Positions 1 through 64,000 of a DNA stretch of 64,000 bases are shown here, piece by piece. Below the pieces are notes generated by a model. It was not told the DNA's origin and made no database searches. It saw only the letters and a list, made by a program, of their open reading frames with translations. Position numbers and translations under genes: made by a program. The stretch comes from Shinella pollutisoli (GTDB lineage Bacteria > Pseudomonadota > Alphaproteobacteria > Rhizobiales > Rhizobiaceae): positions 1 through 64,000 of the forward strand of contig NZ_JANFDG010000015.1 in NCBI RefSeq assembly GCF_024609765.1, read 5' to 3'. How positions within the stretch are numbered: the stretch's first letter is position 1; every line of letters begins with the position of its first letter.

Positions 1-18
1 AACCACCACAATGACAAG

Positions 19-50
19 AGGCCGGAACATCGTAACCGATGTTCCGGCCT
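19..50. terminator. Stem-loop terminator of a gene outside the window
   Basis: A perfect 14-bp stem (19-32 with 37-50) closes a four-base loop (taac). It probably terminates a gene lying left of the window. There is no clear T-run, so termination is inferred from stem strength. Confidence 0.55.
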
Positions 51-60
51 TCCAATGTAT

Positions 61-82
61 AAGGCCCCGCGAGCGGGGCCTT
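61..82. terminator. GC-rich stem-loop, probable terminator
   Basis: The arms aaggcccc and ggggcctt pair around a short GC loop. The hairpin lies just past the stop codon of the minus-strand gene at 89-469. The right arm ends in T and the left arm begins with A, so it could act in either direction and probably ends that gene. Confidence 0.5.
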
Positions 83-88
83 CCGTGT

Positions 89-469
89 TCAGGCCGGGCG
101 GCGCTTGTCGACGCGGTGGTGGTCGAGGAAGGCGGCGATCGCCGCCTCGCCGCATAGCCGCCTCTGCTCGACGAGGGCGCCGGCGATGCGGGCCGCGTCG
201 GAGAAGGTCAGGATCTCGGCGTCGGTCGCCGCGGGATTGGCCGCGAGCTTGTCGGACAGGATGTCCGCCATCACGCGCGGCAGGATGTCGGTGCAGCCGC
301 GCATGCTTTCGAAGACGGTGCCGATCGGCAGCAGGCGGTCCTCGTAGATAACGGTCGGCTCGGCGCGTCCTTCCTCCCAGGCATCGAAGGCCTCGAGAGC
401 GTCGCCGAACAGTTGTTGCAGCGTGATGGGAGCGTGTCCTTCGTGAAGGTCAGGCAGGAAATTCAGCAT
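89..469 (-). CDS. Hypothetical protein, 126 aa
   Basis: I do not recognise this protein. The start at 469 is chosen over longer upstream options because a GGAGA ribosome-binding site lies seven to eight bases before it and the upstream extension is low-complexity. The product looks soluble, with no signal peptide or membrane segment. It is rich in Ala, Glu and Asp and probably mostly helical, and its C-terminus is basic (DKRRPA). It is transcribed away from the TetR gene at 819, with the AT-richer stretch 540-665 as its likely promoter region. Nothing in the context suggests a function. Confidence 0.6.
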   Translation of the reverse strand: MLNFLPDLHEGHAPITLQQLFGDALEAFDAWEEGRAEPTVIYEDRLLPIGTVFESMRGCTDILPRVMADILSDKLAANPAATDAEILTFSDAARIAGALVEQRRLCGEAAIAAFLDHHRVDKRRPA

Positions 470-751
470 TTTCTGTCTCCTTTGCGCAAAGGCGTTGACG
501 TCTACTCCTGCAAAGGCTCCGGTTGCCGGGCAACGCGGGCTTTCACGATTGTTAACGACGGGACATCTCTTGGGAAGCGAAAAATTTTGTCCTTTCGTCG
601 CATACGTAACGATTGTTATGAACTCTTGTTTCAAATCAAAAGGATAACGGAAAGAAAATTTCTCGCCTCTTGTGCGGCGCAGCAACTTTTTCGCCGGCCG
701 CACGGCGCCTTGCGCGGTCTTCGCCGGCGGAAAAGAGCGAGTCGAGGGGTG
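470..751. other. Intergenic region between divergent genes
   Basis: This stretch holds no convincing gene. Bases 540-665 are clearly richer in A and T than the surroundings and probably carry the promoter of the minus-strand gene ending at 89. I see no operator-quality palindrome here. Confidence 0.5.
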
Positions 752-780
752 TTGACCCGGGAGCGGGATGCCGCTAGAAG
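752..780 (+). promoter_or_regulatory. Sigma-70-type promoter of the TetR gene
   Basis: A -35 element TTGACC (752-757) and a -10 element TAGAAG (775-780) are separated by exactly 17 bases. Transcription would start near 787, just before the palindrome at 791-804. This argues against the possible translation start at 768, which falls between the two elements. Confidence 0.5.
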
Positions 781-790
781 ATGGCGAACC

Positions 791-804
791 GTACCGTACG
801 GTAC
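791..804. promoter_or_regulatory. Perfect palindrome, likely TetR auto-operator
   Basis: GTACCGTACGGTAC is a perfect 14-bp palindrome directly downstream of the predicted promoter and 15 bases before the TetR start codon. TetR-family regulators usually bind such symmetric sites in their own promoters, so autorepression is the simplest reading. Confidence 0.55.
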
Positions 805-818
805 GCAATTTCGGGCGA

Positions 819-1478
819 ATGGAGCCGGATATTTTGCAGGTCGTCGAACAGGGCGGGGAAGGCGCGGCCGCGGGCCTGACGGAACGTCAGGGCGCGGTCC
901 TCGAACGCGCGCTCGGCCTGCTGGTCGAGGGCGGCGAGAAGGCGCTGACGACGGCGGGCGTGGCGCGCGCGGCGAACTGCTCGAAGGAAAGCCTCTACAA
1001 GTGGTTCGGCGACCGCGACGGGCTGCTCTCGGCGATGATCGCCTACCAGGCCGGCAAGGTGCGCACGGTCGAGGCGGGCGCCGGCGCGCTGTCGGCGGCA
1101 AGCCTGCGCCGGCACCTGACGGTTTTCGCGCGCGACCTGATCGACGTGCTGTCGGGCGAGGTGTCGCTGGCTCTGAACCGGCTGGCGATCGGCCAGGCGA
1201 GCCGCGAGGGCGCCAAGCTTGGCCGCCTGCTGCAGGAGCGCGGCCGGCGGCAGATCGGCAGGCGGGCGACGGCGCTGCTGGAGGCGGGGCGCAAGGCGGG
1301 GCTCATCGCCTTCGACGACGCCGAGGAGGCCTACGGCACGCTCTACGGCCTGATCGTCTCGGACATGCACCTGCGCATGCTGCTCGGCGAGGACCGGGGC
1401 GCGCTGAAGAAGGAATTCTCGCCGCGGGCGGAGAAGGCGGTCGACGCCTTCCTCACGCTCTACGGCGTGGAAAGCTAG
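819..1478 (+). CDS. TetR/AcrR family transcriptional regulator
   Basis: The roughly 219-residue protein has the TetR plan: an N-terminal helix-turn-helix (residues about 20-65, with the TTAGVARAA and SKESLYKWFGDRDGLL recognition region) and a divergent helical ligand domain. The start at 819 is preferred over 768 because the upstream option lies inside the predicted promoter, although the ribosome-binding site here is weak. It probably represses itself through the palindrome at 791-804. It precedes ilvC in the same direction with a 159-bp gap, so a link to ilvC is possible but unproven. The stop codon lies in a repeat element. Confidence 0.85.
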   Translation: MEPDILQVVEQGGEGAAAGLTERQGAVLERALGLLVEGGEKALTTAGVARAANCSKESLYKWFGDRDGLLSAMIAYQAGKVRTVEAGAGALSAASLRRHLTVFARDLIDVLSGEVSLALNRLAIGQASREGAKLGRLLQERGRRQIGRRATALLEAGRKAGLIAFDDAEEAYGTLYGLIVSDMHLRMLLGEDRGALKKEFSPRAEKAVDAFLTLYGVES

Positions 1479-1536
1479 AGCATCTCCGGCAAGGGCGCGA
1501 CGCGGTTCGCCTGCGGACATGCGTGAAGACAAGGGA
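1475..1536. repeat. Rhizobial intergenic repeat, diverged copy
   Basis: The segment begins ctagagcatctccgg and ends acatgcgtgaagacaag, the layout of the short dispersed repeats common between genes of Rhizobiaceae. Its first bases supply the TAG stop codon of the TetR gene. Related elements occur at 39010-39055 and 58707-58812. Confidence 0.5.
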
Positions 1537-1541
1537 ATTGA

Positions 1542-2657
<1,116 letters not shown>

Positions 2658-2707
2658 CCGTTCGCGCCTTGCCTTCCCCTCGATGGGAAGATGGACGCAA
2701 GCATTCC

Positions 2708-2735
2708 GGAGCCGGGCGGGAAACCGTCCGGCTCC
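2708..2735 (+). terminator. Rho-independent terminator of ilvC
   Basis: A 12-bp stem with one G-U pair closes a GAAA tetraloop and is followed by tttcgttt. It sits about 50 bases after the ilvC stop codon. Confidence 0.75.
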
Positions 2736-2808
2736 TTTCGTTTGCCATGAAGTGCAAAGAGGAACAAACTGTCGTCGTATCCCGTTTCACAATCGGGAGG
2801 ATCGTTCG

Positions 2809-2910
2809 ATGACGACATTGCTCCACTACTTCGCCTGGTTCGACGTTTTCATCCTCGGCTGCATTGCCATGCTGGTGCTGCTGAGCCTTTACGGCGACCG
2901 GACGACCTGA
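2809..2910 (+). CDS. Small single-pass membrane protein, 33 aa
   Basis: A strong GGGAGG ribosome-binding site lies eight bases before the ATG. The peptide has one hydrophobic segment (about residues 12-27, FDVFILGCIAMLVLLSL) followed by a short polar tail (YGDRTT). It fits the class of uncharacterised rhizobial membrane peptides. The evidence for it being a gene is the ribosome-binding site, the single clean transmembrane helix and its position after a terminator. Its function is unknown. Confidence 0.55.
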   Translation: MTTLLHYFAWFDVFILGCIAMLVLLSLYGDRTT

Positions 2911-2983
2911 CCGGGGTCGGGGGCGGACCGACCTGGAAGGATACGCCGTCCCGGCGGCAGGTTTCCTTCGTGCGTTTATTTAG

Positions 2984-2999
2984 GTCAGCATTGTTGACA
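2984..2999. promoter_or_regulatory. Inverted repeat and -35-like box before the aminotransferase
   Basis: GTCA-N7-TGAC (2984-2998) overlaps a perfect TTGACA at 2994-2999, about 55 bases before the aminotransferase start. The geometry resembles GntR- or LysR-type sites, but no regulator gene is adjacent and no good -10 element follows at the right distance. Confidence 0.3.
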
Positions 3000-3054
3000 T
3001 AATTTCGGGGCCGTGATGTGCTGCGGGCTGAGGAAAAAGCCCGAGGAAGCCCCG

Positions 3055-4278
3055 ATGTTCACATGGGACCAGGCCTTCGCGACCCGCGCGTCGCGCATGA
3101 AGGCATCCGAAATCCGCGAATTGCTGAAACTGCTCGAACGGCCGGACATCATCTCGTTCGCCGGCGGCATTCCCGATCCCGCGCTGTTTCCGAAAGAGGC
3201 CTTCGCCGAGGCCTATGCCGAGGCGCTGTCGGGCGAGGCGGCGGCGGCCGGCCTGCAATATTCCGTCAGCGAAGGCTTCCGCCCGTTGCGCGACTGGCTG
3301 GTCGGCGAAATGGCCGGGCTCGCCATTCCCTGCACGGCCGAGAACGTCTTCATCGTCTCCGGCTCGCAGCAGGGGCTCGACTATCTCGGAAAGCTCTTCC
3401 TCTCGCCGAAGGACACCGCGCTCGTCACCTCGCCGACCTATCTCGGCGCGCTTCAGGCCTTCAACGCCTACGAGCCCGCCTACGACCGGCTGAACCTCTC
3501 CGGCAACCGTACCCCGGCGGCCTATCGCGCCGCGGCCGCGGAGGCCGGCGGGCGCGTCAAGTTCGCCTATCTCTCCGCCGATTTCGCCAACCCGACCGGC
3601 GAGACCGTCGACCGGGCGGGCCGCGAGAGGCTGCTCGACCTCGCCGCCGAGCTCGACATCCCGGTGATCGAGGACGCCGCCTACCAGTCGCTGCGCTACG
3701 ACGGCGAGCCGGTGCCACCGATCCTCGCGCTCGACATCGCTCGGACCGGTCATATCGACGCCGCGCGGACAATCTATTGCGGCAGCTTCTCCAAGACGCT
3801 GGCGCCCGGCCTGCGCGTCGGCTTCATCGTCGCGGCCGCCCCCGTCGTCCGCAAGCTGGTGCTGATGAAGCAGGCGGCGGACCTGCATTCCTCGACCGTC
3901 AACCAGATGGCCGTCGCCCATGTCGCCGCGCGGCACTTCGCTACGCAGGCGGAGAAGATCCGCGCCGCCTACAGCAGCCGCCGCGATGCCATGCTGGCGG
4001 CGCTCGCCCGTCACATGCCGCCGGGCGTTTCCTGGACGAAGCCGGAGGGCGGCATGTTCGTCTGGGTGACGCTGCCGGCCGGCATGGACGGGGCGGCGCT
4101 GCTCGCCCGCGCGATCGAGACGGAGAAGGTCGCCTTCGTGCCGGGCCAGGCCTTCCATGCCGACGGCAGCGGCGCCAACACGCTGCGCCTCAGCTTCTCC
4201 CGCGCCGACGAGGCGACGATCGCCGAGGGCATCGCCCGGCTCGGCCGGGTGGTCGGCGCCGGACGGCTCGCCGCCTGA
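3055..4278 (+). CDS. PLP-dependent aminotransferase, class I/II (LysN/MocR-type domain)
   Basis: This 407-residue fold-type I aminotransferase resembles 2-aminoadipate or aromatic/branched-chain transaminases. The substrate loop PDIISFAGGIPDPALFP is near the N-terminus, the PLP-lysine motif SFSKTLAPGLRVGF is near residue 245, and a C-terminal arginine for carboxylate binding is likely in TLRLSFS. There is no N-terminal wHTH, so it is an enzyme rather than a MocR regulator. The start at 3055 is chosen for the GAGGAA site seven bases upstream. An exact substrate cannot be given. Confidence 0.9.
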   Translation: MFTWDQAFATRASRMKASEIRELLKLLERPDIISFAGGIPDPALFPKEAFAEAYAEALSGEAAAAGLQYSVSEGFRPLRDWLVGEMAGLAIPCTAENVFIVSGSQQGLDYLGKLFLSPKDTALVTSPTYLGALQAFNAYEPAYDRLNLSGNRTPAAYRAAAAEAGGRVKFAYLSADFANPTGETVDRAGRERLLDLAAELDIPVIEDAAYQSLRYDGEPVPPILALDIARTGHIDAARTIYCGSFSKTLAPGLRVGFIVAAAPVVRKLVLMKQAADLHSSTVNQMAVAHVAARHFATQAEKIRAAYSSRRDAMLAALARHMPPGVSWTKPEGGMFVWVTLPAGMDGAALLARAIETEKVAFVPGQAFHADGSGANTLRLSFSRADEATIAEGIARLGRVVGAGRLAA

Positions 4279-4281
4279 GCC

Positions 4282-5915
4282 TTACGGCTTCAGGCAGGCG
4301 ACGGCCGCCTCGAAGACGAGGTCCGGCAGCACGCCGAACGTATAGGGCGCGTGCACGCGCTCCCATTTCTGGTGGTAGTCCCGGCCCCAGGGACCGATGT
4401 TGACGGTCGGGAAGGCGAGGAGGCCCTCGGGTGCCCGATCGGTGAAGGCGGCGGACGGCGTGTTGGCGGCGATGAGGCCGGTTTCGTCCGTCGTCGGGCG
4501 GTGGCCGAGGAAGCTCATGTCCGAAATGCCGGCGAAGATCTGCTTGAACTTGATGCCGGTGCCGTGGCGCGCCGCCACCTCCGCCGTGACGGCGGCAAGC
4601 CTCTCCCGCATCCGCTGCCCGGCCTCGCCGTTTCGGTCGAGGTGGACGAGCGGATAGTGCAGGCTGGCGAAGCCGACGATCACCGCCGGCCCCTCGATGC
4701 CCGCCTCCGTCGCGGCCGCCGCGACGATCTTGCGGCTCGCCTTCAGCGGATCGCCGCCGCCCGAGACCTCCGCGTCGAGCCGCTCCAGCCGGCCGAGCGC
4801 CGCCTCGCCGCCGCGCTCACGCACCCTGTCGAGGAGGTCGGCATAGGTGAGCACGACGCCGTCCGTCCTGCGCTTCTCCGTGCCCCGGTGGCGGGCGGCG
4901 TGCCCGTCCTCTGCGTCGAGTGCCGCCGCGAGCGCGCCCGCCACGACGGCGCGGAAGTCCGCGAGCAGCTCGGCGGCGCCGCGGCGGTGCGTCAGCCAGT
5001 TGAAGGAGAGCCAGACCCGGTCCGGCGTCGTCACGTCGTAGCCGTCGCGCAGGTCGCGCGCCTTCAGGCAGACGGGCGGCGGGGCGCGCTCGCCGAAGGC
5101 CTCGTCGGCAAGCTCCGGCACGGTGTCCACGGCGCGGACGATCTCCGCGCCTATGCGCTGCGCGCTGATGCCGTCGAACGGATAGCCCGCATGGGTCGGC
5201 CGGCCGACGACGAAGGCGAAGGGCGCGAACTTGCCGATCGAGCCGAGATAGACCGCGCGGCCCTCTTCGCCGTCGCGCATGCAGCTCGACGAATCGAGGT
5301 TGATGCCGCCGACGATGTCGAGGTCGAAGCGGCGGGCGATCTCCGGCAGCGCGTCGCGCAGGCTGCGCATGCCGCGCGAGCGGTTCTCCTCGTCGGGCGT
5401 GGCGACGAAGAGAAGGTTGCCCTCCGCGTGGGTGAGCCCGGCGAAGCGCTCCAGGACGGCGATGCCGGCGGCAAGGCCGCTCTTCATGTCGAGGAGCCCG
5501 CGGCCGGGAATGAAGTCGCCGCTCTCCAGGTCGGCGAGCGCCTGCGCCTCGGCGGCGTTGAGCGGGCGCTTTGCAGTTCGGCCAGTAGGGCGTCCGCCAG
5601 CGGCTCCGGATCGCAGGCGAGCGGCGCTAGGCTGCCGTAGTTGGCGATGGAGACCGTGTCGAAATGGCCCGCGAGCACCACCGTGCGCCGGCCGCTGCCG
5701 CGCACGAGCGCCGCGACGCTCTCCGTCATCGGCTCGCCGTGGCTCGCCACGGTGAAGAGCCGGTCGGGATGCCGCCGGAACGGGGGCAGTCCGGCGAGGA
5801 GCGCCTGCAGCCTGCCGGCAAAGGCCGCCTCGTCCGGCGAGCCGGTGACGCTCGGCCAGCGGGTCATGAGAAGCGAGAGGTCGCGCACGCGCTCGGCGGA
5901 GGACGGGTCTGGCAT
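4282..5915 (-). pseudogene. RocB-like M20 metallopeptidase, frameshifted
   Basis: Two overlapping frames together encode one M20-family protein like arginine-utilisation protein RocB. The first part (to about 5570) has the zinc motif LAGHFDTVS. The second has GRGLLDMKSG, PDEENRSRG (catalytic Glu) and a C-terminal histidine in GRDYHQKWE. The frames join at the TTT run at 5570-5572. Restoring one T (an A on the coding strand) gives an uninterrupted protein of about 544 residues. It may be a real inactivating deletion or a sequencing error. The start at 5915 is uncertain, and 5951 is possible. It converges with the aminotransferase, three bases apart. Confidence 0.75.
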
Positions 5916-5990
5916 GGAGGAGGGCCTGTTTGCTGGAAGGGGCCGCATCATTCCAGAAAGCGGCGTGCGGTCAAGGCGTTGCGTCCCGCC

Positions 5991-7601
5991 TCAGGGCATG
6001 ACGATGTCGATCTCCTCGCCGGCCGAGGAATAGGTGATGCGCCCGCCCTTCCAGCCGTCCGGGCTTTCGATGCGGATCTCCAGCGTCACCTTGCCGTCGG
6101 GCGAGGGGACCATGAAGTCGCCGGTTGGCGTCATGAGCTGGCCGATGGAGAAGGTGTAGCGCGAGCGTGCCATCTCGGGGCCCACGTGCAGGCGGGTGAA
6201 GGTCCGCGCCGTCAACTCGCCGAGCTTGTCGGCGCTGAAGAAGGCGATGTCGTCGAGCGTGTAGAGCCGTTCCGGCCGGAACTCCGCCTCCCAGGGCATC
6301 ATCATGCCCGAGGCGGAGATGCCGCGCTCGGTGACGTGGTAGTTGCGCATCGTGCCGGGCGCGTCGGGCACCTCGGCGAGGATCTGCATCGATTCCCTGT
6401 CGACGATGATCTCGGCGAAGCGCGCGGTTTCGCCGAACTGCTCCCGGAGCATGCCGAAGACCTTCAGGGTCGTCGCCGGATCGAGCCAGTCGCGGCTCTT
6501 GCGGCGCGACGGCGGCAGGTCGACGGCGCGCACCTCGCCCGTCGCCGTCAGGTCCACCGAGCCGGAATTCGAGATGAACGCCACCTCGCCGCCCGTCGCG
6601 AAATCCGTGAAGCGCACCGTCCAGCGCAGCTCCGGTTTGCCGGGCCCGTCGGTGAAGCGGCGCAGCATCATGTAGTTGATCGTCGACCGGTCGTTGCCCC
6701 ACGCCGTCTTCGCCGCCTCGCGGATGGCGGAAAGCGAGGAGAGGTCCACCTCGGAGAGCGAGAAGACCTGCTCGGGATCGGTGCCGGGGAAGAGCGGCCA
6801 GGCGGAGGCCGAGCGCGTCACGCCGGAAACGGTCCAGGTGTAGCTGACCGTCTGCTCCTTCTGCGTCGGATGGTCCGCCTTCACCTGCACCGAGCGCGAA
6901 TCGACCGTCAGGTCGCGCACGACCCGCCCGCTGCCGGCTGCGCCGAGGAGGCTTTCCAGCGCGGCTTCCTTCGGCCAGTCCTCGTCGTCGATGAGGTGCA
7001 TGTTGCGGGCGCGGTTGGTGTTGGAGAGGTCGCCGCCGACGATCTCGCCGCCCGCGTCCGCATAGACGGTGGCGCTCTCGCGCGGCGAGGCGACGTAGAT
7101 CGACCAGCGGATGTCGCCGTAGCTCGGGGACGGCAGGAGATGGACGCGGCGGGCGATCTCGATCGACTTGACCGCGCCCCCGTCCTCCAGCTTCGCATAG
7201 GCGACCGCTTTCGCCGCGACCGTGTCGACCCTGTCGAGCGCCACCGCATCCAGCGCGAACAGGCCGGAGGCGAGGTCGGCCACCATGCCCGGCGCGGCGA
7301 CCGGCGTCGGACCGCGCACCGATTCGAAGGCGAAGAACAGGCGGCTTGCGGTGCGCACGCGCCATTCGTTCATGTCGCCCGCGCGCGCGGCGTCGCGCAG
7401 GACGAGCGTGATCTCGCGGTCGGTGATGCGGATCGTGTGCGCCTGCGGCGCGGGCGAAAGGCCGTCGACGACCTTGTCGATGGCGCGCGCGGCCTCGCCG
7501 GGCTCGGCGAGATAGTCGGCGCGGGCCGGCAGGCAGGCGACGAACAGCGCGAGGAGCCACGCCCCGACGCAGGCCCGCCAGTCGATCCGTACCGCCCCCA
7601 T
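5991..7601 (-). CDS. Secreted protein of unknown function with internal repeats
   Basis: This 536-residue protein has a classical signal peptide (hydrophobic core LLALFVACLPARA, cleavage after about residue 28). I recognise no known family. Two segments look like copies of one module: one from about residue 230 (DSRSVQV, later DPEQVFSLSEVDLSSL) and one from about 395 (DRESMQI, later RPERLYTLDDIAFFS). Each is preceded by a beta-rich stretch with an RW-type motif (DIRWSIYV, ELRWTVRF). A periplasmic or surface structural role is plausible. It stands alone on the minus strand, between the M20 pseudogene and a divergent nuclease-like gene. Confidence 0.75.
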   Translation of the reverse strand: MGAVRIDWRACVGAWLLALFVACLPARADYLAEPGEAARAIDKVVDGLSPAPQAHTIRITDREITLVLRDAARAGDMNEWRVRTASRLFFAFESVRGPTPVAAPGMVADLASGLFALDAVALDRVDTVAAKAVAYAKLEDGGAVKSIEIARRVHLLPSPSYGDIRWSIYVASPRESATVYADAGGEIVGGDLSNTNRARNMHLIDDEDWPKEAALESLLGAAGSGRVVRDLTVDSRSVQVKADHPTQKEQTVSYTWTVSGVTRSASAWPLFPGTDPEQVFSLSEVDLSSLSAIREAAKTAWGNDRSTINYMMLRRFTDGPGKPELRWTVRFTDFATGGEVAFISNSGSVDLTATGEVRAVDLPPSRRKSRDWLDPATTLKVFGMLREQFGETARFAEIIVDRESMQILAEVPDAPGTMRNYHVTERGISASGMMMPWEAEFRPERLYTLDDIAFFSADKLGELTARTFTRLHVGPEMARSRYTFSIGQLMTPTGDFMVPSPDGKVTLEIRIESPDGWKGGRITYSSAGEEIDIVMP

Positions 7602-7741
7602 GGCATCCTCCCCGCCGGAAACCGGAATTTGCCTATGATGAGGACGAAGCGCGGCGCGCGCTTATTCGCCGGCCGGCAAAAAGACCGTTTTCCATCCTTC
7701 GCCCGCTGGCTACACTCCGCCCGCCACGACGGAAGGAAGAC

Positions 7742-8848
7742 ATGTCGCTACGCCTCGCCACGTTCAACATCGAAAACCTCATGACCCGCTTCGACTTCAC
7801 GGGGTTCCGCAACCAGCTCCGGCAGGACCGGGTGCTCCGGCTCTTCGACATCCGCAACGAGGCGGAATACCAGCGGCTGGAGGAGGCGCGCACCGTGGCG
7901 CACACCGACGACGCGCGCCAGCACTCCGCGCTCGCCATCGCCGACGCGGACGCGGACATCCTCTGCCTGCAGGAGGTCGACAACATGGCCGCGCTCCAGG
8001 CCTTCGAATACGGCTACCTCTTCCGCATGGTCGGCAACGGCTACCGGCAGAAGTACCTGATCGAGGGCAACGACAGCCGCGGCATCGACGTCTGCGTGCT
8101 GATGCGTGAGGAGACGCGCGACGGCCAGCCGATCGAATGCGTCGACGTGCGCAGCCATGCCTCCGTGACCTATCGCGACTTCGGCCTCTACACGCCCAAC
8201 CTCGGCCCGGGCCTCAACCCCGACGACAAGATCTTCAAGCGCGACTGCCTGGAGATGGACCTCAGGATCGGCGGGCGGCCGCTGACGCTCTACGTCGTGC
8301 ACTTCAAGTCGATGGGCCCGGGGCGGGAGGGGCTCGACGGCCGCCAGTCGACCATGCCGATCCGCTTTGCCGAGGCGCGCGCCGTGCGCCGCATCGTCGA
8401 GGACCGCTTCGGCCGCAACCGCGCCGCGGCGAAGAACTTCGCGATCTGCGGCGACATGAACGACTACCAGGAGAAGCTGTCGATCGAGGGCGACCGGCGC
8501 AATGGCTATCGCTTCGTGCCGGTGCGCGAGGAGGCAAGCGCGCTCGACGTCTTCACCGCCGACGGCTTCGTCGTCAATCCGGTCGAGCGCCGGCCGGTCG
8601 AGGACCGCTGGACGCTCTATCACAGCCGCGGGCCGGAGGAGCGCCATCTCTGCCAGCTCGACTATATCTGGCTGTCGCCGGCGCTCGCCGAGCGCAACGC
8701 GCTGCGCGTGCCCGAGATCGTGCGTGCCGGCCAGCCCTTCCGCACGCTGTTTCCGCCGGGCCAGGAGGTGGAGCGCTATCCGCGCATCGGCTGGGACCGG
8801 CCGAAGGCCTCCGACCATTGCCCGGTCGTCATGACGCTCGATCTGTGA
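7742..8848 (+). CDS. Endonuclease/exonuclease/phosphatase family protein
   Basis: This 368-residue cytoplasmic-type hydrolase has the full EEP signature: TFNIENLMTRFDF at the N-terminus, LQEVDNM (metal-binding Glu), HFKSMGPG, GDMNDY, and a C-terminal SDHCPV with the catalytic Asp-His. The family cleaves phosphodiesters in nucleic acids, lipids or nucleotides, and the substrate here is unknown. A good ribosome-binding site (ggaagga) supports the start. It is divergent from the secreted repeat protein. Confidence 0.9.
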   Translation: MSLRLATFNIENLMTRFDFTGFRNQLRQDRVLRLFDIRNEAEYQRLEEARTVAHTDDARQHSALAIADADADILCLQEVDNMAALQAFEYGYLFRMVGNGYRQKYLIEGNDSRGIDVCVLMREETRDGQPIECVDVRSHASVTYRDFGLYTPNLGPGLNPDDKIFKRDCLEMDLRIGGRPLTLYVVHFKSMGPGREGLDGRQSTMPIRFAEARAVRRIVEDRFGRNRAAAKNFAICGDMNDYQEKLSIEGDRRNGYRFVPVREEASALDVFTADGFVVNPVERRPVEDRWTLYHSRGPEERHLCQLDYIWLSPALAERNALRVPEIVRAGQPFRTLFPPGQEVERYPRIGWDRPKASDHCPVVMTLDL

Positions 8849-8945
8849 CGCCGCGACGCGGGATTTCCGCTTGCCCGGGCGGGGGCGGTCGTGCAGGTTT
8901 AGCCCGCCGCCGGGCCTTGCCTCTTCGTGAAACCGGGAGATTCGT

Positions 8946-9866
8946 TTGCCACGCCGCTACGCCATCTACGACGTCTTCACCGACACGCGCCTCGCCGGCA
9001 ATCCGCTCGCCGTCGTCTTCGACGCCGACGGGCTCGATACTGCCGCGATGCAGAAGATCGCGGGCGAGTTCAACCTGTCGGAGACCGTCTTCGTGACGGC
9101 GCCGGAGAACCCGGCGCATACGGCCCGGCTGCGCATCTTCACGCCCGGCCGCGAACTGCCCTTCGCCGGCCATCCGACGGTCGGCGCGGCGATCGCCATC
9201 GCCGAGGCGGGCGAGGGGCGGGCGGGCGGGCTGCCGCTCGACCTCGTCAGCGTGCTGGAGGAGAATGTCGGGCCGGTGCGCTGCGCCGTGCGGCTTTCGG
9301 CGGGGACGGCTGCCTTCGCCGAATTCGACCTGCCGCGCCGGTCCGTGCGCATCGACGCCGGCTTCGACCGCCAGGCGCTCGCCGACGCCTTCAGCCTGAA
9401 GCCGGGGCAGATCGGCTTCGAGAACCACGTGCCGTCGCTGTGGAGCGCCGGCGTCGCCTTCGTCCTGGTGCCGGTGCACGGCCTTGCCGCGGCGGCGGCC
9501 GTCGATTTCGATCCGATGTTGTGGGAGCGCTGCGCGCCCTTCGCCGAGGGGAGACTTGCGGCGGCCTATGTCTATTGCCGCGGCGGGGTGAACCACAACG
9601 CCCGCTTCCACGCGCGCATGTTCGCGCCCGACATGGGGATCGCCGAGGATCCGGCGACGGGCGCCGCCGTCGCCGCCCTTTCCGGCGCGATCCATCATTT
9701 CGACGCCCCGGTCGACGGCCACCATCCCTTCCTCGTCGAGCAGGGCGTGGAGATGGGCCGCCCCTCCTTCATCCACCTGCATCTCGACGTGGCGGGCGGC
9801 CAGGTTGCCGGCGCGCGGATCGGCGGGCAGGCGGTGCGGCTCGCCACGGGCGACCTCTGTTTGTGA
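8946..9866 (+). CDS. PhzF family isomerase/epimerase-like protein
   Basis: This 306-residue protein has the two-domain diaminopimelate-epimerase-like PhzF fold. Visible signatures are DVFTDTRLAGNPLAVV, the catalytic Glu in FNLSETVFV, GRELPFAGHPTVG, and EDPATGAAVAALSG in the second half. PhzF homologues catalyse proton shifts in small amino-acid-like molecules. No phenazine genes are nearby, so the substrate is unknown. Translation probably starts at TTG (8946) behind a GGGAG site, the only start that keeps the conserved RRYAIYDVFT beginning. Confidence 0.9.
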   Translation: MPRRYAIYDVFTDTRLAGNPLAVVFDADGLDTAAMQKIAGEFNLSETVFVTAPENPAHTARLRIFTPGRELPFAGHPTVGAAIAIAEAGEGRAGGLPLDLVSVLEENVGPVRCAVRLSAGTAAFAEFDLPRRSVRIDAGFDRQALADAFSLKPGQIGFENHVPSLWSAGVAFVLVPVHGLAAAAAVDFDPMLWERCAPFAEGRLAAAYVYCRGGVNHNARFHARMFAPDMGIAEDPATGAAVAALSGAIHHFDAPVDGHHPFLVEQGVEMGRPSFIHLHLDVAGGQVAGARIGGQAVRLATGDLCL

Positions 9867-9885
9867 CGGCCGTTTTGCGCCTGCG

Positions 9886-9913
9886 AAAAAATCCGCCGGG
9901 CCGGCGATTTTTT
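9886..9913. terminator. Bidirectional-type terminator after the PhzF gene
   Basis: The core CGCCGG-G-CCGGCG is flanked by a run of A before it and a run of T after it (AAAAAAT and ATTTTTT), which also pair around one bulged C. It begins 20 bases after the PhzF stop codon. Confidence 0.85.
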
Positions 9914-9982
9914 CTCGAACGCATATGGACAAGCCCGCCGAAGGCCATTATACGCCCCTCCAGACCGCCGGAGCGGTCGTGT

Positions 9983-10058
<76 letters not shown>

Positions 10059-10325
10059 ATCAAGCCTATGATATCGTTGATGTCTTCTCGATTTCTCAAG
10101 AGGATTGGCGCCGCTGATTATCTTGCGATCGGAAACGGTTTCCAATTCAGGTTTCGTTCTGGTTCCTGAATGCCTCTTGCTGGCAAGTGCCCACCCTTTG
10201 AAATTGGCCCGGCTCTTCGATTCTACCCCGGTGCCTTTTGCGGCCCATAGTACTAATCTGCGGCCTCGAACGTGGACCGCGCTCGTCGAAGAGCGCCGAA
10301 GGCGAGGCCCGCCATCTCTTGAAAT

Positions 10326-11015
10326 CTACCACGCGACCGTTTTGTTGCGGTAATCGACGAAATGAACGCCGCGGCTGCCGGAGCGCGTGACCAGCGTTTC
10401 GACGATCCCGGCGGCGCTCGTCGCCACGTCGAGCGGGGCGGCGTCCCCGCCCATGTCGGTGCGCACCCATCCGGGCGAGAGGGCGAGATAGGTCCGTCCG
10501 TCGGGATGGCGGGCGGCGAAGCTCTTCATCAGCTGGTTGAGCGCGGCCCTGCTGGCACGATAGGCCTCCCATCCGCTGCCGGCATTGCCGGCGACGCTGC
10601 CCATGTTGGACGACATCACGGCGACGACGCCCGCCGGCGCGACCAGGCCATGGAGCGCTGCGACGACCCGTAACGGCGAGAGCGCGTTGGTGACCATGAC
10701 CTCGACGAAATCCTCCACGGGTACGGCCTCGATCGGGGCGGCAGGATCGTTGGCGATGCCGGCATTGACGAACAGGACATCGAGGACGCTGCCTAAGAGC
10801 GCGTTGCGCAGGCGGACGATCTCCTCCGGCGCGTTGATGTCCAGGGTCTCGATCCTGTGCACGCCCCTCTCGGCGAGGGCGGCACGGCCGCGCTCGTCGC
10901 GCACCGTGGCGATCACCTCGAAGCCGCGGGACAGAAAGGCCTCGGCGAGACCGAGGCCGAGGCCGCGCGAGGCTCCGACGACCAGCGCGACCTTGCCGGC
11001 GGGTTCCTCCGCCAT
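10326..11015 (-). CDS. SDR family oxidoreductase, atypical active site
   Basis: This 229-residue short-chain dehydrogenase shows the NAD(P)-binding VGASRGLGLG near residue 10, VNAGIA and an SSNMGS serine. The catalytic tetrad position reads YRASR instead of the usual YxxxK, so the lysine is replaced by arginine. The start at 11015 has a GGAGGA site about 11 bases upstream. It follows the semialdehyde dehydrogenase by four bases and is the last gene of the minus-strand hydantoinase/transaminase operon. It might reduce a semialdehyde or hydroxy-acid intermediate. The substrate is unknown. Confidence 0.8.
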   Translation of the reverse strand: MAEEPAGKVALVVGASRGLGLGLAEAFLSRGFEVIATVRDERGRAALAERGVHRIETLDINAPEEIVRLRNALLGSVLDVLFVNAGIANDPAAPIEAVPVEDFVEVMVTNALSPLRVVAALHGLVAPAGVVAVMSSNMGSVAGNAGSGWEAYRASRAALNQLMKSFAARHPDGRTYLALSPGWVRTDMGGDAAPLDVATSAAGIVETLVTRSGSRGVHFVDYRNKTVAW

Positions 11016-11019
11016 GGCG

Positions 11020-12474
11020 CTATGTCCTCCCGAGCCCGCCGAAGCAGGCATATTTCAGCTCGACATACTCCTCGATGCCGTATTTCGAGCCTTCGCGGCC
11101 GAAGCCGCTCTCCTTGATGCCGCCGAACGGGGCGAGCTCCGTCGAGATCAGCCCCTCGTTGATGCCGACCATGCCGAATTGCAGCTCTTCCAGCACGTGC
11201 CAGATCCGCCCGATGTCGCGCGCGTAGAAATAGGCCATCAGGCCGTAGCGCGTGTCGTTGGCAAGGCGGATGACCTCGGCCTCGTCGGAAAAGCGGAAGA
11301 CCGGCGCGATCGGGCCGAAGGCCTCCTCGCGCGCAAGCCGCATCGAGGCCTGCATGCCGGAAAGCACGGTCGGCTGAAACCAGGTGCCGCCGAGCGCATG
11401 ACGCCTGCCGCCGGTCTGGACATGCGCGCCTTGGCCGACGGCATCGCCGATCAGCTCGGCGACCTTGACCACCGCCTTCTCGTTTATCAGCGGCCCCTGA
11501 ACGATGTCGGGCGCTGCCCCGTCGCCGACCTTCAGGCGCGCGACCTCGTCCGTCAGCTTCGCCACGAACGCATCGTGGATACCGTCCTGCACGTAGATGC
11601 GGTTGGTGCACACGCAGGTCTGGCCGGAATTGCGGAACTTCGAGGCGATCGCGCCGGCGACGGCGAGGTCGAGGTCGGCATCGTCGAAGACGATGAAGGG
11701 CGCATTGCCGCCGAGTTCCAGCGACAGCTTCTTCAGCGTGTCGGCGCATTGCCGCATCAGGAGCTTGCCGACGGCGGTCGAGCCGGTGAAGGAGAGCTTG
11801 CGGATCACCGGATGCTCGCAGAGCAGGCGGCCGATGCCCGCGGCGTCCTTCGAGGGCACGACGTTGAGCACGCCGGCCGGAATGCCGGCCTGATCCGCCA
11901 GCGCCGCGAGCGCCAGCGCCGTCAGCGGCGTCTCCTCGGAGGGCTTGACGACCATGGTGCAGCCGGCGGCGAGTGCCGCGGCCGCCTTGCGGGTGATCAT
12001 CGCCAGCGGGAAATTCCAGGGCGTGATGGCGGCGCATACCCCGATCGGCTGTTTCAGCACGACGAAACGCCGGTCGCGCCCGGCCGACGGGATGACGTCG
12101 CCATAGACCCGCTTGGCCTCCTCGGAGAACCAGTCGACGAAGGATGCACCGAACGCCACCTCGCCGCGCGCCTCGTAGAGCGGCTTGCCCTGCTCGGCGG
12201 TGATCAGCCGGGCGAGGTCTTCCGTATGGGCGGTGATCAGGTCGAACCAGGCGCGCAGCAGCTTTGCCCGCTCCCTGGCCGGGCGCCCGCGCCAGTCCAC
12301 CTGCGCCCGCTCGGCGGCGCGGACCGCGGTCTCGACATCGGCGGCGGAGAGATCGGCAACCTCTGCCAGAACCGCGCCGGTGGCGGGGTTGCGCACCGCA
12401 AAGGTCGCGCCCGTCTCGGCCGCGACCCACGCGCCGTCGACGAAGGCGCGGTCGCGCAGGAGCGCGGGGGTCAT
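11020..12474 (-). CDS. gabD: NAD(P)-dependent succinate/glutarate semialdehyde dehydrogenase
   Basis: This 484-residue aldehyde dehydrogenase is of the GabD/DavD group. It has the motifs TPWNFPLAMITRK, FTGSTAVGK, LELGGNAPFIV with the catalytic Glu, and NSGQTCVCTNR with the catalytic Cys. It oxidises the semialdehyde made by the upstream transaminase to a dicarboxylate (succinate or glutarate). Its start overlaps the transaminase stop (ATGA, 12471-12474), so the two are translationally coupled. GabD and DavD cannot be told apart by eye. Confidence 0.9.
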   Translation of the reverse strand: MTPALLRDRAFVDGAWVAAETGATFAVRNPATGAVLAEVADLSAADVETAVRAAERAQVDWRGRPARERAKLLRAWFDLITAHTEDLARLITAEQGKPLYEARGEVAFGASFVDWFSEEAKRVYGDVIPSAGRDRRFVVLKQPIGVCAAITPWNFPLAMITRKAAAALAAGCTMVVKPSEETPLTALALAALADQAGIPAGVLNVVPSKDAAGIGRLLCEHPVIRKLSFTGSTAVGKLLMRQCADTLKKLSLELGGNAPFIVFDDADLDLAVAGAIASKFRNSGQTCVCTNRIYVQDGIHDAFVAKLTDEVARLKVGDGAAPDIVQGPLINEKAVVKVAELIGDAVGQGAHVQTGGRRHALGGTWFQPTVLSGMQASMRLAREEAFGPIAPVFRFSDEAEVIRLANDTRYGLMAYFYARDIGRIWHVLEELQFGMVGINEGLISTELAPFGGIKESGFGREGSKYGIEEYVELKYACFGGLGRT

Positions 12475-13775
12475 TGCCCGCTCTCCGCCTTTTCAAGCGC
12501 AGCGCGCAGGCTGTCCTTCAGGATGGCGATACCCTCGTCAAGGTGCTCGAAGGGGATGGTCAATGGCGTCAGCACGCGCACGACATTGCCATGCACGCCG
12601 CAGGAGAGCAGCAAGAGACCCTTTTCGGCGGCAGTGTGGGTGATGGCTTTCACCAGCTCCGGCCAGGGCTGGCGCGTCTCGCGGTCGCGCACGAATTCGA
12701 TCGCCACCATGGCGCCGAGGCTGCGCACCTCGCCGATGCAGGCGAATTCGTTGCCCTCCTGCCAATCCCTGAAGACGTCGGTGAGGCGGCGGCCGACCTC
12801 GTTTGCGCGGTCGATCAGTTTTTCGTCCTCGATGATGTCGAGAACCGCGAGCGAGGCCGCACAGGAGAGCGGATTGCCGGCGAAGGTGGAGCCGACGCCG
12901 CCCATGGGGATCTTGTCCATGATGCTGGCGCGGCCGGTGACGGCGGCGATCGGAAAGCCGCCGCCGAGCCCCTTGGCCATGGTGACGATATCGGCGGCAA
13001 CGCCGGCATGCTCCATCGCGAACATCTTTCCGGTGCGGGCAAAACCGGTCTGGATCTCGTCGGCGATCAGCAGGATGCCGTGTTCGTCGCAGATTTCGCG
13101 CAGCGTGCGCAGGAAGGTGACGGGCGCCGGATAAAAGCCGCCTTCGCCCTGCACCGGCTCGACAAAAATGCCGGCGACGCGGGTGGGATCGACCTCGGAG
13201 CGGAAGAAACGGTCGAGCGCCGTCAGCGACTCCTGCTCGGAGATGCCGTGATAGGCGATCGGGAACGGCAGGTGGAAGACGTCCGGCACCAGCGGGCCGA
13301 AGCCGGCCTTGTAAGGGGTGGTCTTGCCGGTCAGCGTCATCGCCATCAGCGTGCGGCCATGGAAACCGCCGGAAAAGGCGACGAAGGCCGAACGGCCGGT
13401 GGCGGCGCGCGCGATCTTGGCGGCGTTCTCGATGGCCTCAGCGCCGGTCGAGACGAGGAAGGTCTTCTTCGGGAAATCGCCGGGCACCAGCGCGTTCAGC
13501 TTCTCGCAGACCGCGACGTAATCGATATAGGGCGTGGTCTGGAACGAGGTATGGGTGACCTTGTCGAGCTGGCGGCGGACGCGCTCGACCACTCTGGGAT
13601 GGCGATGGCCGGTATTGTTGACGGCGATGCCGGCGGCGAAGTCGATATAGCGCTTGCCCTCGACATCCCACAATTCGGCATTCTCGGCCTTCTCGATATA
13701 GACGTCGAGATGCTTCGACAGGCCGGCCGGAATCGCGGCGCTGCGCCGTGCCGCGAAGGCAGCGTTCGTGGGCAT
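12471..13775 (-). CDS. gabT: 4-aminobutyrate (or 5-aminovalerate) aminotransferase
   Basis: This 434-residue class III, PLP-dependent transaminase of full length shows IDFAAGIAVNNTGHRHP, FSGGFHGRT, the DEIQTGFARTG aspartate, and the PLP lysine in TMAKGLGGGFP. It moves the terminal amino group of an omega-amino acid to 2-oxoglutarate, giving a semialdehyde for the coupled dehydrogenase. Its place after hyuAB suggests that the amino acid comes from ring opening of a lactam or similar cyclic amide, which is inference. Confidence 0.9.
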   Translation of the reverse strand: MPTNAAFAARRSAAIPAGLSKHLDVYIEKAENAELWDVEGKRYIDFAAGIAVNNTGHRHPRVVERVRRQLDKVTHTSFQTTPYIDYVAVCEKLNALVPGDFPKKTFLVSTGAEAIENAAKIARAATGRSAFVAFSGGFHGRTLMAMTLTGKTTPYKAGFGPLVPDVFHLPFPIAYHGISEQESLTALDRFFRSEVDPTRVAGIFVEPVQGEGGFYPAPVTFLRTLREICDEHGILLIADEIQTGFARTGKMFAMEHAGVAADIVTMAKGLGGGFPIAAVTGRASIMDKIPMGGVGSTFAGNPLSCAASLAVLDIIEDEKLIDRANEVGRRLTDVFRDWQEGNEFACIGEVRSLGAMVAIEFVRDRETRQPWPELVKAITHTAAEKGLLLLSCGVHGNVVRVLTPLTIPFEHLDEGIAILKDSLRAALEKAESGQ

Positions 13776-13867
13776 GGGTGTCTCCTCGGTTTGTTGTCAA
13801 GGCGCGGCCGGATTGCCGCGGCCTGGCGGTCGGTCCCGCTTCTTCCGGCGGTACCGGCCATCGGAAC

Positions 13868-14059
13868 TCAGTGGGCCGCCTCGGCGTGGCGGGCGTCCCG
13901 TTCGATCTTCCAGTCGACGCATTCCTGCGAGCAGTAGGTCTGCCCGTCATGCGTCTTCTTGCGGGCGGCGTCCTCGGCCGAGGCCTCGTAGATCAGCACG
14001 CCGCAATTGGCGCATTTCGTGTAGCTTTCGATGTAAAGCCCGTTCAGCGAAAATTTCAT
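13868..14059 (-). CDS. Small Cys-rich (zinc-ribbon-like) protein after hyuB, 63 aa
   Basis: This 63-residue protein has two cysteine pairs, CANC (about residue 16) and CSQEC (about residue 43), separated by a charged linker. The spacing suggests one treble-clef or TRASH/MYM-like zinc site. The protein starts six bases after the hyuB stop and precedes gabT by about 90 bases. There is no signal peptide, so it should be cytoplasmic. It may be an accessory subunit or metal chaperone of the HyuAB enzyme. The family is not known to me. The C-terminal tail is charged (KIERDARHAEAAH). Confidence 0.7.
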   Translation of the reverse strand: MKFSLNGLYIESYTKCANCGVLIYEASAEDAARKKTHDGQTYCSQECVDWKIERDARHAEAAH

Positions 14060-14064
14060 GGATC

Positions 14065-15762
14065 TCAGGCCTCCTGGTAGCCGTAATGTTTCAGGGCGGC
14101 CTCCTTCGAGACGTAGCCCTCGCGGACGTCCTCGGCGATCGCCGCCGGGTCGCGCCTGGCCGGATCGCCGTAGCCGCCGCCGCCGGGGGTGACGAGGCGC
14201 ACGCGGTCGCCGCGGCGGATCGAGACGTTGGAATAGCGGCTGGTCGAGGCCTTGCCGTAGGCCTCGCGCATCGTCTGCCAGGCGTTGTGGCCGGCCTTCA
14301 TGACGAGCGTCGCGCCGACGCCGCCCTCGGTGCCGCCGTTCAGCCCCCACGGGGCGAGCAGGTGGCGGTCGGTCATCTGCGAGCAGATGATCTCGTCGTT
14401 GAGGCAGAGCATCTGCTTGGTGTAGCCGACCCCGCCGCGATACTGTCCGGCGCCGCCGGCGTCGACGTTGAAGGCAAGGCTCTCGATGCGCCAGGGGAAA
14501 CGCGTCTCGTAGACCTCGACCGGCGTGATGCGGCAATTGCCGTTGATCGAGTCGACGCCGTCGTTGCCGTCGGCGAAGGCGCGCCCGCCCCAGCCGACCG
14601 CCTCCAGGTCGTAGCAGGCGAAGAACTCCTTGGTCTCGGCATCGACGCCGCCGAAGACGAAGTTGCAATGGGTCGCCCCTTCCGCCGCCATCACCCGGTC
14701 CGGGACGGCCGGCGCCATGGCGCCGAGGATCGTGCCGACGATGCGCGGATGGGTCTCGGTGTTGCCGCCGACCTCGGGGGCGGGAAAGTCGACATTGACG
14801 ATCGAGCCCGGCGGCGCCATCACGCGGATCGGCCGGAAGCAGCCGGAATTGCGCGGGATGGTCGGGTCGGTCATGTGCAGCACGGCGTTGTAGGCCGCGG
14901 AGGTCGCGACGCCGAGCGTGGCGTTGATCGGGCCGGAGGCCTGCGGCGAGGAGCCGTGGTAGTCGATGATGATCTCGCCGCCGCGCTTGTGCACCTCCAC
15001 GTTGATCGTGTAGGTGCGCTCCGCGTCGATGCCGTCGCTCTCGATCTTGTCGGAAAAGGCGTAGATGCCGTCGGGGATCGCCTCCAGCTCGGCGCGCATG
15101 CGCCGCTCCGAATAGAGCAGGAGGTCGTTGACGGTCTCCTTGATCTTCTCCTTGCCGTATTTCCTGTAGATCTGCGTCATCTGCTTCTCGCCGAGATCGA
15201 CGGCGGCGATGAGGGCGCGCAGGTCCCCGTAGTTGACGCGCGGCGTGCGCACGTTGGCGAGCAGCAGCTTCCACACCTCGACATTGTCCTTGCCGTTCTT
15301 CTTGATCTTCACCGGCGGGATGCGGATGCCCTCCTGGAAGATCTCCGTCGCCTCGCCGCAGAAGCCGCCGGGCGCCATGCCGCCGACCTCGGCGATATGG
15401 CCGATGGCGACGGCGAAGCCCATGATCTCGCCGTCGACGAAGATCGGCTTGAAGAAGGTGTGCTCGGGCGTGTGCAGGCCGCCGCGATAGGGGTCGTTGT
15501 GCAGGATGACGTCGCCTTCCTCGATCTCGCCGATCGGGATCTCCTTGAGGCACGACTTGATGAGCAGCGGCATGCCGCCGATCTGCGCCGGGCAATAGTC
15601 GGCGACGGCCATCATGTCGCCGTTCATGTCGGCGAGCCCGCAGGTGAAGTCGAGCGCCTCGTTGAAGATCGTCGAATAGGACGTCTTCATCAGCACGATC
15701 CCCATCTCCTTGCAGAGCGAGACCATGCTGGATTCCAGGATGTTCATCGTTACGAAGTCCAT
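14065..15762 (-). CDS. hyuB: Hydantoinase B/oxoprolinase family subunit
   Basis: This 565-residue protein is the B partner of ATP-dependent amidohydrolases (5-oxoprolinase, N-methylhydantoinase, caprolactamase). Visible signatures are the N-terminal DFVTMNILESSMVSLCKEMG, DVILHNDPYRGGLHTPEH, IGHIAEVGGMAPGG, and the glycine-rich C-terminus VTPGGGGYGDP. It follows hyuA by 11 bases. HyuB performs the amide opening that follows substrate phosphorylation by HyuA. The family does not fix the substrate. Confidence 0.93.
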   Translation of the reverse strand: MDFVTMNILESSMVSLCKEMGIVLMKTSYSTIFNEALDFTCGLADMNGDMMAVADYCPAQIGGMPLLIKSCLKEIPIGEIEEGDVILHNDPYRGGLHTPEHTFFKPIFVDGEIMGFAVAIGHIAEVGGMAPGGFCGEATEIFQEGIRIPPVKIKKNGKDNVEVWKLLLANVRTPRVNYGDLRALIAAVDLGEKQMTQIYRKYGKEKIKETVNDLLLYSERRMRAELEAIPDGIYAFSDKIESDGIDAERTYTINVEVHKRGGEIIIDYHGSSPQASGPINATLGVATSAAYNAVLHMTDPTIPRNSGCFRPIRVMAPPGSIVNVDFPAPEVGGNTETHPRIVGTILGAMAPAVPDRVMAAEGATHCNFVFGGVDAETKEFFACYDLEAVGWGGRAFADGNDGVDSINGNCRITPVEVYETRFPWRIESLAFNVDAGGAGQYRGGVGYTKQMLCLNDEIICSQMTDRHLLAPWGLNGGTEGGVGATLVMKAGHNAWQTMREAYGKASTSRYSNVSIRRGDRVRLVTPGGGGYGDPARRDPAAIAEDVREGYVSKEAALKHYGYQEA

Positions 15763-15773
15763 GGCGGTGCTCC

Positions 15774-17804
15774 TCAGGCGGAAATGATCAGGTTGCCGAG
15801 CCGGTCGACGCTGAGCGTCTGCTTCGGCCGCAGGATGGTGACGGAGGCGCTCTCCTCGACGATGGCCGGGCCGGCGATGGTCTGGCCCTGCCGCAGGCCG
15901 CCGCGGTCGTAGGTCGCGACCTCGTGCCAGCCGTCCTCGTAGCGCACCTTGCGGCTGCCCGAGGGCACGGGCGCGCCCTCGCCCCTTTCGAGCTCGCGCA
16001 TCTGCGGCTTCTCCGAGACCGCGACGGCGACGACCTTGATATTGACCGTCTCGATGGTCTCGCCGGGGATCGAGAAGCCGAAGCGGTTCTGGTGCTCCTC
16101 GTGGAAGCGCTCCCAGAGGTCGGCGATCGTCACGTCGTTGAAGTCGTTGCCGGGGAAGCTCAGCTCCAGCTCGTGGTTCTGGCCGAAGTAGCGCGCCTCG
16201 ATCGAGCGGTAGATCTCGACCTTCTGGCGGTAGCCCTGCGAGACGAGCTCGGCGATCGCGCCGTCCACCAGCTCCGTCATCGCCGCCGTGGCGCGCGCAC
16301 CGTCGAAGAACTTCGAGGTCTGCTGCACCGTGCGGTGCCGGTCGACGCGCGCGTCGGTCATGATGAAGCCGAAGGCGGAGAACTGGCCGGGATAGTTCGG
16401 CACGATGCCCTGCGGGATGCCGGAAATATCCATGAGGTCGCAGATATGCACCGGGCCGGCGCCGCCCGAGGCGACGAGGGTGAAGTCGCGCGGGTCGAGG
16501 CCGCGCTGCAGGAGCACGGCGCGCAGCGCCCCCAGCATGTTGTTGTTGGCGATCTGCACCATGGCGAAGGCGGCTGCGTCGACTTCGAGGCCGAGCTGGT
16601 CGGCGACCGTCTTCACCGCGCGGTGCGCCGCCGCCGCGTCGAGCTTCATCTTGCCGCCGAGGAAATAGTCGGGATTGATGCGGCCGAGCACGACGTTGGC
16701 GTCCGTCACGGTGGCGTTCTCGCCGCCGCGGCCGTAGCAGGCGGGACCGGGTGCCGCCCCCGCCGACTGCGGGCCCATGCGCAGCATGCCGCCCTTGTCG
16801 ATCCAGGCGATCGAACCGCCGCCCGCGCCGATCGTGTGGATGTCGATCATCGGGATCTGGATCGGCAGGCCCCATTCGATCTCGAAGCTCGTCGTCACGT
16901 GCTCCATGCCGTCGACGACGGTCGAGCAGTCGGTCGAGGTGCCGCCCATGTCGAAGGTGACGAGGTTCCTGATGCCGGTGAGCTCAGAAAGCACGCGCGT
17001 CGCCACGACCGCGCCGGTCGGGCCGGAGAGCGTCATCTGCACCGGCGCGTCGGCCGCGCCCTTCAGCGTGGATTCGCCGCCGTTCGACTTGATCACGCCG
17101 ATCTTGTCACCGATGCCGATCGCGGCGAGCCGCTTGTGCATGCGGTTGAAGCTGTCGGAGACGATCGGCTTCAGATAGGCGTCGGCGATCGTCGTCGAGG
17201 CGCGGTCGTATTCCTTCCACTTCGGCAGCACGTCGTAGGAGATCGAGATCGGCATGCCGGGCAGCTCCTCGGCGAGGATGTCGCGGATGCGCTGCTCGTG
17301 GCGCGGGTCGATATAGGAGAAGAGCGTGCAGACCGCGATCGCCTCGATCGTGCCGTCGGCCCTGATCCGGCCCGCCAGCTCGCGCACCGCGGCCTCGTCG
17401 AGCGGCTCGACCACCTCGCCCTTGGCGCTCAGGCGCTCGGCGATCTCGTGGGTGTCGGCGCGCTTGACGAGCGGCTTGGTCTTGATCCAGGTGATGTCGT
17501 AGTGGCTGCGGCGGTCGCCGCGCTGGATGAAGGGAACGTCGCGGAAGCCGGCGGTGGTGACATAGGCCACCTTGGCGCCGCGCCGGGTGAGCAGCGCGTT
17601 GGTGGCGATCGTCGTGCCGAGGCGCATCTTGTCGACGGCGGCGACGTCCTCGACCTGCGAAAGGCCTTGCAGCACGCCCTCGATCGGCTCGGCGGGCGTC
17701 GTCAGGTTCTTCCAGTTCTCGATGGTGCCGGTCGCGGCATCGTAGAAAACGAAATCGGTGAACGTCCCCCCGATGTCGATGCCGATGATTTTGCTGTCAG
17801 GCAT
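15774..17804 (-). CDS. hyuA: Hydantoinase A/oxoprolinase family subunit
   Basis: This 676-residue protein is the ATP-binding A subunit. It has the actin/ASKHA phosphate loop IGIDIGGTFTDFVFYD at the N-terminus, LVTFDMGGTSTDCS near residue 285, and GAGGGSIAWID just after. The C-terminal domain carries FPGNDFNDVTIADLWERFHEEH, typical of the family. It phosphorylates the amide oxygen so that HyuB can open the ring. It lies 27 bases after the GntR gene in the same operon. Confidence 0.94.
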   Translation of the reverse strand: MPDSKIIGIDIGGTFTDFVFYDAATGTIENWKNLTTPAEPIEGVLQGLSQVEDVAAVDKMRLGTTIATNALLTRRGAKVAYVTTAGFRDVPFIQRGDRRSHYDITWIKTKPLVKRADTHEIAERLSAKGEVVEPLDEAAVRELAGRIRADGTIEAIAVCTLFSYIDPRHEQRIRDILAEELPGMPISISYDVLPKWKEYDRASTTIADAYLKPIVSDSFNRMHKRLAAIGIGDKIGVIKSNGGESTLKGAADAPVQMTLSGPTGAVVATRVLSELTGIRNLVTFDMGGTSTDCSTVVDGMEHVTTSFEIEWGLPIQIPMIDIHTIGAGGGSIAWIDKGGMLRMGPQSAGAAPGPACYGRGGENATVTDANVVLGRINPDYFLGGKMKLDAAAAHRAVKTVADQLGLEVDAAAFAMVQIANNNMLGALRAVLLQRGLDPRDFTLVASGGAGPVHICDLMDISGIPQGIVPNYPGQFSAFGFIMTDARVDRHRTVQQTSKFFDGARATAAMTELVDGAIAELVSQGYRQKVEIYRSIEARYFGQNHELELSFPGNDFNDVTIADLWERFHEEHQNRFGFSIPGETIETVNIKVVAVAVSEKPQMRELERGEGAPVPSGSRKVRYEDGWHEVATYDRGGLRQGQTIAGPAIVEESASVTILRPKQTLSVDRLGNLIISA

Positions 17805-17831
17805 TGTTCCCTCTTTTCTTGAATGGTCCAG

Positions 17832-18548
17832 TCAGGACGAGCGGGGCTTTTCCCGTTCGTAAGCTTCGAGCAGGTGGCGCCAGGAATCGCGGATATGGTC
17901 GGTGATCGCGTCCATCGCCTTGGCCGGGTCGCGGCTGCGCAGCGCCTCCACCACCGGCCAGTGGTCGACGGCGGCGGCCATCAGGCTCTCGAACTGCCGC
18001 TCGGCCATGGTGATCAGCATCTGCACCTCAGCTTGGATGTTGGTGAAGGCGTGCAGCGTCTGGCGGTTCTTCGACAGCCGGCAGATCTCGAGGTGGAAGG
18101 AAAGGTCGTTCTCGACGACGCCGATCTCGTCATTGGCATTGGCGGCGGCGACCATGGCCTCGACGACGCCGGCGATGCGGTCGATGTCTGCGTCCGACAT
18201 CTGCGGCAGCGCCTGCTCGACGGCGAAGCGCTCGACGACGACGCGGAAGGAGAAGATCTCGTCGATGTCGCTTAGCAGGAAGGTCCGCACGAAGGTTCCC
18301 TTGCGCGGCACGGCGACGAGCAGCCCGCGCTCCTCCAGCCGGCGCACGGCCTCGCGGATCGGGTTGCGGCTGATGCCGAGCTGGCGGGCGAGCTCCGCCT
18401 CGTTGATGCGCTGGCCAGGCTGCAGCCGGCCGAAGATCAGCTCCCGGACCAGGAAGGTCGAGACCTGGTCGGAGAGCATGCGGTTGTCGATGATTGGCGA
18501 CGGTTCCTCGGCGGCGGAGAGAGGGTTGAAGAGAAGATGGTTAGCCAT
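17832..18548 (-). CDS. GntR family (FCD type) transcriptional regulator
   Basis: This 238-residue regulator has an N-terminal winged helix (about residues 28-85, with LQPGQRINEAELARQLGISRNPIREAVRRLEERGL) and a C-terminal FCD ligand domain with its metal-binding histidines. Its start overlaps the LivM stop by eight bases, placing it in the middle of the operon it probably controls. Its likely site is the inverted repeat at 22602-22614 between the two divergent arms of the locus. The effector is probably the transported compound or an organic acid. Confidence 0.9.
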   Translation of the reverse strand: MANHLLFNPLSAAEEPSPIIDNRMLSDQVSTFLVRELIFGRLQPGQRINEAELARQLGISRNPIREAVRRLEERGLLVAVPRKGTFVRTFLLSDIDEIFSFRVVVERFAVEQALPQMSDADIDRIAGVVEAMVAAANANDEIGVVENDLSFHLEICRLSKNRQTLHAFTNIQAEVQMLITMAERQFESLMAAAVDHWPVVEALRSRDPAKAMDAITDHIRDSWRHLLEAYEREKPRSS

Positions 18549-19587
18549 GGACGAGCCCTTTCTCGCGATGCGTGTGCTGCGGCAGGCCTATTTCCCGTCC
18601 TGCCATGATTCCGTTCTTGCGGAAGATCAGTATCAACAGCATGAACGCCGCGATGATAAGCTCCTGCGTGCCGGCCGGGATCGACCATTGCCCTCCGCCC
18701 ACCGAAATTCCCGCCTCCAGCCGGCGGAAGAGATCGACGATCGTCGTGACGACGACGACGCCGGCGACCGCGCCGGCGAGGCTGCCCATGCCGCCGACGA
18801 TCAGCATGGCAAGTGCCAGGAAGGTGAAGCTCAGGAAGAAGTTGTTGATCGACACCGTGCCGAGAAAATGCGCCTGCAGCACGCCGCCGAGGCCGACGAC
18901 GAAGCCGGACAGCGTGAAGGCGATGAGCCGCGACCAGTAGAGCGAGATGCCGGAGGCGGCGGCCGCCACCTCGTCCTCCCGCGTCGCGCGGATCGCAAGG
19001 CCGAAGGCGGAGGTCTGGTAGAGCCAGGCGACGACGATCGCCAGTAAGGCGCAGCCGAAGGCGAGCCAGGCCGTCACATAGGTCGGCAGACCGACGATCG
19101 AGGCAGAGCCCATCGTCACGCTGTCCCAGTTGGAATAGACGACGTTCAGGATGAACAGCACGGCGAGCGTCGAGATCGAGGCGGCAAGGCCGGTGAGGCG
19201 CATGAGGACGAGGCCGGTGAGGAAGGCGGCACCGCCGGCGAGCAGGATGGAGACGAGGGCCGACGGCAACAACGGGATGCTCTGGTCGCGCAGGAAGGGC
19301 GGCAGACCCGACATGGTGATCGGCTTCAGCATCTCGCAGCAGGTCTGCCACGCCGAGGCATAGGCGGCGATCGCCATGAAGGTGGCGTGCCCGAAGGAGA
19401 TGATGCCGGAATTGCCGACGAAGATGTAGAGCCCGACGACGATGACGATGCTGATCAGCATCTCGATCACCGTGCGCTGCAGCGACAGGCCGCCGAACTG
19501 GTCGGTGAGCGCCACGATCACGGCGAGCGGCACGACGATCGCCAGCACCGGGAACCAGAAGTGGAAAACGGCGTCGCTCTTCATCAT
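18541..19587 (-). CDS. livM: Branched-chain amino acid-type ABC transporter permease (LivM)
   Basis: This 348-residue inner-membrane permease has about nine to ten hydrophobic segments and the LivM EAA-type loop region RATREDEVAAAASGISL. Its start overlaps the LivH stop (ATGA). With LivH, LivG, the divergent LivF and the binding protein it forms a complete HAAT-family importer. Its operon partners suggest the cargo is the amide or lactam substrate, or a derived amino acid, rather than leucine. Confidence 0.92.
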   Translation of the reverse strand: MMKSDAVFHFWFPVLAIVVPLAVIVALTDQFGGLSLQRTVIEMLISIVIVVGLYIFVGNSGIISFGHATFMAIAAYASAWQTCCEMLKPITMSGLPPFLRDQSIPLLPSALVSILLAGGAAFLTGLVLMRLTGLAASISTLAVLFILNVVYSNWDSVTMGSASIVGLPTYVTAWLAFGCALLAIVVAWLYQTSAFGLAIRATREDEVAAAASGISLYWSRLIAFTLSGFVVGLGGVLQAHFLGTVSINNFFLSFTFLALAMLIVGGMGSLAGAVAGVVVVTTIVDLFRRLEAGISVGGGQWSIPAGTQELIIAAFMLLILIFRKNGIMAGREIGLPQHTHREKGLVHG

Positions 19588-20498
19588 ACGCGCTCCTTGG
19601 CGGCACTGGTGACGATCAGGCCCTGCGGGCGGACGAGCAGGATCAGGATGACGAGGGTGAAGACGCCGGCATCCCGGAACGGCCTGAGATCCGGCGGCAG
19701 GTAGGTCTGCAGGAGCACGCTCGCGACGCCGACGAGGAAGCCGCCGAGGGCCGCGCCCGGCAGCGAGCCCATGCCGCCGATGACGGTGGCGAAGAAGGCA
19801 TAGACGACGGGCATCAGCCCCATGCGCAGATCGAGCGTGCCGGTCTGGATGGTCAGCAGCAGCGACACGGCGCCGCCGAGCAGGCCGGAGATGGCGAAGG
19901 CGAGCGCGATCACCCGGTTCGCCGGCATGCCGAGCAGGCGGGCCATCTGGAAGTTCTCCGCCGCCGCCCGCATCTGGATGCCGAGCGGCGTCTTCTTGAG
20001 GAAGAGCACGAGCGCGACGAGCAGGCCGGCGGCGACGACCATGGTCAGCAGCTGGACGCCGGGGATGCGCACGCCGGCGATCTCCACCGCGCTTGCGAGC
20101 CCCTGGCCGATGCCGACCGATTTCGGTCGGCCGGTATGGACCAGCATGACGAGGTTCTGCAGGAAATAGCTGACGGCGAAGGAGGAGATGAGCAGCGTCG
20201 ACGGATTGGAGTTGCGCAGCGGCCGGAAGGCGACGCGCTCGGTGGCGAGCGCCAGCACGACGACGACCAGGAGCACGCCGCCGATCATCAGCGCGGCGGG
20301 CAGCGCGCCGAGGAGGAGGGGCGGGGTGACGCTCGCCGTCGGCACGACCAGCGCATAGGCGCCGATGGTGATGTAGTCGGCCTGGGCGAAGTTGATGAGC
20401 CGCATGACGCCGAAGACGAGGCCGATCGCCAGCGCCACCAGGGCATAGAGGCTTCCGAGGGCGATGGCGTCGACGAGAACCTGGACGATGTTGGCCAT
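19584..20498 (-). CDS. livH: Branched-chain amino acid-type ABC transporter permease (LivH)
   Basis: This 304-residue integral membrane protein begins VQVLVDAIALGSLYALVALAIGLVFGVMRLINFAQADY (quoted in part; the characteristic piece is GVMRLINFAQ). About eight hydrophobic helices are visible, and the loop GIQMRAAAENFQMARLLGM contacts the ATPase. The start at 20498 fits the family. It lies nine bases after the LivG stop, so the two genes are co-transcribed. Confidence 0.92.
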   Translation of the reverse strand: MANIVQVLVDAIALGSLYALVALAIGLVFGVMRLINFAQADYITIGAYALVVPTASVTPPLLLGALPAALMIGGVLLVVVVLALATERVAFRPLRNSNPSTLLISSFAVSYFLQNLVMLVHTGRPKSVGIGQGLASAVEIAGVRIPGVQLLTMVVAAGLLVALVLFLKKTPLGIQMRAAAENFQMARLLGMPANRVIALAFAISGLLGGAVSLLLTIQTGTLDLRMGLMPVVYAFFATVIGGMGSLPGAALGGFLVGVASVLLQTYLPPDLRPFRDAGVFTLVILILLVRPQGLIVTSAAKERV

Positions 20499-20506
20499 GG
20501 CGGGTC

Positions 20507-21262
20507 CTAGATCGCGAGCGTGCGGTCCGACGCCTTCTCGCCGAGATAGGCGCGGCGGACGACGGGGTTCATCTGGATGTCGGCGGGCGAGCCTTCGGCA
20601 AGGCTCTGGCCGCCGTCGAGGACATGGATGCGCTCGCACACGCCCATGATCACCTTCATGTTGTGCTCGATCAGCAGCACGCCGCAGCCGAAGCGCTCGG
20701 GCAACCGTGCGATCAGCTCCATCAGCGCCTCGCATTCGGCGTCGTTCATGCCCGAGGCGGGCTCGTCGAGCAGCGCGAAGGACGGCTCGAGCGCGAGCGC
20801 GCGGGCGATGCTGACGCGCCGCTCGTCGCCGTAGGAGAGGCTGTCGCAGCGCAGGTCCGCCTTGCCGGCAAGCCCCATCCAGTCGAGGATGCCGAGCGCG
20901 CGCTCGCGGGCCGGGCGGCGCGCGAGGCCGGCGCCGATCGCGGCGACCGAGAGGTTCTGCTCGACCGTCATCGCCCGGAACAGCCGGGCCGCCTGGAAGC
21001 TGCGCGCCACGCCGGCCTGGGCGATCTTGCGGGCCGAAAGGCGCGAGACGTCGATGTCGTCGAGGCGGATCGCGCCGCTCGTCGGCCGCTGGAAGCCGCT
21101 CAGCACGTTGACCATGGTGGTCTTGCCGGCACCGTTCGGCCCGATGAGGCCGAGGATCTCGCCGCGCTTCAACGAAAGGTCGACGCCGCTCAGCGCGCGG
21201 ATGCCGCCGAAGGCGACCGCGACGCCGCGGGCTTCGAGCCTTTCTTTCGAGGAACGTGACAT
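20507..21262 (-). CDS. livG: Branched-chain amino acid-type ABC transporter ATP-binding protein (LivG)
   Basis: This 251-residue ATPase has the Walker A GPNGAGKTT near residue 42, the LSYGDERRVSIARAL signature (a variant of LSGGQ), and the Walker B FALLDEPASGMND, followed by the switch histidine in LIEHNMKVIM. It sits between the binding-protein gene (about 90 bases upstream) and livH. It pairs with LivF, encoded on the opposite strand at 22716. Confidence 0.94.
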   Translation of the reverse strand: MSRSSKERLEARGVAVAFGGIRALSGVDLSLKRGEILGLIGPNGAGKTTMVNVLSGFQRPTSGAIRLDDIDVSRLSARKIAQAGVARSFQAARLFRAMTVEQNLSVAAIGAGLARRPARERALGILDWMGLAGKADLRCDSLSYGDERRVSIARALALEPSFALLDEPASGMNDAECEALMELIARLPERFGCGVLLIEHNMKVIMGVCERIHVLDGGQSLAEGSPADIQMNPVVRRAYLGEKASDRTLAI

Positions 21263-21353
21263 GGCCAGGGAACCTGTGCGTCAGCGCAGTTGAACAGCTC
21301 GGGCGATTGCCCCGCCGGATGGCGTCAGGCGCCGTCGGCGGGGAACGGGGTCG

Positions 21354-22550
21354 TTACTGACCGACGCGGAACAGGAGCTTCATGTCCGGCTTGAACGAGT
21401 TGCGGTAGACCTCGACGGCGCGGAAGGAGTCGTTCTCGACCTTCATGATCAGCCAGGGCCGGTCGACCTGGATGTGCAACTGATCGGTGAACGAGGTCGG
21501 GCCGGCGGTGAAGGGCTGGTCCTTGAAGCCGTTCATCACGGCGACCACGGCCTCGGACTCCGTCGTCTTGGCTTGTTCGACCGCATAGGCCCACTGCTCG
21601 ATCAGGCTGTAGCCGAGCACCGAATAGGAGGAGACCGGCGGCTCGCCGTAGCGCGCCTTGTGGCTCTCCAGGAAGGCGTTCATTTCCGGCCGCGGATCGT
21701 CGCCGTAGAGCGACATGAAGGCGGGCAGGTAGAAGTCCTTGAGGCCCGGCACGGCGTTCAGCCAGTAATTGTCGACCATCGCCGTGCTGGCGAGGATCGG
21801 CAGGTCGATGCCGGCGGCGCGGAGCTGGCGCACGGCGGACGCGCCGCCCGGCGTGACGGAGCAGATGAAGACGGCGTCCGGCTGGGTGGCCAGCCCCTTC
21901 AGGCGGGTGATCTGCGAGGCGATCGACGGGTCGTCGTTCTTGAACGTGTCGTTGCCGAGGATCGATTCCTCGCCGCCGCCGGCCGCCCAGCCGGCGCGGA
22001 AGCCGGCGCAGGCCGACTTGTTGTATTCGATCAGCAGGTCTTCCAGCACGTAGACCGTCTTGAGGTTCATCTTCTTCTGGGCGTATTCGGCAATGGCGAT
22101 GCCTTCCGACTGCGCCGCGCTGTTGGCGGTGAAGGCGAGCGGGCCGACGCCCTGGACGCCCATCTTCGGGTCGGCGGCGCACAGGCTGAAGGCGATCTTG
22201 CCCGCCTGCTTGGCGGCAAGCGCCGACGGCGCGCCGAAATCGTAGTCGCAGGAGACCACGAGCATGTCGACGCCGCCGTCGACGAGCTGGGCGCCGACGG
22301 TGGCGGCGCGCGCCTGCTCCGTCTTGGTGTCCATCACCGAATATTCGATCTGACGGCCGAGCAGGCCGCCGGCCTTGTTGATCTCCTCGATCTTCATCAC
22401 CGCCGCCTTGAAGGGGGCGCTGTCGTAGTTGGAAAGCCAGCCGGATTCGGCGATGGCGAAGCCGATCTTGATCGGGTCCTCGGCGCGGGCGCTGGTGACA
22501 GGCGACAGAAGAGCGATTGCGGCCGAGGCGGCCACAGCAACAGATTTCAT
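21354..22550 (-). CDS. ABC transporter substrate-binding protein (HAAT/Peripla_BP_6)
   Basis: This 398-residue periplasmic receptor starts with a signal peptide (MKSVAVAASAAIALL, cleavage near SARA). The mature part begins EDPIKIGFAIAESGW, followed by the ALLGRQIE-type segment typical of LivK/AmiC/UrtA-like receptors. It is the first gene of the long minus-strand operon. The start at 22550 is chosen from the signal peptide, ignoring a 16-residue upstream extension. The ligand is unknown, and a cyclic amide or small amide fits the context. Confidence 0.9.
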   Translation of the reverse strand: MKSVAVAASAAIALLSPVTSARAEDPIKIGFAIAESGWLSNYDSAPFKAAVMKIEEINKAGGLLGRQIEYSVMDTKTEQARAATVGAQLVDGGVDMLVVSCDYDFGAPSALAAKQAGKIAFSLCAADPKMGVQGVGPLAFTANSAAQSEGIAIAEYAQKKMNLKTVYVLEDLLIEYNKSACAGFRAGWAAGGGEESILGNDTFKNDDPSIASQITRLKGLATQPDAVFICSVTPGGASAVRQLRAAGIDLPILASTAMVDNYWLNAVPGLKDFYLPAFMSLYGDDPRPEMNAFLESHKARYGEPPVSSYSVLGYSLIEQWAYAVEQAKTTESEAVVAVMNGFKDQPFTAGPTSFTDQLHIQVDRPWLIMKVENDSFRAVEVYRNSFKPDMKLLFRVGQ

Positions 22551-22601
22551 CGTCGTTCCCCTTTGGCGATGATCGTTGCACCGCCGTGTTTTTTGCACAT
22601 A

Positions 22602-22614
22602 GTCCTCTGTGGAC
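22602..22614. promoter_or_regulatory. Inverted repeat in the divergent promoter region of the locus
   Basis: GTCC-TCTGT-GGAC is a 4-5-4 inverted repeat in an AT-rich 165-bp gap between the divergent binding-protein and livF genes. Position and size suit the FCD-type GntR regulator encoded in the operon. T-rich stretches at 22589-22594 and 22634-22642 flank it. Confidence 0.4.
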
Positions 22615-22715
22615 AGGAGACAGAATGCGTACTATTTTTTCTTTGTCAACGGCAAAAAAGCGGCGCGCCCCTCCCGATCCGGCAGGGCGAAAGAGCCGCG
22701 CTGAAGGGGAACGAT

Positions 22716-23444
22716 ATGCTGGAAATCCGCGGCGTCAGCGCCGGCTATGGCCGACTTGAGGCCTTGAAATCGGTCGACCTCACGGTCGCGAAGGGCGAGG
22801 TGGTCTTCGTCGTCGGCCCGAACGGTGCCGGCAAGTCGACGCTGCTGAAGACGGTCTCGGGCCTGATGGCGCCGTCCGCCGGCACGATCGCCTTCAACGG
22901 CGAGACGATCGCCGGCGAGCCGCCGGAGCGGCTGTGCTGCCGCGGCCTTGCGCTGGTGCCGGAGGGCCGCAGCATCTTCCGCACGCTGACGGTTGAGGAG
23001 AACCTTTCCGTCGCCGCGATGATCCGCAGCGACAGGGACGCAGCGGCCGCCGACCGCGAGCGGGTGCTGGATCTCTTCCCGATCCTCAGGAGCCGCTATC
23101 ACGGCGTCGCCGGGCATCTCTCCGGCGGCGAGCAGCAGCAGCTCGCCATCGCCCGGGCGATCCTGCAGCGGCCGCTCATGATGATGATCGACGAGCCCTC
23201 GCTCGGCCTTGCGCCCCTCGTCATCGACCAGGTCTATGAGAGCCTGCGCCAGCTCAATGCCGACGGGCTGACGCTGCTCGTCGTCGAGCAATCCACCGCC
23301 CGCATCCTCGACCTCGCCTCGCGCATCTATGTGCTGCGCAACGGCCATGTGGCGCTTGAGGGTGCGGCGTGCGACCTTGCCGACGGCCATGCGCTGGAGG
23401 AGGCCTATTTCGGCTACGGCGCCGGCCGGGCGGCCCAGGCCTGA
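22716..23444 (+). CDS. livF: Branched-chain amino acid-type ABC transporter ATP-binding protein (LivF)
   Basis: This 242-residue ATPase has the Walker A GPNGAGKST near residue 35, the signature LSGGEQQQLAIARA, and the Walker B MMMIDEPSLGLAP. It completes the transporter encoded on the other strand. A ribosome-binding site (aagggga) precedes the ATG at 22716. It is followed after 16 bases by the L-2-hydroxyglutarate oxidase gene, so the two are co-transcribed. Confidence 0.93.
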   Translation: MLEIRGVSAGYGRLEALKSVDLTVAKGEVVFVVGPNGAGKSTLLKTVSGLMAPSAGTIAFNGETIAGEPPERLCCRGLALVPEGRSIFRTLTVEENLSVAAMIRSDRDAAAADRERVLDLFPILRSRYHGVAGHLSGGEQQQLAIARAILQRPLMMMIDEPSLGLAPLVIDQVYESLRQLNADGLTLLVVEQSTARILDLASRIYVLRNGHVALEGAACDLADGHALEEAYFGYGAGRAAQA

Positions 23445-23460
23445 TCGGGAAAGAAAGCAG

Positions 23461-24654
23461 ATGATCCACGACCATTGCGTCATCGGCGGCGGCATCGTCG
23501 GGCTGGCGACGGCCATGCGCCTCCTCGAGGACCACCCCGGCAGCAGCCTCGTCCTGATCGAGAAGGAGGACGGGCTCGGCCGGCACCAGACCGGCCACAA
23601 CAGCGGCGTCATCCATGCCGGCATCTATTATCCGCCGGGCAGCCTGAAGGCCGAGCTCTGCCGCAAGGGGGCCGCCGCCACCAAGGAATTCTGCGCCGAG
23701 AACGGCATCCGCTTCGAGGTCTGCGGCAAGCTGCTCGTCGCCACCTCCGAAATCGAGATGGAGCGGATGGAGGCGCTCTACGCGCGCTCGAAGGAGAACA
23801 CGATCGAGGTCCACCGCCTCGGCGAGGAGGAGCTGAAGGAGCGCGAGCCGAACATCAGCGGGCGCGGCGCCCTCCTCGTCCCGGCGACCGGCATCGTCGA
23901 CTATGCCGAGGTCTGCCGGGCGATGGGCCGGCGCATCGCGGCACTCGGCGGCGAGATCAGGCTTTCGACCCGCGTCACCGCCATCCGCGAGAGCGTCGAC
24001 GCCGTCGATGTCGCCGCGGCAGGCGAAAGCTGGCGGGCGAGGAAGCTCGTCGCCTGCGGCGGGCTCCAGTCGGACCGGCTGGCGGTGCTCGCCGGCCTTG
24101 CGATCGACCATCGCATCGTCCCCTTCCGCGGCGAATATTACCGCCTGCCGGCAGCGAAGAACGACATCGTCCGCCATCTGATCTATCCGGTCCCCGACCC
24201 GGCGCTGCCCTTCCTCGGCGTCCACCTGACGCGGATGATCGACGGCGGCGTGACGGTCGGGCCGAACGCGGTGATCGGCTTTGCCCGCGAGGGCTATCCG
24301 CGCCTTTCCGTCAATCTCGCCGACATGGCCGACTATGCGCTGTTTCCCGGCTTCTGGAAGACCGTGCTCGCCCATCGCAAATCCGCGGCGACGGAGATGC
24401 GCAACTCGCTGTGGAAGCCGGGCTACCTGCAGGAATGCCGGAAATACTGCCCGAGCCTGGAGCTCGCCGACCTCCTGCCGCACGAGGCAGGCATCCGCGC
24501 CCAGGCCATGCGCCGCGACGGCACGCTCATCCATGACTTCCTGTTCGCGCAGACCGACCGAATGCTGCATGTCTGCAACGCCCCTTCGCCCGCGGCTACC
24601 TCGGCGATCCCGATCGCCGAGATGATCGTCGGCCGGCTGAAGGCGACGCCCTGA
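23461..24654 (+). CDS. lhgO: L-2-hydroxyglutarate oxidase/dehydrogenase
   Basis: This 397-residue FAD-dependent oxidase of the DAO superfamily has the dinucleotide-binding CVIGGGIVGLATA at the N-terminus, GRHQTGHNSGVIHAGIYYPPGSLKA, characteristic of LhgO/YgaF, and a C-terminal FAD-contact region. It converts L-2-hydroxyglutarate to 2-oxoglutarate and passes electrons to the quinone pool. In Pseudomonas it completes glutarate catabolism downstream of 5-aminovalerate, which matches the transaminase and dehydrogenase in the opposite operon. No CsiD glutarate hydroxylase is present in this window. Confidence 0.9.
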   Translation: MIHDHCVIGGGIVGLATAMRLLEDHPGSSLVLIEKEDGLGRHQTGHNSGVIHAGIYYPPGSLKAELCRKGAAATKEFCAENGIRFEVCGKLLVATSEIEMERMEALYARSKENTIEVHRLGEEELKEREPNISGRGALLVPATGIVDYAEVCRAMGRRIAALGGEIRLSTRVTAIRESVDAVDVAAAGESWRARKLVACGGLQSDRLAVLAGLAIDHRIVPFRGEYYRLPAAKNDIVRHLIYPVPDPALPFLGVHLTRMIDGGVTVGPNAVIGFAREGYPRLSVNLADMADYALFPGFWKTVLAHRKSAATEMRNSLWKPGYLQECRKYCPSLELADLLPHEAGIRAQAMRRDGTLIHDFLFAQTDRMLHVCNAPSPAATSAIPIAEMIVGRLKATP

Positions 24655-24708
24655 GGATATCGGCGACGACGCCGAGCGAACAGCGGATCCCCGATCAAGG
24701 AGGCCGAC

Positions 24709-24795
24709 ATGTCCGGCAACGGCGGGAGGCGCCGCAACATGACCGGCGGCAAGCTCATCGGCGAGGTGCTCGTGAAGGAGGGGCAGGCCTTATGA
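24709..24795 (+). pseudogene. Short ORF, possible N-terminal remnant of a TPP-dependent enzyme
   Basis: A strong AAGGAGG ribosome-binding site lies seven bases before an ATG that opens only 28 codons. The segment MTGGKLIGEVLVKEG resembles the first residues of acetolactate synthase-like, thiamine-diphosphate enzymes, which then break off. It follows lhgO by 54 bases and was probably the next gene of that operon before truncation. The family link is weak, as it rests on about 15 residues. Confidence 0.35.
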
Positions 24796-25005
24796 CGATG
24801 AAGCGTCGTGGTTGCCCTTTTCATACGAGTTCGGCACTCCCAGCCGCTCGCCCGACACTCTAAAATCCAATTGGGCATCAACCGAGGGAGACATTCCGAG
24901 GCGCCCGACCGGCAGGAAGACGAATGCCGGCAGGCCCGCCGGCAAACCCATGGCACAGGCGCTCGCTTTCGATCTCGACGTGGCTTGCGGTTCGGTTGCG
25001 GTCAT
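24790..25005 (-). CDS. Hypothetical protein, 71 aa
   Basis: The start codon overlaps the stop of the 93-residue gene upstream (ATGA at 25002-25005). The peptide begins polar, has a short hydrophobic segment (LPAGLPAFVFLPVG), and ends in a charged tail (SYEKGNHDASSS). I do not recognise it. The only support is the coupling geometry, and it may be noncoding. Confidence 0.25.
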   Translation of the reverse strand: MTATEPQATSRSKASACAMGLPAGLPAFVFLPVGRLGMSPSVDAQLDFRVSGERLGVPNSYEKGNHDASSS

Positions 25006-25283
25006 GGTTCGGCCCCCGCCGGGCGATCGGGGATTTTCCGCGCGCGCCAGAGGCCGTCGCCGCCTCGTGTCAGCCGCCAGTCCTGTGCCGCGATGTCTGT
25101 CCCTTTCACCGTGCGATGGGCGGGGACGCTCAGACGGATGGCGTCGCCGTCCGGGTGCCATTCGCCGATCAGCACGACGCCGTCGCCGAACTCGATGACG
25201 CTCGTGCCTTCCGCCGCCCCGGCTTCCTCGATCGCGACGCGGCAGCCCGGAAAGGCATGGCTATGGGAGAAGGTGAAGCGCAT
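25002..25283 (-). CDS. Hypothetical protein, 93 aa
   Basis: This small soluble protein begins MRFTFSHSHAFPGC and contains a beta-rich middle (VIEFGDGVVLIGEWHPDGDAI, quoted in part). Its start codon overlaps by one base the stop of the SRAP-like fragment upstream (TAATG). Good codon use and the coupling suggest a real gene, but I know no family. Co-transcription with an SOS-response peptidase relic is the only contextual clue. Confidence 0.45.
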   Translation of the reverse strand: MRFTFSHSHAFPGCRVAIEEAGAAEGTSVIEFGDGVVLIGEWHPDGDAIRLSVPAHRTVKGTDIAAQDWRLTRGGDGLWRARKIPDRPAGAEP

Positions 25284-25552
25284 TATCCGACTTGCTCCGC
25301 GCGTAAGAGGCTCGCGGGAAGCGGCCGGATCAGCGATTTGGCGGAGACGGATGGGCCGGGCCAGCCCGCCCGTGCGGAAGATTCGAGAATGGCCACCCGG
25401 CGATCATGGCCGGATTCGGTGTCCGGCCCAGGCTCCGTCGTCAGTATCGCGGAGACGTTACCGGCCTCCGCGGTTCCGCGCCGGATGCCGACGATGGCAA
25501 AGAGGGGCTCGCCGACGTTCCTGAACATCCGTTCGTCCTTGCGCTCTCTCAT
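25283..25552 (-). pseudogene. C-terminal remnant of an SOS response-associated peptidase (SRAP/YedK-like)
   Basis: The segment carries the C-terminal half of the SRAP fold: GEPLFAIVGIRRG (the usual 'FAFAGLW' region), AILTTEPGPD, then a HDRR in place of the family's histidine-containing 'HdRMP' motif, and PSVSAKSLIRPLPA near the end. The N-terminal CGR catalytic part is absent, because the upstream DNA (25553-25700) does not encode it in any frame. SRAP proteins normally start with Cys2 and protect abasic sites. This fragment is almost certainly non-functional. Confidence 0.55.
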
Positions 25553-26207
25553 CGCGTCTTCCGGGCCATGAGCTTTGTATGCAGGGCGTCCAAGGTAGCC
25601 GAGCCCGGGTCGTGTCGCAACGCAAACGGCGAAGCGGGCCGGGCTCGGTTATACCCCCCGGCATCGCCGTCCGTACTTGCCTCTTGAAGATTCCGATCCG
25701 GAGTGCCGCGGTCCTTCGCGAGGAGAGAGCCGTCGTGATTCCTTTTCGGAGAAAGGTTGTCGACGCGGATTTATGGAGCGTGCCAAACGCGACGCGGCAA
25801 TGGATACAAACTGATCGCGGTTGCCACCGTGCCGCAGGGCACGCGCTATATCGCCGGTGGTGAGCTCGGCGCGCCGCTCTACGATCGAGATATCGCGCGG
25901 CATCCGCGTCGGAGACAAGCCGTCTGTCGAGACCGCTTCGCCCCGCTTCGGGAAAAGGAGCCGGCCCGTCGGTCCAGACCCTTTACGGCTGCTCGCTTCG
26001 ATCCGGGATAAACATCCAAGCGATCGCCGCCGCTTTAACTCGCCGGAGACGGACCGAGGCAAGCGCGACCATGGCCGGGTTCGTTCGCGCTGGTATTCAA
26101 AGTTTGTCTGCCCCCATCAATCGCAATGCTGTGTAAGGTTTTCCCAATCGGACCGGAGGGTTGGCCGCTGCGGCGAGCGCCGGTTCCGTCGTGCCTTGGG
26201 GAAAACC
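25553..26207. other. Gene-poor, decayed stretch
   Basis: No convincing gene is visible over about 650 bases. Open frames are short and lack ribosome-binding sites, and composition is more mixed than in neighbouring DNA. It probably consists of degraded gene remnants plus the promoter of the carrier-protein gene at 26208. Confidence 0.5.
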
Positions 26208-26639
26208 ATGGATCTGGAAAAGATCAGGACACTTCTCGATTTCGTCGGCCGTTCGCGTGTGTCGGAACTGACGGTCAGCGAGGCGGGCACGACCGTCGTC
26301 ATCCGGAATCCCGCGCGGGCGGCAGCCGCCGGAGGCGAGCCTGCAGCGGCCGGCTCGCAGGCTTCCGCCACGGCGTCGTCGGGCGAAGAAGGCGGGCAGG
26401 CGGACGACCGGATCGTGCGTTCGGTCAGTGCCGGCGTCCTTCATAGGTCCGCGAGCCCCGGTGCCGCACCCCTGGTTGCCGTCGGCGATGCCGTCGAGCC
26501 GGGACAGACGCTCTGCATCGTCGAGGCGATGAAGGTCTTCACGACGGTGAGCGCGCCCTTCGGCGGCACCGTCAGGCGCATCTTCTTCGAGGACGGGCAG
26601 GACGTCGGCTTCGGCGATCCGCTGGTGGAGGTCGTCTGA
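26208..26639 (+). CDS. Biotin carboxyl carrier protein (AccB-like)
   Basis: This 143-residue carrier has an N-terminal helix-hairpin resembling AccB (MDLEKIRTLLDFVGRSRVSEL), an Ala/Gly/Gln-rich linker (about residues 45-70), and a C-terminal biotinyl domain with the biotin-attachment motif VEAMKV. Biotin would be attached at the Lys. Its stop overlaps the start of the biotin carboxylase gene by one base (TGATG), so the two are translationally coupled. Confidence 0.9.
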   Translation: MDLEKIRTLLDFVGRSRVSELTVSEAGTTVVIRNPARAAAAGGEPAAAGSQASATASSGEEGGQADDRIVRSVSAGVLHRSASPGAAPLVAVGDAVEPGQTLCIVEAMKVFTTVSAPFGGTVRRIFFEDGQDVGFGDPLVEVV

Positions 26640-28000
26640 TGGGCGCGCCCTTCACCTCCGTCCTCATCGCCAACCGCGGCGAGATCGCCGTGCGCGTCGA
26701 GCGCGCCTGCCTGGAGCTGGGACTGAGGCCGGTCCTCATCGCCTCCGAGGCGGACAGGGCGGGCCGCGCCACGCCGGGCGAGGGCGGGCCGCTTGCCATC
26801 GGCCCCTCGGCGCCGGGGCGCAGCTATCTCAACCAGGCGGCCATCCTGCTCGCAGCCCGTGTGACGGGCGCCGAGGCGGTCCATCCGGGCTACGGCTTCC
26901 TGTCGGAGAACGCCGATTTCGCCGAGGCGGTGGAGGCGGCGGGCCTGACCTTCGTCGGCCCGCCGGCCGCCGCGATCCGCATCATGGGCGACAAGATCGC
27001 CGCCAAGCGGGCGATGATGGCGGCGGGCGTGCCCTGCGTGCCGGGGCCAGGCGAGCCGCTGCCCGAAGATGCAGCGGCGGTGCGGGCGATCGCGGAAGAA
27101 ATCGGCTATCCGGTCATCGTCAAGGCGGCCGGGGGCGGGCGCGGCATGCGCGTCGTGCGCGAGAGCGCCGAGGTGGCCGACGCCATCGCCATCACCCGCG
27201 AGGAGGCGCGCCGCGCCTTCGGCAGGCCGGAGCTCTACATGGAGAAGTTCCTGGAGCACCCGCGCCATGTCGAGTTCCAGGTGCTCTGCGACAATCACGG
27301 CAATGCCGTCTGGGTCGGGCATCGCGACTGCTCCGTCCAGCGCCGGCACCAGAAGGTTGTGGAGGAGGCGCCGGCGCCCGGCATCGCGCCGGCGCTGGCC
27401 GAGCGGATCGGCGCGCGCTGCGCGGAGGCCTGCCGGCAGATCGGCTATCGCGGCGTCGGCACCTTCGAGTTCCTCTACGAGAACGGCGAGTTCTATTTCA
27501 TCGAGATGAACACCCGCCTGCAGGTCGAGCATCCCGTCACGGAGATGACGGCCGGCGTCGACCTCGTGCACGAGCAGCTCCGCGCCGCGCAAGGGGCGGT
27601 GCTGGAGACGGCCCGCTTTGCCGGCGAGGCTCGCGGCCATGCCTTCGAGTGCCGCATCAATGCGGAAGACCCGACGACCTTCGTCGCCGCGCCGGGGCGC
27701 ATCGCCGCCGTGCATTTTCCGAGCGGCCCGGGCATCCGCGTCGACACGCATGTCTCGGCGGGATACCGCGTCTCACCCTATTACGATTCGCTGATCGCCA
27801 AGCTGATCGTCCACGCGCCGACCCGCGCCGATGCGATCCGCCGCATGCAGGTCGCGCTGTCTGCGACCCGCATCGACGGGATCGCCACCAATCTTGCGCT
27901 GCACGAGCGGATCTTCGCCGATCCGGATTTCGTGCGCGGCGGCGTCGACATCCATCATCTCGAGAAACGGCTGAGGGAGGAACCCCGTGGCGAGGCGTGA
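26639..28000 (+). CDS. Biotin carboxylase (AccC-like)
   Basis: This 453-residue ATP-grasp enzyme carboxylates biotin on the carrier using bicarbonate and ATP. Motifs seen are IANRGEIAVRVERAC at the start, VHPGYGFLSENADFAEAV, the ATP-binding KAAGGGRGMRVV, and the metal-binding EMNTRLQVEHPVTE. No carboxyltransferase gene is present in the neighbourhood, so the acceptor is unknown. In similar clusters the acceptor enzyme can be an allophanate hydrolase/PxpBC-type or an acyl-CoA carboxyltransferase. Confidence 0.93.
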   Translation: MGAPFTSVLIANRGEIAVRVERACLELGLRPVLIASEADRAGRATPGEGGPLAIGPSAPGRSYLNQAAILLAARVTGAEAVHPGYGFLSENADFAEAVEAAGLTFVGPPAAAIRIMGDKIAAKRAMMAAGVPCVPGPGEPLPEDAAAVRAIAEEIGYPVIVKAAGGGRGMRVVRESAEVADAIAITREEARRAFGRPELYMEKFLEHPRHVEFQVLCDNHGNAVWVGHRDCSVQRRHQKVVEEAPAPGIAPALAERIGARCAEACRQIGYRGVGTFEFLYENGEFYFIEMNTRLQVEHPVTEMTAGVDLVHEQLRAAQGAVLETARFAGEARGHAFECRINAEDPTTFVAAPGRIAAVHFPSGPGIRVDTHVSAGYRVSPYYDSLIAKLIVHAPTRADAIRRMQVALSATRIDGIATNLALHERIFADPDFVRGGVDIHHLEKRLREEPRGEA

Positions 28001-28202
28001 CCGCTCGGCGGGCAGGAACACGATCGACGACCTCGCCGATCCCGCCCTCATCTCCACGCTCGCCGGCTGGCTCGAAGGCTCCGGCGCGAGCGTGCTGGAG
28101 ATCACCACGCCCGACGGCGGCGGGTTGAAGATCGTCCTCGATGCCGGTGCGCGCTCCGTGCGGGTTGACGATAGGCCCGCCGACGTGCCCGCATCGTCTT
28201 GA
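27987..28202 (+). CDS. Short carrier-like protein (AccB N-domain-like), 71 aa
   Basis: GTG start at 27987, inside the carboxylase gene (14-base overlap). The middle LISTLAGWLEGSGASVLEIT resembles the N-terminal hairpin of AccB-type carriers, but there is no biotinyl domain and no EAMK motif. It might bind the carboxylase as a docking or regulatory piece. Its stop overlaps the next gene's start. Its existence is supported by the tight overlaps on both sides. Confidence 0.5.
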   Translation: MARRDRSAGRNTIDDLADPALISTLAGWLEGSGASVLEITTPDGGGLKIVLDAGARSVRVDDRPADVPASS

Positions 28203-28678
28203 TGGGCGTCGCCGGCTGCGGCAAGTCGGCCGTCGGCGCGGCGCTCGCCGCCCGCCTCGGCGCCAGCTATCTCGACGGCGACGACCTGCATCCGCCGGCA
28301 AACATCGACAAGATGCGCCGGGGCGAGCCGCTGAGCGACGACGACCGCCGGCCCTGGCTCACCCTCGTCGGCGAAAGGCTCGCAAAGCCGCACGGCATCC
28401 TCATCCTCGGCTGCTCGGCCCTCAAGCGCCGCTACCGCGACCACATCCGCAAAACGGCCGGCGCGCCGGTGGTCTTCGTGCACCTGTCCGGCACGAGGGA
28501 CCTGATCGCCGCCCGCATGGCCGCCCGCGCCGGCCACTTCATGCCGCCAAGCCTCATCGACAGCCAGTTCGACGCACTCGAACCCCCCGCAGCAGACGAA
28601 AACGCAATGACCGTCGACATCGATGCACCAGTGGAGGCGGTCGTCGACCGGATCGCGGCGTCGCTGCAGAAGCCGTAG
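28202..28678 (+). CDS. gntK: Gluconokinase (thermoresistant type)
   Basis: This 158-residue P-loop kinase of the GntK/shikimate kinase type has MGVAGCGKSAVG at the very start (Walker A), the DGDDLHPPANIDKM substrate loop, LRAR-type residues downstream (CSALKRRYRDHIR), and GHFMPPSLIDSQF. It phosphorylates gluconate to 6-phosphogluconate. Start codon ATG (28202) or TTG (28199). It is short at the N-terminus compared with family members that have a few residues before the P-loop. It overlaps the previous gene's stop. Confidence 0.88.
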   Translation: MGVAGCGKSAVGAALAARLGASYLDGDDLHPPANIDKMRRGEPLSDDDRRPWLTLVGERLAKPHGILILGCSALKRRYRDHIRKTAGAPVVFVHLSGTRDLIAARMAARAGHFMPPSLIDSQFDALEPPAADENAMTVDIDAPVEAVVDRIAASLQKP

Positions 28679-28749
28679 CTGGAATCGGGCGACCCCGCCA
28701 TTCGTTGCGGCCCGAGGCGCGCGCGCCTCCGCCATCGTCTGCGCGGGAC

Positions 28750-29031
28750 CTACATCTTGCCGATCAGGACGAGCCGGCCGGGCTCGATGACGCGGACGGC
28801 GTGGTCGATGCCGGCCGCGACGACCAGATGGTCGCCCGGCCCGAAGGAGCGCGTCCTGCCGTTCATCACCAGCTCGAAACGGTCGATGAGGACGATGGCG
28901 AATTCCTCCGTCTCGGCGGCGTGGGCCGGGATGTCGGCCTCCACCTCCGCGTCGATGACCAGCATGTCGCCGAGCCTGCCGGTGATGCGGCCGCGGAAGC
29001 CGGGCATCTCGATGATCGCCTCGTCGCTCAT
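28750..29031 (-). CDS. Small cupin-domain protein, 93 aa
   Basis: A single beta-barrel-type cupin with the pattern FAIVLIDRFELVMNGRTRSFGPGDHLVV (quoted in part) and IDHAVRVIEPG. The metal-binding His pattern is reduced. Its start overlaps the methyltransferase stop (ATGA), so it is the last gene of the siderophore-type operon. A ligand-binding or enzymatic role in a metallophore pathway is possible but not shown. Confidence 0.7.
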   Translation of the reverse strand: MSDEAIIEMPGFRGRITGRLGDMLVIDAEVEADIPAHAAETEEFAIVLIDRFELVMNGRTRSFGPGDHLVVAAGIDHAVRVIEPGRLVLIGKM

Positions 29032-29660
29032 GCCGTCTCCTCCTTGCGCGCGATGAACAGGTAGCCGGCGCTGGCGACCTCGCGCGTCTCCACCGGGACG
29101 AGGGCGGCGTCGCGCGCCCAGGCGGCAAGCGTGCCGGGTTCGTCGAAGCGCATGTTGTCCGCCATGCTCGCGGAAATCCGGGCGATCTGCCGGCGGAAGG
29201 CGGGCGGCGCGGTGACGAGGGCGAGCGTGCCGCCGGGCTTCAGCGCGCGCGCCATCTCCTTCAGGCTTTCGGCGGGCTGCGGAAAGAAGAAGAAGGCGTT
29301 GAGACAATAGGCCTTGTCGACCGTGGCGGACGCGACGGGGAGCGCGGCGGCGTCCGCCTGATGCAGCACCAGCCGTCCGTCCGCGAGCGCGGCGGCATTG
29401 AGGCGGCCGGAATTGGCCACCATGTCCGGGCTGTGGTCGACGGCGATCGCGCGACAGCCGCTTCCCAGCAGCCGGCGCAGGAAGACGCCGCCGCCGCAGC
29501 CGACCTCCAGGACGAGATCGCCCGCCTCCGGCGGCAGCCGCGTCAGGGCAAGATCGAAGCCGGCCCTGTGGCCGACGGGGAAGCGATAGAGCAGGTAGCC
29601 GAGAAGGCCGCCCGGCCGCCGCGCGATGCGGTCGACCATGGTGGAGGAAAGGGTGAGCAT
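29028..29660 (-). CDS. Class I SAM-dependent methyltransferase
   Basis: This 210-residue Rossmann-fold methyltransferase shows motif I LEVGCGGGVFLRRLL near residue 50, motif II AIAVDHSPDMV, and LKPGGTLALVT. The product is probably a soluble enzyme methylating a small molecule. It follows the MFS transporter by 12 bases and is coupled to the cupin gene. In a siderophore-uptake operon it might modify a metallophore or its breakdown product, which is inference. Confidence 0.88.
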   Translation of the reverse strand: MLTLSSTMVDRIARRPGGLLGYLLYRFPVGHRAGFDLALTRLPPEAGDLVLEVGCGGGVFLRRLLGSGCRAIAVDHSPDMVANSGRLNAAALADGRLVLHQADAAALPVASATVDKAYCLNAFFFFPQPAESLKEMARALKPGGTLALVTAPPAFRRQIARISASMADNMRFDEPGTLAAWARDAALVPVETREVASAGYLFIARKEETA

Positions 29661-29672
29661 GAGGAGCCTCCG

Positions 29673-30935
29673 CTATCGGGTCACGGGGATGGTGCGCGCC
29701 GTGCGGGAAACGAACAGGAGCGCGAGGACGAGCGCGGCCGCCGCCCCCGCGAAGGTGACGGCGTAGCCGGTCCGCCCGGCCGCCCAGACGACAAGGCCGG
29801 CGATCGCCATCTCGCCGAACACGTTGGCGCTCTGCAGCACGGTGACGTCGGTGCCCGCCTGCTTTCCGGCGCCGCCGAAGGCCATGATGATCGTCGCCGC
29901 GGAAACCGCGATGAAACCGCTCGCGACGGAGAGAATGCCGATCGCCAGCAGGATCCACGACCGGTCGGTCGGCAGGATGCCGCCGGCGACGAGGCCCCAG
30001 ACGACGAAGGAGGCGGCGGCGAGCGCCATGCCCGCCGCCATGGCGCGCCAGCGGTTGCGCGCCGTCAGCGCGCTGCCGGCCGGGCATCCCAGCACGAGCA
30101 TCACGAAGCCGCTGAAGGTGGCGACGAGGCCGGTGTCCCGGTTCGACCAGCCCTGGTCGACGAGGAAGATCTTGCTGACGCCGAGGCCGCCGGCATGGGC
30201 GCCGCCATAGATGAAGGCAAGCACGAGGAGCAGGCGGATGCCGGGACGCCGGAACGTGTCCGCCAGCCGCGCCCTGTGGCCGTCGCGCGGTGCGGCGGGC
30301 GGCGGCGGCTCGCGCCAGGAGAGGGCGATGACGAGGGTCAGGGCCGGGACGAGGGCGAGCAGCAGGAAGACGCCCTGCTGGCCGAGCCTGTCGAAGACCA
30401 TCAGCACGCCGCCGCCGCCAACCATGAAGCCGGCCATCATGCCGCCGACCTGCAAGGCATTGGCATAGGCGAGGCCGCGGCCGGCCAGCCGTTCGGCGGC
30501 AAGGCCGTCCGTCGCCGTGTCCTGCGTGGCGCTTGCGAGCGTGCCGACGGCGAGCGCCGCCACCGCGGCGGGAAGGCCGGCGCCCTCGAGCGGGAGGACG
30601 GCGAGCAGGGCAAGGCAGAGGACGAGGATCGCCTGCATCGGCACGATCCAGCTCCTGCGCCGCCCGAGGCCGGCCTTCCAGCGGTTGTCGACCACGGGCG
30701 CCCAGAGGAACTTCATGATCCAGGGCAGCCCGGCGAGCGGCACCAGCGCGATGACGTCCATGGAGACGCCGTTCTGGCGCATCAGCACGGGCACGGCCTC
30801 CATGGAGAGCCCCATGGGCAGCCCCTGCGTGAAGTAGAGCGCGCCGATCATCAGGAAGAAGTGCCGCCGGCCGGCGTCCGCCGGGGCGGCGGTGTCGGCG
30901 AAGGCAAGCGGCGCGGCGTCGTCGTTCCCGGCCAT
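29673..30935 (-). CDS. MFS transporter, RhtX/FptX siderophore-uptake type
   Basis: This 420-residue inner-membrane protein has about twelve hydrophobic helices. Visible group signatures are YFTQGLPMGLSMEAVP in the first helix region, WKAGLGRRRSW, and QDTATDGLAAERL. It would move an iron-siderophore across the inner membrane after outer-membrane entry. Its start is separated from the TonB receptor stop by a single base (TGACATG). The alternative, an AmpG-type muropeptide permease, is less likely in this context. Confidence 0.8.
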   Translation of the reverse strand: MAGNDDAAPLAFADTAAPADAGRRHFFLMIGALYFTQGLPMGLSMEAVPVLMRQNGVSMDVIALVPLAGLPWIMKFLWAPVVDNRWKAGLGRRRSWIVPMQAILVLCLALLAVLPLEGAGLPAAVAALAVGTLASATQDTATDGLAAERLAGRGLAYANALQVGGMMAGFMVGGGGVLMVFDRLGQQGVFLLLALVPALTLVIALSWREPPPPAAPRDGHRARLADTFRRPGIRLLLVLAFIYGGAHAGGLGVSKIFLVDQGWSNRDTGLVATFSGFVMLVLGCPAGSALTARNRWRAMAAGMALAAASFVVWGLVAGGILPTDRSWILLAIGILSVASGFIAVSAATIIMAFGGAGKQAGTDVTVLQSANVFGEMAIAGLVVWAAGRTGYAVTFAGAAAALVLALLFVSRTARTIPVTR

Positions 30936-30936
30936 G

Positions 30937-33057
30937 TCACCACACCTTCGCGAGCGTGATGCCGATCGTGCGGCCGGGCGCGGCGACGCCCATGTCGGTG
31001 CCGCTATAGCTGAAATAGTTCTTCAGATAGCGCTCGTCGGTCAGGTTCTTCGCCCACAGGCTGGCGCTCCAGCCGTCCTTCTCGAGGCCGACATGCGCGT
31101 CGACGAGGTGGGTCGGCGCCTGCCGGTACGCGTTGTCGGCGGTGAAGGCGTAGGAGCTGCGGAACGTATAGTCGACGCCCGCCTTCAGCACGGCTCCGGC
31201 GTCGAGCTCGCGCGTGAAGCTCAGGCCGGCGGTTATGCTGTGGCGGGGCGCGAAGGGCAGGTCGTTGCCCGTGTAGACCGCTCCCATGACGCTGTCCATG
31301 AAATCGTCGTATCTGGCGCGGGTGTAGCCGTAGCCGGCCCGCAGCCCGATCTCCCCGGTCAGCTGCGCGGTCGCCTCGATCTCCAGGCCGTTGGAGGTCG
31401 CCGCCGCGGCGTTGCGGTAGACGCGCGTGACGGGCGTCGTGTAGATCACCGCCTGCTGGTCCTTCCAGTCGATGTGGAAGAGCGAGGCCGCCAGGGTGAA
31501 CCGGCCGTCGCCGGACGTCGCCTTGGTGCCGAGCTCGTAGGACGTGGTGGTCTCAGGATCGTAGACGTTCGCCGTGCCGTCCGCCTCGATATAGGGGCTG
31601 ATGCCGCCCGACTTGTAGCCGCGGCTGATCTTGGCATAGGCGATGTTGCCGTCGGAGAGGTGGTAGGTGAGGGCCGCTTCCGGCGAGACGTTGGAGAAGG
31701 AGACGTCGCCCTCGGCGCGGCCGGGGGTGCCGAACATGAAGCTGCCGCTCGGCGAGGAGATCTCGCTCGTCGTCGACTTGCGGTCGTAGGTATAGCGCCC
31801 GCCGGCCGAGAGCTCCCATTCCGGCGTCAGGAAATAGCCGGCCTCTCCGAAGACCGACACCGTATCGGCCGACTGCTCGAAGACGTCCCGGCTCCAGATG
31901 TCCCGCGGAAAGGCCGCAAGGTCGAAATACTGCGTGCCCTCGAAGCGCTCGTGCATGTAGAAGAGCCCGCCGCTCCAGCGGAGGACGTCGTCGTCCAGTG
32001 AGGAGAGGCGGAATTCCTGGCTGAACTGGCGCTGCGTCTCCTCCTGGGCCTGGCCGATGGAGGGCGTGGCGCTGAAGTCGCCGTCGAGATAGCTGCGCAT
32101 CTCGTGGCCGCGGACGGCGGTCACGGAGGTCAGCCGCACCGTTTCGAAGTCGTGGTCGACGCGGACGGAAAGGCCGCCGCTGTCGACGCTGTTCTCCGGC
32201 TTGAAGTCGTGGGTCGCCTCGTGGTCGAAGGCGAGCGGCAACGGCGCATACCAGAGCCCGCCGTCGCCGCGGTCGCGCGTGTAGTCACCGATGATCTTGA
32301 TCCGGGTGCCGTCGCCGACCTCGCCGGTGGCGACGATGCGGCCCGACAGCAGATCGGTGTCGCTGACGTTCCCGCCGGTGGCGAGGTTCTCGATATAGCC
32401 GCGATTGCCGCTCCAGGCGCCGGTGGCGCGCACCGCCCAGTCCGTGCCCTCGATCGGCGTCTCGAAGGCCGCCTTGAAGCGCGTGTTGAGATCCGTGCCG
32501 ACGGTGGCGGAGAATTCGCCGCCGGGCGTGTCGCCGGGCTCGCGCGAGATCAGGTTGACCGCCCCGCCGATCGTGTTCTTGCCGTAGAGCGTCGCCTGCG
32601 AGCCGCGCACCACCTCGACGCGCTCCAGGTCCTCGAGGATGAAGGGATAGCCCATGGGACGGGCGAGGTAGACCTCGTCGAGGAACATGCCGACGGCCGG
32701 CTGCCTGTCGACGCCGCCGGAAATGCCGAGCGAGGTGACGCCGCGGATGCTGACGGGGCCGCCCTGTCCGTTGAAGAGCACGTTCGGGGTCCTGAAGGCG
32801 GCGTCCTCCATCGTGTCCGTCCGGCCCTTGCCGAGCTCTTCGGCGGCAATGGCCGTGACCGCGACGGGCGCCTCCTGGATCTTCTCCTCGCGCCGGCGGG
32901 CGGTGACGACGATCTGCTCGAGAACGGTCGCCTCCGCGGTCGCCTCCGCGGAGGCCTGCGGCTCCTGCGCCGAAAGCGCGCCGGCATCGGCGAGAACGAG
33001 GCCCGTGGCCGCAAGGACGGTTGCCGCGCGCAGGGCGGCGTGGTGTTTCCTATTCAT
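30937..33057 (-). CDS. TonB-dependent siderophore receptor
   Basis: This 706-residue outer-membrane receptor has a signal peptide (HHAALRAATVLAATGLVLA), a TonB-box-like VLEQIVVTARRREE, and a plug domain with LYGKNTIGGAVNLISREP. The barrel ends in the aromatic C-terminal residue W (ITLAKVW). The start at 33057 is chosen for the GAGGG site, and 33072 is an alternative. It heads the operon with an RhtX-like transporter. A direct repeat at 33122-33151 is the likely site of the AraC regulator upstream. Confidence 0.93.
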   Translation of the reverse strand: MNRKHHAALRAATVLAATGLVLADAGALSAQEPQASAEATAEATVLEQIVVTARRREEKIQEAPVAVTAIAAEELGKGRTDTMEDAAFRTPNVLFNGQGGPVSIRGVTSLGISGGVDRQPAVGMFLDEVYLARPMGYPFILEDLERVEVVRGSQATLYGKNTIGGAVNLISREPGDTPGGEFSATVGTDLNTRFKAAFETPIEGTDWAVRATGAWSGNRGYIENLATGGNVSDTDLLSGRIVATGEVGDGTRIKIIGDYTRDRGDGGLWYAPLPLAFDHEATHDFKPENSVDSGGLSVRVDHDFETVRLTSVTAVRGHEMRSYLDGDFSATPSIGQAQEETQRQFSQEFRLSSLDDDVLRWSGGLFYMHERFEGTQYFDLAAFPRDIWSRDVFEQSADTVSVFGEAGYFLTPEWELSAGGRYTYDRKSTTSEISSPSGSFMFGTPGRAEGDVSFSNVSPEAALTYHLSDGNIAYAKISRGYKSGGISPYIEADGTANVYDPETTTSYELGTKATSGDGRFTLAASLFHIDWKDQQAVIYTTPVTRVYRNAAAATSNGLEIEATAQLTGEIGLRAGYGYTRARYDDFMDSVMGAVYTGNDLPFAPRHSITAGLSFTRELDAGAVLKAGVDYTFRSSYAFTADNAYRQAPTHLVDAHVGLEKDGWSASLWAKNLTDERYLKNYFSYSGTDMGVAAPGRTIGITLAKVW

Positions 33058-33121
33058 GATGAATTCCCTCATGTTTACGAGGGTCTTCGCATGGGGCCTG
33101 CCGCAGGGACAATCGCATGAC

Positions 33122-33151
33122 CGTTCGGGATCGCGGCAAAGACGTTCGGGA
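33122..33151. promoter_or_regulatory. Two 9-bp direct repeats spaced 21 bp, likely AraC-type site
   Basis: CGTTCGGGA occurs at 33122-33130 and again at 33143-33151, exactly 21 bp apart (two helical turns). It lies about 65-95 bases before the receptor start, between it and the AraC-type regulator gene. AraC-family proteins commonly bind such phased direct repeats. Confidence 0.5.
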
Positions 33152-33166
33152 AACGGACTATCGGGG

Positions 33167-34057
33167 TCAGCGCGCCCGGCCGGCGATGGTGGTGGGCGCG
33201 ACGCCGAAGCGGCGGCGGAACTCCGTGGCGAAATGCTGCGGCTGGTAGCCGACCTGCCGGGCGACGCGGGCGATCGACGTCTCGCCGCCCTCCAGCAGCA
33301 GCCGGGCGGCATCGAGCCGGCTCGCCTTGACGAAGCCGTAGACGCTGGTGCCGAACAGCGCCTGGAAGCCGCTGCCGAGCTTCTTGGCATTCGTGCCGAC
33401 CCGGCGGGCGAGCTCCGGCACGCTGGGCGGGGCGGCGAGCTCGGTGAGCAGGATGCTGCGCGCCTCGTGCAGCCGGGCGATGTCGCGCGCCGGCCATCCC
33501 GCCGTTACGCCGGCGTGTGCGGGCGCGACGGCGTCGTCCAGGACATGGGCGACCATCTCCATCGCCTTGCCGGTCATGTAGAGGCGGCGGGCCGTGCCCT
33601 GCAGCGGGCAGCCGAGCATCTGCCAGGCGATGGTGCGCGCCGCCTCCGGCAGGGCGATGCGCGGGTCCGGCGTCTTGCGCGCGATCATCGCCAGCGTGTC
33701 GCCGCCGACCAGCGGCTCGGCCATGTCCGCCTCGATCTGCACGAAGACGGCCGCGATGCCGCCGTCGCGCAGGACGACATGGCGCGTGGCGACGCAGTCG
33801 CCGGCGGAGAAGATCGTGCCGCCGCCGCTTTCCCACCGGTGTTCGCCGAGACCGTCCTGCTGCACCGACAGGCTGCCCTCGAGCAGGGTGCCGAGCCAGT
33901 GGCCGGGCGGCGTGACGCTCTCCCACACCGTCTCCCGCCGCACGGCGGCGGTTTCGAGGAAGATGTTGAGGCCACAGGCGCGGATGATCTCCACGGCGTT
34001 CTCCAAGGGAGAGGATGCGTCGCGGCCGGCACGATGCCATGCGCCGCGAACGCGCAT
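33167..34057 (-). CDS. AraC family transcriptional regulator (siderophore-type)
   Basis: A protein of about 296 residues with an N-terminal sensory domain and a C-terminal double helix-turn-helix (from about residue 200; ELARRVGTNAKKLGSGFQALFG, then IARVARQVGYQPQHFATEFRRRFG, each quoted in part). It resembles PchR/YbtA/RhrA activators that sense siderophores. The start could be ATG 34057 or TTG 34099. The latter lies in an AT-rich stretch that looks more like a promoter. It precedes the receptor gene on the same strand. Confidence 0.87.
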   Translation of the reverse strand: MRVRGAWHRAGRDASSPLENAVEIIRACGLNIFLETAAVRRETVWESVTPPGHWLGTLLEGSLSVQQDGLGEHRWESGGGTIFSAGDCVATRHVVLRDGGIAAVFVQIEADMAEPLVGGDTLAMIARKTPDPRIALPEAARTIAWQMLGCPLQGTARRLYMTGKAMEMVAHVLDDAVAPAHAGVTAGWPARDIARLHEARSILLTELAAPPSVPELARRVGTNAKKLGSGFQALFGTSVYGFVKASRLDAARLLLEGGETSIARVARQVGYQPQHFATEFRRRFGVAPTTIAGRAR

Positions 34058-34268
34058 TTCGACCGGGGAACGATCACAATATATGAGTATGATAGTCAAG
34101 TTATTTGTGCGATCCGTTGATCGCGGCGGCTCCAGGGGGCAACCGGCCTACCGAGGCGGTCGGGGCGGCGGACGGCATCATGACCGAAATGGCCGCCTCT
34201 CCCGTTCATGCCGCGATCGACCAATCCACGGCGGACTGGTCGATTGCAAGGGTCCGGTTCGCGCTCGG

Positions 34269-35162
34269 CTAGGCGCGCGCGCCGAACTGTTGCACGACCC
34301 AGTCGATGAACAGCCGCACCCGCGGCGAAAGCTGGCGGCTGGTGGGGTAAAGGAGCGAGACCGGCGTCGGCGTCGGCGGAAAGTCCGGCAGCACCTCGAC
34401 CAGCTCGCCCGCCTGTAGCGCGGCCTCGACGTGATAGCGCGGCACCTGGATCAGCCCCAGCCCCAGCCTCGCCGCGGCGACATAGCTTTCGGCGGCGTTT
34501 ACCGACACCGTCGCCGGGAGCGTCACGTTGCGGACCTTGCCCCCGACGGTGAATTCCAGCGGCAGCAGCCCGCCGGTCGCGGTGGAGTGGAAGCCGACCA
34601 TGCGATGGCGGCCGGCTAGAGCATCGGGACTGTCCGGCATCCCGAACCGCGCGATATAGGCGGGCGAGGCGAGGGTGACCTCCTCCAGCATGGCGACGCG
34701 GCGTGCGATCATGTCGCTGTCCTGCGGCACGCCGACGCGAAGCACGCAGTCGATGCCCTCCCGCACGAGGTCCGCCAGCCGGTCGCCCTCGCTCATGTAG
34801 AGCTCTATGTCGGGATAGGCTTCCAGGAACCGCGGCAGCGCTGGCAACAGGAAATGCCGAGCCAGCGTGCCGTGCACGTCGACGCGCAAGAGGCCCTTCG
34901 GCTTCGCGCCGGCGAAGGCGCCGTCCGCGTCCTCAACATCGGCGAGGATGGAGAGGCATCGCCGGTAATAGGCTTCCCCGTCGAGCGTCGGCCGCACCGT
35001 GCGCGTCGTGCGCTGGAGCAGGCGGGCTCCCAGGCGATCCTCGAGCTGCCGGATGACCTGCGTGGCCGTCGACCGCGGGACGCCGAGATCCTGCGCGGCC
35101 TGCGTGAAGCTGCGGCGCTCCACGACGCGCGTGAACAGTCGCATCGCATCCAGTCGGTCCAT
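34269..35162 (-). CDS. LysR family transcriptional regulator
   Basis: This 297-residue protein has the LysR plan: a winged helix at residues 1-60 (MRLFTRVVERRSFTQAAQDLGVPRSTATQVI in part) and a periplasmic-binding-like effector domain. It belongs to the CrgA/YafC-like subgroup by its MDRLDAMRLF start. It is divergent from the SDR gene at 35304 with a 141-bp shared promoter region, the usual layout for a LysR regulator controlling its neighbour. Confidence 0.92.
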   Translation of the reverse strand: MDRLDAMRLFTRVVERRSFTQAAQDLGVPRSTATQVIRQLEDRLGARLLQRTTRTVRPTLDGEAYYRRCLSILADVEDADGAFAGAKPKGLLRVDVHGTLARHFLLPALPRFLEAYPDIELYMSEGDRLADLVREGIDCVLRVGVPQDSDMIARRVAMLEEVTLASPAYIARFGMPDSPDALAGRHRMVGFHSTATGGLLPLEFTVGGKVRNVTLPATVSVNAAESYVAAARLGLGLIQVPRYHVEAALQAGELVEVLPDFPPTPTPVSLLYPTSRQLSPRVRLFIDWVVQQFGARA

Positions 35163-35303
35163 GGCGACTTCCGTCTCACAGATTGCCTTTGTTCGTCATG
35201 ATGGAACAGTGATGGCGGATAGTGGCCGATTATCCGGGAGAGCGAAAGGGGCATCTTCTCCTCGTCAAGCGCGCCCAGGTGCGCATCCACAAGGAGAAGA
35301 ACC

Positions 35304-36041
35304 ATGATCGACAGCAACAAGGTCGCCCTCGTCACCGGCGCGTCGCGCGGCATCGGCGCGGCCATCGCCCGCCGTCTCGCTTCCGACGGTTTCGCCGTCG
35401 TCATCAACTACGCCGGCTCGGTCGGCCCCGCCGAGGAACTGGCCGCCGAGATCGAGAAGGCCGGCGGCAAGGCCCTTACCGTTCAGGCCGACGTCAGCGA
35501 CGCAGCCGCGGTCGCCCGCATGTTCGACAGCGCCGAGGCGGCCTTCGGAGGCATCGACGTGCTCGTCAACAATGCCGGCATCATGAAGCTGGCGACGCTC
35601 GCCGACGGCGACGACGCGCTCATCGACAGCCAGATCGCCATCAACCTCAAGGGCACGATCAACGCGCTGCGCGAGGCGGCCAGGCGGCTGCGCGACGGCG
35701 GTCGCATCGTCAACTTCTCGACCAGCGTGGTCGGCCTCAAGCTGGAGACCTACGGCGTCTATGCCGCGACCAAGGCGGCGGTCGAGGCGCTGACCGGCAT
35801 CCTCGCCAAGGAGCTGCGCGGCCGCGGCATCACCGTCAATGCGGTGGCCCCCGGACCCACTGCGACCGCGCTCTTCCTCGACGGCAAGTCGCCCGAGCTG
35901 ATCGAGCGGATGGCGAAGATGAACCCGCTCGAACGGCTCGGCACGCCGGAGGACATCGCGGCCGCGGTTGCCTTCCTCGTCGGCCCGGACGGCGGCTGGG
36001 TCAACGGGCAGGTATTGCGCGCCAATGGCGGCATGATCTGA
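35304..36041 (+). CDS. SDR family oxidoreductase (FabG/glucose dehydrogenase-like)
   Basis: This 245-residue SDR has TGASRGIGAAIA, DVLVNNAGIM, the catalytic Ser in FSTSVVG, YAATK with Tyr and Lys in place, and APGPTATALF. All catalytic residues are present, in contrast to the SDR at 10326. It is probably regulated by the divergent LysR gene. A truncated SDR follows 30 bases later. The substrate is unknown. Confidence 0.9.
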   Translation: MIDSNKVALVTGASRGIGAAIARRLASDGFAVVINYAGSVGPAEELAAEIEKAGGKALTVQADVSDAAAVARMFDSAEAAFGGIDVLVNNAGIMKLATLADGDDALIDSQIAINLKGTINALREAARRLRDGGRIVNFSTSVVGLKLETYGVYAATKAAVEALTGILAKELRGRGITVNAVAPGPTATALFLDGKSPELIERMAKMNPLERLGTPEDIAAAVAFLVGPDGGWVNGQVLRANGGMI

Positions 36042-36071
36042 GCCGGCTGCCCCGGCAAATCACAGGAAAGG

Positions 36072-36225
36072 ATGATTCCAATGCCCGGAGTCGTTCTCGT
36101 CACCGGCTCGTCAAGTGGCTTCGGTCGCCTGACCGCCGAGGCTATTGCCCGCACCGGTCACAGCGTTTGCGTTATCGATGCGCGATACCGCCGACCGCAG
36201 TGCGAGGAATGCGGCCGGGGCTTAC
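36072..36225 (+). pseudogene. Truncated, frameshifted SDR gene
   Basis: The ATG at 36072 or 36081 opens an SDR-like start with GVVLVTGSSSGFGRLTAEAIA in the first frame, which stays recognisable to about 36165. The next frame then continues with the SDR-like SMRDTADRSARNAA. The similarity ends near 36225 and nothing like the catalytic half follows. A small frameshift plus a 3' truncation of a second SDR in the upstream gene's operon explains this. Confidence 0.6.
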
Positions 36226-36356
36226 TCGTTGGTAGAGCGCTTTCCTTGGACACAGGCAGGTCGTTGCCCGATGAAGGACGAGGATGCGGGGCTCGCCGAA
36301 TCGCTCCTGCGCCCGCCGCGCCAACGGGCGCTTACTCTCAAACCCCGCCGCGATGA

Positions 36357-36378
36357 CGCCCCGCCGGAAGACGGGGCG
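36357..36378 (-). terminator. Stem-loop after metQ
   Basis: A 9-bp stem with one G-U pair (36357-36365 with 36370-36378) closes a four-base loop. It lies just past the metQ stop on the minus strand. There is no clear T-run. Confidence 0.4.
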
Positions 36379-36392
36379 CCGTATCGTTGCGA

Positions 36393-37169
36393 TTACCAGG
36401 ACGGGATCAGCGCGCCCTTGAACTCGTCGTTGATGAAGGCCTTGATGCTGTCGTCATGATAGGCTTCGACGAGCGTCTTGACCCAAGGCGCATCCTTGTC
36501 GGCGCTGCGCACGACGATCACGTTGGCGTAGGGCGATTCGCTGCCCTCGATGGCGATGGCGTCGGTCTTCGGGTGCAGGCCGGCTTCCAGCGCATAGTTG
36601 GTGTTGATCACGGCGGCGTCCACGTCGTCGAGCGAGCGGGGAAGCTGGGCGGCGTCCAGCTCGGCGATCTTGATGTTCTTCGGGTTCTCGGTGATGTCGG
36701 CCGGGCCCGCCTTCAGGCCGGCATCGGGATCGACCTTGATCAGGCCTTCCTTGGCGAGGACGAGAAGCGCGCGGCCGCCGTTGGTCGGGTCGTTCGGGAC
36801 GGCGACGGTCGCGCCGTCGGCGAGCTCGCCGAGGCTTTTCACCTTCTTCGAATAGACGCCCATCGGCGTGGTGATCGTCTTGCCGACGCTGACGAGGTCG
36901 AAGCCGCGGTCGGCGATCTGGTTGTCGAGATAGGGCTGGTGCTGGAAGGAGTTGGCGTTGAGGTCGCCGTCCGCCAGCGCCTGGTTCGGCACCACGTAGT
37001 CGGAGAATTCGAGGATCTCGATGTTGAGACCCTTGGCGGCGGCCACGTCCCTGACCTTCTCCATGATCTGCGCGTGCTCGCCGGGCGTCACGCCGATCTT
37101 GATGTCTTCGGCGAGCGCCGGGACGCTGACGAGGGCGGCGAGCGCCGCCGTGGCGAGGAACTTCATCAT
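36393..37169 (-). CDS. metQ: D-methionine/NlpA-type ABC transporter substrate-binding protein
   Basis: About 258 residues, with a signal peptide (LATAALAALVSVPALA) cut by signal peptidase I. No lipobox cysteine is present, unlike classical E. coli MetQ lipoprotein. Typical NlpA motifs are IKIGVTPGEHAQIME, VVPNQALADGDLNANSFQHQPYL (in part) and PNDPTNGGRAL. Three ATGs lie in tandem, and 37169 is preferred for its spacing to AAGGAG. It binds methionine or a similar amino acid for the permease and ATPase that follow upstream on the minus strand. Confidence 0.93.
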   Translation of the reverse strand: MMKFLATAALAALVSVPALAEDIKIGVTPGEHAQIMEKVRDVAAAKGLNIEILEFSDYVVPNQALADGDLNANSFQHQPYLDNQIADRGFDLVSVGKTITTPMGVYSKKVKSLGELADGATVAVPNDPTNGGRALLVLAKEGLIKVDPDAGLKAGPADITENPKNIKIAELDAAQLPRSLDDVDAAVINTNYALEAGLHPKTDAIAIEGSESPYANVIVVRSADKDAPWVKTLVEAYHDDSIKAFINDEFKGALIPSW

Positions 37170-37212
37170 CATGTATCTCCTTGATATTGACATGGTCTTG
37201 GGAGGGGTTGGA

Positions 37213-37881
37213 TCAGCTCTTGCGGTTGCGCTTGTCGAAGCGCCGCGCGAGCGCGTCGCCCGCGCTCTGCACGAGCTGGACGAGGACGATCAGCACGACC
37301 ACCACGGCCAGCATCACGTCCGGCATGAAGCGCTGGTAGCCGTAGCGGATGCCGAGGTCGCCGAGGCCGCCGCCGCCGACCGCGCCGACCATCGCCGAAT
37401 AGCCGATCAGGCTGACGAGGGTCATGGTGAAGGCGAGCAGGATGGCGGGCCGCGCCTCGGCGAGAAGCACCTTGAAGACGATCTGCATGGGCGTCGCGCC
37501 CATGGCGCGGGCCGCCTCGATCAGTCCCTTGTCGACGTCGCGGACCGCCGCTTCGACGAGACGCGCAAAGAAGGGGATGGTGGCGATGGTGAGCGGCACG
37601 ATGGCCGCCGTCGTGCCGATGGAGGTGCCGGCGAGCAGCCGCGTGAAGGGAATGATCGCCACGACGAGGATGATGAACGGCGTCGAGCGCGCGGCGTTGA
37701 CGACGAGCCCGGTCGCCTGGTTGAGTTTCGGCGCGGGGAAGAGCTCGCCGCGGGCGCTGGTGGCCAGGAAGACGCCGATCGGCAGGCCGATCAGCGAGCC
37801 GACGAGGCCGGAGACCGCCACCATGTGCAGCGTCTGCAGGAGCGACGTCCAGAGCAGGTTGAACAGCATCTCAGGCGACAT
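37213..37881 (-). CDS. metI: D-methionine ABC transporter permease
   Basis: This 222-residue inner-membrane protein has about five to six helices and the EAA loop [19 protein letters not shown]. It is the membrane part of the MetNIQ importer. The start at 37881 overlaps the metN stop by eleven bases. The signature [18 protein letters not shown] is typical of MetI. Confidence 0.94.
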
Positions 37882-38929
37882 AGCCGAGCACCTCCGTGGC
37901 AAGGCCGGTTTCGGCATAGAACCGGTCGGCGCGGGCGAGCACCTCGGGCGCCGCCGGATAGGCGACGACCAGCGTGCCGAACGGTTCGCCGGCGATCTCC
38001 TCGATGGCGCCGGCGAGGATGTTGACGTCCGTGCCGATCTCGGCGACGAGCCGCGCCGTCAGCGGCTGGAACGCCGTCGCGCCGAAGAAGGTGAGCCGCA
38101 CGAGGATGCGGTCGCCCGCCGCGGCCTCCGCCTTCAGGCCGCCGCGCAGCCATTCCGGCAGGCTGGTGCCGAGCGTCGAGGCAAGGAGGCTGCGCGTCGT
38201 CTCGTGCTTCGGCGCGGTGAAGATGTCGAAGGTGCGGCCCTGCTCGACGATGCGGCCGCGGTCGATCACCGCGACGTCGGTGGCGATGGTCTTCACCACC
38301 TCCATCTCGTGGGTGATCAGCAGCACCGTGAGGCCGAGCTCGGCGTTGATCCGTTTCAGGAGCGCGAGGATCGACTGCGTCGTCTCCGGGTCGAGCGCCG
38401 AGGTCGCCTCGTCGGAGAGCAGGAGCTTCGGTGACGTGGCGAGCGCGCGGGCGATGCCGACGCGCTGCTTCTGCCCGCCGGAAAGCTCGGACGGGTAGCG
38501 CTCCGCCTTGTCGCCGAGGCCGACGAGATCGAGCAGCGGGCCGACCTTCGCGGCGATCGCCGCCCGGTCGAGGCCGGCGATCTCCAGCGGCAGGGCGATG
38601 TTGTCGAAGGCGGTGCGCGAGGAGAGCAGGTTGAAGTGCTGGAAGATCATGCCGACCTCGCGCCGCAGCCCGCGCAGCCCTGTGTCGGAAAGCCCGCCGA
38701 CCTCGGTGCCGTCCACCGTCACCCGTCCGGAGCTTGCCTTCTCCAGCCCGTTGACGAGGCGGATCAGCGTGGATTTCCCCGCGCCCGAGCGGCCGATGAT
38801 GCCGGTGATCGCGCCCCGGCCGACCGCCATGTCGACACCGTCGAGCGCGGTGAAGGCCGTTTCCCCCTCGCCGAAGTGCTTGGTCACGCCCTCGAAGGCC
38901 ACCATGGGCCGGGCGATGGAAGCCGTCAT
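37871..38929 (-). CDS. metN: D-methionine ABC transporter ATP-binding protein
   Basis: This 352-residue ATPase has the Walker [10 protein letters not shown] near residue 45, [15 protein letters not shown], and the Walker [16 protein letters not shown]-terminal NIL domain (about residues 270-345) inhibits transport when methionine is bound. It starts the metNIQ operon. The 5' region (38930-39000) contains a GC-rich hairpin at 38958-38983, but no SAM-II riboswitch sequence is recognised. Confidence 0.95.
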
Positions 38930-39402
38930 GTTCTACCCGTATTCCGTCCGTCATGCCGGGGAGGCGGCACCGCCGCCATCCCCCGCGAAATTGAAGGCCC
39001 CCGACTAACGCATTTCCGGCCGGGTTGCGAAGCAGTTTTGTGCCCGCAAATGCTCGAAAGCGGAATATTCTGTTCCAAGGCATTTTGCCGCGGCGATACC
39101 AGCGTTCGGGAGAACGGTCGCCACGCCCCGGACCGGAAGCGCCGCTCCGATCCGGGGAAGCTCGTCGAGTCGTGTGCGGCGAGCGCGAGCATGTGTCGCC
39201 GAGCGGTGTTCGCGATGCACGCGGTGCGGGAACACGGGAGGCCGGCGGCGCCATGCCCGCAGCGATCCCCGGAAAGCGCCGAACGCCGGCCGCTTCGCGG
39301 AAGGCGGCTTGCCGTTAACCGTGCATTAACCCGGCAAATGCTTGTATCGTTTCATGATTCTTCGCTCATGATGAGCAAAATCCCTGAAAATCGAGCATTC
39401 CC
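38930..39402. other. Intergenic region between metN and the flagellin gene
   Basis: The left part (38958-38983) folds into a GC-rich hairpin in the metN leader. A rhizobial repeat sits at 39010-39055. A short palindrome GCTCA-TGA-TGAGC at 39364-39376 precedes the flagellin start by about 27 bases. The middle, 39100-39340, shows no convincing gene. Confidence 0.5.
39010..39055. repeat. Rhizobial intergenic repeat copy
   Basis: Starts gcatttccgg and ends cgcaaatgctcg, forming an imperfect inverted repeat of the same family as the elements at 1475 and 58707. Confidence 0.45.
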
Positions 39403-41085
39403 ATGACTTCCATTCTGACGAATGGGGCTGCAATTTCTGCGCTCCAGACCCTGCGCCTGATATCGTCTAATTTAGAGAATACGCAACGAGAGGTTTCAAC
39501 GGGTCTGCGCGTCGGCACGGCGGCCGACAACGCCGCGTACTGGTCGATCTCGACGACCATGCACTCCGACGGCATGGCGATGTCGGCGGTGTCCGACGCC
39601 CTCGGCCTCGGCGCGGCGAAGGTGGACGTGGCCTATGCCGCCACGAGCTCGATCGTCGATATCCTCGATGCCGTGAAGTCGCGCCTCGTCGCCGCCGAGG
39701 AGGAGGGCGTGGACAGGTCCAAGATACAGGAGGAGATCGACCAGCTGAAGGACCAGGCCGCCGCGGTGGTGTCGGGTGCGTCCTTCAACGGCGTCAACTA
39801 CCTGCGGACCGCCGAGGCCGGCAACCTGCAGGCGATCGGCGCGCTGGAGGCCCATGTCGTCTCCTCCTTCGTAAGGGCGGACGACGACGGCGTGTCGGTC
39901 AAGCGGACTGCGATCGACCTCAAGACGACGAGCATGCTGAACGTCGGCGGCGGCGGCATCCTCCAGAAGGAGGTCGGCGGCGACTATCCCGACCTGCAGC
40001 CTCTGGGCATCACGTCCTATTTCCACGAAGGCCACGAGGACCATACGTTCAACGGCCCGGTCACGATCGGCGCGACGGAGACGATCACCTTCGACCTGGT
40101 GCTCGACCGCAGCCCCCAGTCGTCCGGCGTCACCTATCCGATCACGATCGACAGGGCGCTGGTGGACGCCGCGCTCGGAACGAGCGACGGCCTCATCCAG
40201 GATGCGGCCGACGTCCGCAAGATACTGCAGAAGGCATTCGACGATGCCGGGGCGCCCGCGAGCGCGTACCGGGGCGGCGACAGCAGCCTCACCACCTACG
40301 ACGTCATGACCCTCGATGCGACCGGCCACATCGGGTCGAGCATCTATTTCGAAAACCTGGCATCGGACCTGCCGGGCGGCAGCGTGCTCGGCCTCGACAG
40401 TTCCTCCGCCATCAACCACGACAACATGTGCACGGAGGGCAGCACGATTTTCACCAGGGCGTTCACGATGCCGAACAACCTGGTGATATCGTTCGACGTG
40501 CAGATCGCCGGCGGGCCGCTGGAAACCGTCCGGATCGATCAGGGCACCGTCAACGCCGCCCTCGGCATTTCGAGCGCCCGGGTGGAAACCGCCACGGACT
40601 TCGCCGCCGTCGTCGCCCATGCGGCGACCGGGATCGGGCTCGACCTGAAGGTCGTCGGCTCGGAGATCTTCTTCTTCGCCGATCAGGCGATCCATCCCGG
40701 ATACGGCAACGACGCCGTCGACTTCTCCATCAGCGACTTCCGCACGAACAAGAGCTGGGCGCTGCGCTTCGATCTCGCCGAGGTCGACATCACGGCGAAC
40801 CAATTCACGGTCGCGGAATATCTGGACGGCGTGGAATACATGCTTCAGCGCTCGATCTCGAGCGCGGGCACGCTCGGCGCCCTCTCGAAGCGCATCGAGA
40901 TCCAGACCGAGTTCGCCGCCCGGATGATGGCGACCATCGACAGCGGCATCGGCCGTCTCGTCGACGCCGACATGAACGAGGCCTCGACCCGCCTGAAGGC
41001 GCTGCAGACGCAGCAGCAGCTGGCGATCCAGTCGCTGTCCATCGCGAACACGGGCGCCGACCACGTCATGCAGCTCTTCCGCTGA
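39403..41085 (+). CDS. Flagellin-like protein with large inserted domain
   Basis: This 560-residue protein has a rhizobial-type flagellin N-terminus (REVSTGLRVGTAADNAAYWSI and DALGLGAAKVDVAYAA) and a matching C-terminal helix (LGALSKRIEIQTEFAARMM in part). Between them lies a large central region with two similar beta-type modules around residues 226-285 and 359-430, each followed by a VDAALG/VNAALG segment. Rhizobial flagellins are usually near 320-400 residues. It stands alone with no other flagellar gene in the window and no obvious ribosome-binding site. Confidence 0.85.
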   Translation: MTSILTNGAAISALQTLRLISSNLENTQREVSTGLRVGTAADNAAYWSISTTMHSDGMAMSAVSDALGLGAAKVDVAYAATSSIVDILDAVKSRLVAAEEEGVDRSKIQEEIDQLKDQAAAVVSGASFNGVNYLRTAEAGNLQAIGALEAHVVSSFVRADDDGVSVKRTAIDLKTTSMLNVGGGGILQKEVGGDYPDLQPLGITSYFHEGHEDHTFNGPVTIGATETITFDLVLDRSPQSSGVTYPITIDRALVDAALGTSDGLIQDAADVRKILQKAFDDAGAPASAYRGGDSSLTTYDVMTLDATGHIGSSIYFENLASDLPGGSVLGLDSSSAINHDNMCTEGSTIFTRAFTMPNNLVISFDVQIAGGPLETVRIDQGTVNAALGISSARVETATDFAAVVAHAATGIGLDLKVVGSEIFFFADQAIHPGYGNDAVDFSISDFRTNKSWALRFDLAEVDITANQFTVAEYLDGVEYMLQRSISSAGTLGALSKRIEIQTEFAARMMATIDSGIGRLVDADMNEASTRLKALQTQQQLAIQSLSIANTGADHVMQLFR

Positions 41086-41196
41086 CGATGCCCGTCCGCG
41101 GATTGCCGGCATCCGTGGCCGCCGTTCGGCGGTCACTGGACAGCCCTCGATCGAAGGACGTATGATCGGCGATCCGATCAATGCGAAATCTCTCAC

Positions 41197-41817
41197 ATGA
41201 ATATGGTCAAGCCGCCTTCGCCGTCTGACAGCAGCCGGGAGGATAGAATCCAGTCGAATCCGGTGCGGCTCGGTGCGCGCTTGAAGCTTGCGCGGCAGAC
41301 GCGCGGGCTGACGCTGAAGGCGCTGGCGCAGGCGGCGGACTGCTCGGAAAGCCTGCTGTCCAAGATCGAGAACGGCAAGGCCTCGCCGTCGCTGCCGACG
41401 CTGCACCGGCTGGTGCGCGCGCTCGATTCCAACATCGGCTGGATGTTCGAGGAGACGGACGGCGAGGAGGGCGTGGTCTTCCGCGCCGGCACGCGGCCGC
41501 TGATCGCGCTCGATCCCCTGAGGCGGGGCGAGGGCATCTCGCTCGAGCGCATCATTCCCTATTCGACCGGGCACCTGCTCCAGTGCAACATCCACCATAT
41601 CGACGTCGGCGGCGAGAGCGCCGGGCCGATCCAGCATGCCGGCGAGGAGGTGGGCTACGTGCTCGTCGGCGAGATCGAGCTGATGATCGGCGACAAGACC
41701 TTCCGCCTCGCCGCCGGCGACAGTTTCGTCTTCAAGTCCGAGCTCGCCCACTGGTACCGCAACGTGGGCAGCGAACGCGCCTCGATCTTCTGGGTCAATA
41801 CGCCGCCAACATTCTGA
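41197..41817 (+). CDS. XRE family transcriptional regulator with cupin sensor
   Basis: This 206-residue regulator has a helix-turn-helix (residues about 28-80, KALAQAADCSESLLSKIENG) followed by a linker and a C-terminal cupin domain (about 130-200, HAGEEVGYVLVGEIELM, then LAAGDSFVFKSELAHWY, in part). Such proteins (PuuR-type) sense small catabolites. It precedes the ABC operon by 139 bases. The two phased TCAAG-N3-CTTGA sites at 41864-41896 are its most likely targets. Confidence 0.92.
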   Translation: MNMVKPPSPSDSSREDRIQSNPVRLGARLKLARQTRGLTLKALAQAADCSESLLSKIENGKASPSLPTLHRLVRALDSNIGWMFEETDGEEGVVFRAGTRPLIALDPLRRGEGISLERIIPYSTGHLLQCNIHHIDVGGESAGPIQHAGEEVGYVLVGEIELMIGDKTFRLAAGDSFVFKSELAHWYRNVGSERASIFWVNTPPTF

Positions 41818-41863
41818 TATAAATGGAGAAAACAATTTCCCTCGACCGCTGTGGAGGCTCCTC

Positions 41864-41898
41864 TCAAGCGCCTTGACAGAAATTCAAGTCACTTGAAT
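41864..41898. promoter_or_regulatory. Double operator: two phased TCAAG-N3-CTTGA inverted repeats
   Basis: TCAAG-CGC-CTTGA (41864-41876) and TCAAG-TCA-CTTGA (41884-41896) are centred 20 bp apart. The second is part of a perfect 17-bp palindrome (41882-41898). They overlap the -35 and -10 elements, so binding would block RNA polymerase. Confidence 0.75.
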
Positions 41899-41901
41899 AA
41901 T
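41873..41901 (+). promoter_or_regulatory. Sigma-70 promoter of the sugar ABC operon
   Basis: TTGACA (41873-41878) and AATAAT (41896-41901) are separated by 17 bases, 56 bases before the binding-protein start. The elements overlap the double operator. Confidence 0.75.
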
Positions 41902-41956
41902 GCCCCTCGTAAATTCCTGACGCCGCCCGCGGCATCAAACAAGGGGAACCTCAAAA

Positions 41957-42898
41957 ATGGGTCGGACCAAATATCTTCTCGGCTGCGCCGCAGCCGTCGC
42001 CATGACGCTTTCGACGGGCGTCTCCAGCGCCTTCGCCGATACGTTCGCGCTCGTCACCATCAACCAGCAGGCGCTCTTCTTCAACCAGATCAACGACGGC
42101 GCCAACGCCGCGGCCAAGGAGGCCGGCGTCGACCTCGTCATCTTCAACGCCAACAACGTGCCGGCGGCGCAGAACGACGCGATCGAGACCTACATCACCC
42201 AGAAGGTCGACGGCATCATCCTCGTCGCCATCGACGTCAACGGCGTGAAGCCGGCGATCACCGCCGCCAAGAACGCCGGCATCTCGGTCATCGCCATCGA
42301 CGCGCAGATCCCGGACGGCGACAACATCGCCTTCGTCGGCGTCGACAACACGGCCGCCGGCGGCGAGATCGGGAAATTCTTCTCCGACTACGTGAAGAAC
42401 GAGATGGGCGGCACCGCCAAGGTCGGCGTCGTCGGCGCGCTCAACTCCTTCATCCAGAACCAGCGCCTCGACGGCTTCAAGGCGGCGGTCGCCGAGGGCG
42501 GCCAGAAGGTCGAGTTCCTCGACACCGTGGACGGCCAGAACGTGCAGGATGTCGCGCTCTCGGCGGCGGAGAACCTGATGACGGCCAATCCGGACATGAC
42601 GGCGCTCTACGCCACCGGCGAGCCGGCGCTGCTCGGCGCGGTCTCTGCCGTCGCCAGCCAGGGCCGTGGCGATTCCATCAAGGTCTTCGGCTGGGACCTG
42701 ACGAAATCGGCGATCGACGGCATCGACCAGGGCTTCGTCACCGCGGTGATCCAGCAGGACCCGGCCGGTGAAGGCAAGGCCGCCGTCGAGGCGCTCGTCA
42801 AGGTGAAGAAGGGCGAGACGATCGACCCGATCATCAACGTGCCGGTCACCATCGTCACCAAGGAGAACGTCGACCAGTATCGCGACATGTTCAAGTAA
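41957..42898 (+). CDS. Sugar ABC transporter substrate-binding protein (ribose type)
   Basis: This 313-residue periplasmic-binding protein 4 family receptor has a signal peptide (LLGCAAAVAMTLSTGVSSAFA), then the ribose-binding-like DTFALVTINQQALFFNQINDG (in part), VDGIILVAIDVNG, and the C-terminal QQDPAGEGKAAVEA. The ribosome-binding site is aagggga. It leads the operon and is followed by a stable hairpin at 42912, which often boosts receptor levels. The ligand could be a pentose, a nucleoside-like compound or a sugar conjugate. Confidence 0.93.
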   Translation: MGRTKYLLGCAAAVAMTLSTGVSSAFADTFALVTINQQALFFNQINDGANAAAKEAGVDLVIFNANNVPAAQNDAIETYITQKVDGIILVAIDVNGVKPAITAAKNAGISVIAIDAQIPDGDNIAFVGVDNTAAGGEIGKFFSDYVKNEMGGTAKVGVVGALNSFIQNQRLDGFKAAVAEGGQKVEFLDTVDGQNVQDVALSAAENLMTANPDMTALYATGEPALLGAVSAVASQGRGDSIKVFGWDLTKSAIDGIDQGFVTAVIQQDPAGEGKAAVEALVKVKKGETIDPIINVPVTIVTKENVDQYRDMFK

Positions 42899-42911
42899 GC
42901 CGGACTGCCGT

Positions 42912-42945
42912 CGGCCGCCCGTCCCGTCGACGGACCGGGCGGCCG
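42912..42945 (+). other. Intercistronic stem-loop after the binding-protein gene
   Basis: Ten GC pairs plus three outer-loop pairs (42912-42921 with 42936-42945, 42922-42924 with 42932-42934) form a very stable hairpin. Such hairpins protect upstream mRNA or lower downstream expression, giving excess binding protein. Confidence 0.6.
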
Positions 42946-42969
42946 GATTTCCAGCAAGGGCCATCGAAC

Positions 42970-43761
42970 ATGACCGACACACATGTCAGCCGCGTCCGGA
43001 TGACCGGCGTTTCCAAGCGTTACGGCGCCCTGCAATCGCTCGACGACGTCTCGCTCACCCTGGCGCCGGGTGAGGTCCTCGGCCTGGTGGGCGACAACGG
43101 CGCGGGCAAGTCCACGCTCAGCAAGGTGCTGTCCGGCGCGGTGATCCCCGACGCCGGCACGATCGAGATCGACGGCCGGGAGGTCGCCTTCGCATCGCCG
43201 GCGGATGCGCGCGCCGCCCACATCGAGATGGTCTACCAGGACCTCTCGCTTTGCGACACGATCGACGTCGCCGGCAACCTCTTCCTCGGCCGGGAGCCGA
43301 AGCGGCGGGTGGCGGGCGTGCCGCTGCTCGACAAGAAGGCGATGCACGAGCGGGCGCGCGACATGCTCTCCAATCTCGGCATCGTCATCCCCGACACGCG
43401 CATGAAGGTGGAGAACCTGTCCGGCGGCCAGCGCCAGTCGATCGCGATCGGCCGCGCCGCCTCCTTCGATCCGTCGGTGCTGATCATGGACGAGCCGACG
43501 GCCGCGCTCGCCGTCGCCGAGGTGGAGGCCGTGCTGGAGCTCATCCGCACCGTCTCGCAGCGCGGCGTCTCCGTCATCCTCATCACCCATCGCCTGCAGG
43601 ACCTCTTCCTCGTCTGCGACCGCATCCAGGTGATGTACGAGGGGCGCAACGTCGCCGAGCGACGCATCGAGGAGACCAATATCGAGGACGTCGTCAATCT
43701 CATCGTCGGGCGGAAGTTCGCCGCCCGGTCCGCGGGCCACAACCGGGAAAAAGGCGCCTGA
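42970..43761 (+). CDS. Sugar ABC transporter ATP-binding protein
   Basis: This 263-residue single-domain ATPase of the sugar CUT2 group (like FrcA) has the Walker A GDNGAGKST, the signature NLSGGQRQSIAIGRA, and the Walker B VLIMDEPTAAL. Most CUT2 ATPases such as RbsA have two domains, so this is the single-domain variant common in rhizobia. It is followed by the permease gene after two bases. Confidence 0.93.
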   Translation: MTDTHVSRVRMTGVSKRYGALQSLDDVSLTLAPGEVLGLVGDNGAGKSTLSKVLSGAVIPDAGTIEIDGREVAFASPADARAAHIEMVYQDLSLCDTIDVAGNLFLGREPKRRVAGVPLLDKKAMHERARDMLSNLGIVIPDTRMKVENLSGGQRQSIAIGRAASFDPSVLIMDEPTAALAVAEVEAVLELIRTVSQRGVSVILITHRLQDLFLVCDRIQVMYEGRNVAERRIEETNIEDVVNLIVGRKFAARSAGHNREKGA

Positions 43762-43763
43762 CC

Positions 43764-44774
43764 ATGAGTTCCGAGCCCAACGCCTATGCCAGCCACCCGC
43801 CGCGCCTGCGCGAGGCGACGCTTCTCGACAAGCTCGTGGCGAACGGCGGCGTCATGTCGATCGCGCTGTTCTTCCTCGCCTGCTGCATCTTCTTCTCGGC
43901 GACGACGGACGCCTTCCTGACGGCGCCGAACCTGCTGAACGTCATCCGCCAGTCCGCGCCGCTGCTGATCGTCGCGGCGGCGATGACCTTCGTCATAACC
44001 ACCGGCGGCATAGACCTGTCGGTCGGCTCGATGCTGGCGCTCGCCGCCACGCTCTCGGCCGCAGCGCTCCAGGCCGGCGTGCCCTGGCCGCTCGCCATCC
44101 TGCTCATGCTGCTGCTCGGTGCTGCGGTCGGCGGCATCCAGGGCTATTTCATCGCCTACGAGCGCATCCCCGCCTTCATCGTCACGCTCGCCGGCCTTTC
44201 GGTGATCCGCGGCTTCGCGCTGCTCATCACCGGCGGCTATTCGATCCCGATCGAGCCGACGAGCCCCTTCGTCTCGCTCGGCCGCGCCTGGGTGCTCGGC
44301 ATCCCGGCGCCGGCGCTGATCGCCATCGTCGTGATTGCCGTCGCCTATGTCGCCTTCAACGAGACCCATTTCGGCCGCTACGTCACCGGCGTGGGCGCCA
44401 ATGCGGAGGCGACGCGGCGGGCGGGCGTCAACACGCGCGGCGTCATCCTATGGGTCTATGTGCTCTCCGGCACGGCGGCCGCGGCGGCAGGCGTCATCCT
44501 CTCCGCCCGTCTCGGCTCCGGCTCGTCGAATGCGGGGCAGGGCTTCGAGCTGGACGTCATCGCCGCCGTGGTGCTCGGCGGCACCAGCCTCTTCGGCGGA
44601 CGCGGCTCGATCACCGGCACGATCCTCGGCGCGCTCACGGTGGCGGTGCTGGCGAACGGCCTCATCCTGTCGCATCTCTCGCCCTTCTTCACGCCGATCG
44701 TCACCGGCTTCATCATCCTCATCGCGATCTGGCTCAACTTCCGCCTGTTCCGGGGCGGCGCGAAGGGGCGCTGA
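43764..44774 (+). CDS. Sugar ABC transporter permease (ribose type)
   Basis: This 336-residue inner-membrane permease has about ten hydrophobic helices. It carries the CUT2 motifs VITTGGIDLSVGSMLAL and GVGANAEATRRAGVN, then VVLGGTSLFGGRGS. It is the sole permease and therefore probably works as a homodimer. The downstream hydrolase starts one base after its stop. Confidence 0.94.
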   Translation: MSSEPNAYASHPPRLREATLLDKLVANGGVMSIALFFLACCIFFSATTDAFLTAPNLLNVIRQSAPLLIVAAAMTFVITTGGIDLSVGSMLALAATLSAAALQAGVPWPLAILLMLLLGAAVGGIQGYFIAYERIPAFIVTLAGLSVIRGFALLITGGYSIPIEPTSPFVSLGRAWVLGIPAPALIAIVVIAVAYVAFNETHFGRYVTGVGANAEATRRAGVNTRGVILWVYVLSGTAAAAAGVILSARLGSGSSNAGQGFELDVIAAVVLGGTSLFGGRGSITGTILGALTVAVLANGLILSHLSPFFTPIVTGFIILIAIWLNFRLFRGGAKGR

Positions 44775-44775
44775 C

Positions 44776-45867
44776 ATGCTCGACCATCTCTTCGCCGACA
44801 CGCCGAAGCCGCGCCATCCGATCGGGGTGCGCTCCGGAACGGCCATGACCGTCACCGGCCCGGTTCCGGTGGAGGACCTCGGCGTGACGCTGATGCACGA
44901 GCACATCTTCCTCGACGGCGCGCGCAGCTGGATCTGCCCGTGCCATCCGGAGGAGAAGGCGATCGCCGAGCAGAAGGTCTCGATCGAGATCATCGGCGAA
45001 CTGCGCATGAACCCCTACATGAACCGCGACAACGTCTCGCTCGACGACGGCGATCTGGCGCTTCGCGAGTTGAAGCGGTTCCAGGCGCTCGGCGGCTGCA
45101 CCGTGGTGGAGACGACCAATTTCGGCATCGGCCGCGATGCCGCCGGCCTCGCCCGCATTTCCCGCATGTCGGGGCTCCGGATCATCATGGGCACCGGCTT
45201 CTACCTCGAGCACACCCATCCCGAATGGCTGAAGGCGATGGACGTGGAGGCGGTGACGCAGTTCATCGTCGACGACGTCGGCGGCGGCGAACGCCAGCCG
45301 GAGATCATGGCCGGCATCATCGGCGAGGTCGGCGTCAGCCGGAATTTCACCGCCGAGGAGGAGAAGTCGCTACGCGCCTCGGCGCGGGCGGCGCGCATCA
45401 CCGGCCTGCCGCTCTCCATCCACCTGCCGGGCTGGGAGCGCCTCGCCCATCGCGTGCTCGACGTGGTGGAGGAGGAGGGGGCCGATCCGGCGCACACCGT
45501 GCTCTGCCACATGAACCCGAGCCACGGCGACCTCGACTACCAGACGGCGCTTGCCCGGCGCGGGGCCTTCCTGGAATACGACATGATCGGCATGGACTAC
45601 TACTACGCCGACCAGGACGCCCAGTCGCCATCCGACGAGGAGAACGCGCGCGCTATCGCCGCCCTCGTCGACAAGGGCTACGCGGACCGGCTGCTGCTGT
45701 CGCAGGACGTGTTCCTGAAGATCATGCTCACCCGCTACGGGGGTTTCGGCTACGGCTACATCCTCAAGCATTTCCTGCCGCGGCTGAAGCGCCACGGCGT
45801 CGAGCAGGCGGCGATCGACCGCATGCTGGTCGACAATCCGAAATCCGTCTTTTCCGCTGCGCGCTGA
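44776..45867 (+). CDS. Phosphotriesterase-family hydrolase/lactonase-like protein
   Basis: This 363-residue TIM-barrel metal-dependent hydrolase of the PTE superfamily has the HEH metal site (LMHEHIFLDG), a GEVG segment that supplies a bridging acidic residue instead of the carboxylated lysine of bacterial phosphotriesterase, histidines in SIHLPG and LCHMNPSHG, and the catalytic Asp in LLSQDVF. The family includes sugar lactonases and orphan hydrolases. Its start is one base after the permease stop. The operon suggests a carbohydrate-related ester, lactone or amide as substrate. Confidence 0.87.
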   Translation: MLDHLFADTPKPRHPIGVRSGTAMTVTGPVPVEDLGVTLMHEHIFLDGARSWICPCHPEEKAIAEQKVSIEIIGELRMNPYMNRDNVSLDDGDLALRELKRFQALGGCTVVETTNFGIGRDAAGLARISRMSGLRIIMGTGFYLEHTHPEWLKAMDVEAVTQFIVDDVGGGERQPEIMAGIIGEVGVSRNFTAEEEKSLRASARAARITGLPLSIHLPGWERLAHRVLDVVEEEGADPAHTVLCHMNPSHGDLDYQTALARRGAFLEYDMIGMDYYYADQDAQSPSDEENARAIAALVDKGYADRLLLSQDVFLKIMLTRYGGFGYGYILKHFLPRLKRHGVEQAAIDRMLVDNPKSVFSAAR

Positions 45868-45894
45868 GCGCCAGCCAACCGTCAAGGAGCCATC

Positions 45895-46659
45895 ATGACC
45901 AAGAAGAAAGTGCTGCTCGCCGGCGAATCCTGGGTTTCGACCGCGACCCATATCAAGGGTTTCGACCAGTTCCCGACCGTGACCTACCACACCGGCGCCG
46001 ACGAACTGCTGAAGGCGCTGAAGGACAGTCCCTTCGACGTGACCTTCATGCCCGCGCACGAGGCGCAGCGCGACTTCCCGAGCACGCTCGAAGGCCTGCA
46101 GGCCTATGACGCCATCGTGCTCTCGGACATCGGCGCCAACACGCTGCTGCTCCACCCCGACACCTGGATCCATTCCCGCCGCACGCCGAACCGGCTGAAG
46201 CTGCTGCGCGACTACGTCGCCAAGGGCGGCGGGCTGCTGATGTTCGGCGGCTACTATTCCTTCCAGGGCATCAACGGCGGCGCGCGCTATCGCACCACGG
46301 CCGTCGAGGAGGTGCTGCCGGTCGCCTGCCTGTCCGTCGACGACCGCGTGGAGGTGCCGGAAGGTTTCACGCCCGTCGTGTCCGGCGACGCGTCGCATCC
46401 GATCCTTAGCGGCATCTCCGGCGAGCTTCCCTATCTGCTCGGCTTCAACGAGGTGACGCTGAAGGCGGGCGCCGACCAGCTCATGACCGTCTCCTCCGAA
46501 TACGGCTCGCTGCCGCTGCTCGTCACCGGCACCTACGGCGAAGGCCGCACCGTGGTCTGGACCTCCGACGTCGGCCCGCACTGGCTGCCGCCGGAATTCA
46601 TCGCCTGGCCGGGCTACAAGACGCTGTTCGAACGGATGCTCGCCTGGGCGACCGACTGA
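45895..46659 (+). CDS. Class I glutamine amidotransferase-like protein (GATase1-like)
   Basis: This 254-residue Rossmann-type protein starts KKVLLAGESWVSTATHIKGFDQF and has DAIVLSDIGANTLLLHP and GLLMFGGYYSFQGINGGARY (each quoted in part). This matches the pfam07090-like group of putative amidotransferase folds that are often encoded beside sugar ABC operons. The classical GATase catalytic triad cannot be assigned with confidence. Its role is unknown. It starts 27 bases after the hydrolase gene. Confidence 0.7.
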   Translation: MTKKKVLLAGESWVSTATHIKGFDQFPTVTYHTGADELLKALKDSPFDVTFMPAHEAQRDFPSTLEGLQAYDAIVLSDIGANTLLLHPDTWIHSRRTPNRLKLLRDYVAKGGGLLMFGGYYSFQGINGGARYRTTAVEEVLPVACLSVDDRVEVPEGFTPVVSGDASHPILSGISGELPYLLGFNEVTLKAGADQLMTVSSEYGSLPLLVTGTYGEGRTVVWTSDVGPHWLPPEFIAWPGYKTLFERMLAWATD

Positions 46660-46679
46660 ACGAGAGGCCGGGGCCGCCC

Positions 46680-47585
46680 ATGACCATCCACGTCGTCGGC
46701 AATGTCTGCGTCGACACCAGCTTTCGCCTGGAGCGGCTGCCGCGGCCGGGCGAGACGCTGAACGCGGCGGCCGCCGGCGAGGGCGCGGGCGGCAAGGGGG
46801 CGAACCAGGCCATCGCCGCCGCCCGCACCGGCGCGGCGGTGGCGCTCTGGGCGCCCGTCGGCAGGGATGCGGCGAGCGAGCGGATGGAAGCGCTGCTCGC
46901 CGCCGAGATTCCCGACCTGCGCCTCTCGCGCCTCGACCGTCCCTGCGACCGCTCGGTGATCCTGATCGACCGCGAGGGCGAGAACGTCATCGTCACCGCC
47001 GCCGCCTGCGCCGAGGCTTTCGATCCGCTCGCCGCGACCAGCCTTGCGCAAACATGGCGGCCGGGCGACATGCTGCTGATGCAGGGCAACCTCGGCGCGG
47101 CGGCGACGTCCGCCTGCCTGAAGGCCGCACGCGCGGCCGGCCTCTTCACCATCCTCAACCCGAGCCCGCTTCCCGCCGGGCCGCCCGATCTCGAGGCCGT
47201 CTCGCTCCTCGTCCTCAACCGGCCGGAGGCCGAGGCGCTGGCCGGCGAGGCCGACGCCGAGCGCGCGGCGCGCCGGCTGCACGCCATGGGCGCGGACCGC
47301 GTCGTCGTCACGCTCGGCCCGGCGGGGGCCCTCGTCGTCGAGGGGGCTTCGTCCCTCCGCATTCCGGCCGGAGCGGTCGGGGCGGTGGACGCCAGCGGGG
47401 CGGGCGACTGCTTTGCGGGAACGCTCGCCGGATGCCTCGCGCAGGGCGCGCCGCTTGCCGACGCCGCCCGGCTGGCGACGCAGGCGGCGGCAATCGCGGT
47501 CGGGCGTCCCGGCACGCTCGCCTCCTTCCCGAGCCGGGCGGAGCTTTCCGCCCTCACCAGGACATCGAAACCGGAAAACGTGTGA
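46680..47585 (+). CDS. PfkB/ribokinase family carbohydrate kinase
   Basis: This 301-residue kinase has the PfkB signatures GGKGANQAIAAARTGA (first), NPSPLP, and the C-terminal AVDASGAGDCFAGTLAG with the catalytic Asp. It would phosphorylate a sugar or nucleoside imported by the operon's transporter. The N-terminus IHVVGNVCVD is typical. A ribosome-binding site (gagagg) precedes the ATG at 46680. Confidence 0.9.
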   Translation: MTIHVVGNVCVDTSFRLERLPRPGETLNAAAAGEGAGGKGANQAIAAARTGAAVALWAPVGRDAASERMEALLAAEIPDLRLSRLDRPCDRSVILIDREGENVIVTAAACAEAFDPLAATSLAQTWRPGDMLLMQGNLGAAATSACLKAARAAGLFTILNPSPLPAGPPDLEAVSLLVLNRPEAEALAGEADAERAARRLHAMGADRVVVTLGPAGALVVEGASSLRIPAGAVGAVDASGAGDCFAGTLAGCLAQGAPLADAARLATQAAAIAVGRPGTLASFPSRAELSALTRTSKPENV

Positions 47586-47590
47586 TCGCC

Positions 47591-48424
47591 ATGAGCAACC
47601 CCATCGGACGGCAGGACAAGGATACGCTGAAGACGCTTTTCGGGCGCGACAAGCCGGTGATTGGCGTGGTGCACCTGCTGCCGCTGCCCGGCGCGCCGCG
47701 CTATGACGGCGAGGGTGTGCAGGCGATCTACGAGCGCGGCCTTTCGGATGCGCGCGCCTATCTCTCCGGCGGCTGCGACGCGCTGATCGTCGAGAACCAC
47801 GGCGACGTGCCCTTCGCCAAGCCCGACGACATCGGCCACGAGACCTCCGCCCACATGGCCGTCGTCGCCGACCGCATCCGCCGCGAGCTCGGCCGGCCGA
47901 TCGGCATCAACGTGCTCGCCAACGCGGCGATCCCCGCGCTTGCGATCGCCTCGGCCTCCTCCGCCGACTTCATCCGCGTCAACCAGTGGGCCAACGCCTA
48001 TGTCGCCAACGAGGGCTTCGTCGAGGGGGAGGCGGCCCGCGCCATGCGCTACCGCGCCCGGCTTCGCGCCCGCGGCATCCGCATCTTCGCCGACGCCCAC
48101 GTCAAGCACGGCGCGCACGCCATCGTCGCCGACCGGCCGGTGGAGGAGCAGGTGAAGGACCTCGTCTTCTTCGACGCCGACGTCGTCATCGCCACCGGCC
48201 AGCGCACCGGCCATGCCGCCGATCTCGGCTATATCCGCATGATCAGGGAGGCGGCCGCGCTGCCGACGCTGGTCGGCAGCGGCGTCACCCACGACAACGC
48301 CAACGACATCCTCTCCGTCGCCGACGGCGTGATCATCGCCAGCGCCCTCAAGCATGACGGCGTCTGGTGGAACGCGGTCGATCCGGAGCGCGTGAAGCGC
48401 TTCATCGCAGGCCTCGGCCGATGA
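47591..48424 (+). CDS. BtpA/SgcQ family protein
   Basis: This 277-residue TIM-barrel-like protein of the BtpA/SgcQ family has VIGVVHLLPLPGAP, IVENHGDVPF, GINVLANAA, RVNQWANAYV and SGVTHDNANDI. The first-described members relate to photosystem assembly (BtpA), and SgcQ homologues sit in sugar operons where they are thought to act on phosphosugars. It is encoded five bases after the PfkB kinase, which makes the kinase product a candidate substrate. The reaction is unknown. Confidence 0.85.
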   Translation: MSNPIGRQDKDTLKTLFGRDKPVIGVVHLLPLPGAPRYDGEGVQAIYERGLSDARAYLSGGCDALIVENHGDVPFAKPDDIGHETSAHMAVVADRIRRELGRPIGINVLANAAIPALAIASASSADFIRVNQWANAYVANEGFVEGEAARAMRYRARLRARGIRIFADAHVKHGAHAIVADRPVEEQVKDLVFFDADVVIATGQRTGHAADLGYIRMIREAAALPTLVGSGVTHDNANDILSVADGVIIASALKHDGVWWNAVDPERVKRFIAGLGR

Positions 48425-49665
48425 GCGCCACGCCGGAGGTCAACGCCGCGCGCCTCCTCCAGTCCGTCGCCGATTTCGCGGCGATCGGCGCGACGCCGGC
48501 CGGCGGCGTCAACCGGCAGGCGCTGAGCGCCGAAGACCGCGCGGCCCGCCGGCTGCTGGCCGAGCGCGCGCTTGCCCGCGGCTTCACCGTCTTCCAGGAC
48601 GAGGCGGCCAACCTCTTCGTCCGCCGCGAGGGCCGCGATGCGGCGCTCGCGCCGCTCCTCATCGGCAGCCATCTCGACAGCCAGCCGACCGGCGGCCGCT
48701 TCGACGGCGCGCTCGGCACGCTCAGCGCCTTCGAGGCGCTGGAGGCGCTCGCCGATGCCGGCGTCGAGACGGACCGCGCCGTCGAGGTCGTCGCCTTCAC
48801 CAACGAGGAGGGGAGCCGCTTCTCGCCGGGCTGCATGGGGTCCATGGCCTTTTCCGGCGCGGGCGCCGTCGCGGACTGGCGCGGGGCGCGGGCGACGGAC
48901 GGCGCGCTCCTCGCCGACGAACTGGCGGCGACCCTTGATGCCCTGCCCGAGGCCGAGGTGAGGCCTGCCGGGCACGCCATCTCCGCCTTCGTCGAGCTGC
49001 ATATCGAGCAGGGACCCGTCCTCGAACGGGAGGACGTGCCGATCGGCGTCGTCACCGCCGTGCAGGGCACCAAATGGCTGGAGATCGCCTTTTCCGGCGA
49101 GGCGGCCCATGCGGGCACCACGCCGCTCGAATTCCGCAGGGACCCGATGGCGGCGGCGGCGGCGGCCATCGCGCGGCTCCAGGAGGACGTCATGCCCGCC
49201 GACCCGGAGGCGCGGCTGACGGTCGGTCGCATCGTCGCTGAACCCGGCTCCATCAACGTCATCTCGAGCCGCGTCACCTTCACCGTCGACATCCGCCACC
49301 CGGATGCCGGCGCCCTCGCGGCGATGGAACGGCGGGTGCGGCAGGAATGCGGGGCGGCGGGCGCGCGCTGGGGCTGCGCCGTTGCGATCGGCCAGCGCGT
49401 CGACATGTCGCCCGGCCGCTTCGCCCCGTCGATCACGGCGAAGATCGAGGAGACCTGCCGGACGCTCGGCATCCGCAGCCGGCCGATGGTCTCCGGCGCC
49501 TTCCACGACGCGCTGTTCGTCAGCCGGATTGCGCCCTCGGCGATGATCTTCGTGCCGTGCCGCAACGGCATCAGCCACAACGAGGCGGAATTCGTGAGCG
49601 ACGCGCATGTCGTGTCGGGCGCGCGGGTGCTGCTCGGCGTGGCGGGATCGCTAGCGCGCCTCTGA
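48421..49665 (+). CDS. M20-family N-carbamoyl/allantoate-type amidohydrolase
   Basis: This 414-residue di-metal hydrolase of the AllC/hydantoinase-carbamoylase group has LIGSHLDSQPTGGRFDGALG (zinc site), AFTNEEGSRF (Glu), LHIEQGPVLE (His), GEAAHAGTTP, and the C-terminal CRNGISHNEAEF. Such enzymes release ammonia or CO2 from N-carbamoyl or ureido compounds. Its ATG overlaps the BtpA stop (ATGA). It closes the operon. Its 3' end overlaps the convergent FtsH gene by 15 bases. Confidence 0.9.
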   Translation: MSATPEVNAARLLQSVADFAAIGATPAGGVNRQALSAEDRAARRLLAERALARGFTVFQDEAANLFVRREGRDAALAPLLIGSHLDSQPTGGRFDGALGTLSAFEALEALADAGVETDRAVEVVAFTNEEGSRFSPGCMGSMAFSGAGAVADWRGARATDGALLADELAATLDALPEAEVRPAGHAISAFVELHIEQGPVLEREDVPIGVVTAVQGTKWLEIAFSGEAAHAGTTPLEFRRDPMAAAAAAIARLQEDVMPADPEARLTVGRIVAEPGSINVISSRVTFTVDIRHPDAGALAAMERRVRQECGAAGARWGCAVAIGQRVDMSPGRFAPSITAKIEETCRTLGIRSRPMVSGAFHDALFVSRIAPSAMIFVPCRNGISHNEAEFVSDAHVVSGARVLLGVAGSLARL

Positions 49666-51501
49666 CGCGCCGCCGCGTCCATAAGCGGACTTGCTGCCGA
49701 ACGCCTGCTGCAGGTCGTCCTGGTCGAGGGTCTCCCGTTCGAGCAGCAGGCGCGACATCGTTTCGAGCGTGTCGCGGCGCTCTTGCAGCAGCCCGACCGT
49801 GCGCTCGAAGGTCTCGTCGACGATGCGCTTGACCTCCTCGTCGATCGTCGCGGCGGTCTCGTCGGAATAGTCCCGGTCCTGCGGGCCGTAATAGGGCTGG
49901 TCGGTCGCCAGGAAGGAGCGGCGGTCCTTTTCCAGCGCGACGTGCCCCAGGCGCTCGGTCATGCCGTAGCGGGTGACCATGGCGCGCGCGATGTCGGTGA
50001 CCTTCATCAGGTCGTCGGCGGCTCCCGTCGACAGGTGGCCGAAGACGATCTTCTCCGCCGCGCGGCCGCCGAGCAGCACGGCCATCTTGTCCTCCAGCTC
50101 CTCGCGGGTCATGAGGAAGCGGTCCTCGGTCGGGCGCTGGATCGTGTAGCCGAGCGCGCCGATGCCGCGCGGGATGATCGAGACCTTGTGCACGGGATCG
50201 ACGCCGGGCAGGGCCATGGCGACGAGCGCGTGGCCGATCTCGTGATAGGCGACGATCTCCCGCTCCTTCGGGTTGAGCAGCCGGTTGCGCTTCTCCAGGC
50301 CCGCGACGATGCGCTCGATGGCGTTGTTGAAGTCCTCCATCGTCACCGCATCGGCCTTGCGGCGGGTGGCGAGCAGCGTCGCCTCGTTGACGAGGTTGGC
50401 GAGGTCGGCGCCGGTAAAGCCGGGCGTCAGCGCCGCGATCTGCTCCGGCGACACGTCCGGGGCGAGCTTCGCCTTCTTCAGGTGCACGCCGAGGATCTGC
50501 ACGCGGCCCACCTTGTCGGGACGGTCGACCAGGACCTGCCTGTCGAAACGGCCGGCGCGCAGCAGCGCCGGATCGAGGATCTCGGGGCGGTTCGTGGCGG
50601 CCAGCAGCACCAGGCCGCTCGACGGGTCGAAGCCGTCGAGCTCGGACAAGAGCTGGTTCAGCGTCTGCTCCTTCTCGTCGTGGCCGCCGGACAGCGGGCC
50701 GATGCCGCGGGCGCGGCCGAGCGCGTCGAGCTCGTCGATGAAGATGATCGCCGGCGCCTTGGCGCGCGCCTGCTCGAACAGGTCGCGCACGCGGGCGGCA
50801 CCGACGCCGACGAACATCTCGACGAATTCCGAGCCCGAGATCGAGAAGAAGGGAACGCCCGCCTCGCCGGCGACGGCCCTTGCCAGGAGCGTCTTGCCCG
50901 TGCCGGGAGGCCCGACCAGCAGGATGCCCTTCGGCATGCGCCCGCCGAGGCGGCCGTAGCCGTCGGGGTCCTTGAGGAAGTCGACGATCTCCTTCAGCTC
51001 CTCCTTCGCCTCGTCGACGCCGGCGACGTCCTTGAAGGTGACGCCGGTGTCGGTCTGGACGTAGACCCGGGCCTTGGACTTGCCGATCTGCATCAGCCCG
51101 CCGCCGACACCGCCGCCCATGCGCCGCAGCACGAAGATCCAGATGCCCGCGAAGAGCGCGACCGGGACGACCCAGGACAGGAGGTCGCGCAGGAAGGTGT
51201 CCTCGACCTGGCCGGTGACGACGACGCCGTGCTCCTGCAGGTCACGCGCGAGATCCGGCTCGACCCGCGTGGTGATGAACATCGGGCGGTTGCCGACGGG
51301 CTGCTTGAAGCGGCCCTGGATGAAGCGGTCGGACACCGATACCTCGGCGATCCGGCCCTCCTTCAGATGCGTCTCGAATTCGCTGTAGGGGATCTGGGCG
51401 ACCTGCGTCGCCGTGGTGAAGAGATACTGGAACACCAGCAATCCGAAGAAGGCCGCAACCCAGTACCAGATATTGAACCGGGTCTTCCTGTTCATTTCCA
51501 T
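49651..51501 (-). CDS. ftsH: ATP-dependent zinc metalloprotease FtsH (probable second copy)
   Basis: This 616-residue membrane-anchored AAA+ protease has two N-terminal helices (about residues 10-27 and 110-128) enclosing a periplasmic segment, the Walker A GPPGTGKT, the Walker [12 protein letters not shown], the second-region homology, and the zinc motif HEIGH (usually HEAGH). Rhizobia carry a housekeeping ftsH near tRNA-lysidine synthase genes, and this copy lies in a catabolic region, so it is likely a paralogue. The start at 51501 is in frame with the signal-anchor helix and has an AGAGGA site. Confidence 0.92.
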
Positions 51502-51702
51502 GGCATTCCATCCTCTGCGCGGGGCTGCTTGCGGAGTCTCGTCCGATGCTCTTAGACGGTGCACCGGCTTTGCGGATTGAGACAAGTCAAAAAGAGGCCG
51601 CCTTTGCCGCCGGACCCCTGCCTCGAACTTGATATCCCTCCGGCTTTGCGCAACATGGCGTTCCGGACAGGCGTGCCACACAACCCGCCAGGAGAAGAGA
51701 TC

Positions 51703-52365
51703 GTGCGTGCTCCGAGGCGCCCAGCAGAAAGACGGCCCGGCGCCGGGCAGGCGACCGGCCGGATGACGCGGGCGGCCTGGATCGAGGCCGGCATCGAGGC
51801 GCTCGTCGAGGAGGGCATCGCCAGCGTGAAGATCCAGGTCATGGCCAGGAAGCTGGCCGTGTCCCGGTCGAGCTTCTACTGGTTCTTCGCCGACCTGCAG
51901 GCGCTGCACAAGGAACTGCTGGAATACTGGCTGCGCAAGAACACGAGCCCGATCCTCGAACGGGCCCTGCGTCCCGCCCCGACGGTGACGAAGGCCGTGT
52001 GCCACATCTTCGAATGCTGGGTGGACCCGGAACTCTTCAGCCCCCGTCTCGATGCGGCGGTGCGGTCCTGGGGGCAGGTGGACGCGGCGGTGCGCGGCGT
52101 CGTCGACCAGGCGGACGACCAGCGCGTCGATGCCGTCACGCGCATGTTCCTGCGCTACGGCTATCCGGACGAGGAGGCCTTCATCCGTGCCCGGGTTCTC
52201 TATTTCACGCAGATCGGCCACTACACGCTCGGCATGCGCGACGACCGCGAGACGCGGCTGCGCCTGCTGCGGCCCTATCTCCTCAGCTTCACCGGGCGGG
52301 AAGCCTCGGACGACGAGGTCGAGGCCTTTGAAACATTGATGCGGCGCGTCCAGCCGGACGGCTGA
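51703..52365 (+). CDS. TetR family transcriptional regulator
   Basis: This 220-residue regulator has an N-terminal helix-turn-helix (VQVMARKLAVSRSSFYWFFADLQALHKELLEYW, in part; the region is about residues 25-75). A basic N-terminal tail (RAPRRPAERRPG) precedes it. The GTG start at 51703 has an ideal AGGAGAAG site, and longer upstream starts are not needed. It is divergent from ftsH and lies 217 bases before the sox operon in the same direction. The palindrome at 52447 is a candidate site. Confidence 0.88.
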   Translation: MRAPRRPAERRPGAGQATGRMTRAAWIEAGIEALVEEGIASVKIQVMARKLAVSRSSFYWFFADLQALHKELLEYWLRKNTSPILERALRPAPTVTKAVCHIFECWVDPELFSPRLDAAVRSWGQVDAAVRGVVDQADDQRVDAVTRMFLRYGYPDEEAFIRARVLYFTQIGHYTLGMRDDRETRLRLLRPYLLSFTGREASDDEVEAFETLMRRVQPDG

Positions 52366-52446
52366 GCGATGGCATGCCTGTACGCAACGGGCCCCCGGGA
52401 CGCCGGGGCCGGATTCCGGAACCCGTGCGACGTTTGCCGCAATGTT

Positions 52447-52464
52447 CTGGACATTTATGTCCAG
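52447..52464. promoter_or_regulatory. Perfect 18-bp palindrome before the sarcosine oxidase operon
   Basis: CTGGACAT-TT-ATGTCCAG is symmetric about a two-base centre. It lies 119 bases before soxB and 82 bases after the TetR stop. It is probably the operator controlling the sox operon. Confidence 0.6.
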
Positions 52465-52582
52465 AGGGACTAGGAAATCCGCAGGGGATATTCTTTTCGT
52501 CGATGGGGCCGCGCATGCAGCAGCACTCCGCCTTGCCAATTCGCCGCCGCGCGGAGCCGCGTGAGGACCGGGGCGCCGCATC

Positions 52583-53836
52583 ATGACGCGGCACTACTCC
52601 GCCTTCTCGCTCGTCAAGGAAGGGCTCGCCGGCCAGACGGGCTGGCAGCAGGCCTGGCGCTCGCCGGCGCCGAAGCCGCGCTACGACATCCTCGTCATCG
52701 GCGGCGGCGGGCATGGATTGGCGACCGCCTACTACCTTGCGAAGACGCACGGCATCCGCAATGTCGCGGTCATCGAGAAGGGCTGGATCGGCGGCGGCAA
52801 TACCGGGCGCAACACGACGGTCGTGCGCTCCAACTACTTCTTCCCCGAGAGCACGGCGCTCTACGACATGGCGCTGACGCTCTACGAGGGGCTCGGCCGC
52901 GCGCTCAACTACAACATCATGCTCTCCCAGCGCGGCATCGTCACGCTCGCCCATTCCGAGGCCGAGATGGAGACGGCGGCGCGCACCGTCAACGCCATGC
53001 AGATCAACGGCACCGATGCCGAGCTCTTCGGCGTCGAGGACGTGCGCCGCGTGCTGCCGCTCCTCGACATGTCGCCGGCGGCGCGCTATCCGGTGTTCGG
53101 CGGCGTCTGGCAGGGCAGGGCCGGCGTGGCGCGGCACGACGCGGTCGCCTGGGGCTACGCCCGCGCCGCCGACCGGCTGGGCGTCGACATCGTCCAGTCC
53201 TGCGAGGTGGACGAATTCATCGTCGAGGGCGGGCGCTGCCGCGGCGTCAGGACGAACCGCGGCGAGATCCGCGCCGAGCGGGTCGGCATGGTCGTCGCCG
53301 GCCATTCCTCGCATCTCGCCGCGAAGGCCGGCTTCCGCCTGCCGGTCACCTCCTATGCCCTGCAGGCCTGCGTCTCCGAGCCGATCAAGCCGGCGCTCGA
53401 CACGGTCGTGCTGTCGCCGGCGACCGGCGTCTATGCCAGCCAGTCGGACAAGGGCGAGCTGGTGCTGGGCGGCGCGCTCGACCGCGTCCCCTCCTACGGC
53501 CAGCGCGGCAACCTGCCGGTGCTGGAGGAGGTGATCTCGGGCCTTCTCGAAATGTTCCCGAGCTTCCGCCAGCTCCGGCTGATGCGGCAATGGGCCGGCA
53601 TCGTCGACGTCACGCCGGATTCCTCGCCGATCCTCGGCGAAAGCCCGCTGCCGGGCCTCTTCCTCAACTGCGGCTGGGGCACGGGCGGCTTCAAGGCGAT
53701 CCCCGCCGGCGGCACGCTGCTCGCCCATCTGCTGGCGACGGGAAAACACCACGACGTCAGCCGCCCCTTCGATCTCGACCGTTTCGCACGCGGACGGCTG
53801 ATCGACGAGGCGGCCGGCTCCGGCATCGCGCATTAG
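52583..53836 (+). CDS. soxB: Sarcosine oxidase, beta subunit
   Basis: This 417-residue flavoprotein of the DAO superfamily has the FAD-binding DILVIGGGGHGLATAYYLA near residue 35, KGWIGGGNTGRNTTVVRSNYF, and a C-terminal NCGWGTGGFKAIPAGG. It is the catalytic subunit that oxidatively demethylates sarcosine to glycine and formaldehyde (or methylene-THF). The operon order is B-D-A-G, as in other rhizobia. Confidence 0.95.
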   Translation: MTRHYSAFSLVKEGLAGQTGWQQAWRSPAPKPRYDILVIGGGGHGLATAYYLAKTHGIRNVAVIEKGWIGGGNTGRNTTVVRSNYFFPESTALYDMALTLYEGLGRALNYNIMLSQRGIVTLAHSEAEMETAARTVNAMQINGTDAELFGVEDVRRVLPLLDMSPAARYPVFGGVWQGRAGVARHDAVAWGYARAADRLGVDIVQSCEVDEFIVEGGRCRGVRTNRGEIRAERVGMVVAGHSSHLAAKAGFRLPVTSYALQACVSEPIKPALDTVVLSPATGVYASQSDKGELVLGGALDRVPSYGQRGNLPVLEEVISGLLEMFPSFRQLRLMRQWAGIVDVTPDSSPILGESPLPGLFLNCGWGTGGFKAIPAGGTLLAHLLATGKHHDVSRPFDLDRFARGRLIDEAAGSGIAH

Positions 53837-53845
53837 GAGACCGCC

Positions 53846-54130
53846 ATGCAGCTTTTCCCATGCCCCTTCTGCGGCCCGAGGAGCGAGAGCGAATTCCACT
53901 TCGGCGGCGAGGCCGGCAACCGTCGTCCCGAAGGGTTTCGCGCGGTGACGGACGGTGAATGGGCCGCCTACCTGCACGAGCGCGACAACCGGCGCGGGCC
54001 GGCAAGCGAGATCTGGATGCACATGACCTGCGGCGAGGTGTTCCGCATGGAGCGCGACACGGTGCACCACGGCGCGGTGCGGTCCTTCGCGCTCATCGAA
54101 GGAGGCGGCGATGACGGCTTGGCGCACTGA
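53846..54130 (+). CDS. soxD: Sarcosine oxidase, delta subunit
   Basis: This 94-residue zinc-binding subunit has FPCPFCG with the first Cys pair near the N-terminus and a second Cys/His set in MHMTCGEVFRMERDTVHH. This matches the short SoxD family, which anchors zinc in the heterotetramer. It lies nine bases after soxB and overlaps the start of soxA. Confidence 0.95.
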   Translation: MQLFPCPFCGPRSESEFHFGGEAGNRRPEGFRAVTDGEWAAYLHERDNRRGPASEIWMHMTCGEVFRMERDTVHHGAVRSFALIEGGGDDGLAH

Positions 54131-56918
54131 CGGCGGCACGGCCATCGACCGGGGGCGGCCGCTCGCCTTCACCTTCGACGGCAGGCGGATCGAGGGTTTT
54201 TCCGGCGACACGGTCGCCTCGGCGCTGCTTGCCGGAGGCGTCTCCATCCTCGGCCGCAGCTTCAAGTACCACCGTCCGCGCGGCCTCTGGGGTGCCGGCG
54301 TCGAGGAGCCGAACGCGCTCGTCGACATCGCCGGCGGCATGCCGAACACGCGCGCCACGCAGGTGCCCGCCGAGGACGGGTTGGCGGTGCGCAGCGTCAA
54401 CGCCGCGCCGAGCGCCGAGAAGGACCGCCACGCCTTCCTCGACGCCTTCTCGCGCTTCATCCCGGCGGCCTTCTACTACAAGACCTTCATGTTCCCCGAC
54501 TGGCACCGGTTCGAGCCGCGCATCCGCGCGATGGCGGGCCTCGGCACGCTGGACGAGAATGTGAAGGCCCCGGCTTTCGCCGAGCAGGTCAACCATCATT
54601 GCGACGTGCTGGTGGTCGGCGCCGGGCCTGCGGGGCTTCTTGCCGCCCGCAAGGCCGTTCGCGCCGGCCGGCGCGTCGTGCTCTCGGACGACGGGCGGCA
54701 GGCAGGCGGCAGCCTGCTGTTCCGCGCGGCCACCGTTGAGGGGAAGCCGGGCGCGGAATGGGCGGCGGACGTGGCGGCGGAGCTGACGCGGGCAGGGGCC
54801 CTGGTGCTCGCCGGCACGACGGCCTTCGGCATCTACGATCACCGCCTCGTCGGCCTCAACGAGAAGGGCGAGGGCGGCGCGCCGGACCGGCTGTGGCGGG
54901 TGCGCGCGCAGTCGATCGTGCTCGCCACGGGCGCGATCGAGCGGCCGCTGCCCTTCGGCAACAACGACCTGCCGGGCGTCATGTCGGCCGAGGCGGCGCT
55001 CGTCTATCTCCGCCGCTTCGGCGTCGCCGCCGGCCGCAAGGTCGTGGTGGCGACGAACAACGGGCTCGCCTACGAGACGGCGGAAGCGCTCGCCGCCGCC
55101 GGCGCCGACGTGACGGTGGTCGACCATCGCGCCGACGTTGCCGCGCCCGCCGGGCTCCGGGTCCTCAGGGGCACCTCCATCGTCTCGGCGGGCGGCCGCA
55201 ATGCCGTAAGCAGCGTCCGGCTCTCCGACGGCCAGGTGCTGGAGGCGGACGCGGTGCTCGCATCGGGCGGCTTCACGCCGACCGTGCATCTCTACTGCCA
55301 GGCGCAGGGCAGGCTCGACTGGCGCGACGACATCCTCGCCTTCGTGCCCGGCCGCGCCGTGGCGGGCGTCGAGGTTGCGGGTGCGGCCGCCGGCGACTTC
55401 GGCCTTCCGGCGGAGCTTGCCGACGGCACCGGCCGCAGCCTTGGCATCGTCGCCGCCTGGCCGAAGCCGCGGGCGAGGCAGCGTGTCTGGATCGACCTCC
55501 AGAACGACGTCACCGCCAAGGACGTGGAGCTCGCCGTCAGGGAGAATTTCGTCTCCGTCGAGCACCTGAAGCGCTACACCACGCTCGGCATGGCGACCGA
55601 CCAAGGCAAGACCTCGAACGTCAACGGCCTGGCGCTGGTGGCGGAACTCACCGGCCGGCGCATTCCCGAGGTGGGCACGACGACCTACCGCCCGCCCTTC
55701 ACGCCCGTGCCGTTCGCCGCCTTCGCCGGCGCCCGCTCCGGCACGCGCATGAACCCGCTGCGCCGCCTGCCGCTCGAAGGCGAGCACCGGGCGGCGGGCG
55801 CGGTGTTCCGCGACTACGGCGGCTGGCTGCGTCCGGCCTTCTACGGCGCGGGAGCGCCGGACGAGCGCATCCAGGCCGAAGCCGCGGCCGCGCGCGCTGG
55901 CGTCGCGCTCTTCGACGGCTCGCCGCTCGGCAAGATCGAGGTGATCGGGCCGGATGCCGCGCCCTTCCTCGATTTCATCTACTACAACACGATGTCGACG
56001 CTCGCCCTCGGCCGCTGCCGCTACGGCTTCATCCTGACGGAGGCCGGCATCGTCTATGACGACGGCGTGCTGGTGCGGCTCGACGAGGACCGCTTCGTCG
56101 TCTCCTGCTCGTCCTCGCACGTGGCGGGCGTCCACGCCCTCCTGGAGGAATGGCGGCAGGACCGCTTCGACCGGCGGCGCGTCTTCATCCACAATGCGAC
56201 GGCCGAGATGGCGACGCTGACGGTCACCGGCCCGAAGTCGCGGGCGCTGATGGAGGCGGTCGGCTTCGGCGCCGCGCTCGACGATGCCGCCCTGCCGCAC
56301 ATGGCCGTCACGGCCGGCGTCTTCGAAGGCGTGCCGGTCCGGATCGCCCGCGTCAGCTTCACCGGCGAGCGCTCCTACGAGATTTCCGTGCCGGCCGACC
56401 ATGCCGGGGCGCTCTGGGCGCGGCTCGGCCATGCGGGTGCGGCCTTCGGCGCGACGCTCCTCGGCCTCGAAGCCCTGATGATCCTGCGTGCGGAGAAGGG
56501 CTATGTCGTCATCGGCAAGGACACCGACGGCACCAGCCGGCCGATGGATTTCGGCCTCGCGGCGCCGCTCGCGAGGAAGACGGTCGAGTTCGTCGGCCGC
56601 CGCTCGCTCGTCACCGAGGACGCGTCCCGGCTGGACCGGCGGCAGTTCGTCGGCCTGGAAGCGGTCGATGGCAAGGGCGTGCTGCCGACCGGCGCGCACG
56701 GCATCGAGCGCGGGGAAGGGGGACTGCGCAGCACCGGCTACGTCACGTCGAGCTACTTCAGTCCCGCCCTGCAGAAGCCGATCGCGCTCGGGCTGATCGA
56801 GCGCGGCCTGTCGCGCATGGGCGACGTCATCGAATTGCAGCATCTCAGGGAATTGCGGCATGCCCGCATCGTCGCCCCCTGCGCCTTCGACCCGGAAGGA
56901 GGCCGCCTCCATGCTTGA
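54111..56918 (+). CDS. soxA: Sarcosine oxidase, alpha subunit
   Basis: This 935-residue subunit has three parts. The N-terminal Fer2-like domain includes FTFDGRRIEGFSGDTVASALLAGG (in part). An NAD-binding domain follows with VVGAGPAGLLAARKA. A C-terminal GcvT-like tetrahydrofolate aminomethyltransferase half includes the folate site near SYEISVPADHAGALW. Family members are often 980-1000 residues, so it is slightly short. It overlaps soxD by 20 bases and soxG by eight. Confidence 0.95.
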   Translation: MTAWRTDGGTAIDRGRPLAFTFDGRRIEGFSGDTVASALLAGGVSILGRSFKYHRPRGLWGAGVEEPNALVDIAGGMPNTRATQVPAEDGLAVRSVNAAPSAEKDRHAFLDAFSRFIPAAFYYKTFMFPDWHRFEPRIRAMAGLGTLDENVKAPAFAEQVNHHCDVLVVGAGPAGLLAARKAVRAGRRVVLSDDGRQAGGSLLFRAATVEGKPGAEWAADVAAELTRAGALVLAGTTAFGIYDHRLVGLNEKGEGGAPDRLWRVRAQSIVLATGAIERPLPFGNNDLPGVMSAEAALVYLRRFGVAAGRKVVVATNNGLAYETAEALAAAGADVTVVDHRADVAAPAGLRVLRGTSIVSAGGRNAVSSVRLSDGQVLEADAVLASGGFTPTVHLYCQAQGRLDWRDDILAFVPGRAVAGVEVAGAAAGDFGLPAELADGTGRSLGIVAAWPKPRARQRVWIDLQNDVTAKDVELAVRENFVSVEHLKRYTTLGMATDQGKTSNVNGLALVAELTGRRIPEVGTTTYRPPFTPVPFAAFAGARSGTRMNPLRRLPLEGEHRAAGAVFRDYGGWLRPAFYGAGAPDERIQAEAAAARAGVALFDGSPLGKIEVIGPDAAPFLDFIYYNTMSTLALGRCRYGFILTEAGIVYDDGVLVRLDEDRFVVSCSSSHVAGVHALLEEWRQDRFDRRRVFIHNATAEMATLTVTGPKSRALMEAVGFGAALDDAALPHMAVTAGVFEGVPVRIARVSFTGERSYEISVPADHAGALWARLGHAGAAFGATLLGLEALMILRAEKGYVVIGKDTDGTSRPMDFGLAAPLARKTVEFVGRRSLVTEDASRLDRRQFVGLEAVDGKGVLPTGAHGIERGEGGLRSTGYVTSSYFSPALQKPIALGLIERGLSRMGDVIELQHLRELRHARIVAPCAFDPEGGRLHA

Positions 56919-57453
56919 CAACTCGGCTAGGTGGCGGCCCGAGCCGGACTGGGAGAATGCCCGCCTCGAAGGGCGGACGGTCGCGGTGCGCGCCGTCACC
57001 GGCCTGGCACAACGTCTCGTCAGCGGCGATCTCGATCGTTTCCTCGCCCGTCACGGTCTCGGCTGCGACGTCGGCGCGCTGGGTCTCGCCTCCGGCGGGC
57101 GCTATGCGGTGCGCGTGGCGCGCGACCGGCTGCTCGTCGTCGGCCTTCCCGCATCCGAATGTGCCGACGGCTGGCATGCGGACGGCTACGCCGTCACGAC
57201 GATGGGCTCGGCGCTGCGTGTCCTCGACGCGCGGGGGGAGGGCGTGCGCGACCTTCTGGCGCGGGCGACGACGGTCGATCCCGACGATCCGGGCCCATGC
57301 GCCGCCTTGCGGTTTTTCGGCCTGACCTGCACTGTCTATTTTCACGGGGACGCGCAGACATTGCGCATCCACGTCGAGCGGGGACTTGCCGCCTCGCTGT
57401 GGGAATGGCTCGAATGCCAGCCGCTCCTTTCGGGCGGAGCGGGCGGCGGCTGA
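56911..57453 (+). CDS. soxG: Sarcosine oxidase, gamma subunit
   Basis: This 180-residue subunit is related to the GcvT C-terminal fold; the segments GYAVTTMGSALRVLD and LRIHVERGLAASLWEWL are typical. The start at 56911 overlaps the soxA stop. With B, D and A it makes the heterotetrameric enzyme that uses FAD, FMN, NAD and tetrahydrofolate. Confidence 0.92.
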   Translation: MLDNSARWRPEPDWENARLEGRTVAVRAVTGLAQRLVSGDLDRFLARHGLGCDVGALGLASGGRYAVRVARDRLLVVGLPASECADGWHADGYAVTTMGSALRVLDARGEGVRDLLARATTVDPDDPGPCAALRFFGLTCTVYFHGDAQTLRIHVERGLAASLWEWLECQPLLSGGAGGG

Positions 57454-57519
57454 GGATTGGAATTTCGTTCTGGAAGGAGAGCCCCGCGCTGATGCGGGCA
57501 CAAAAGGGAGCTGAGACAC

Positions 57520-58635
57520 ATGAGAAACATCCTGATCATCGGCACGGCGCTTGGCCTGCTCATGGGGACGGCGGCGCGGGCGGACGACCTGACCTTCGCC
57601 GTGGCCGGCCCCATGACCGGGCCGCTCGCCACCATCGGCGACCAGTTCAAGCAGGGCGCGCAGGCGGCCGCCGACGCCATCAACGCCAAGGGCGGCGTGC
57701 TCGGCCGGCAGATCGCGCTGCAGTTCGAGGACGACCAGTGCGATCCGAAGCAGGCCGTCTCGGTCGCCAACCGGATCACCGCGGCCGGCATCAGCTTCGT
57801 CGACGGCCATGCCTGCTCGGGTTCCAGCATTCCGGCCTCGGCGGTCTATGCCGAGAACGGCACGCTGATGATGAGCCCGGCCTCCTCCAACCCGGTGATG
57901 ACGGACGACGCGGCCGCCAAGGGCTGGACCAACATCATGCGCCTCTACACCCGTGACGACGCCCAGGGCGCCTTCATCGGCCCGTGGATCGCCAAGGAAT
58001 ATGCCGGCAAGAACGTCGCGGTCCTGCACGACAAGACGGCCTACGGCCAGGGCGTCGCCGACGCGGTGCGTGCGACGATGAACGCGAACGGGCTCACGGA
58101 AATCCTCTACGAGGGCATCAATGCCGGCGAGAAGGACTACAACGCGCTGGTGACGAAGCTGAAGGACGCCAAGGTCGACGTCGTCTATTTCGGCGGCTAC
58201 CATCCGGAAGCCGGCCTCATCCTGCGCCAGACCGCCGAGCAGGGCTACAAGTTCCAGCTCATCATGCCCGACTCGATCGCCTCGCCGGAATTCTGGCAGG
58301 TCGCCGGGCCTGCCGGCGAGGGCACGCTGTTCGTCTTCCCGTCCGACCCGCAGGCCAAGCCCGAGGCGAAGGAGGCCGTCGAGAAGATTTCCGCCGGCGG
58401 CTTCAAGCCGGAAGGTTTTACGCTCTTCTCCTACGCCGTGATCCAGGCTTTCGCCCAGGGCATCGAGCGGGCCGGCTCGGACGATCCCACCAAGGTCGCC
58501 GAGGCGCTCAAGAACGGCGAGCCGATCGAGACCGTCGTCGGAACCGTCGTCTTCGACGAGAAGGGCGACCTGAAGGACGCCAGCTACGACATCAACCGCT
58601 GGAGCAACGGCAGCTACGCGCCGATCGCGAACTGA
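57520..58635 (+). CDS. Branched-chain amino acid-type ABC transporter substrate-binding protein
   Basis: This 371-residue periplasmic receptor of the LivJ/LivK/BraC group has a signal peptide (IIGTALGLLMGTAARA) and the mature start DDLTFAVAGPMTGPLATIGDQFKQG. It has the LivJ-type VAVLHDKTAYGQGVADAVR segment and FDEKGDLKDASYDINRW near the C-terminus. It is an orphan here, with no permease or ATPase beside it. It may supply a transporter encoded elsewhere. A strong terminator follows. Confidence 0.93.
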   Translation: MRNILIIGTALGLLMGTAARADDLTFAVAGPMTGPLATIGDQFKQGAQAAADAINAKGGVLGRQIALQFEDDQCDPKQAVSVANRITAAGISFVDGHACSGSSIPASAVYAENGTLMMSPASSNPVMTDDAAAKGWTNIMRLYTRDDAQGAFIGPWIAKEYAGKNVAVLHDKTAYGQGVADAVRATMNANGLTEILYEGINAGEKDYNALVTKLKDAKVDVVYFGGYHPEAGLILRQTAEQGYKFQLIMPDSIASPEFWQVAGPAGEGTLFVFPSDPQAKPEAKEAVEKISAGGFKPEGFTLFSYAVIQAFAQGIERAGSDDPTKVAEALKNGEPIETVVGTVVFDEKGDLKDASYDINRWSNGSYAPIAN

Positions 58636-58658
58636 AACGGACGCGACGCTGAACGAGG

Positions 58659-58683
58659 AAGGCCCGGCGGAATGCCGGGCCTT
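58659..58683 (+). terminator. Rho-independent terminator
   Basis: A 10-bp stem (58659-58668 with 58674-58683) closes the loop ggaat and is followed by ttttcg. It lies 23 bases after the binding-protein stop. Confidence 0.9.
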
Positions 58684-58706
58684 TTCGCATGCTCGCGGCG
58701 GCGCCC

Positions 58707-58812
58707 AGAGCATTTCCAGCCGAAGCGGGATCGCTTCGGCGTCGGATAATGCGGAAAAAACAATAATCTAGAGCATTTCCGGTGGCCCGGATTTCACCGG
58801 AAATGCTCTAGA
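58707..58812. repeat. Rhizobial dispersed repeat, two hairpins
   Basis: The left part (58707-58760) contains a GCCGAAGCG/CGCTTCGGC hairpin, and the right part is an 18-bp perfect inverted repeat (58767-58784 with 58795-58812). The repeat's CTAG supplies the stop codon of the minus-strand lactonase gene. The layout is that of repeats dispersed in Rhizobiaceae. Confidence 0.65.
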
Positions 58813-59686
58813 AAGAGCAGAGGCGCTGTTCCATGCCGGCGATGTCGACCTCGACGGCGAAGACGCCGCCGGCATGGGGCGCGGCGGCCAGCTCCTCGGC
58901 GGTATGGCGGACGCGCAGCGTGGTGACGTAGAGGGTCCTGAGCCCGTCGCCGCCGAGCGCCACGCAGGTCGGTCCCTTCGTCGGAAGGTCCACCCTCGCG
59001 GTGACCCGCCCGTCCGGATCGAAGCGCACGACGCAGCCGCCCCAGACCCGCGCGCTCCAGTAGTTCCCCTCCGCGTCGACCGTGCCGCCGTCCGGGCAGC
59101 CGGGTGCCGCGTCCGGACCGGCGAGCGGCGAGATTTCGTCGAACGCGGAGAAATCCGGGCCGATGCGGAACCGCCGGATCGTGCCCACGGCGGTGTCGGC
59201 GAAATACATGATCGCGCCGTCGGGGGAGAAGGCGAGGCCGTTGCTCGTGGTGATGCCGCCCAGCAGCCGGACGAGGCCGCCGTCCGGGCCGAGCCGGTAG
59301 AGGGAGGCGATCGGCCGGCGCGCCTCCATGTCCTGCGTCTCGTCGAAGGTGCCGAAGACGATCCCGCCGTAGGGATCGACCGTCGCGTCGTTCGCGCGGG
59401 TCTGCGGCAGCGCCGTCTCGATATCGTGGAGCTTCGCGAAGGACGTGAGCGCGCCGTCGGCAAGCGCGATCTGCTTCGGGAAGCCGAGCACGAAACCCCC
59501 GCCCTTCCGCGGCAGGATGAAGCCGGCGCGGCCGGGCAGCTGATAGCGCGTCAGTTGCCCGCCGTCCGTCCGCCGGTAGACGCAGCTGCGCTCGATGTCC
59601 GTCCACCAGAGCGTTCCGTCCCGGTGGTCCCAGTAGCATCCTTCCCCGAGCTCGTTGCGGCAGTCTTCGAGAACCCTCGCTTCCAT
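58808..59686 (-). CDS. SMP-30/gluconolactonase family protein
   Basis: This 292-residue six-bladed beta-propeller hydrolase has ELGEGCYWDHRDGTLWWTDIE at the start, RANDATVDPYGGIVFGT, TSNGLAFSPDG, and DGGTVDAEGNYWSA (metal-site residues Glu, Asn and Asp). It would hydrolyse a sugar lactone. The start at 59686 has an AGGTG site. The gene overlaps neither neighbour, and the aldolase stops nine bases upstream. Its stop lies inside the repeat. Confidence 0.92.
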   Translation of the reverse strand: MEARVLEDCRNELGEGCYWDHRDGTLWWTDIERSCVYRRTDGGQLTRYQLPGRAGFILPRKGGGFVLGFPKQIALADGALTSFAKLHDIETALPQTRANDATVDPYGGIVFGTFDETQDMEARRPIASLYRLGPDGGLVRLLGGITTSNGLAFSPDGAIMYFADTAVGTIRRFRIGPDFSAFDEISPLAGPDAAPGCPDGGTVDAEGNYWSARVWGGCVVRFDPDGRVTARVDLPTKGPTCVALGGDGLRTLYVTTLRVRHTAEELAAAPHAGGVFAVEVDIAGMEQRLCSF

Positions 59687-59694
59687 GGTGCACC

Positions 59695-60456
59695 TCATGC
59701 CTTGCCGATGACGGCGAGTTCGGCGGCCAGGGCGGCCTTCAGGAGATTGGCGTCGCTGTTCGGCACGACGAAGTCGAAGCCCTGCTCGGCCCGCCGTCTC
59801 GCCACGGCCCCCGACGGGCAGAAGAGGCCCGCCCGCTTGCCCGCCGCCTTCGCCGCGGCGAGGCACCGGTCGATCGCGGCGCGGACGTCCGAGTCGGACG
59901 GGTCTGCCGCGGTGCCCCTGCCGAGGTTGAGCCCGAGGTCGCTCGGGCCGACGAAGATGCCGTCCAGTCCGTCGACCGCGCAGATGTCGTCCACGGCGGC
60001 GAGGCCCTCGCGGGTTTCTATCATCGCCAGCCGGACGATCGTCGCGTCGGCGTGCTGCGCATAGTCCGGGCCGCCGTAGAGAAGCCCGCGGGCGGGGCCG
60101 AAGCTGCGCCCGCCGAGCGGCGGATAGGAGGAGGCGTCGACGAGGGCTTTCGCATCCCCCACGCTGTTCACGAGCGGGCAGATGATGCCGTAGCTGCCGG
60201 CGTCGAGGGCCTTCATGATGATCCCCGGCTCCGCGTTGGGAACGCGCACGAAAGGGGTGGCCGGCGTCGCGGAGATCGCCTGCAGCATGACGATCATGTC
60301 GGAGACGTCGGTCATCGCGTGCTGCAGGTCGATGGTGACGCAGTCCACCCCGCTCAGGCCGACGATTTCCGCGGTATAGCTGTTGCCGAAGGAAAGCCAG
60401 CCGGACACCGCGGCCTCTCCCGCGTTCCAGCGCTCCCTCACCCTGTTTGGTCTCAT
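59695..60456 (-). CDS. HpcH/HpaI-type aldolase
   Basis: This 253-residue class II pyruvate aldolase has GVDCVTIDLQHAM, RVPNAEPGIIMKALDAGSYGIICP (in part), IETREGLAAVDDI with the metal-binding Glu, and DGIFVGPSDLGLNLG. It cleaves a 2-keto-3-deoxy sugar acid or similar compound to pyruvate and an aldehyde. It overlaps the downstream dehydrogenase fragment's stop (60453-60456), so both were one operon. Confidence 0.93.
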   Translation of the reverse strand: MRPNRVRERWNAGEAAVSGWLSFGNSYTAEIVGLSGVDCVTIDLQHAMTDVSDMIVMLQAISATPATPFVRVPNAEPGIIMKALDAGSYGIICPLVNSVGDAKALVDASSYPPLGGRSFGPARGLLYGGPDYAQHADATIVRLAMIETREGLAAVDDICAVDGLDGIFVGPSDLGLNLGRGTAADPSDSDVRAAIDRCLAAAKAAGKRAGLFCPSGAVARRRAEQGFDFVVPNSDANLLKAALAAELAVIGKA

Positions 60457-61073
60457 GGCCGGTTCCCTCCCATGGCGGTCCTGTTGACGACGAGCTGCGG
60501 GTCCAGCCGGCCGTCGAGGCCGTCGAGGACGTTCTCCACCGTCTTCACGCCCATCGCGATGAGCGCGCCTTCCGTCAGTGCCGCGGAATGCGGGCTCAGG
60601 ACGATGCGGTCCTGCCCGATCAGGGGCGAGGAGAGCGGCAGCGGCTCCCGGTCGAACGTGTCGAGCCCGGCGCCGTGGATGGCGCCGCTCGCCACCGCCT
60701 CCGCCAGGGCCTCCTCGTTTACGAGGCCGCCGCGGCTGGCGTTCACGACGATGGCGTTCCTCGGAAGGAGGGCGAGCTCGCGCGCGCCGAGGATGTTGCG
60801 GGTCTCCGGCGTCAGCGGGGCATGGAGGCTGACGATGTCCGCGTGCGCGAGCGCGTCGTCGAGCGCGGCGAAGCGCCGGACGTCCGCCTCGATGGCGTTC
60901 AGGTACGGGTCGTAGACGGCGATCTCCAGGCCGAAGGCCCGGGCGCGCCTGGCGACTTCGCGGCCGATCTGCCCGTAGCCGACCAGCAGCATGGTCTTGC
61001 CGCTGAGCTCCACGCTCAGCGACTGGCCGCGGGCGGAAAACCGGCCCTCGCGCACGGCGCGGTGGGATCGCAC
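60453..61073 (-). pseudogene. D-2-hydroxyacid dehydrogenase, N-terminal truncation
   Basis: The fragment (206 codons) retains the NAD-binding domain: GKTMLLVGYGQIGREVA, VSLHAPLTPETRNILG, NASRGGLVNEEAL and the His of LSPHSAALT. The roughly 110 N-terminal residues that carry the substrate domain are missing. The sequence upstream at 61074 is instead the tail of an IclR regulator on the other strand. The GTG at 61073 is only a chance start. The gene is probably inactive. Confidence 0.8.
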
Positions 61074-61172
61074 AAGATGCGGCGCTCGATCGAGGAGCTG
61101 AAGCGGGACTTCCTGCCGGTGCTGCTCGACGCGGCGGACCGGATCAGCGAGGAGGTTTCCGCCGCGCCCTGA
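61074..61172 (+). pseudogene. C-terminal remnant of an IclR family regulator
   Basis: Reading plus strand, 32 codons encode a typical IclR C-terminal helix: RRSIEELKRDFLPVLLDAADRISEEV (in part), then stop at 61170-61172. All upstream DNA is the truncated dehydrogenase on the other strand, so the DNA-binding and effector parts are gone. A single deletion spanning two divergent genes explains this. Confidence 0.6.
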
Positions 61173-61193
61173 GGCGGGGCTGGGGCCGCCCGG

Positions 61194-62174
61194 TCAGGCG
61201 CTCGCCCTGACCACCAGCTTGCCCGGCAGGATCCGCACCACGCCCTCGCCGATCGGCGGCAGGTCGTTTTCCTCGATGAGATTGACCGTTTCCTGGACCA
61301 TGCGCTCCAGGGGCTGGCGGATCGTCGTGAGCTGGTAGGAATTCCACGCGGCCATGGGTATGTCGTCGAACCCCACGACGGCGAGGTCGCCGGGCACCGA
61401 CATTCCCCGTTCCCGCGCCGCATCGATCGCCGCCAGCGCCATCAGGTCGTTGCAGCAGAACAGGGCATCCGGCGGATCGCTGCCCTCCAGCAGGGATTTC
61501 GCCGCGGCATAGGCGATCCTGTAGTTGAAGGCGCCGTCGACGACGGCATGCAGGTCCCGGCCTTCCTCGTTCAGGCGCTCGCGGAAGCCGCGGGCGCGCT
61601 CGACATGCGTCGACGTGCTGGCAAGGCCCGCAACGAAGCCGATCCTGCGGCGGCCGCGGGAGAGCAGGAACTGCGCGGCATCGCGGCCGCCGGCATAGTT
61701 GTCGCAGGCGACGGCATCGACGCGGACATCGAGCTGGGTGCGGTTGAGCAGGATGATCCTGATCCCGTGCTGCCGGCACGCCGCCGCCATCCCGGAAGTG
61801 AGGTGGGCGGATGTGACGATCACCGCGCGCGGGCGTGCGGCGACGACCTGGTCGATCGCCGAATCCACCGTCGTTCCCTCGGGCAGCGCATAGACGAGCA
61901 ATTGCTGGCCCTTCGCCTGCAGGCTCTTCGCGAGCGATTCGAGCACCAGCGGATAGAAGGGATTTGCGAGGTCGCCGGTGACGAGGCTGACCGTCCCGGC
62001 CGCGATCGCCTCCGCGGTGCGCCGCGCGGGGCTGACATAGCCGAGCTCCGCGGCGGCGGCGAGGATCCGCCTGCGCTTCTCCGCGTCGAGCGGCGCTCCC
62101 GGCAGGAAGGCGCGGGAGACCGCCGACAGCGAGACGTTGGCGGCATGCGCGACCTGTTTGGCGGTGGGCTTCAT
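61194..62174 (-). CDS. LacI family transcriptional regulator
   Basis: This 326-residue regulator has an N-terminal helix-turn-helix ([19 protein letters not shown]) and hinge, then a periplasmic-binding-like domain with [23 protein letters not shown] (in part) and [15 protein letters not shown]. It is divergent from the HisD-like gene, with TGAAA-type sites at 62186-62219 in the shared 98-bp region. It probably controls this sugar-acid cluster. Confidence 0.94.
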
Positions 62175-62185
62175 GGCGGATCCTG

Positions 62186-62219
62186 TGAAAGTTTTTCATG
62201 ATCATACTGAAAACTTGCA
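62186..62219. promoter_or_regulatory. LacI-type operator sites
   Basis: TGAAA-GTT-TTTCA (62186-62198) is a short inverted repeat. TGAAAACTTGCA (62208-62219) is a related copy of its reverse complement (TGAAAAACTTTCA). Both lie between the LacI gene and the divergent HisD-like gene. Confidence 0.5.
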
Positions 62220-62272
62220 CCGGAGCGCAAGGCCGCCTTATCGTTCGCTGGAGAGCAAGAGGAGTGTGTGCC

Positions 62273-63583
62273 ATGCCCGTTCGCCATCTGAAGACCGGAA
62301 AGCCCGCCGCGGATCGGGCGGACGACGACGCGAAGGTCCGCGCCGTCGTCGAAGCCACCCTGAAGGACATCGAGGAGCGGGGCGACGCCGCCGTCCGCGC
62401 GCTCTCGGAGAAATTCGACCGGTTCTCGCCTCCCTCCTTCCTGCTGTCGCCGTCGGAGATCGAGGCGGCGATGAACCGGGTGTCAGAGCGCGACATGGCC
62501 GATATCCGGTTCGCGCAGAAGCAGATCCGCAATTTCGCGCAGGTCCAGCGGGATTCTATGAAGGACGTCGAGGTCGAGACCTATCCGGGCGTCATCCTCG
62601 GCCATCGCAACATCCCCGTGCAATCCGTCGGATGCTACGTTCCCGGCGGGAAGTTCCCGATGGTCGCCTCGGCGCACATGTCCGTCCTGACGGCGTCGGT
62701 GGCCGGCGTGCCGCGCATCGTCGCGGCCGCGCCGCCGCAGAAGGGCGAGCCGCATCCGGCGATCGTCGCGGCCATGCACATGGGCGGGGCGCACGAGATC
62801 TACGTGCTCGGCGGCATGCAGGCGGTCGGCGCGATGGCGCTCGGCACGCAGACGATCCGGCCGGTCGACATGCTCGTCGGCCCGGGCAACGCCTTCGTCG
62901 CGGAAGCCAAGCGCCAGCTCTACGGCCGGGTCGGGATCGACCTGTTCGCCGGCCCCACGGAAACGATGGTGATTGCCGACGAGACCGTCGATGCGGAGAT
63001 GTGCGCGACCGACCTGCTCGGCCAGGCCGAGCACGGCTACAATTCGCCGGCCGTCCTCGTGACGAATTCCGAAAGGCTGGCGCGCGGCACCCTTGCGGAG
63101 ATCGACCGCCTCCTCTCCATCCTGCCGACGGCGGAGACGGCCGCCGTGTCGTGGAGGGACTACGGCGAGGTCATCGTCTGCGACACGTACGAGGAGATGC
63201 TCGACGTCGCCAACGACATCGCCTCGGAGCATGTCCAGGTGATGACCGACCGCGACGACTGGTTCCTGGAGAAGATGCACTCCTACGGCGCGCTGTTCCT
63301 GGGTCCGAGGACGAACGTCGCCAACGGCGACAAGGTGATCGGCACCAACCATACCCTTCCGACCAGGAAGGCTGGACGCTACACCGGCGGGCTGTGGGTC
63401 GGAAAATTCATCAAGACCCATTCCTACCAGAAGGTCGTCACGGATGCCGCGGCCGCGGAGATCGGTGCATACTGCTCGCGCCTGTGCCTGCTGGAGGGCT
63501 TCGTCGGCCACGCGGAACAGGCGAACGTGCGCGTCCGCCGCTACGGCGGCCGCAACATCCCCTACGGCGCGGCGGCGGAGTGA
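62273..63583 (+). CDS. Histidinol dehydrogenase-like protein (HpsN/sulfopropanediol dehydrogenase type)
   Basis: This 436-residue NAD-dependent dehydrogenase of the HisD superfamily has [26 protein letters not shown] (in part), [41 protein letters not shown], and [20 protein letters not shown]. No his genes are nearby. It matches the HpsN-like group, which oxidises polyols such as 2,3-dihydroxypropane-1-sulfonate to a carboxylic acid. Here a sugar-acid or polyol substrate is likely. The start has an AGAGGAG site. Confidence 0.85.
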
Positions 63584-63619
63584 CCGGCGCGCGATCCCTC
63601 CGATGACAGGATGAACGCC

Positions 63620-64000
63620 ATGTCTCCATCGCTTCCCCGCACCCCGTCCTTCCGGCTGGAGGGCAAGTCGGCGCTCGTCGCCGGCGCGTCCTCCGGCATC
63701 GGGCTCGGGGCGGCGATGGCCCTTGCGGAGGCCGGAGCGTCCGTCTCGCTGGCGGCCCGGCCGTCGGCGAGGCTGGAAGAGGCCGCCGATGCGATCGCCC
63801 GCGAGGGATACAAGGCGAGGGCGCTGCCGCTCGACGTCGCCGACGTGCGCGGGACGGCGGAGGCCGTGGCGGCGAGCGGGCCCTTCGACGTCCTCGTGAA
63901 CAGTGCGGGCATCGCCCGCCACGGCGCGGCCGTCGAGACGACGCCGGAGGATTTCGACGCGGCGTTCGCCGTGAACGTGAAGGGGGCCTATTTCCTCGCC
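63620..64000 (+). CDS. SDR family oxidoreductase, truncated by window end
   Basis: The N-terminal 127 residues of a classical SDR: GKSALVAGASSGIGLGAAMAL (NAD-binding), LPLDVADVRG, and FDVLVNSAGIARHG. The catalytic half lies beyond position 64000. Start 63620 is chosen because AGGA lies eight bases before it; 63611 is possible. It follows the HisD-like gene by 36 bases, so the two are probably co-transcribed. Confidence 0.85.
   Translation, partial: MSPSLPRTPSFRLEGKSALVAGASSGIGLGAAMALAEAGASVSLAARPSARLEEAADAIAREGYKARALPLDVADVRGTAEAVAASGPFDVLVNSAGIARHGAAVETTPEDFDAAFAVNVKGAYFLA

Follow-up and report, generated by a model that had tools for sequence, protein, structure and literature searches.

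A catabolic locus of Shinella pollutisoli with a predicted ATP-dependent cyclic-amide hydrolase and a putative zinc-finger-like third component

Among the closest described systems, CapAB of Pseudomonas jessenii and OplAB of P. putida are composed of the same two subunit families as the HyuAB pair presented here and share with it three ATP-site motifs and three of four metal ligands. The ketone carboxylases Apc and Acx belong to the same superfamily and contain a third, small gamma subunit, which carries a Cys4 zinc finger and attaches to the beta subunit, whereas enzymes of the hydantoinase/oxoprolinase (Hyd) branch are described as having two subunits only, with no counterpart of this zinc-finger gamma subunit (both according to the relevant parts of PMC5214803). 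What the gamma subunit does in Apc is described as unknown (PMC8453981).

The window, i.e., the whole stretch of 64,000 nucleotides of Shinella pollutisoli that was analysed (contig NZ_JANFDG010000015.1), contains at 10326..24654 a catabolic locus in which every gene named in the original prediction is present (Table 1). The predicted count of eleven minus-strand genes holds when a 63-aa ORF is included, which had been left unnamed and which we call HyuZ; the two divergent plus-strand genes are LivF and, behind it, LhgO, whose start was placed at 23461 and not at 23329. Family profile matches confirm HyuAB, the transaminase, the semialdehyde dehydrogenase and LhgO, and the HAAT-type importer is, as predicted, complete by gene content, with one binding protein, two permeases and two ATPases (the LivF orthologue in the related locus L021 is annotated as an ABC transporter ATP-binding protein). 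HyuA and HyuB give strong Hydantoinase_A and Hydantoinase_B matches in the Pfam profile search and have the domains and the length (676 + 565 aa) of the Hyd branch; the motifs DIGGTFTDF, DMGGTSTD and GAAPGP can be read in HyuA. The dehydrogenase scores 694.6 bits against the subfamily model TIGR01780 (cut-off 646), while the narrower models NF008415 and NF005692 for SSADH and GABA transaminase stay below their cut-offs. LhgO reaches 598.5 bits against NF008726 (cut-off 299).

Table 1. Features of the locus, with positions in the window and the matches behind each assignment.
Feature	Position	Strand	Basis and remarks
SDR oxidoreductase	10326..11015	-	adh_short; optional member; start may be 11051
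Succinate-semialdehyde-type aldehyde dehydrogenase	11020..12474	-	TIGR01780 695 bits, cut-off 646
GabT-type omega-amino-acid transaminase	12471..13775	-	TIGR00700 546 bits, cut-off 507
HyuZ (name given here), 63-aa Cys4 zinc-finger-like protein	13868..14059	-	conserved Cys, fusions to HyuB
HyuB, metal-dependent subunit, 565 aa	14065..15762	-	PF02538 E 3.5e-172
HyuA, ATP-binding subunit, 676 aa	15774..17804	-	PF05378, PF01968, PF19278
GntR/FCD regulator	17832..18548	-	PF07729, PF00392
LivM-type permease	18541..19587	-	PF02653
LivH-type permease	19584..20498	-	PF02653
LivG-type ATPase	20507..21262	-	NF008449 E 4e-69, below cut-off
HAAT-type substrate-binding protein	21354..22550	-	no model reaches its cut-off; PDB relatives 4gnr and others
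LivF-type ATPase, divergent	22716..23444	+	ORF placement and orthologues in the conserved cassette
LhgO, L-2-hydroxyglutarate oxidase	23461..24654	+	NF008726

We consider it fairly probable that the locus encodes an ATP-dependent hydrolase of cyclic amides that has a third component of its own and supplies the transaminase and the dehydrogenase with an omega-amino acid. Judging from the enzyme family, a cyclic amide would be taken up by the dedicated HAAT importer, its ring amide would be activated by HyuA, an ASKHA-type ATP-using subunit, and the ring would be opened at the metal site of HyuB, with HyuAB of this distinct clade working together with the small Cys4 zinc-finger-like protein. The omega-amino acid product would then be converted to a semialdehyde by the GabT-type transaminase, and the semialdehyde to a dicarboxylate by the SSADH-type dehydrogenase; LhgO may have a role in the pathway as well. 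The predicted sequence of ring opening, transamination and semialdehyde oxidation is supported by the conservation of the gene set in 11 other loci in which both HyuA and HyuB reach 90% identity or more; there, importer, GntR regulator, HyuAB, transaminase and aldehyde dehydrogenase are conserved at 81-96% and the SDR is found in 5 of the 11. In Shinella kummerowiae, the cassette adjoins a CapBA caprolactamase pair (1235 and 1101.8 bits, above the NCBI cut-offs of 1000). The PxpA genes found near the clade elsewhere (see below) are in keeping with the preferred reading as well. Sulfitobacter and a Rhizobiaceae MAG likewise have a transaminase and an aldehyde dehydrogenase, but these are only 30-43% identical, and across the wider clade the adjoining enzymes of these two types are not constant, so that substrates may differ.

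The hyuZ gene lies directly behind hyuB, with its start codon 5 bases past the hyuB stop. No Pfam or NCBIfam family matched HyuZ; twelve of its residues are invariant at 53 of 53 places, including C16, C19, C43 and C47, four cysteines that suggest zinc binding; a MYM/TRASH-type zinc finger is one candidate class for this protein. HyuZ and HyuB are fused in frame in 11 distinct loci (in Agrobacterium vitis, the fusion is annotated in its record as one 640-aa protein), and because HyuZ forms the N-terminal domain of HyuB in these relatives, it probably docks on HyuB; the structure model of the fused protein is poor (mean pLDDT 66.8) and thus does not show the docking. We scanned about 85,000 species genomes and obtained 39 HyuZ loci; 38 of them have, within the cluster, a HyuB of 58% identity or more, and the single locus without a clade HyuB is a 4.5-kb contig. 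Conversely, among 397 sampled genomes of the order, HyuZ was found in 7, one of them (G288) a false match, and the HyuB clade in the same 6 that hold a genuine HyuZ, in a test that scored the best 3 candidates per genome and could have let a clade member slip through. HyuZ is separated from the clade HyuAB by about 5 to 6.4 kb in 13 of the 39 loci, with the binding protein on one side of it and GntR (or a second HyuAB) on the other, a position that leaves room for a tie to regulation or transport. We conclude that HyuZ probably represents a dedicated third component of this HyuAB clade and is a putative subunit of the enzyme. The two-gene composition without a gamma-like zinc-finger partner, by which the Hyd branch is described in the relevant parts of PMC5214803, thus does not hold for a clade in which 38 of 39 HyuZ loci show the linkage and 11 loci a fusion.

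The 54 clade HyuB sequences (at least 50% identity), which include some of the same genomes drawn from two collections, are monophyletic in the tree, with a clade support of only 0.72. Alignment with CapB places the predicted metal ligands of HyuB at D38, H97, E100 and H122; compared with the caprolactamase ligands D41, H99, D102 and H124, three are identical and one Asp is changed to Glu. This Glu, E100, is present in 54/54 clade sequences, in contrast to Asp in 17/17 other HyuB. E35 and H338 are likewise found in all 54, although E35 is not unique to the clade, since N-methylhydantoinase also has Glu at this position (pairwise alignment). When the pocket is mapped on CapB by alignment, polar residues replace the hydrophobic pocket of caprolactamase, which points to a polar substrate. 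The lactam reading originally proposed stands with regard to the opening of a cyclic amide, but not to a plain caprolactamase or valerolactamase: HyuA and HyuB reach 525.8 and 309.8 bits with the CapAB models NF050156 and NF050157, whose cut-offs are 1000, and the hydrophobic pocket and the vicinal disulfide C410-C411 are both missing. A glutarate branch ending in LhgO had been suggested too, with CsiD noted as absent from the locus. This absence extends to the whole genome (99.6% complete; 0 matches, with a positive E. coli control), and LhgO is often present in members of the family that lack the locus; the CsiD-LhgO glutarate pathway, which requires CsiD, is therefore unsupported.

With regard to the substrate, a bare lactam is possible, whereas a polar or hydroxylated lactam fits better. 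In the former case, HyuAB would open 2-pyrrolidinone to 4-aminobutyrate, which GabT and SSADH would convert to succinate, with LhgO and the SDR as bystanders and HyuZ as an accessory. This is conceivable, if unlikely: both enzymes exceed the NCBI cut-offs of TIGR00700 and TIGR01780, PxpA-type genes adjoin the clade in L037 and in Methylobacterium aquaticum (there together with biotin-carboxylase genes), LhgO is widespread without this locus, and L035 keeps a GabT at 71% identity, followed by two genes whose matches, to a glutamylputrescine-synthetase model and to an amine-oxidase type, stay far below cut-off and thus lend the GABA route weak support. However, the mapped pocket is more polar and not hydrophobic, the genome already has a separate gabT-gabD pair (this gabT is 58% identical to the locus transaminase, and the paralogue adjoining it is 58% identical to the locus dehydrogenase), and OplAB, a tested lactamase, had only trace activity on gamma-butyrolactam (in the relevant part of PMC11033972). 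A hydroxylated lactam, e.g., 3-hydroxy-2-piperidone, would be opened to 5-amino-2-hydroxyvalerate, from which the transaminase would form 2-hydroxyglutarate semialdehyde, the dehydrogenase 2-hydroxyglutarate and LhgO 2-oxoglutarate, a route that would use all core enzymes and would not need CsiD. It would suit a genome in which CsiD is missing and LhgO is single-copy (search at E up to 1e-30), the invariant pocket residues E35 and H338, the position of LhgO next to LivF in 11/11 closest loci (seen only partly in 8, where the locus ends), and a cluster, L036, in which an LhgO-like gene (35%) occurs together with one of the YdiJ family (D-2-hydroxyglutarate dehydrogenase-like). We nevertheless regard this particular route as rather unlikely, given that LhgO occurs in 51 of 247 genomes of the family and the HyuB clade in 5, only 2 of which have LhgO (E up to 1e-90), that in L036 the YdiJ-like gene gets a score of 792, with a cut-off of 1350, and in L022 an LhgO-like gene 202, with a cut-off of 299, and that no LhgO turned up in L034, L035, L037, L038 and L053, loci that mostly end near its place; among the papers listed for the names of the intermediates, titles and abstract openings pointed to none about degradation. 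Even bolder, and distinctly unlikely, would be a three-subunit hydrolase whose zinc-finger subunit is obligatory, a first for the hydantoinase branch, and which opens such a hydroxylated lactam, its operon leading via 2-hydroxyglutarate to 2-oxoglutarate without CsiD.

Quite unlikely, too, is a polar cyclic ureide of the hydantoin type or a 5-oxoproline-like substrate, in which case the transaminase would act on an amino acid further along the pathway. Such a substrate would agree with the polar pocket, with the Glu shared by N-methylhydantoinase, and with the latter being the closest solved structure by sequence, ahead of caprolactamase (443 vs 381 bits for HyuA, 331 vs 245 for HyuB), but a scan of twelve genes of the locus found no carbamoylase, and three PxpA genes in the genome could serve 5-oxoproline. 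Moreover, 5-oxoproline yields glutamate, which makes an omega-transaminase superfluous. That the enzyme is an ATP-dependent carboxylase acting on a small polar ketone, with HyuZ as its gamma subunit as in the acetone and acetophenone carboxylases, appears very improbable. HyuZ and HyuB do travel together, and it is the published gamma subunits that have a Cys4 zinc finger, which the Hyd branch is said to lack; yet HyuB, with 565 residues, is about 150 shorter than Acx-beta, as described for hydrolases (relevant parts of PMC5214803), none of 11 HyuZ members matched the gamma-subunit family PF08882 at E up to 10 in a search whose HMMER filters drop most weak matches, and HyuA and HyuB score lower to Apc and Acx chains than to hydrolases.

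The preferred reading, a cyclic-amide hydrolase clade with its own zinc-finger-like partner, free or fused depending on the species, would offer a simpler enzyme in which to test what such a partner does. Annotation currently lumps the clade as hydantoinase/oxoprolinase, while its active site is distinct and its substrate may be new, and the clade could be useful in lactam degradation and in nylon-monomer biocatalysis.

Several known systems share the lactam theme or the enzyme family with this locus. Fungal lam genes have a role in lactam utilisation, and PxpABC-type 5-oxoproline and lamA/lamB-type lactam genes have this theme in common with the clade, whose neighbours include PxpA, but belong to an enzyme family unrelated to HyuAB. 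Apc and Acx differ in their gamma subunit, to whose family, PF08882, HyuZ shows no match. N-methylhydantoinase (PDB 7hk5 group), the best sequence match among solved structures, is a single 1288-residue chain with Asp at the position of E100. HyuB is 31% identical to CapB (171/547); relative to CapAB, Asp102 is replaced by Glu together with the pocket and the disulfide, and relative to both CapAB and OplAB, the locus has an extra zinc-finger-like component.

The window (positions 1-64000) lies on contig 7 of a 5.22-Mb genome that is 99.6% complete. The gene set of the original prediction, which proposed a lactam or cyclic-amide catabolic locus, was confirmed, and the most interesting feature of the locus is the one left without a name there: a probable third component, a 63-aa protein whose start codon comes 5 bases downstream of the stop of hyuB. 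Adjacent minus-strand genes overlap or are separated by at most 92 bases, judged from ORF coordinates. The protein carries the cysteine pattern CxxCG ... CSxxC (Cys4) and has no Pfam or NCBIfam match at E up to 0.001.

Features of the locus, with related loci elsewhere in the genome (C) and in other genomes (L)
Feature	Position	Strand	Remarks
Minus-strand gene order	window 22550 down to 10326	-	HAAT-type binding protein, LivG, LivH, LivM, GntR/FCD regulator, HyuA, HyuB, 63-aa ORF, GabT-type transaminase, SSADH-type dehydrogenase, SDR (ends 10326)
HyuA	window 15774..17804	-	
HyuB	window 14065..15762	-	
63-aa ORF	window 13868-14059	-	
Divergent genes			LivF, LhgO
Biotin genes	window 26163-28000	+	biotin carboxyl carrier-like (below cut-off) and biotin carboxylase, 1.5 kb after LhgO
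PxpA	C21:26930-31669; C3:39421-47395		two of three PxpA, within ~3 and 6 kb of other HyuA copies
GabT homologue, SSADH homologue	C8:85962-87095; C23:50040-51479		one in-frame stop each
Caprolactamase pair and divergent FeaR-like regulator gene	L033:14419-18272		S. kummerowiae
YdiJ-family gene	L036:13212-16034		D-2-hydroxyglutarate dehydrogenase-like, below cut-off; directly behind HyuAB cluster
SDR (64%) and LhgO (79%)	L109:8892-11013		genome G506; adjacent, divergent, without clade HyuAB
Distant HyuB-type protein	L073:1-1782		genome G087; Acetone_carb_G-like Cys4 domain at C-terminus
Fused loci			L015, L045, L049, L052, L056, L057, L059, L061, L062, L063, L113

The small protein is closely tied to the HyuAB clade of the window. 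Among 397 genomes sampled from the order, a search returned seven hits; that in genome G288 was a chance match within another ORF, lacking the cysteine pattern, and the other six, own genome included, all adjoin HyuAB. Conversely, clade HyuB (E up to 1e-120, best three candidates per genome scored) occurs in 6 of the 397 genomes, the same six; the odds of five coinciding by chance among 396, with the own genome set aside, are about 1 in 8e10 by an arithmetic that ignores relatedness. In a phylum-wide sample, the protein was detected in the own genome alone (1 of 398). Scanning about 85,000 species genomes with a single pattern derived from 11 sequences yielded 39 loci, a lower bound because the pattern is narrow. 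In 38 of them, the cluster also encodes a HyuB with 58% or more identity to that of the window, no farther than about 6.4 kb from the small protein, and its HyuA, which the contig end truncates in L059 and L063; the 39th is a 4.5-kb contig. The small-protein gene (zn) follows in the order hyuA-hyuB-zn in 14 loci, is fused in nine, adjoins hyuAB in other orders in two and precedes importer genes with hyuAB behind them in 13; the remaining locus is the short contig. Methylobacterium and relatives (L013, L014, L025, L041-L044 and similar) also encode an additional, distantly related HyuAB (about 40% and 32%), which precedes GntR, the small protein and the importer, with the clade HyuAB behind the latter.

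In 11 distinct loci (see table), the Cys4 domain forms the N-terminus of HyuB within one open frame; in Agrobacterium vitis, the plasmid record shows the fusion as a single 640-aa protein. The fused sequences form two groups on the HyuB tree, and thus fusion or separation occurred more than once. Across 53 places (47 distinct sequences, as some genomes are present in two collections), Y9, Y13, K15, C16, N18, C19, G20, L22, C43, S44, C47 and W50 are invariant; L113, a later addition, has G in place of S44. The distant protein in L073 represents a second kind of zinc-finger fusion in the superfamily, and such fusions thus seem to have a further origin in another branch.

In the 11 closest loci (Shinella, Sinorhizobium, Mesorhizobium and a Rhizobium MAG, with more than one S. 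sumterensis strain), importer, GntR, HyuAB, small protein, transaminase and dehydrogenase are kept at 81-96% identity, and the SDR is present in five. Sulfitobacter (L022) and the Rhizobiaceae MAG L036 have HyuAB 75-84% identical, but a transaminase, dehydrogenase and FAD enzyme just 30-43% identical; the L022 transaminase passes a different family (NF004767), and both dehydrogenases fall below the SSADH cut-off. Different enzymes thus seem to carry out the same steps, in support of a route with ring opening, transamination and oxidation of the aldehyde. Since the own genome encodes another gabT-gabD pair, 58% identical each, the pair in the window is a second set. In S. kummerowiae (L033), a cassette with small protein and HyuAB is followed, beginning 1.4 kb behind its dehydrogenase, by CapB (1101.8 bits) and CapA (1235 bits), both above the NCBI caprolactamase cut-off of 1000. 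The divergent gene in between matches FeaR, a regulator of the AraC type, below cut-off (136 of 199 bits). This CapB is 71% identical (392 of 554) to that of P. jessenii, versus 31% (171 of 547) for HyuB of the window. PxpA adjoins the clade in L037, and in Methylobacterium aquaticum PxpA lies with biotin-carboxylase genes, of the kind that also follow LhgO in the window, next to the same HyuAB clade.

According to the caprolactamase study (PMC8453981), CapB binds metal via D41, H99, D102 and H124, and its pocket is hydrophobic and includes a vicinal disulfide. We aligned CapB with 54 HyuB of the clade (50% identity or more; sequences present in two collections counted twice) and with 17 other HyuB encoded at these loci, of which 13 represent a single paralogue type. 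D, H and H are conserved in the clade, whereas the D102 position is E in 54/54 clade sequences versus D in 17/17 others. L38 and M339 are replaced by E35 and H338 (54/54 each), and the disulfide is missing. I368 and V386 map to N367 and D385 pairwise but to F368 and C383 in the multiple alignment, and both were therefore left out of the argument. N-methylhydantoinase has Glu at the E35 position as well (pairwise alignment), so that E35 is a sign of polar substrates in general and not clade-specific. By these alignments, the clade pocket looks more polar than that of CapB, which speaks against caprolactam or another bare lactam as the substrate. The lactam reading is supported in part, in its course of ring opening, transamination and semialdehyde oxidation; the specific substrates named are not supported.

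A genome-wide search found no CsiD in the own genome; glutarate is therefore unable to feed LhgO via the known route, and the suggested glutarate branch ending in LhgO is not supported. LhgO is encoded in all 11 closest loci (78-86% identity), only partly seen in the eight taken from genome_contigs, where the loci end. It may be a passenger of the locus: LhgO (E up to 1e-90) is found in 51 of 247 family genomes versus five for the HyuB clade, only two of these five encode such an LhgO, and five LhgO neighbourhoods sampled from other genomes (L106-L110) contain no clade HyuAB. Alternatively, the substrate could be a lactam with a 2-hydroxy group, the resulting dicarboxylate being 2-hydroxyglutarate, the substrate of LhgO. 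The L036 cluster, with a tentatively assigned LhgO-like gene and a YdiJ-family gene, would fit this rather unlikely scenario, but the latter scores below its cut-off. The SDR-LhgO pair of L109 suggests that both genes may be passed on as a pair, independently of the clade HyuAB.

Hydantoinase/oxoprolinase (Hyd) enzymes consist of two subunits according to Weidenweber et al. (2017; PMC5214803), and they lack orthologues of the γ subunit of acetophenone carboxylase (Apc), γ being absent in any Hyd complex; the Apc-γ cysteines are Cys22, Cys25, Cys75 and Cys78. Our literature search for such a third hydantoinase component, with most subscription journals outside its reach, turned up only PMC8453981, PMC5214803 and PMC8360864. 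Going by chain length and scores, the clade is part of the Hyd branch, yet it comes with a small Cys4 partner. This partner resembles Apc-γ in being a small Cys4 protein; among 11 members, none matched the γ-subunit family PF08882 at E up to 10 in a search whose filters discard most weak matches.
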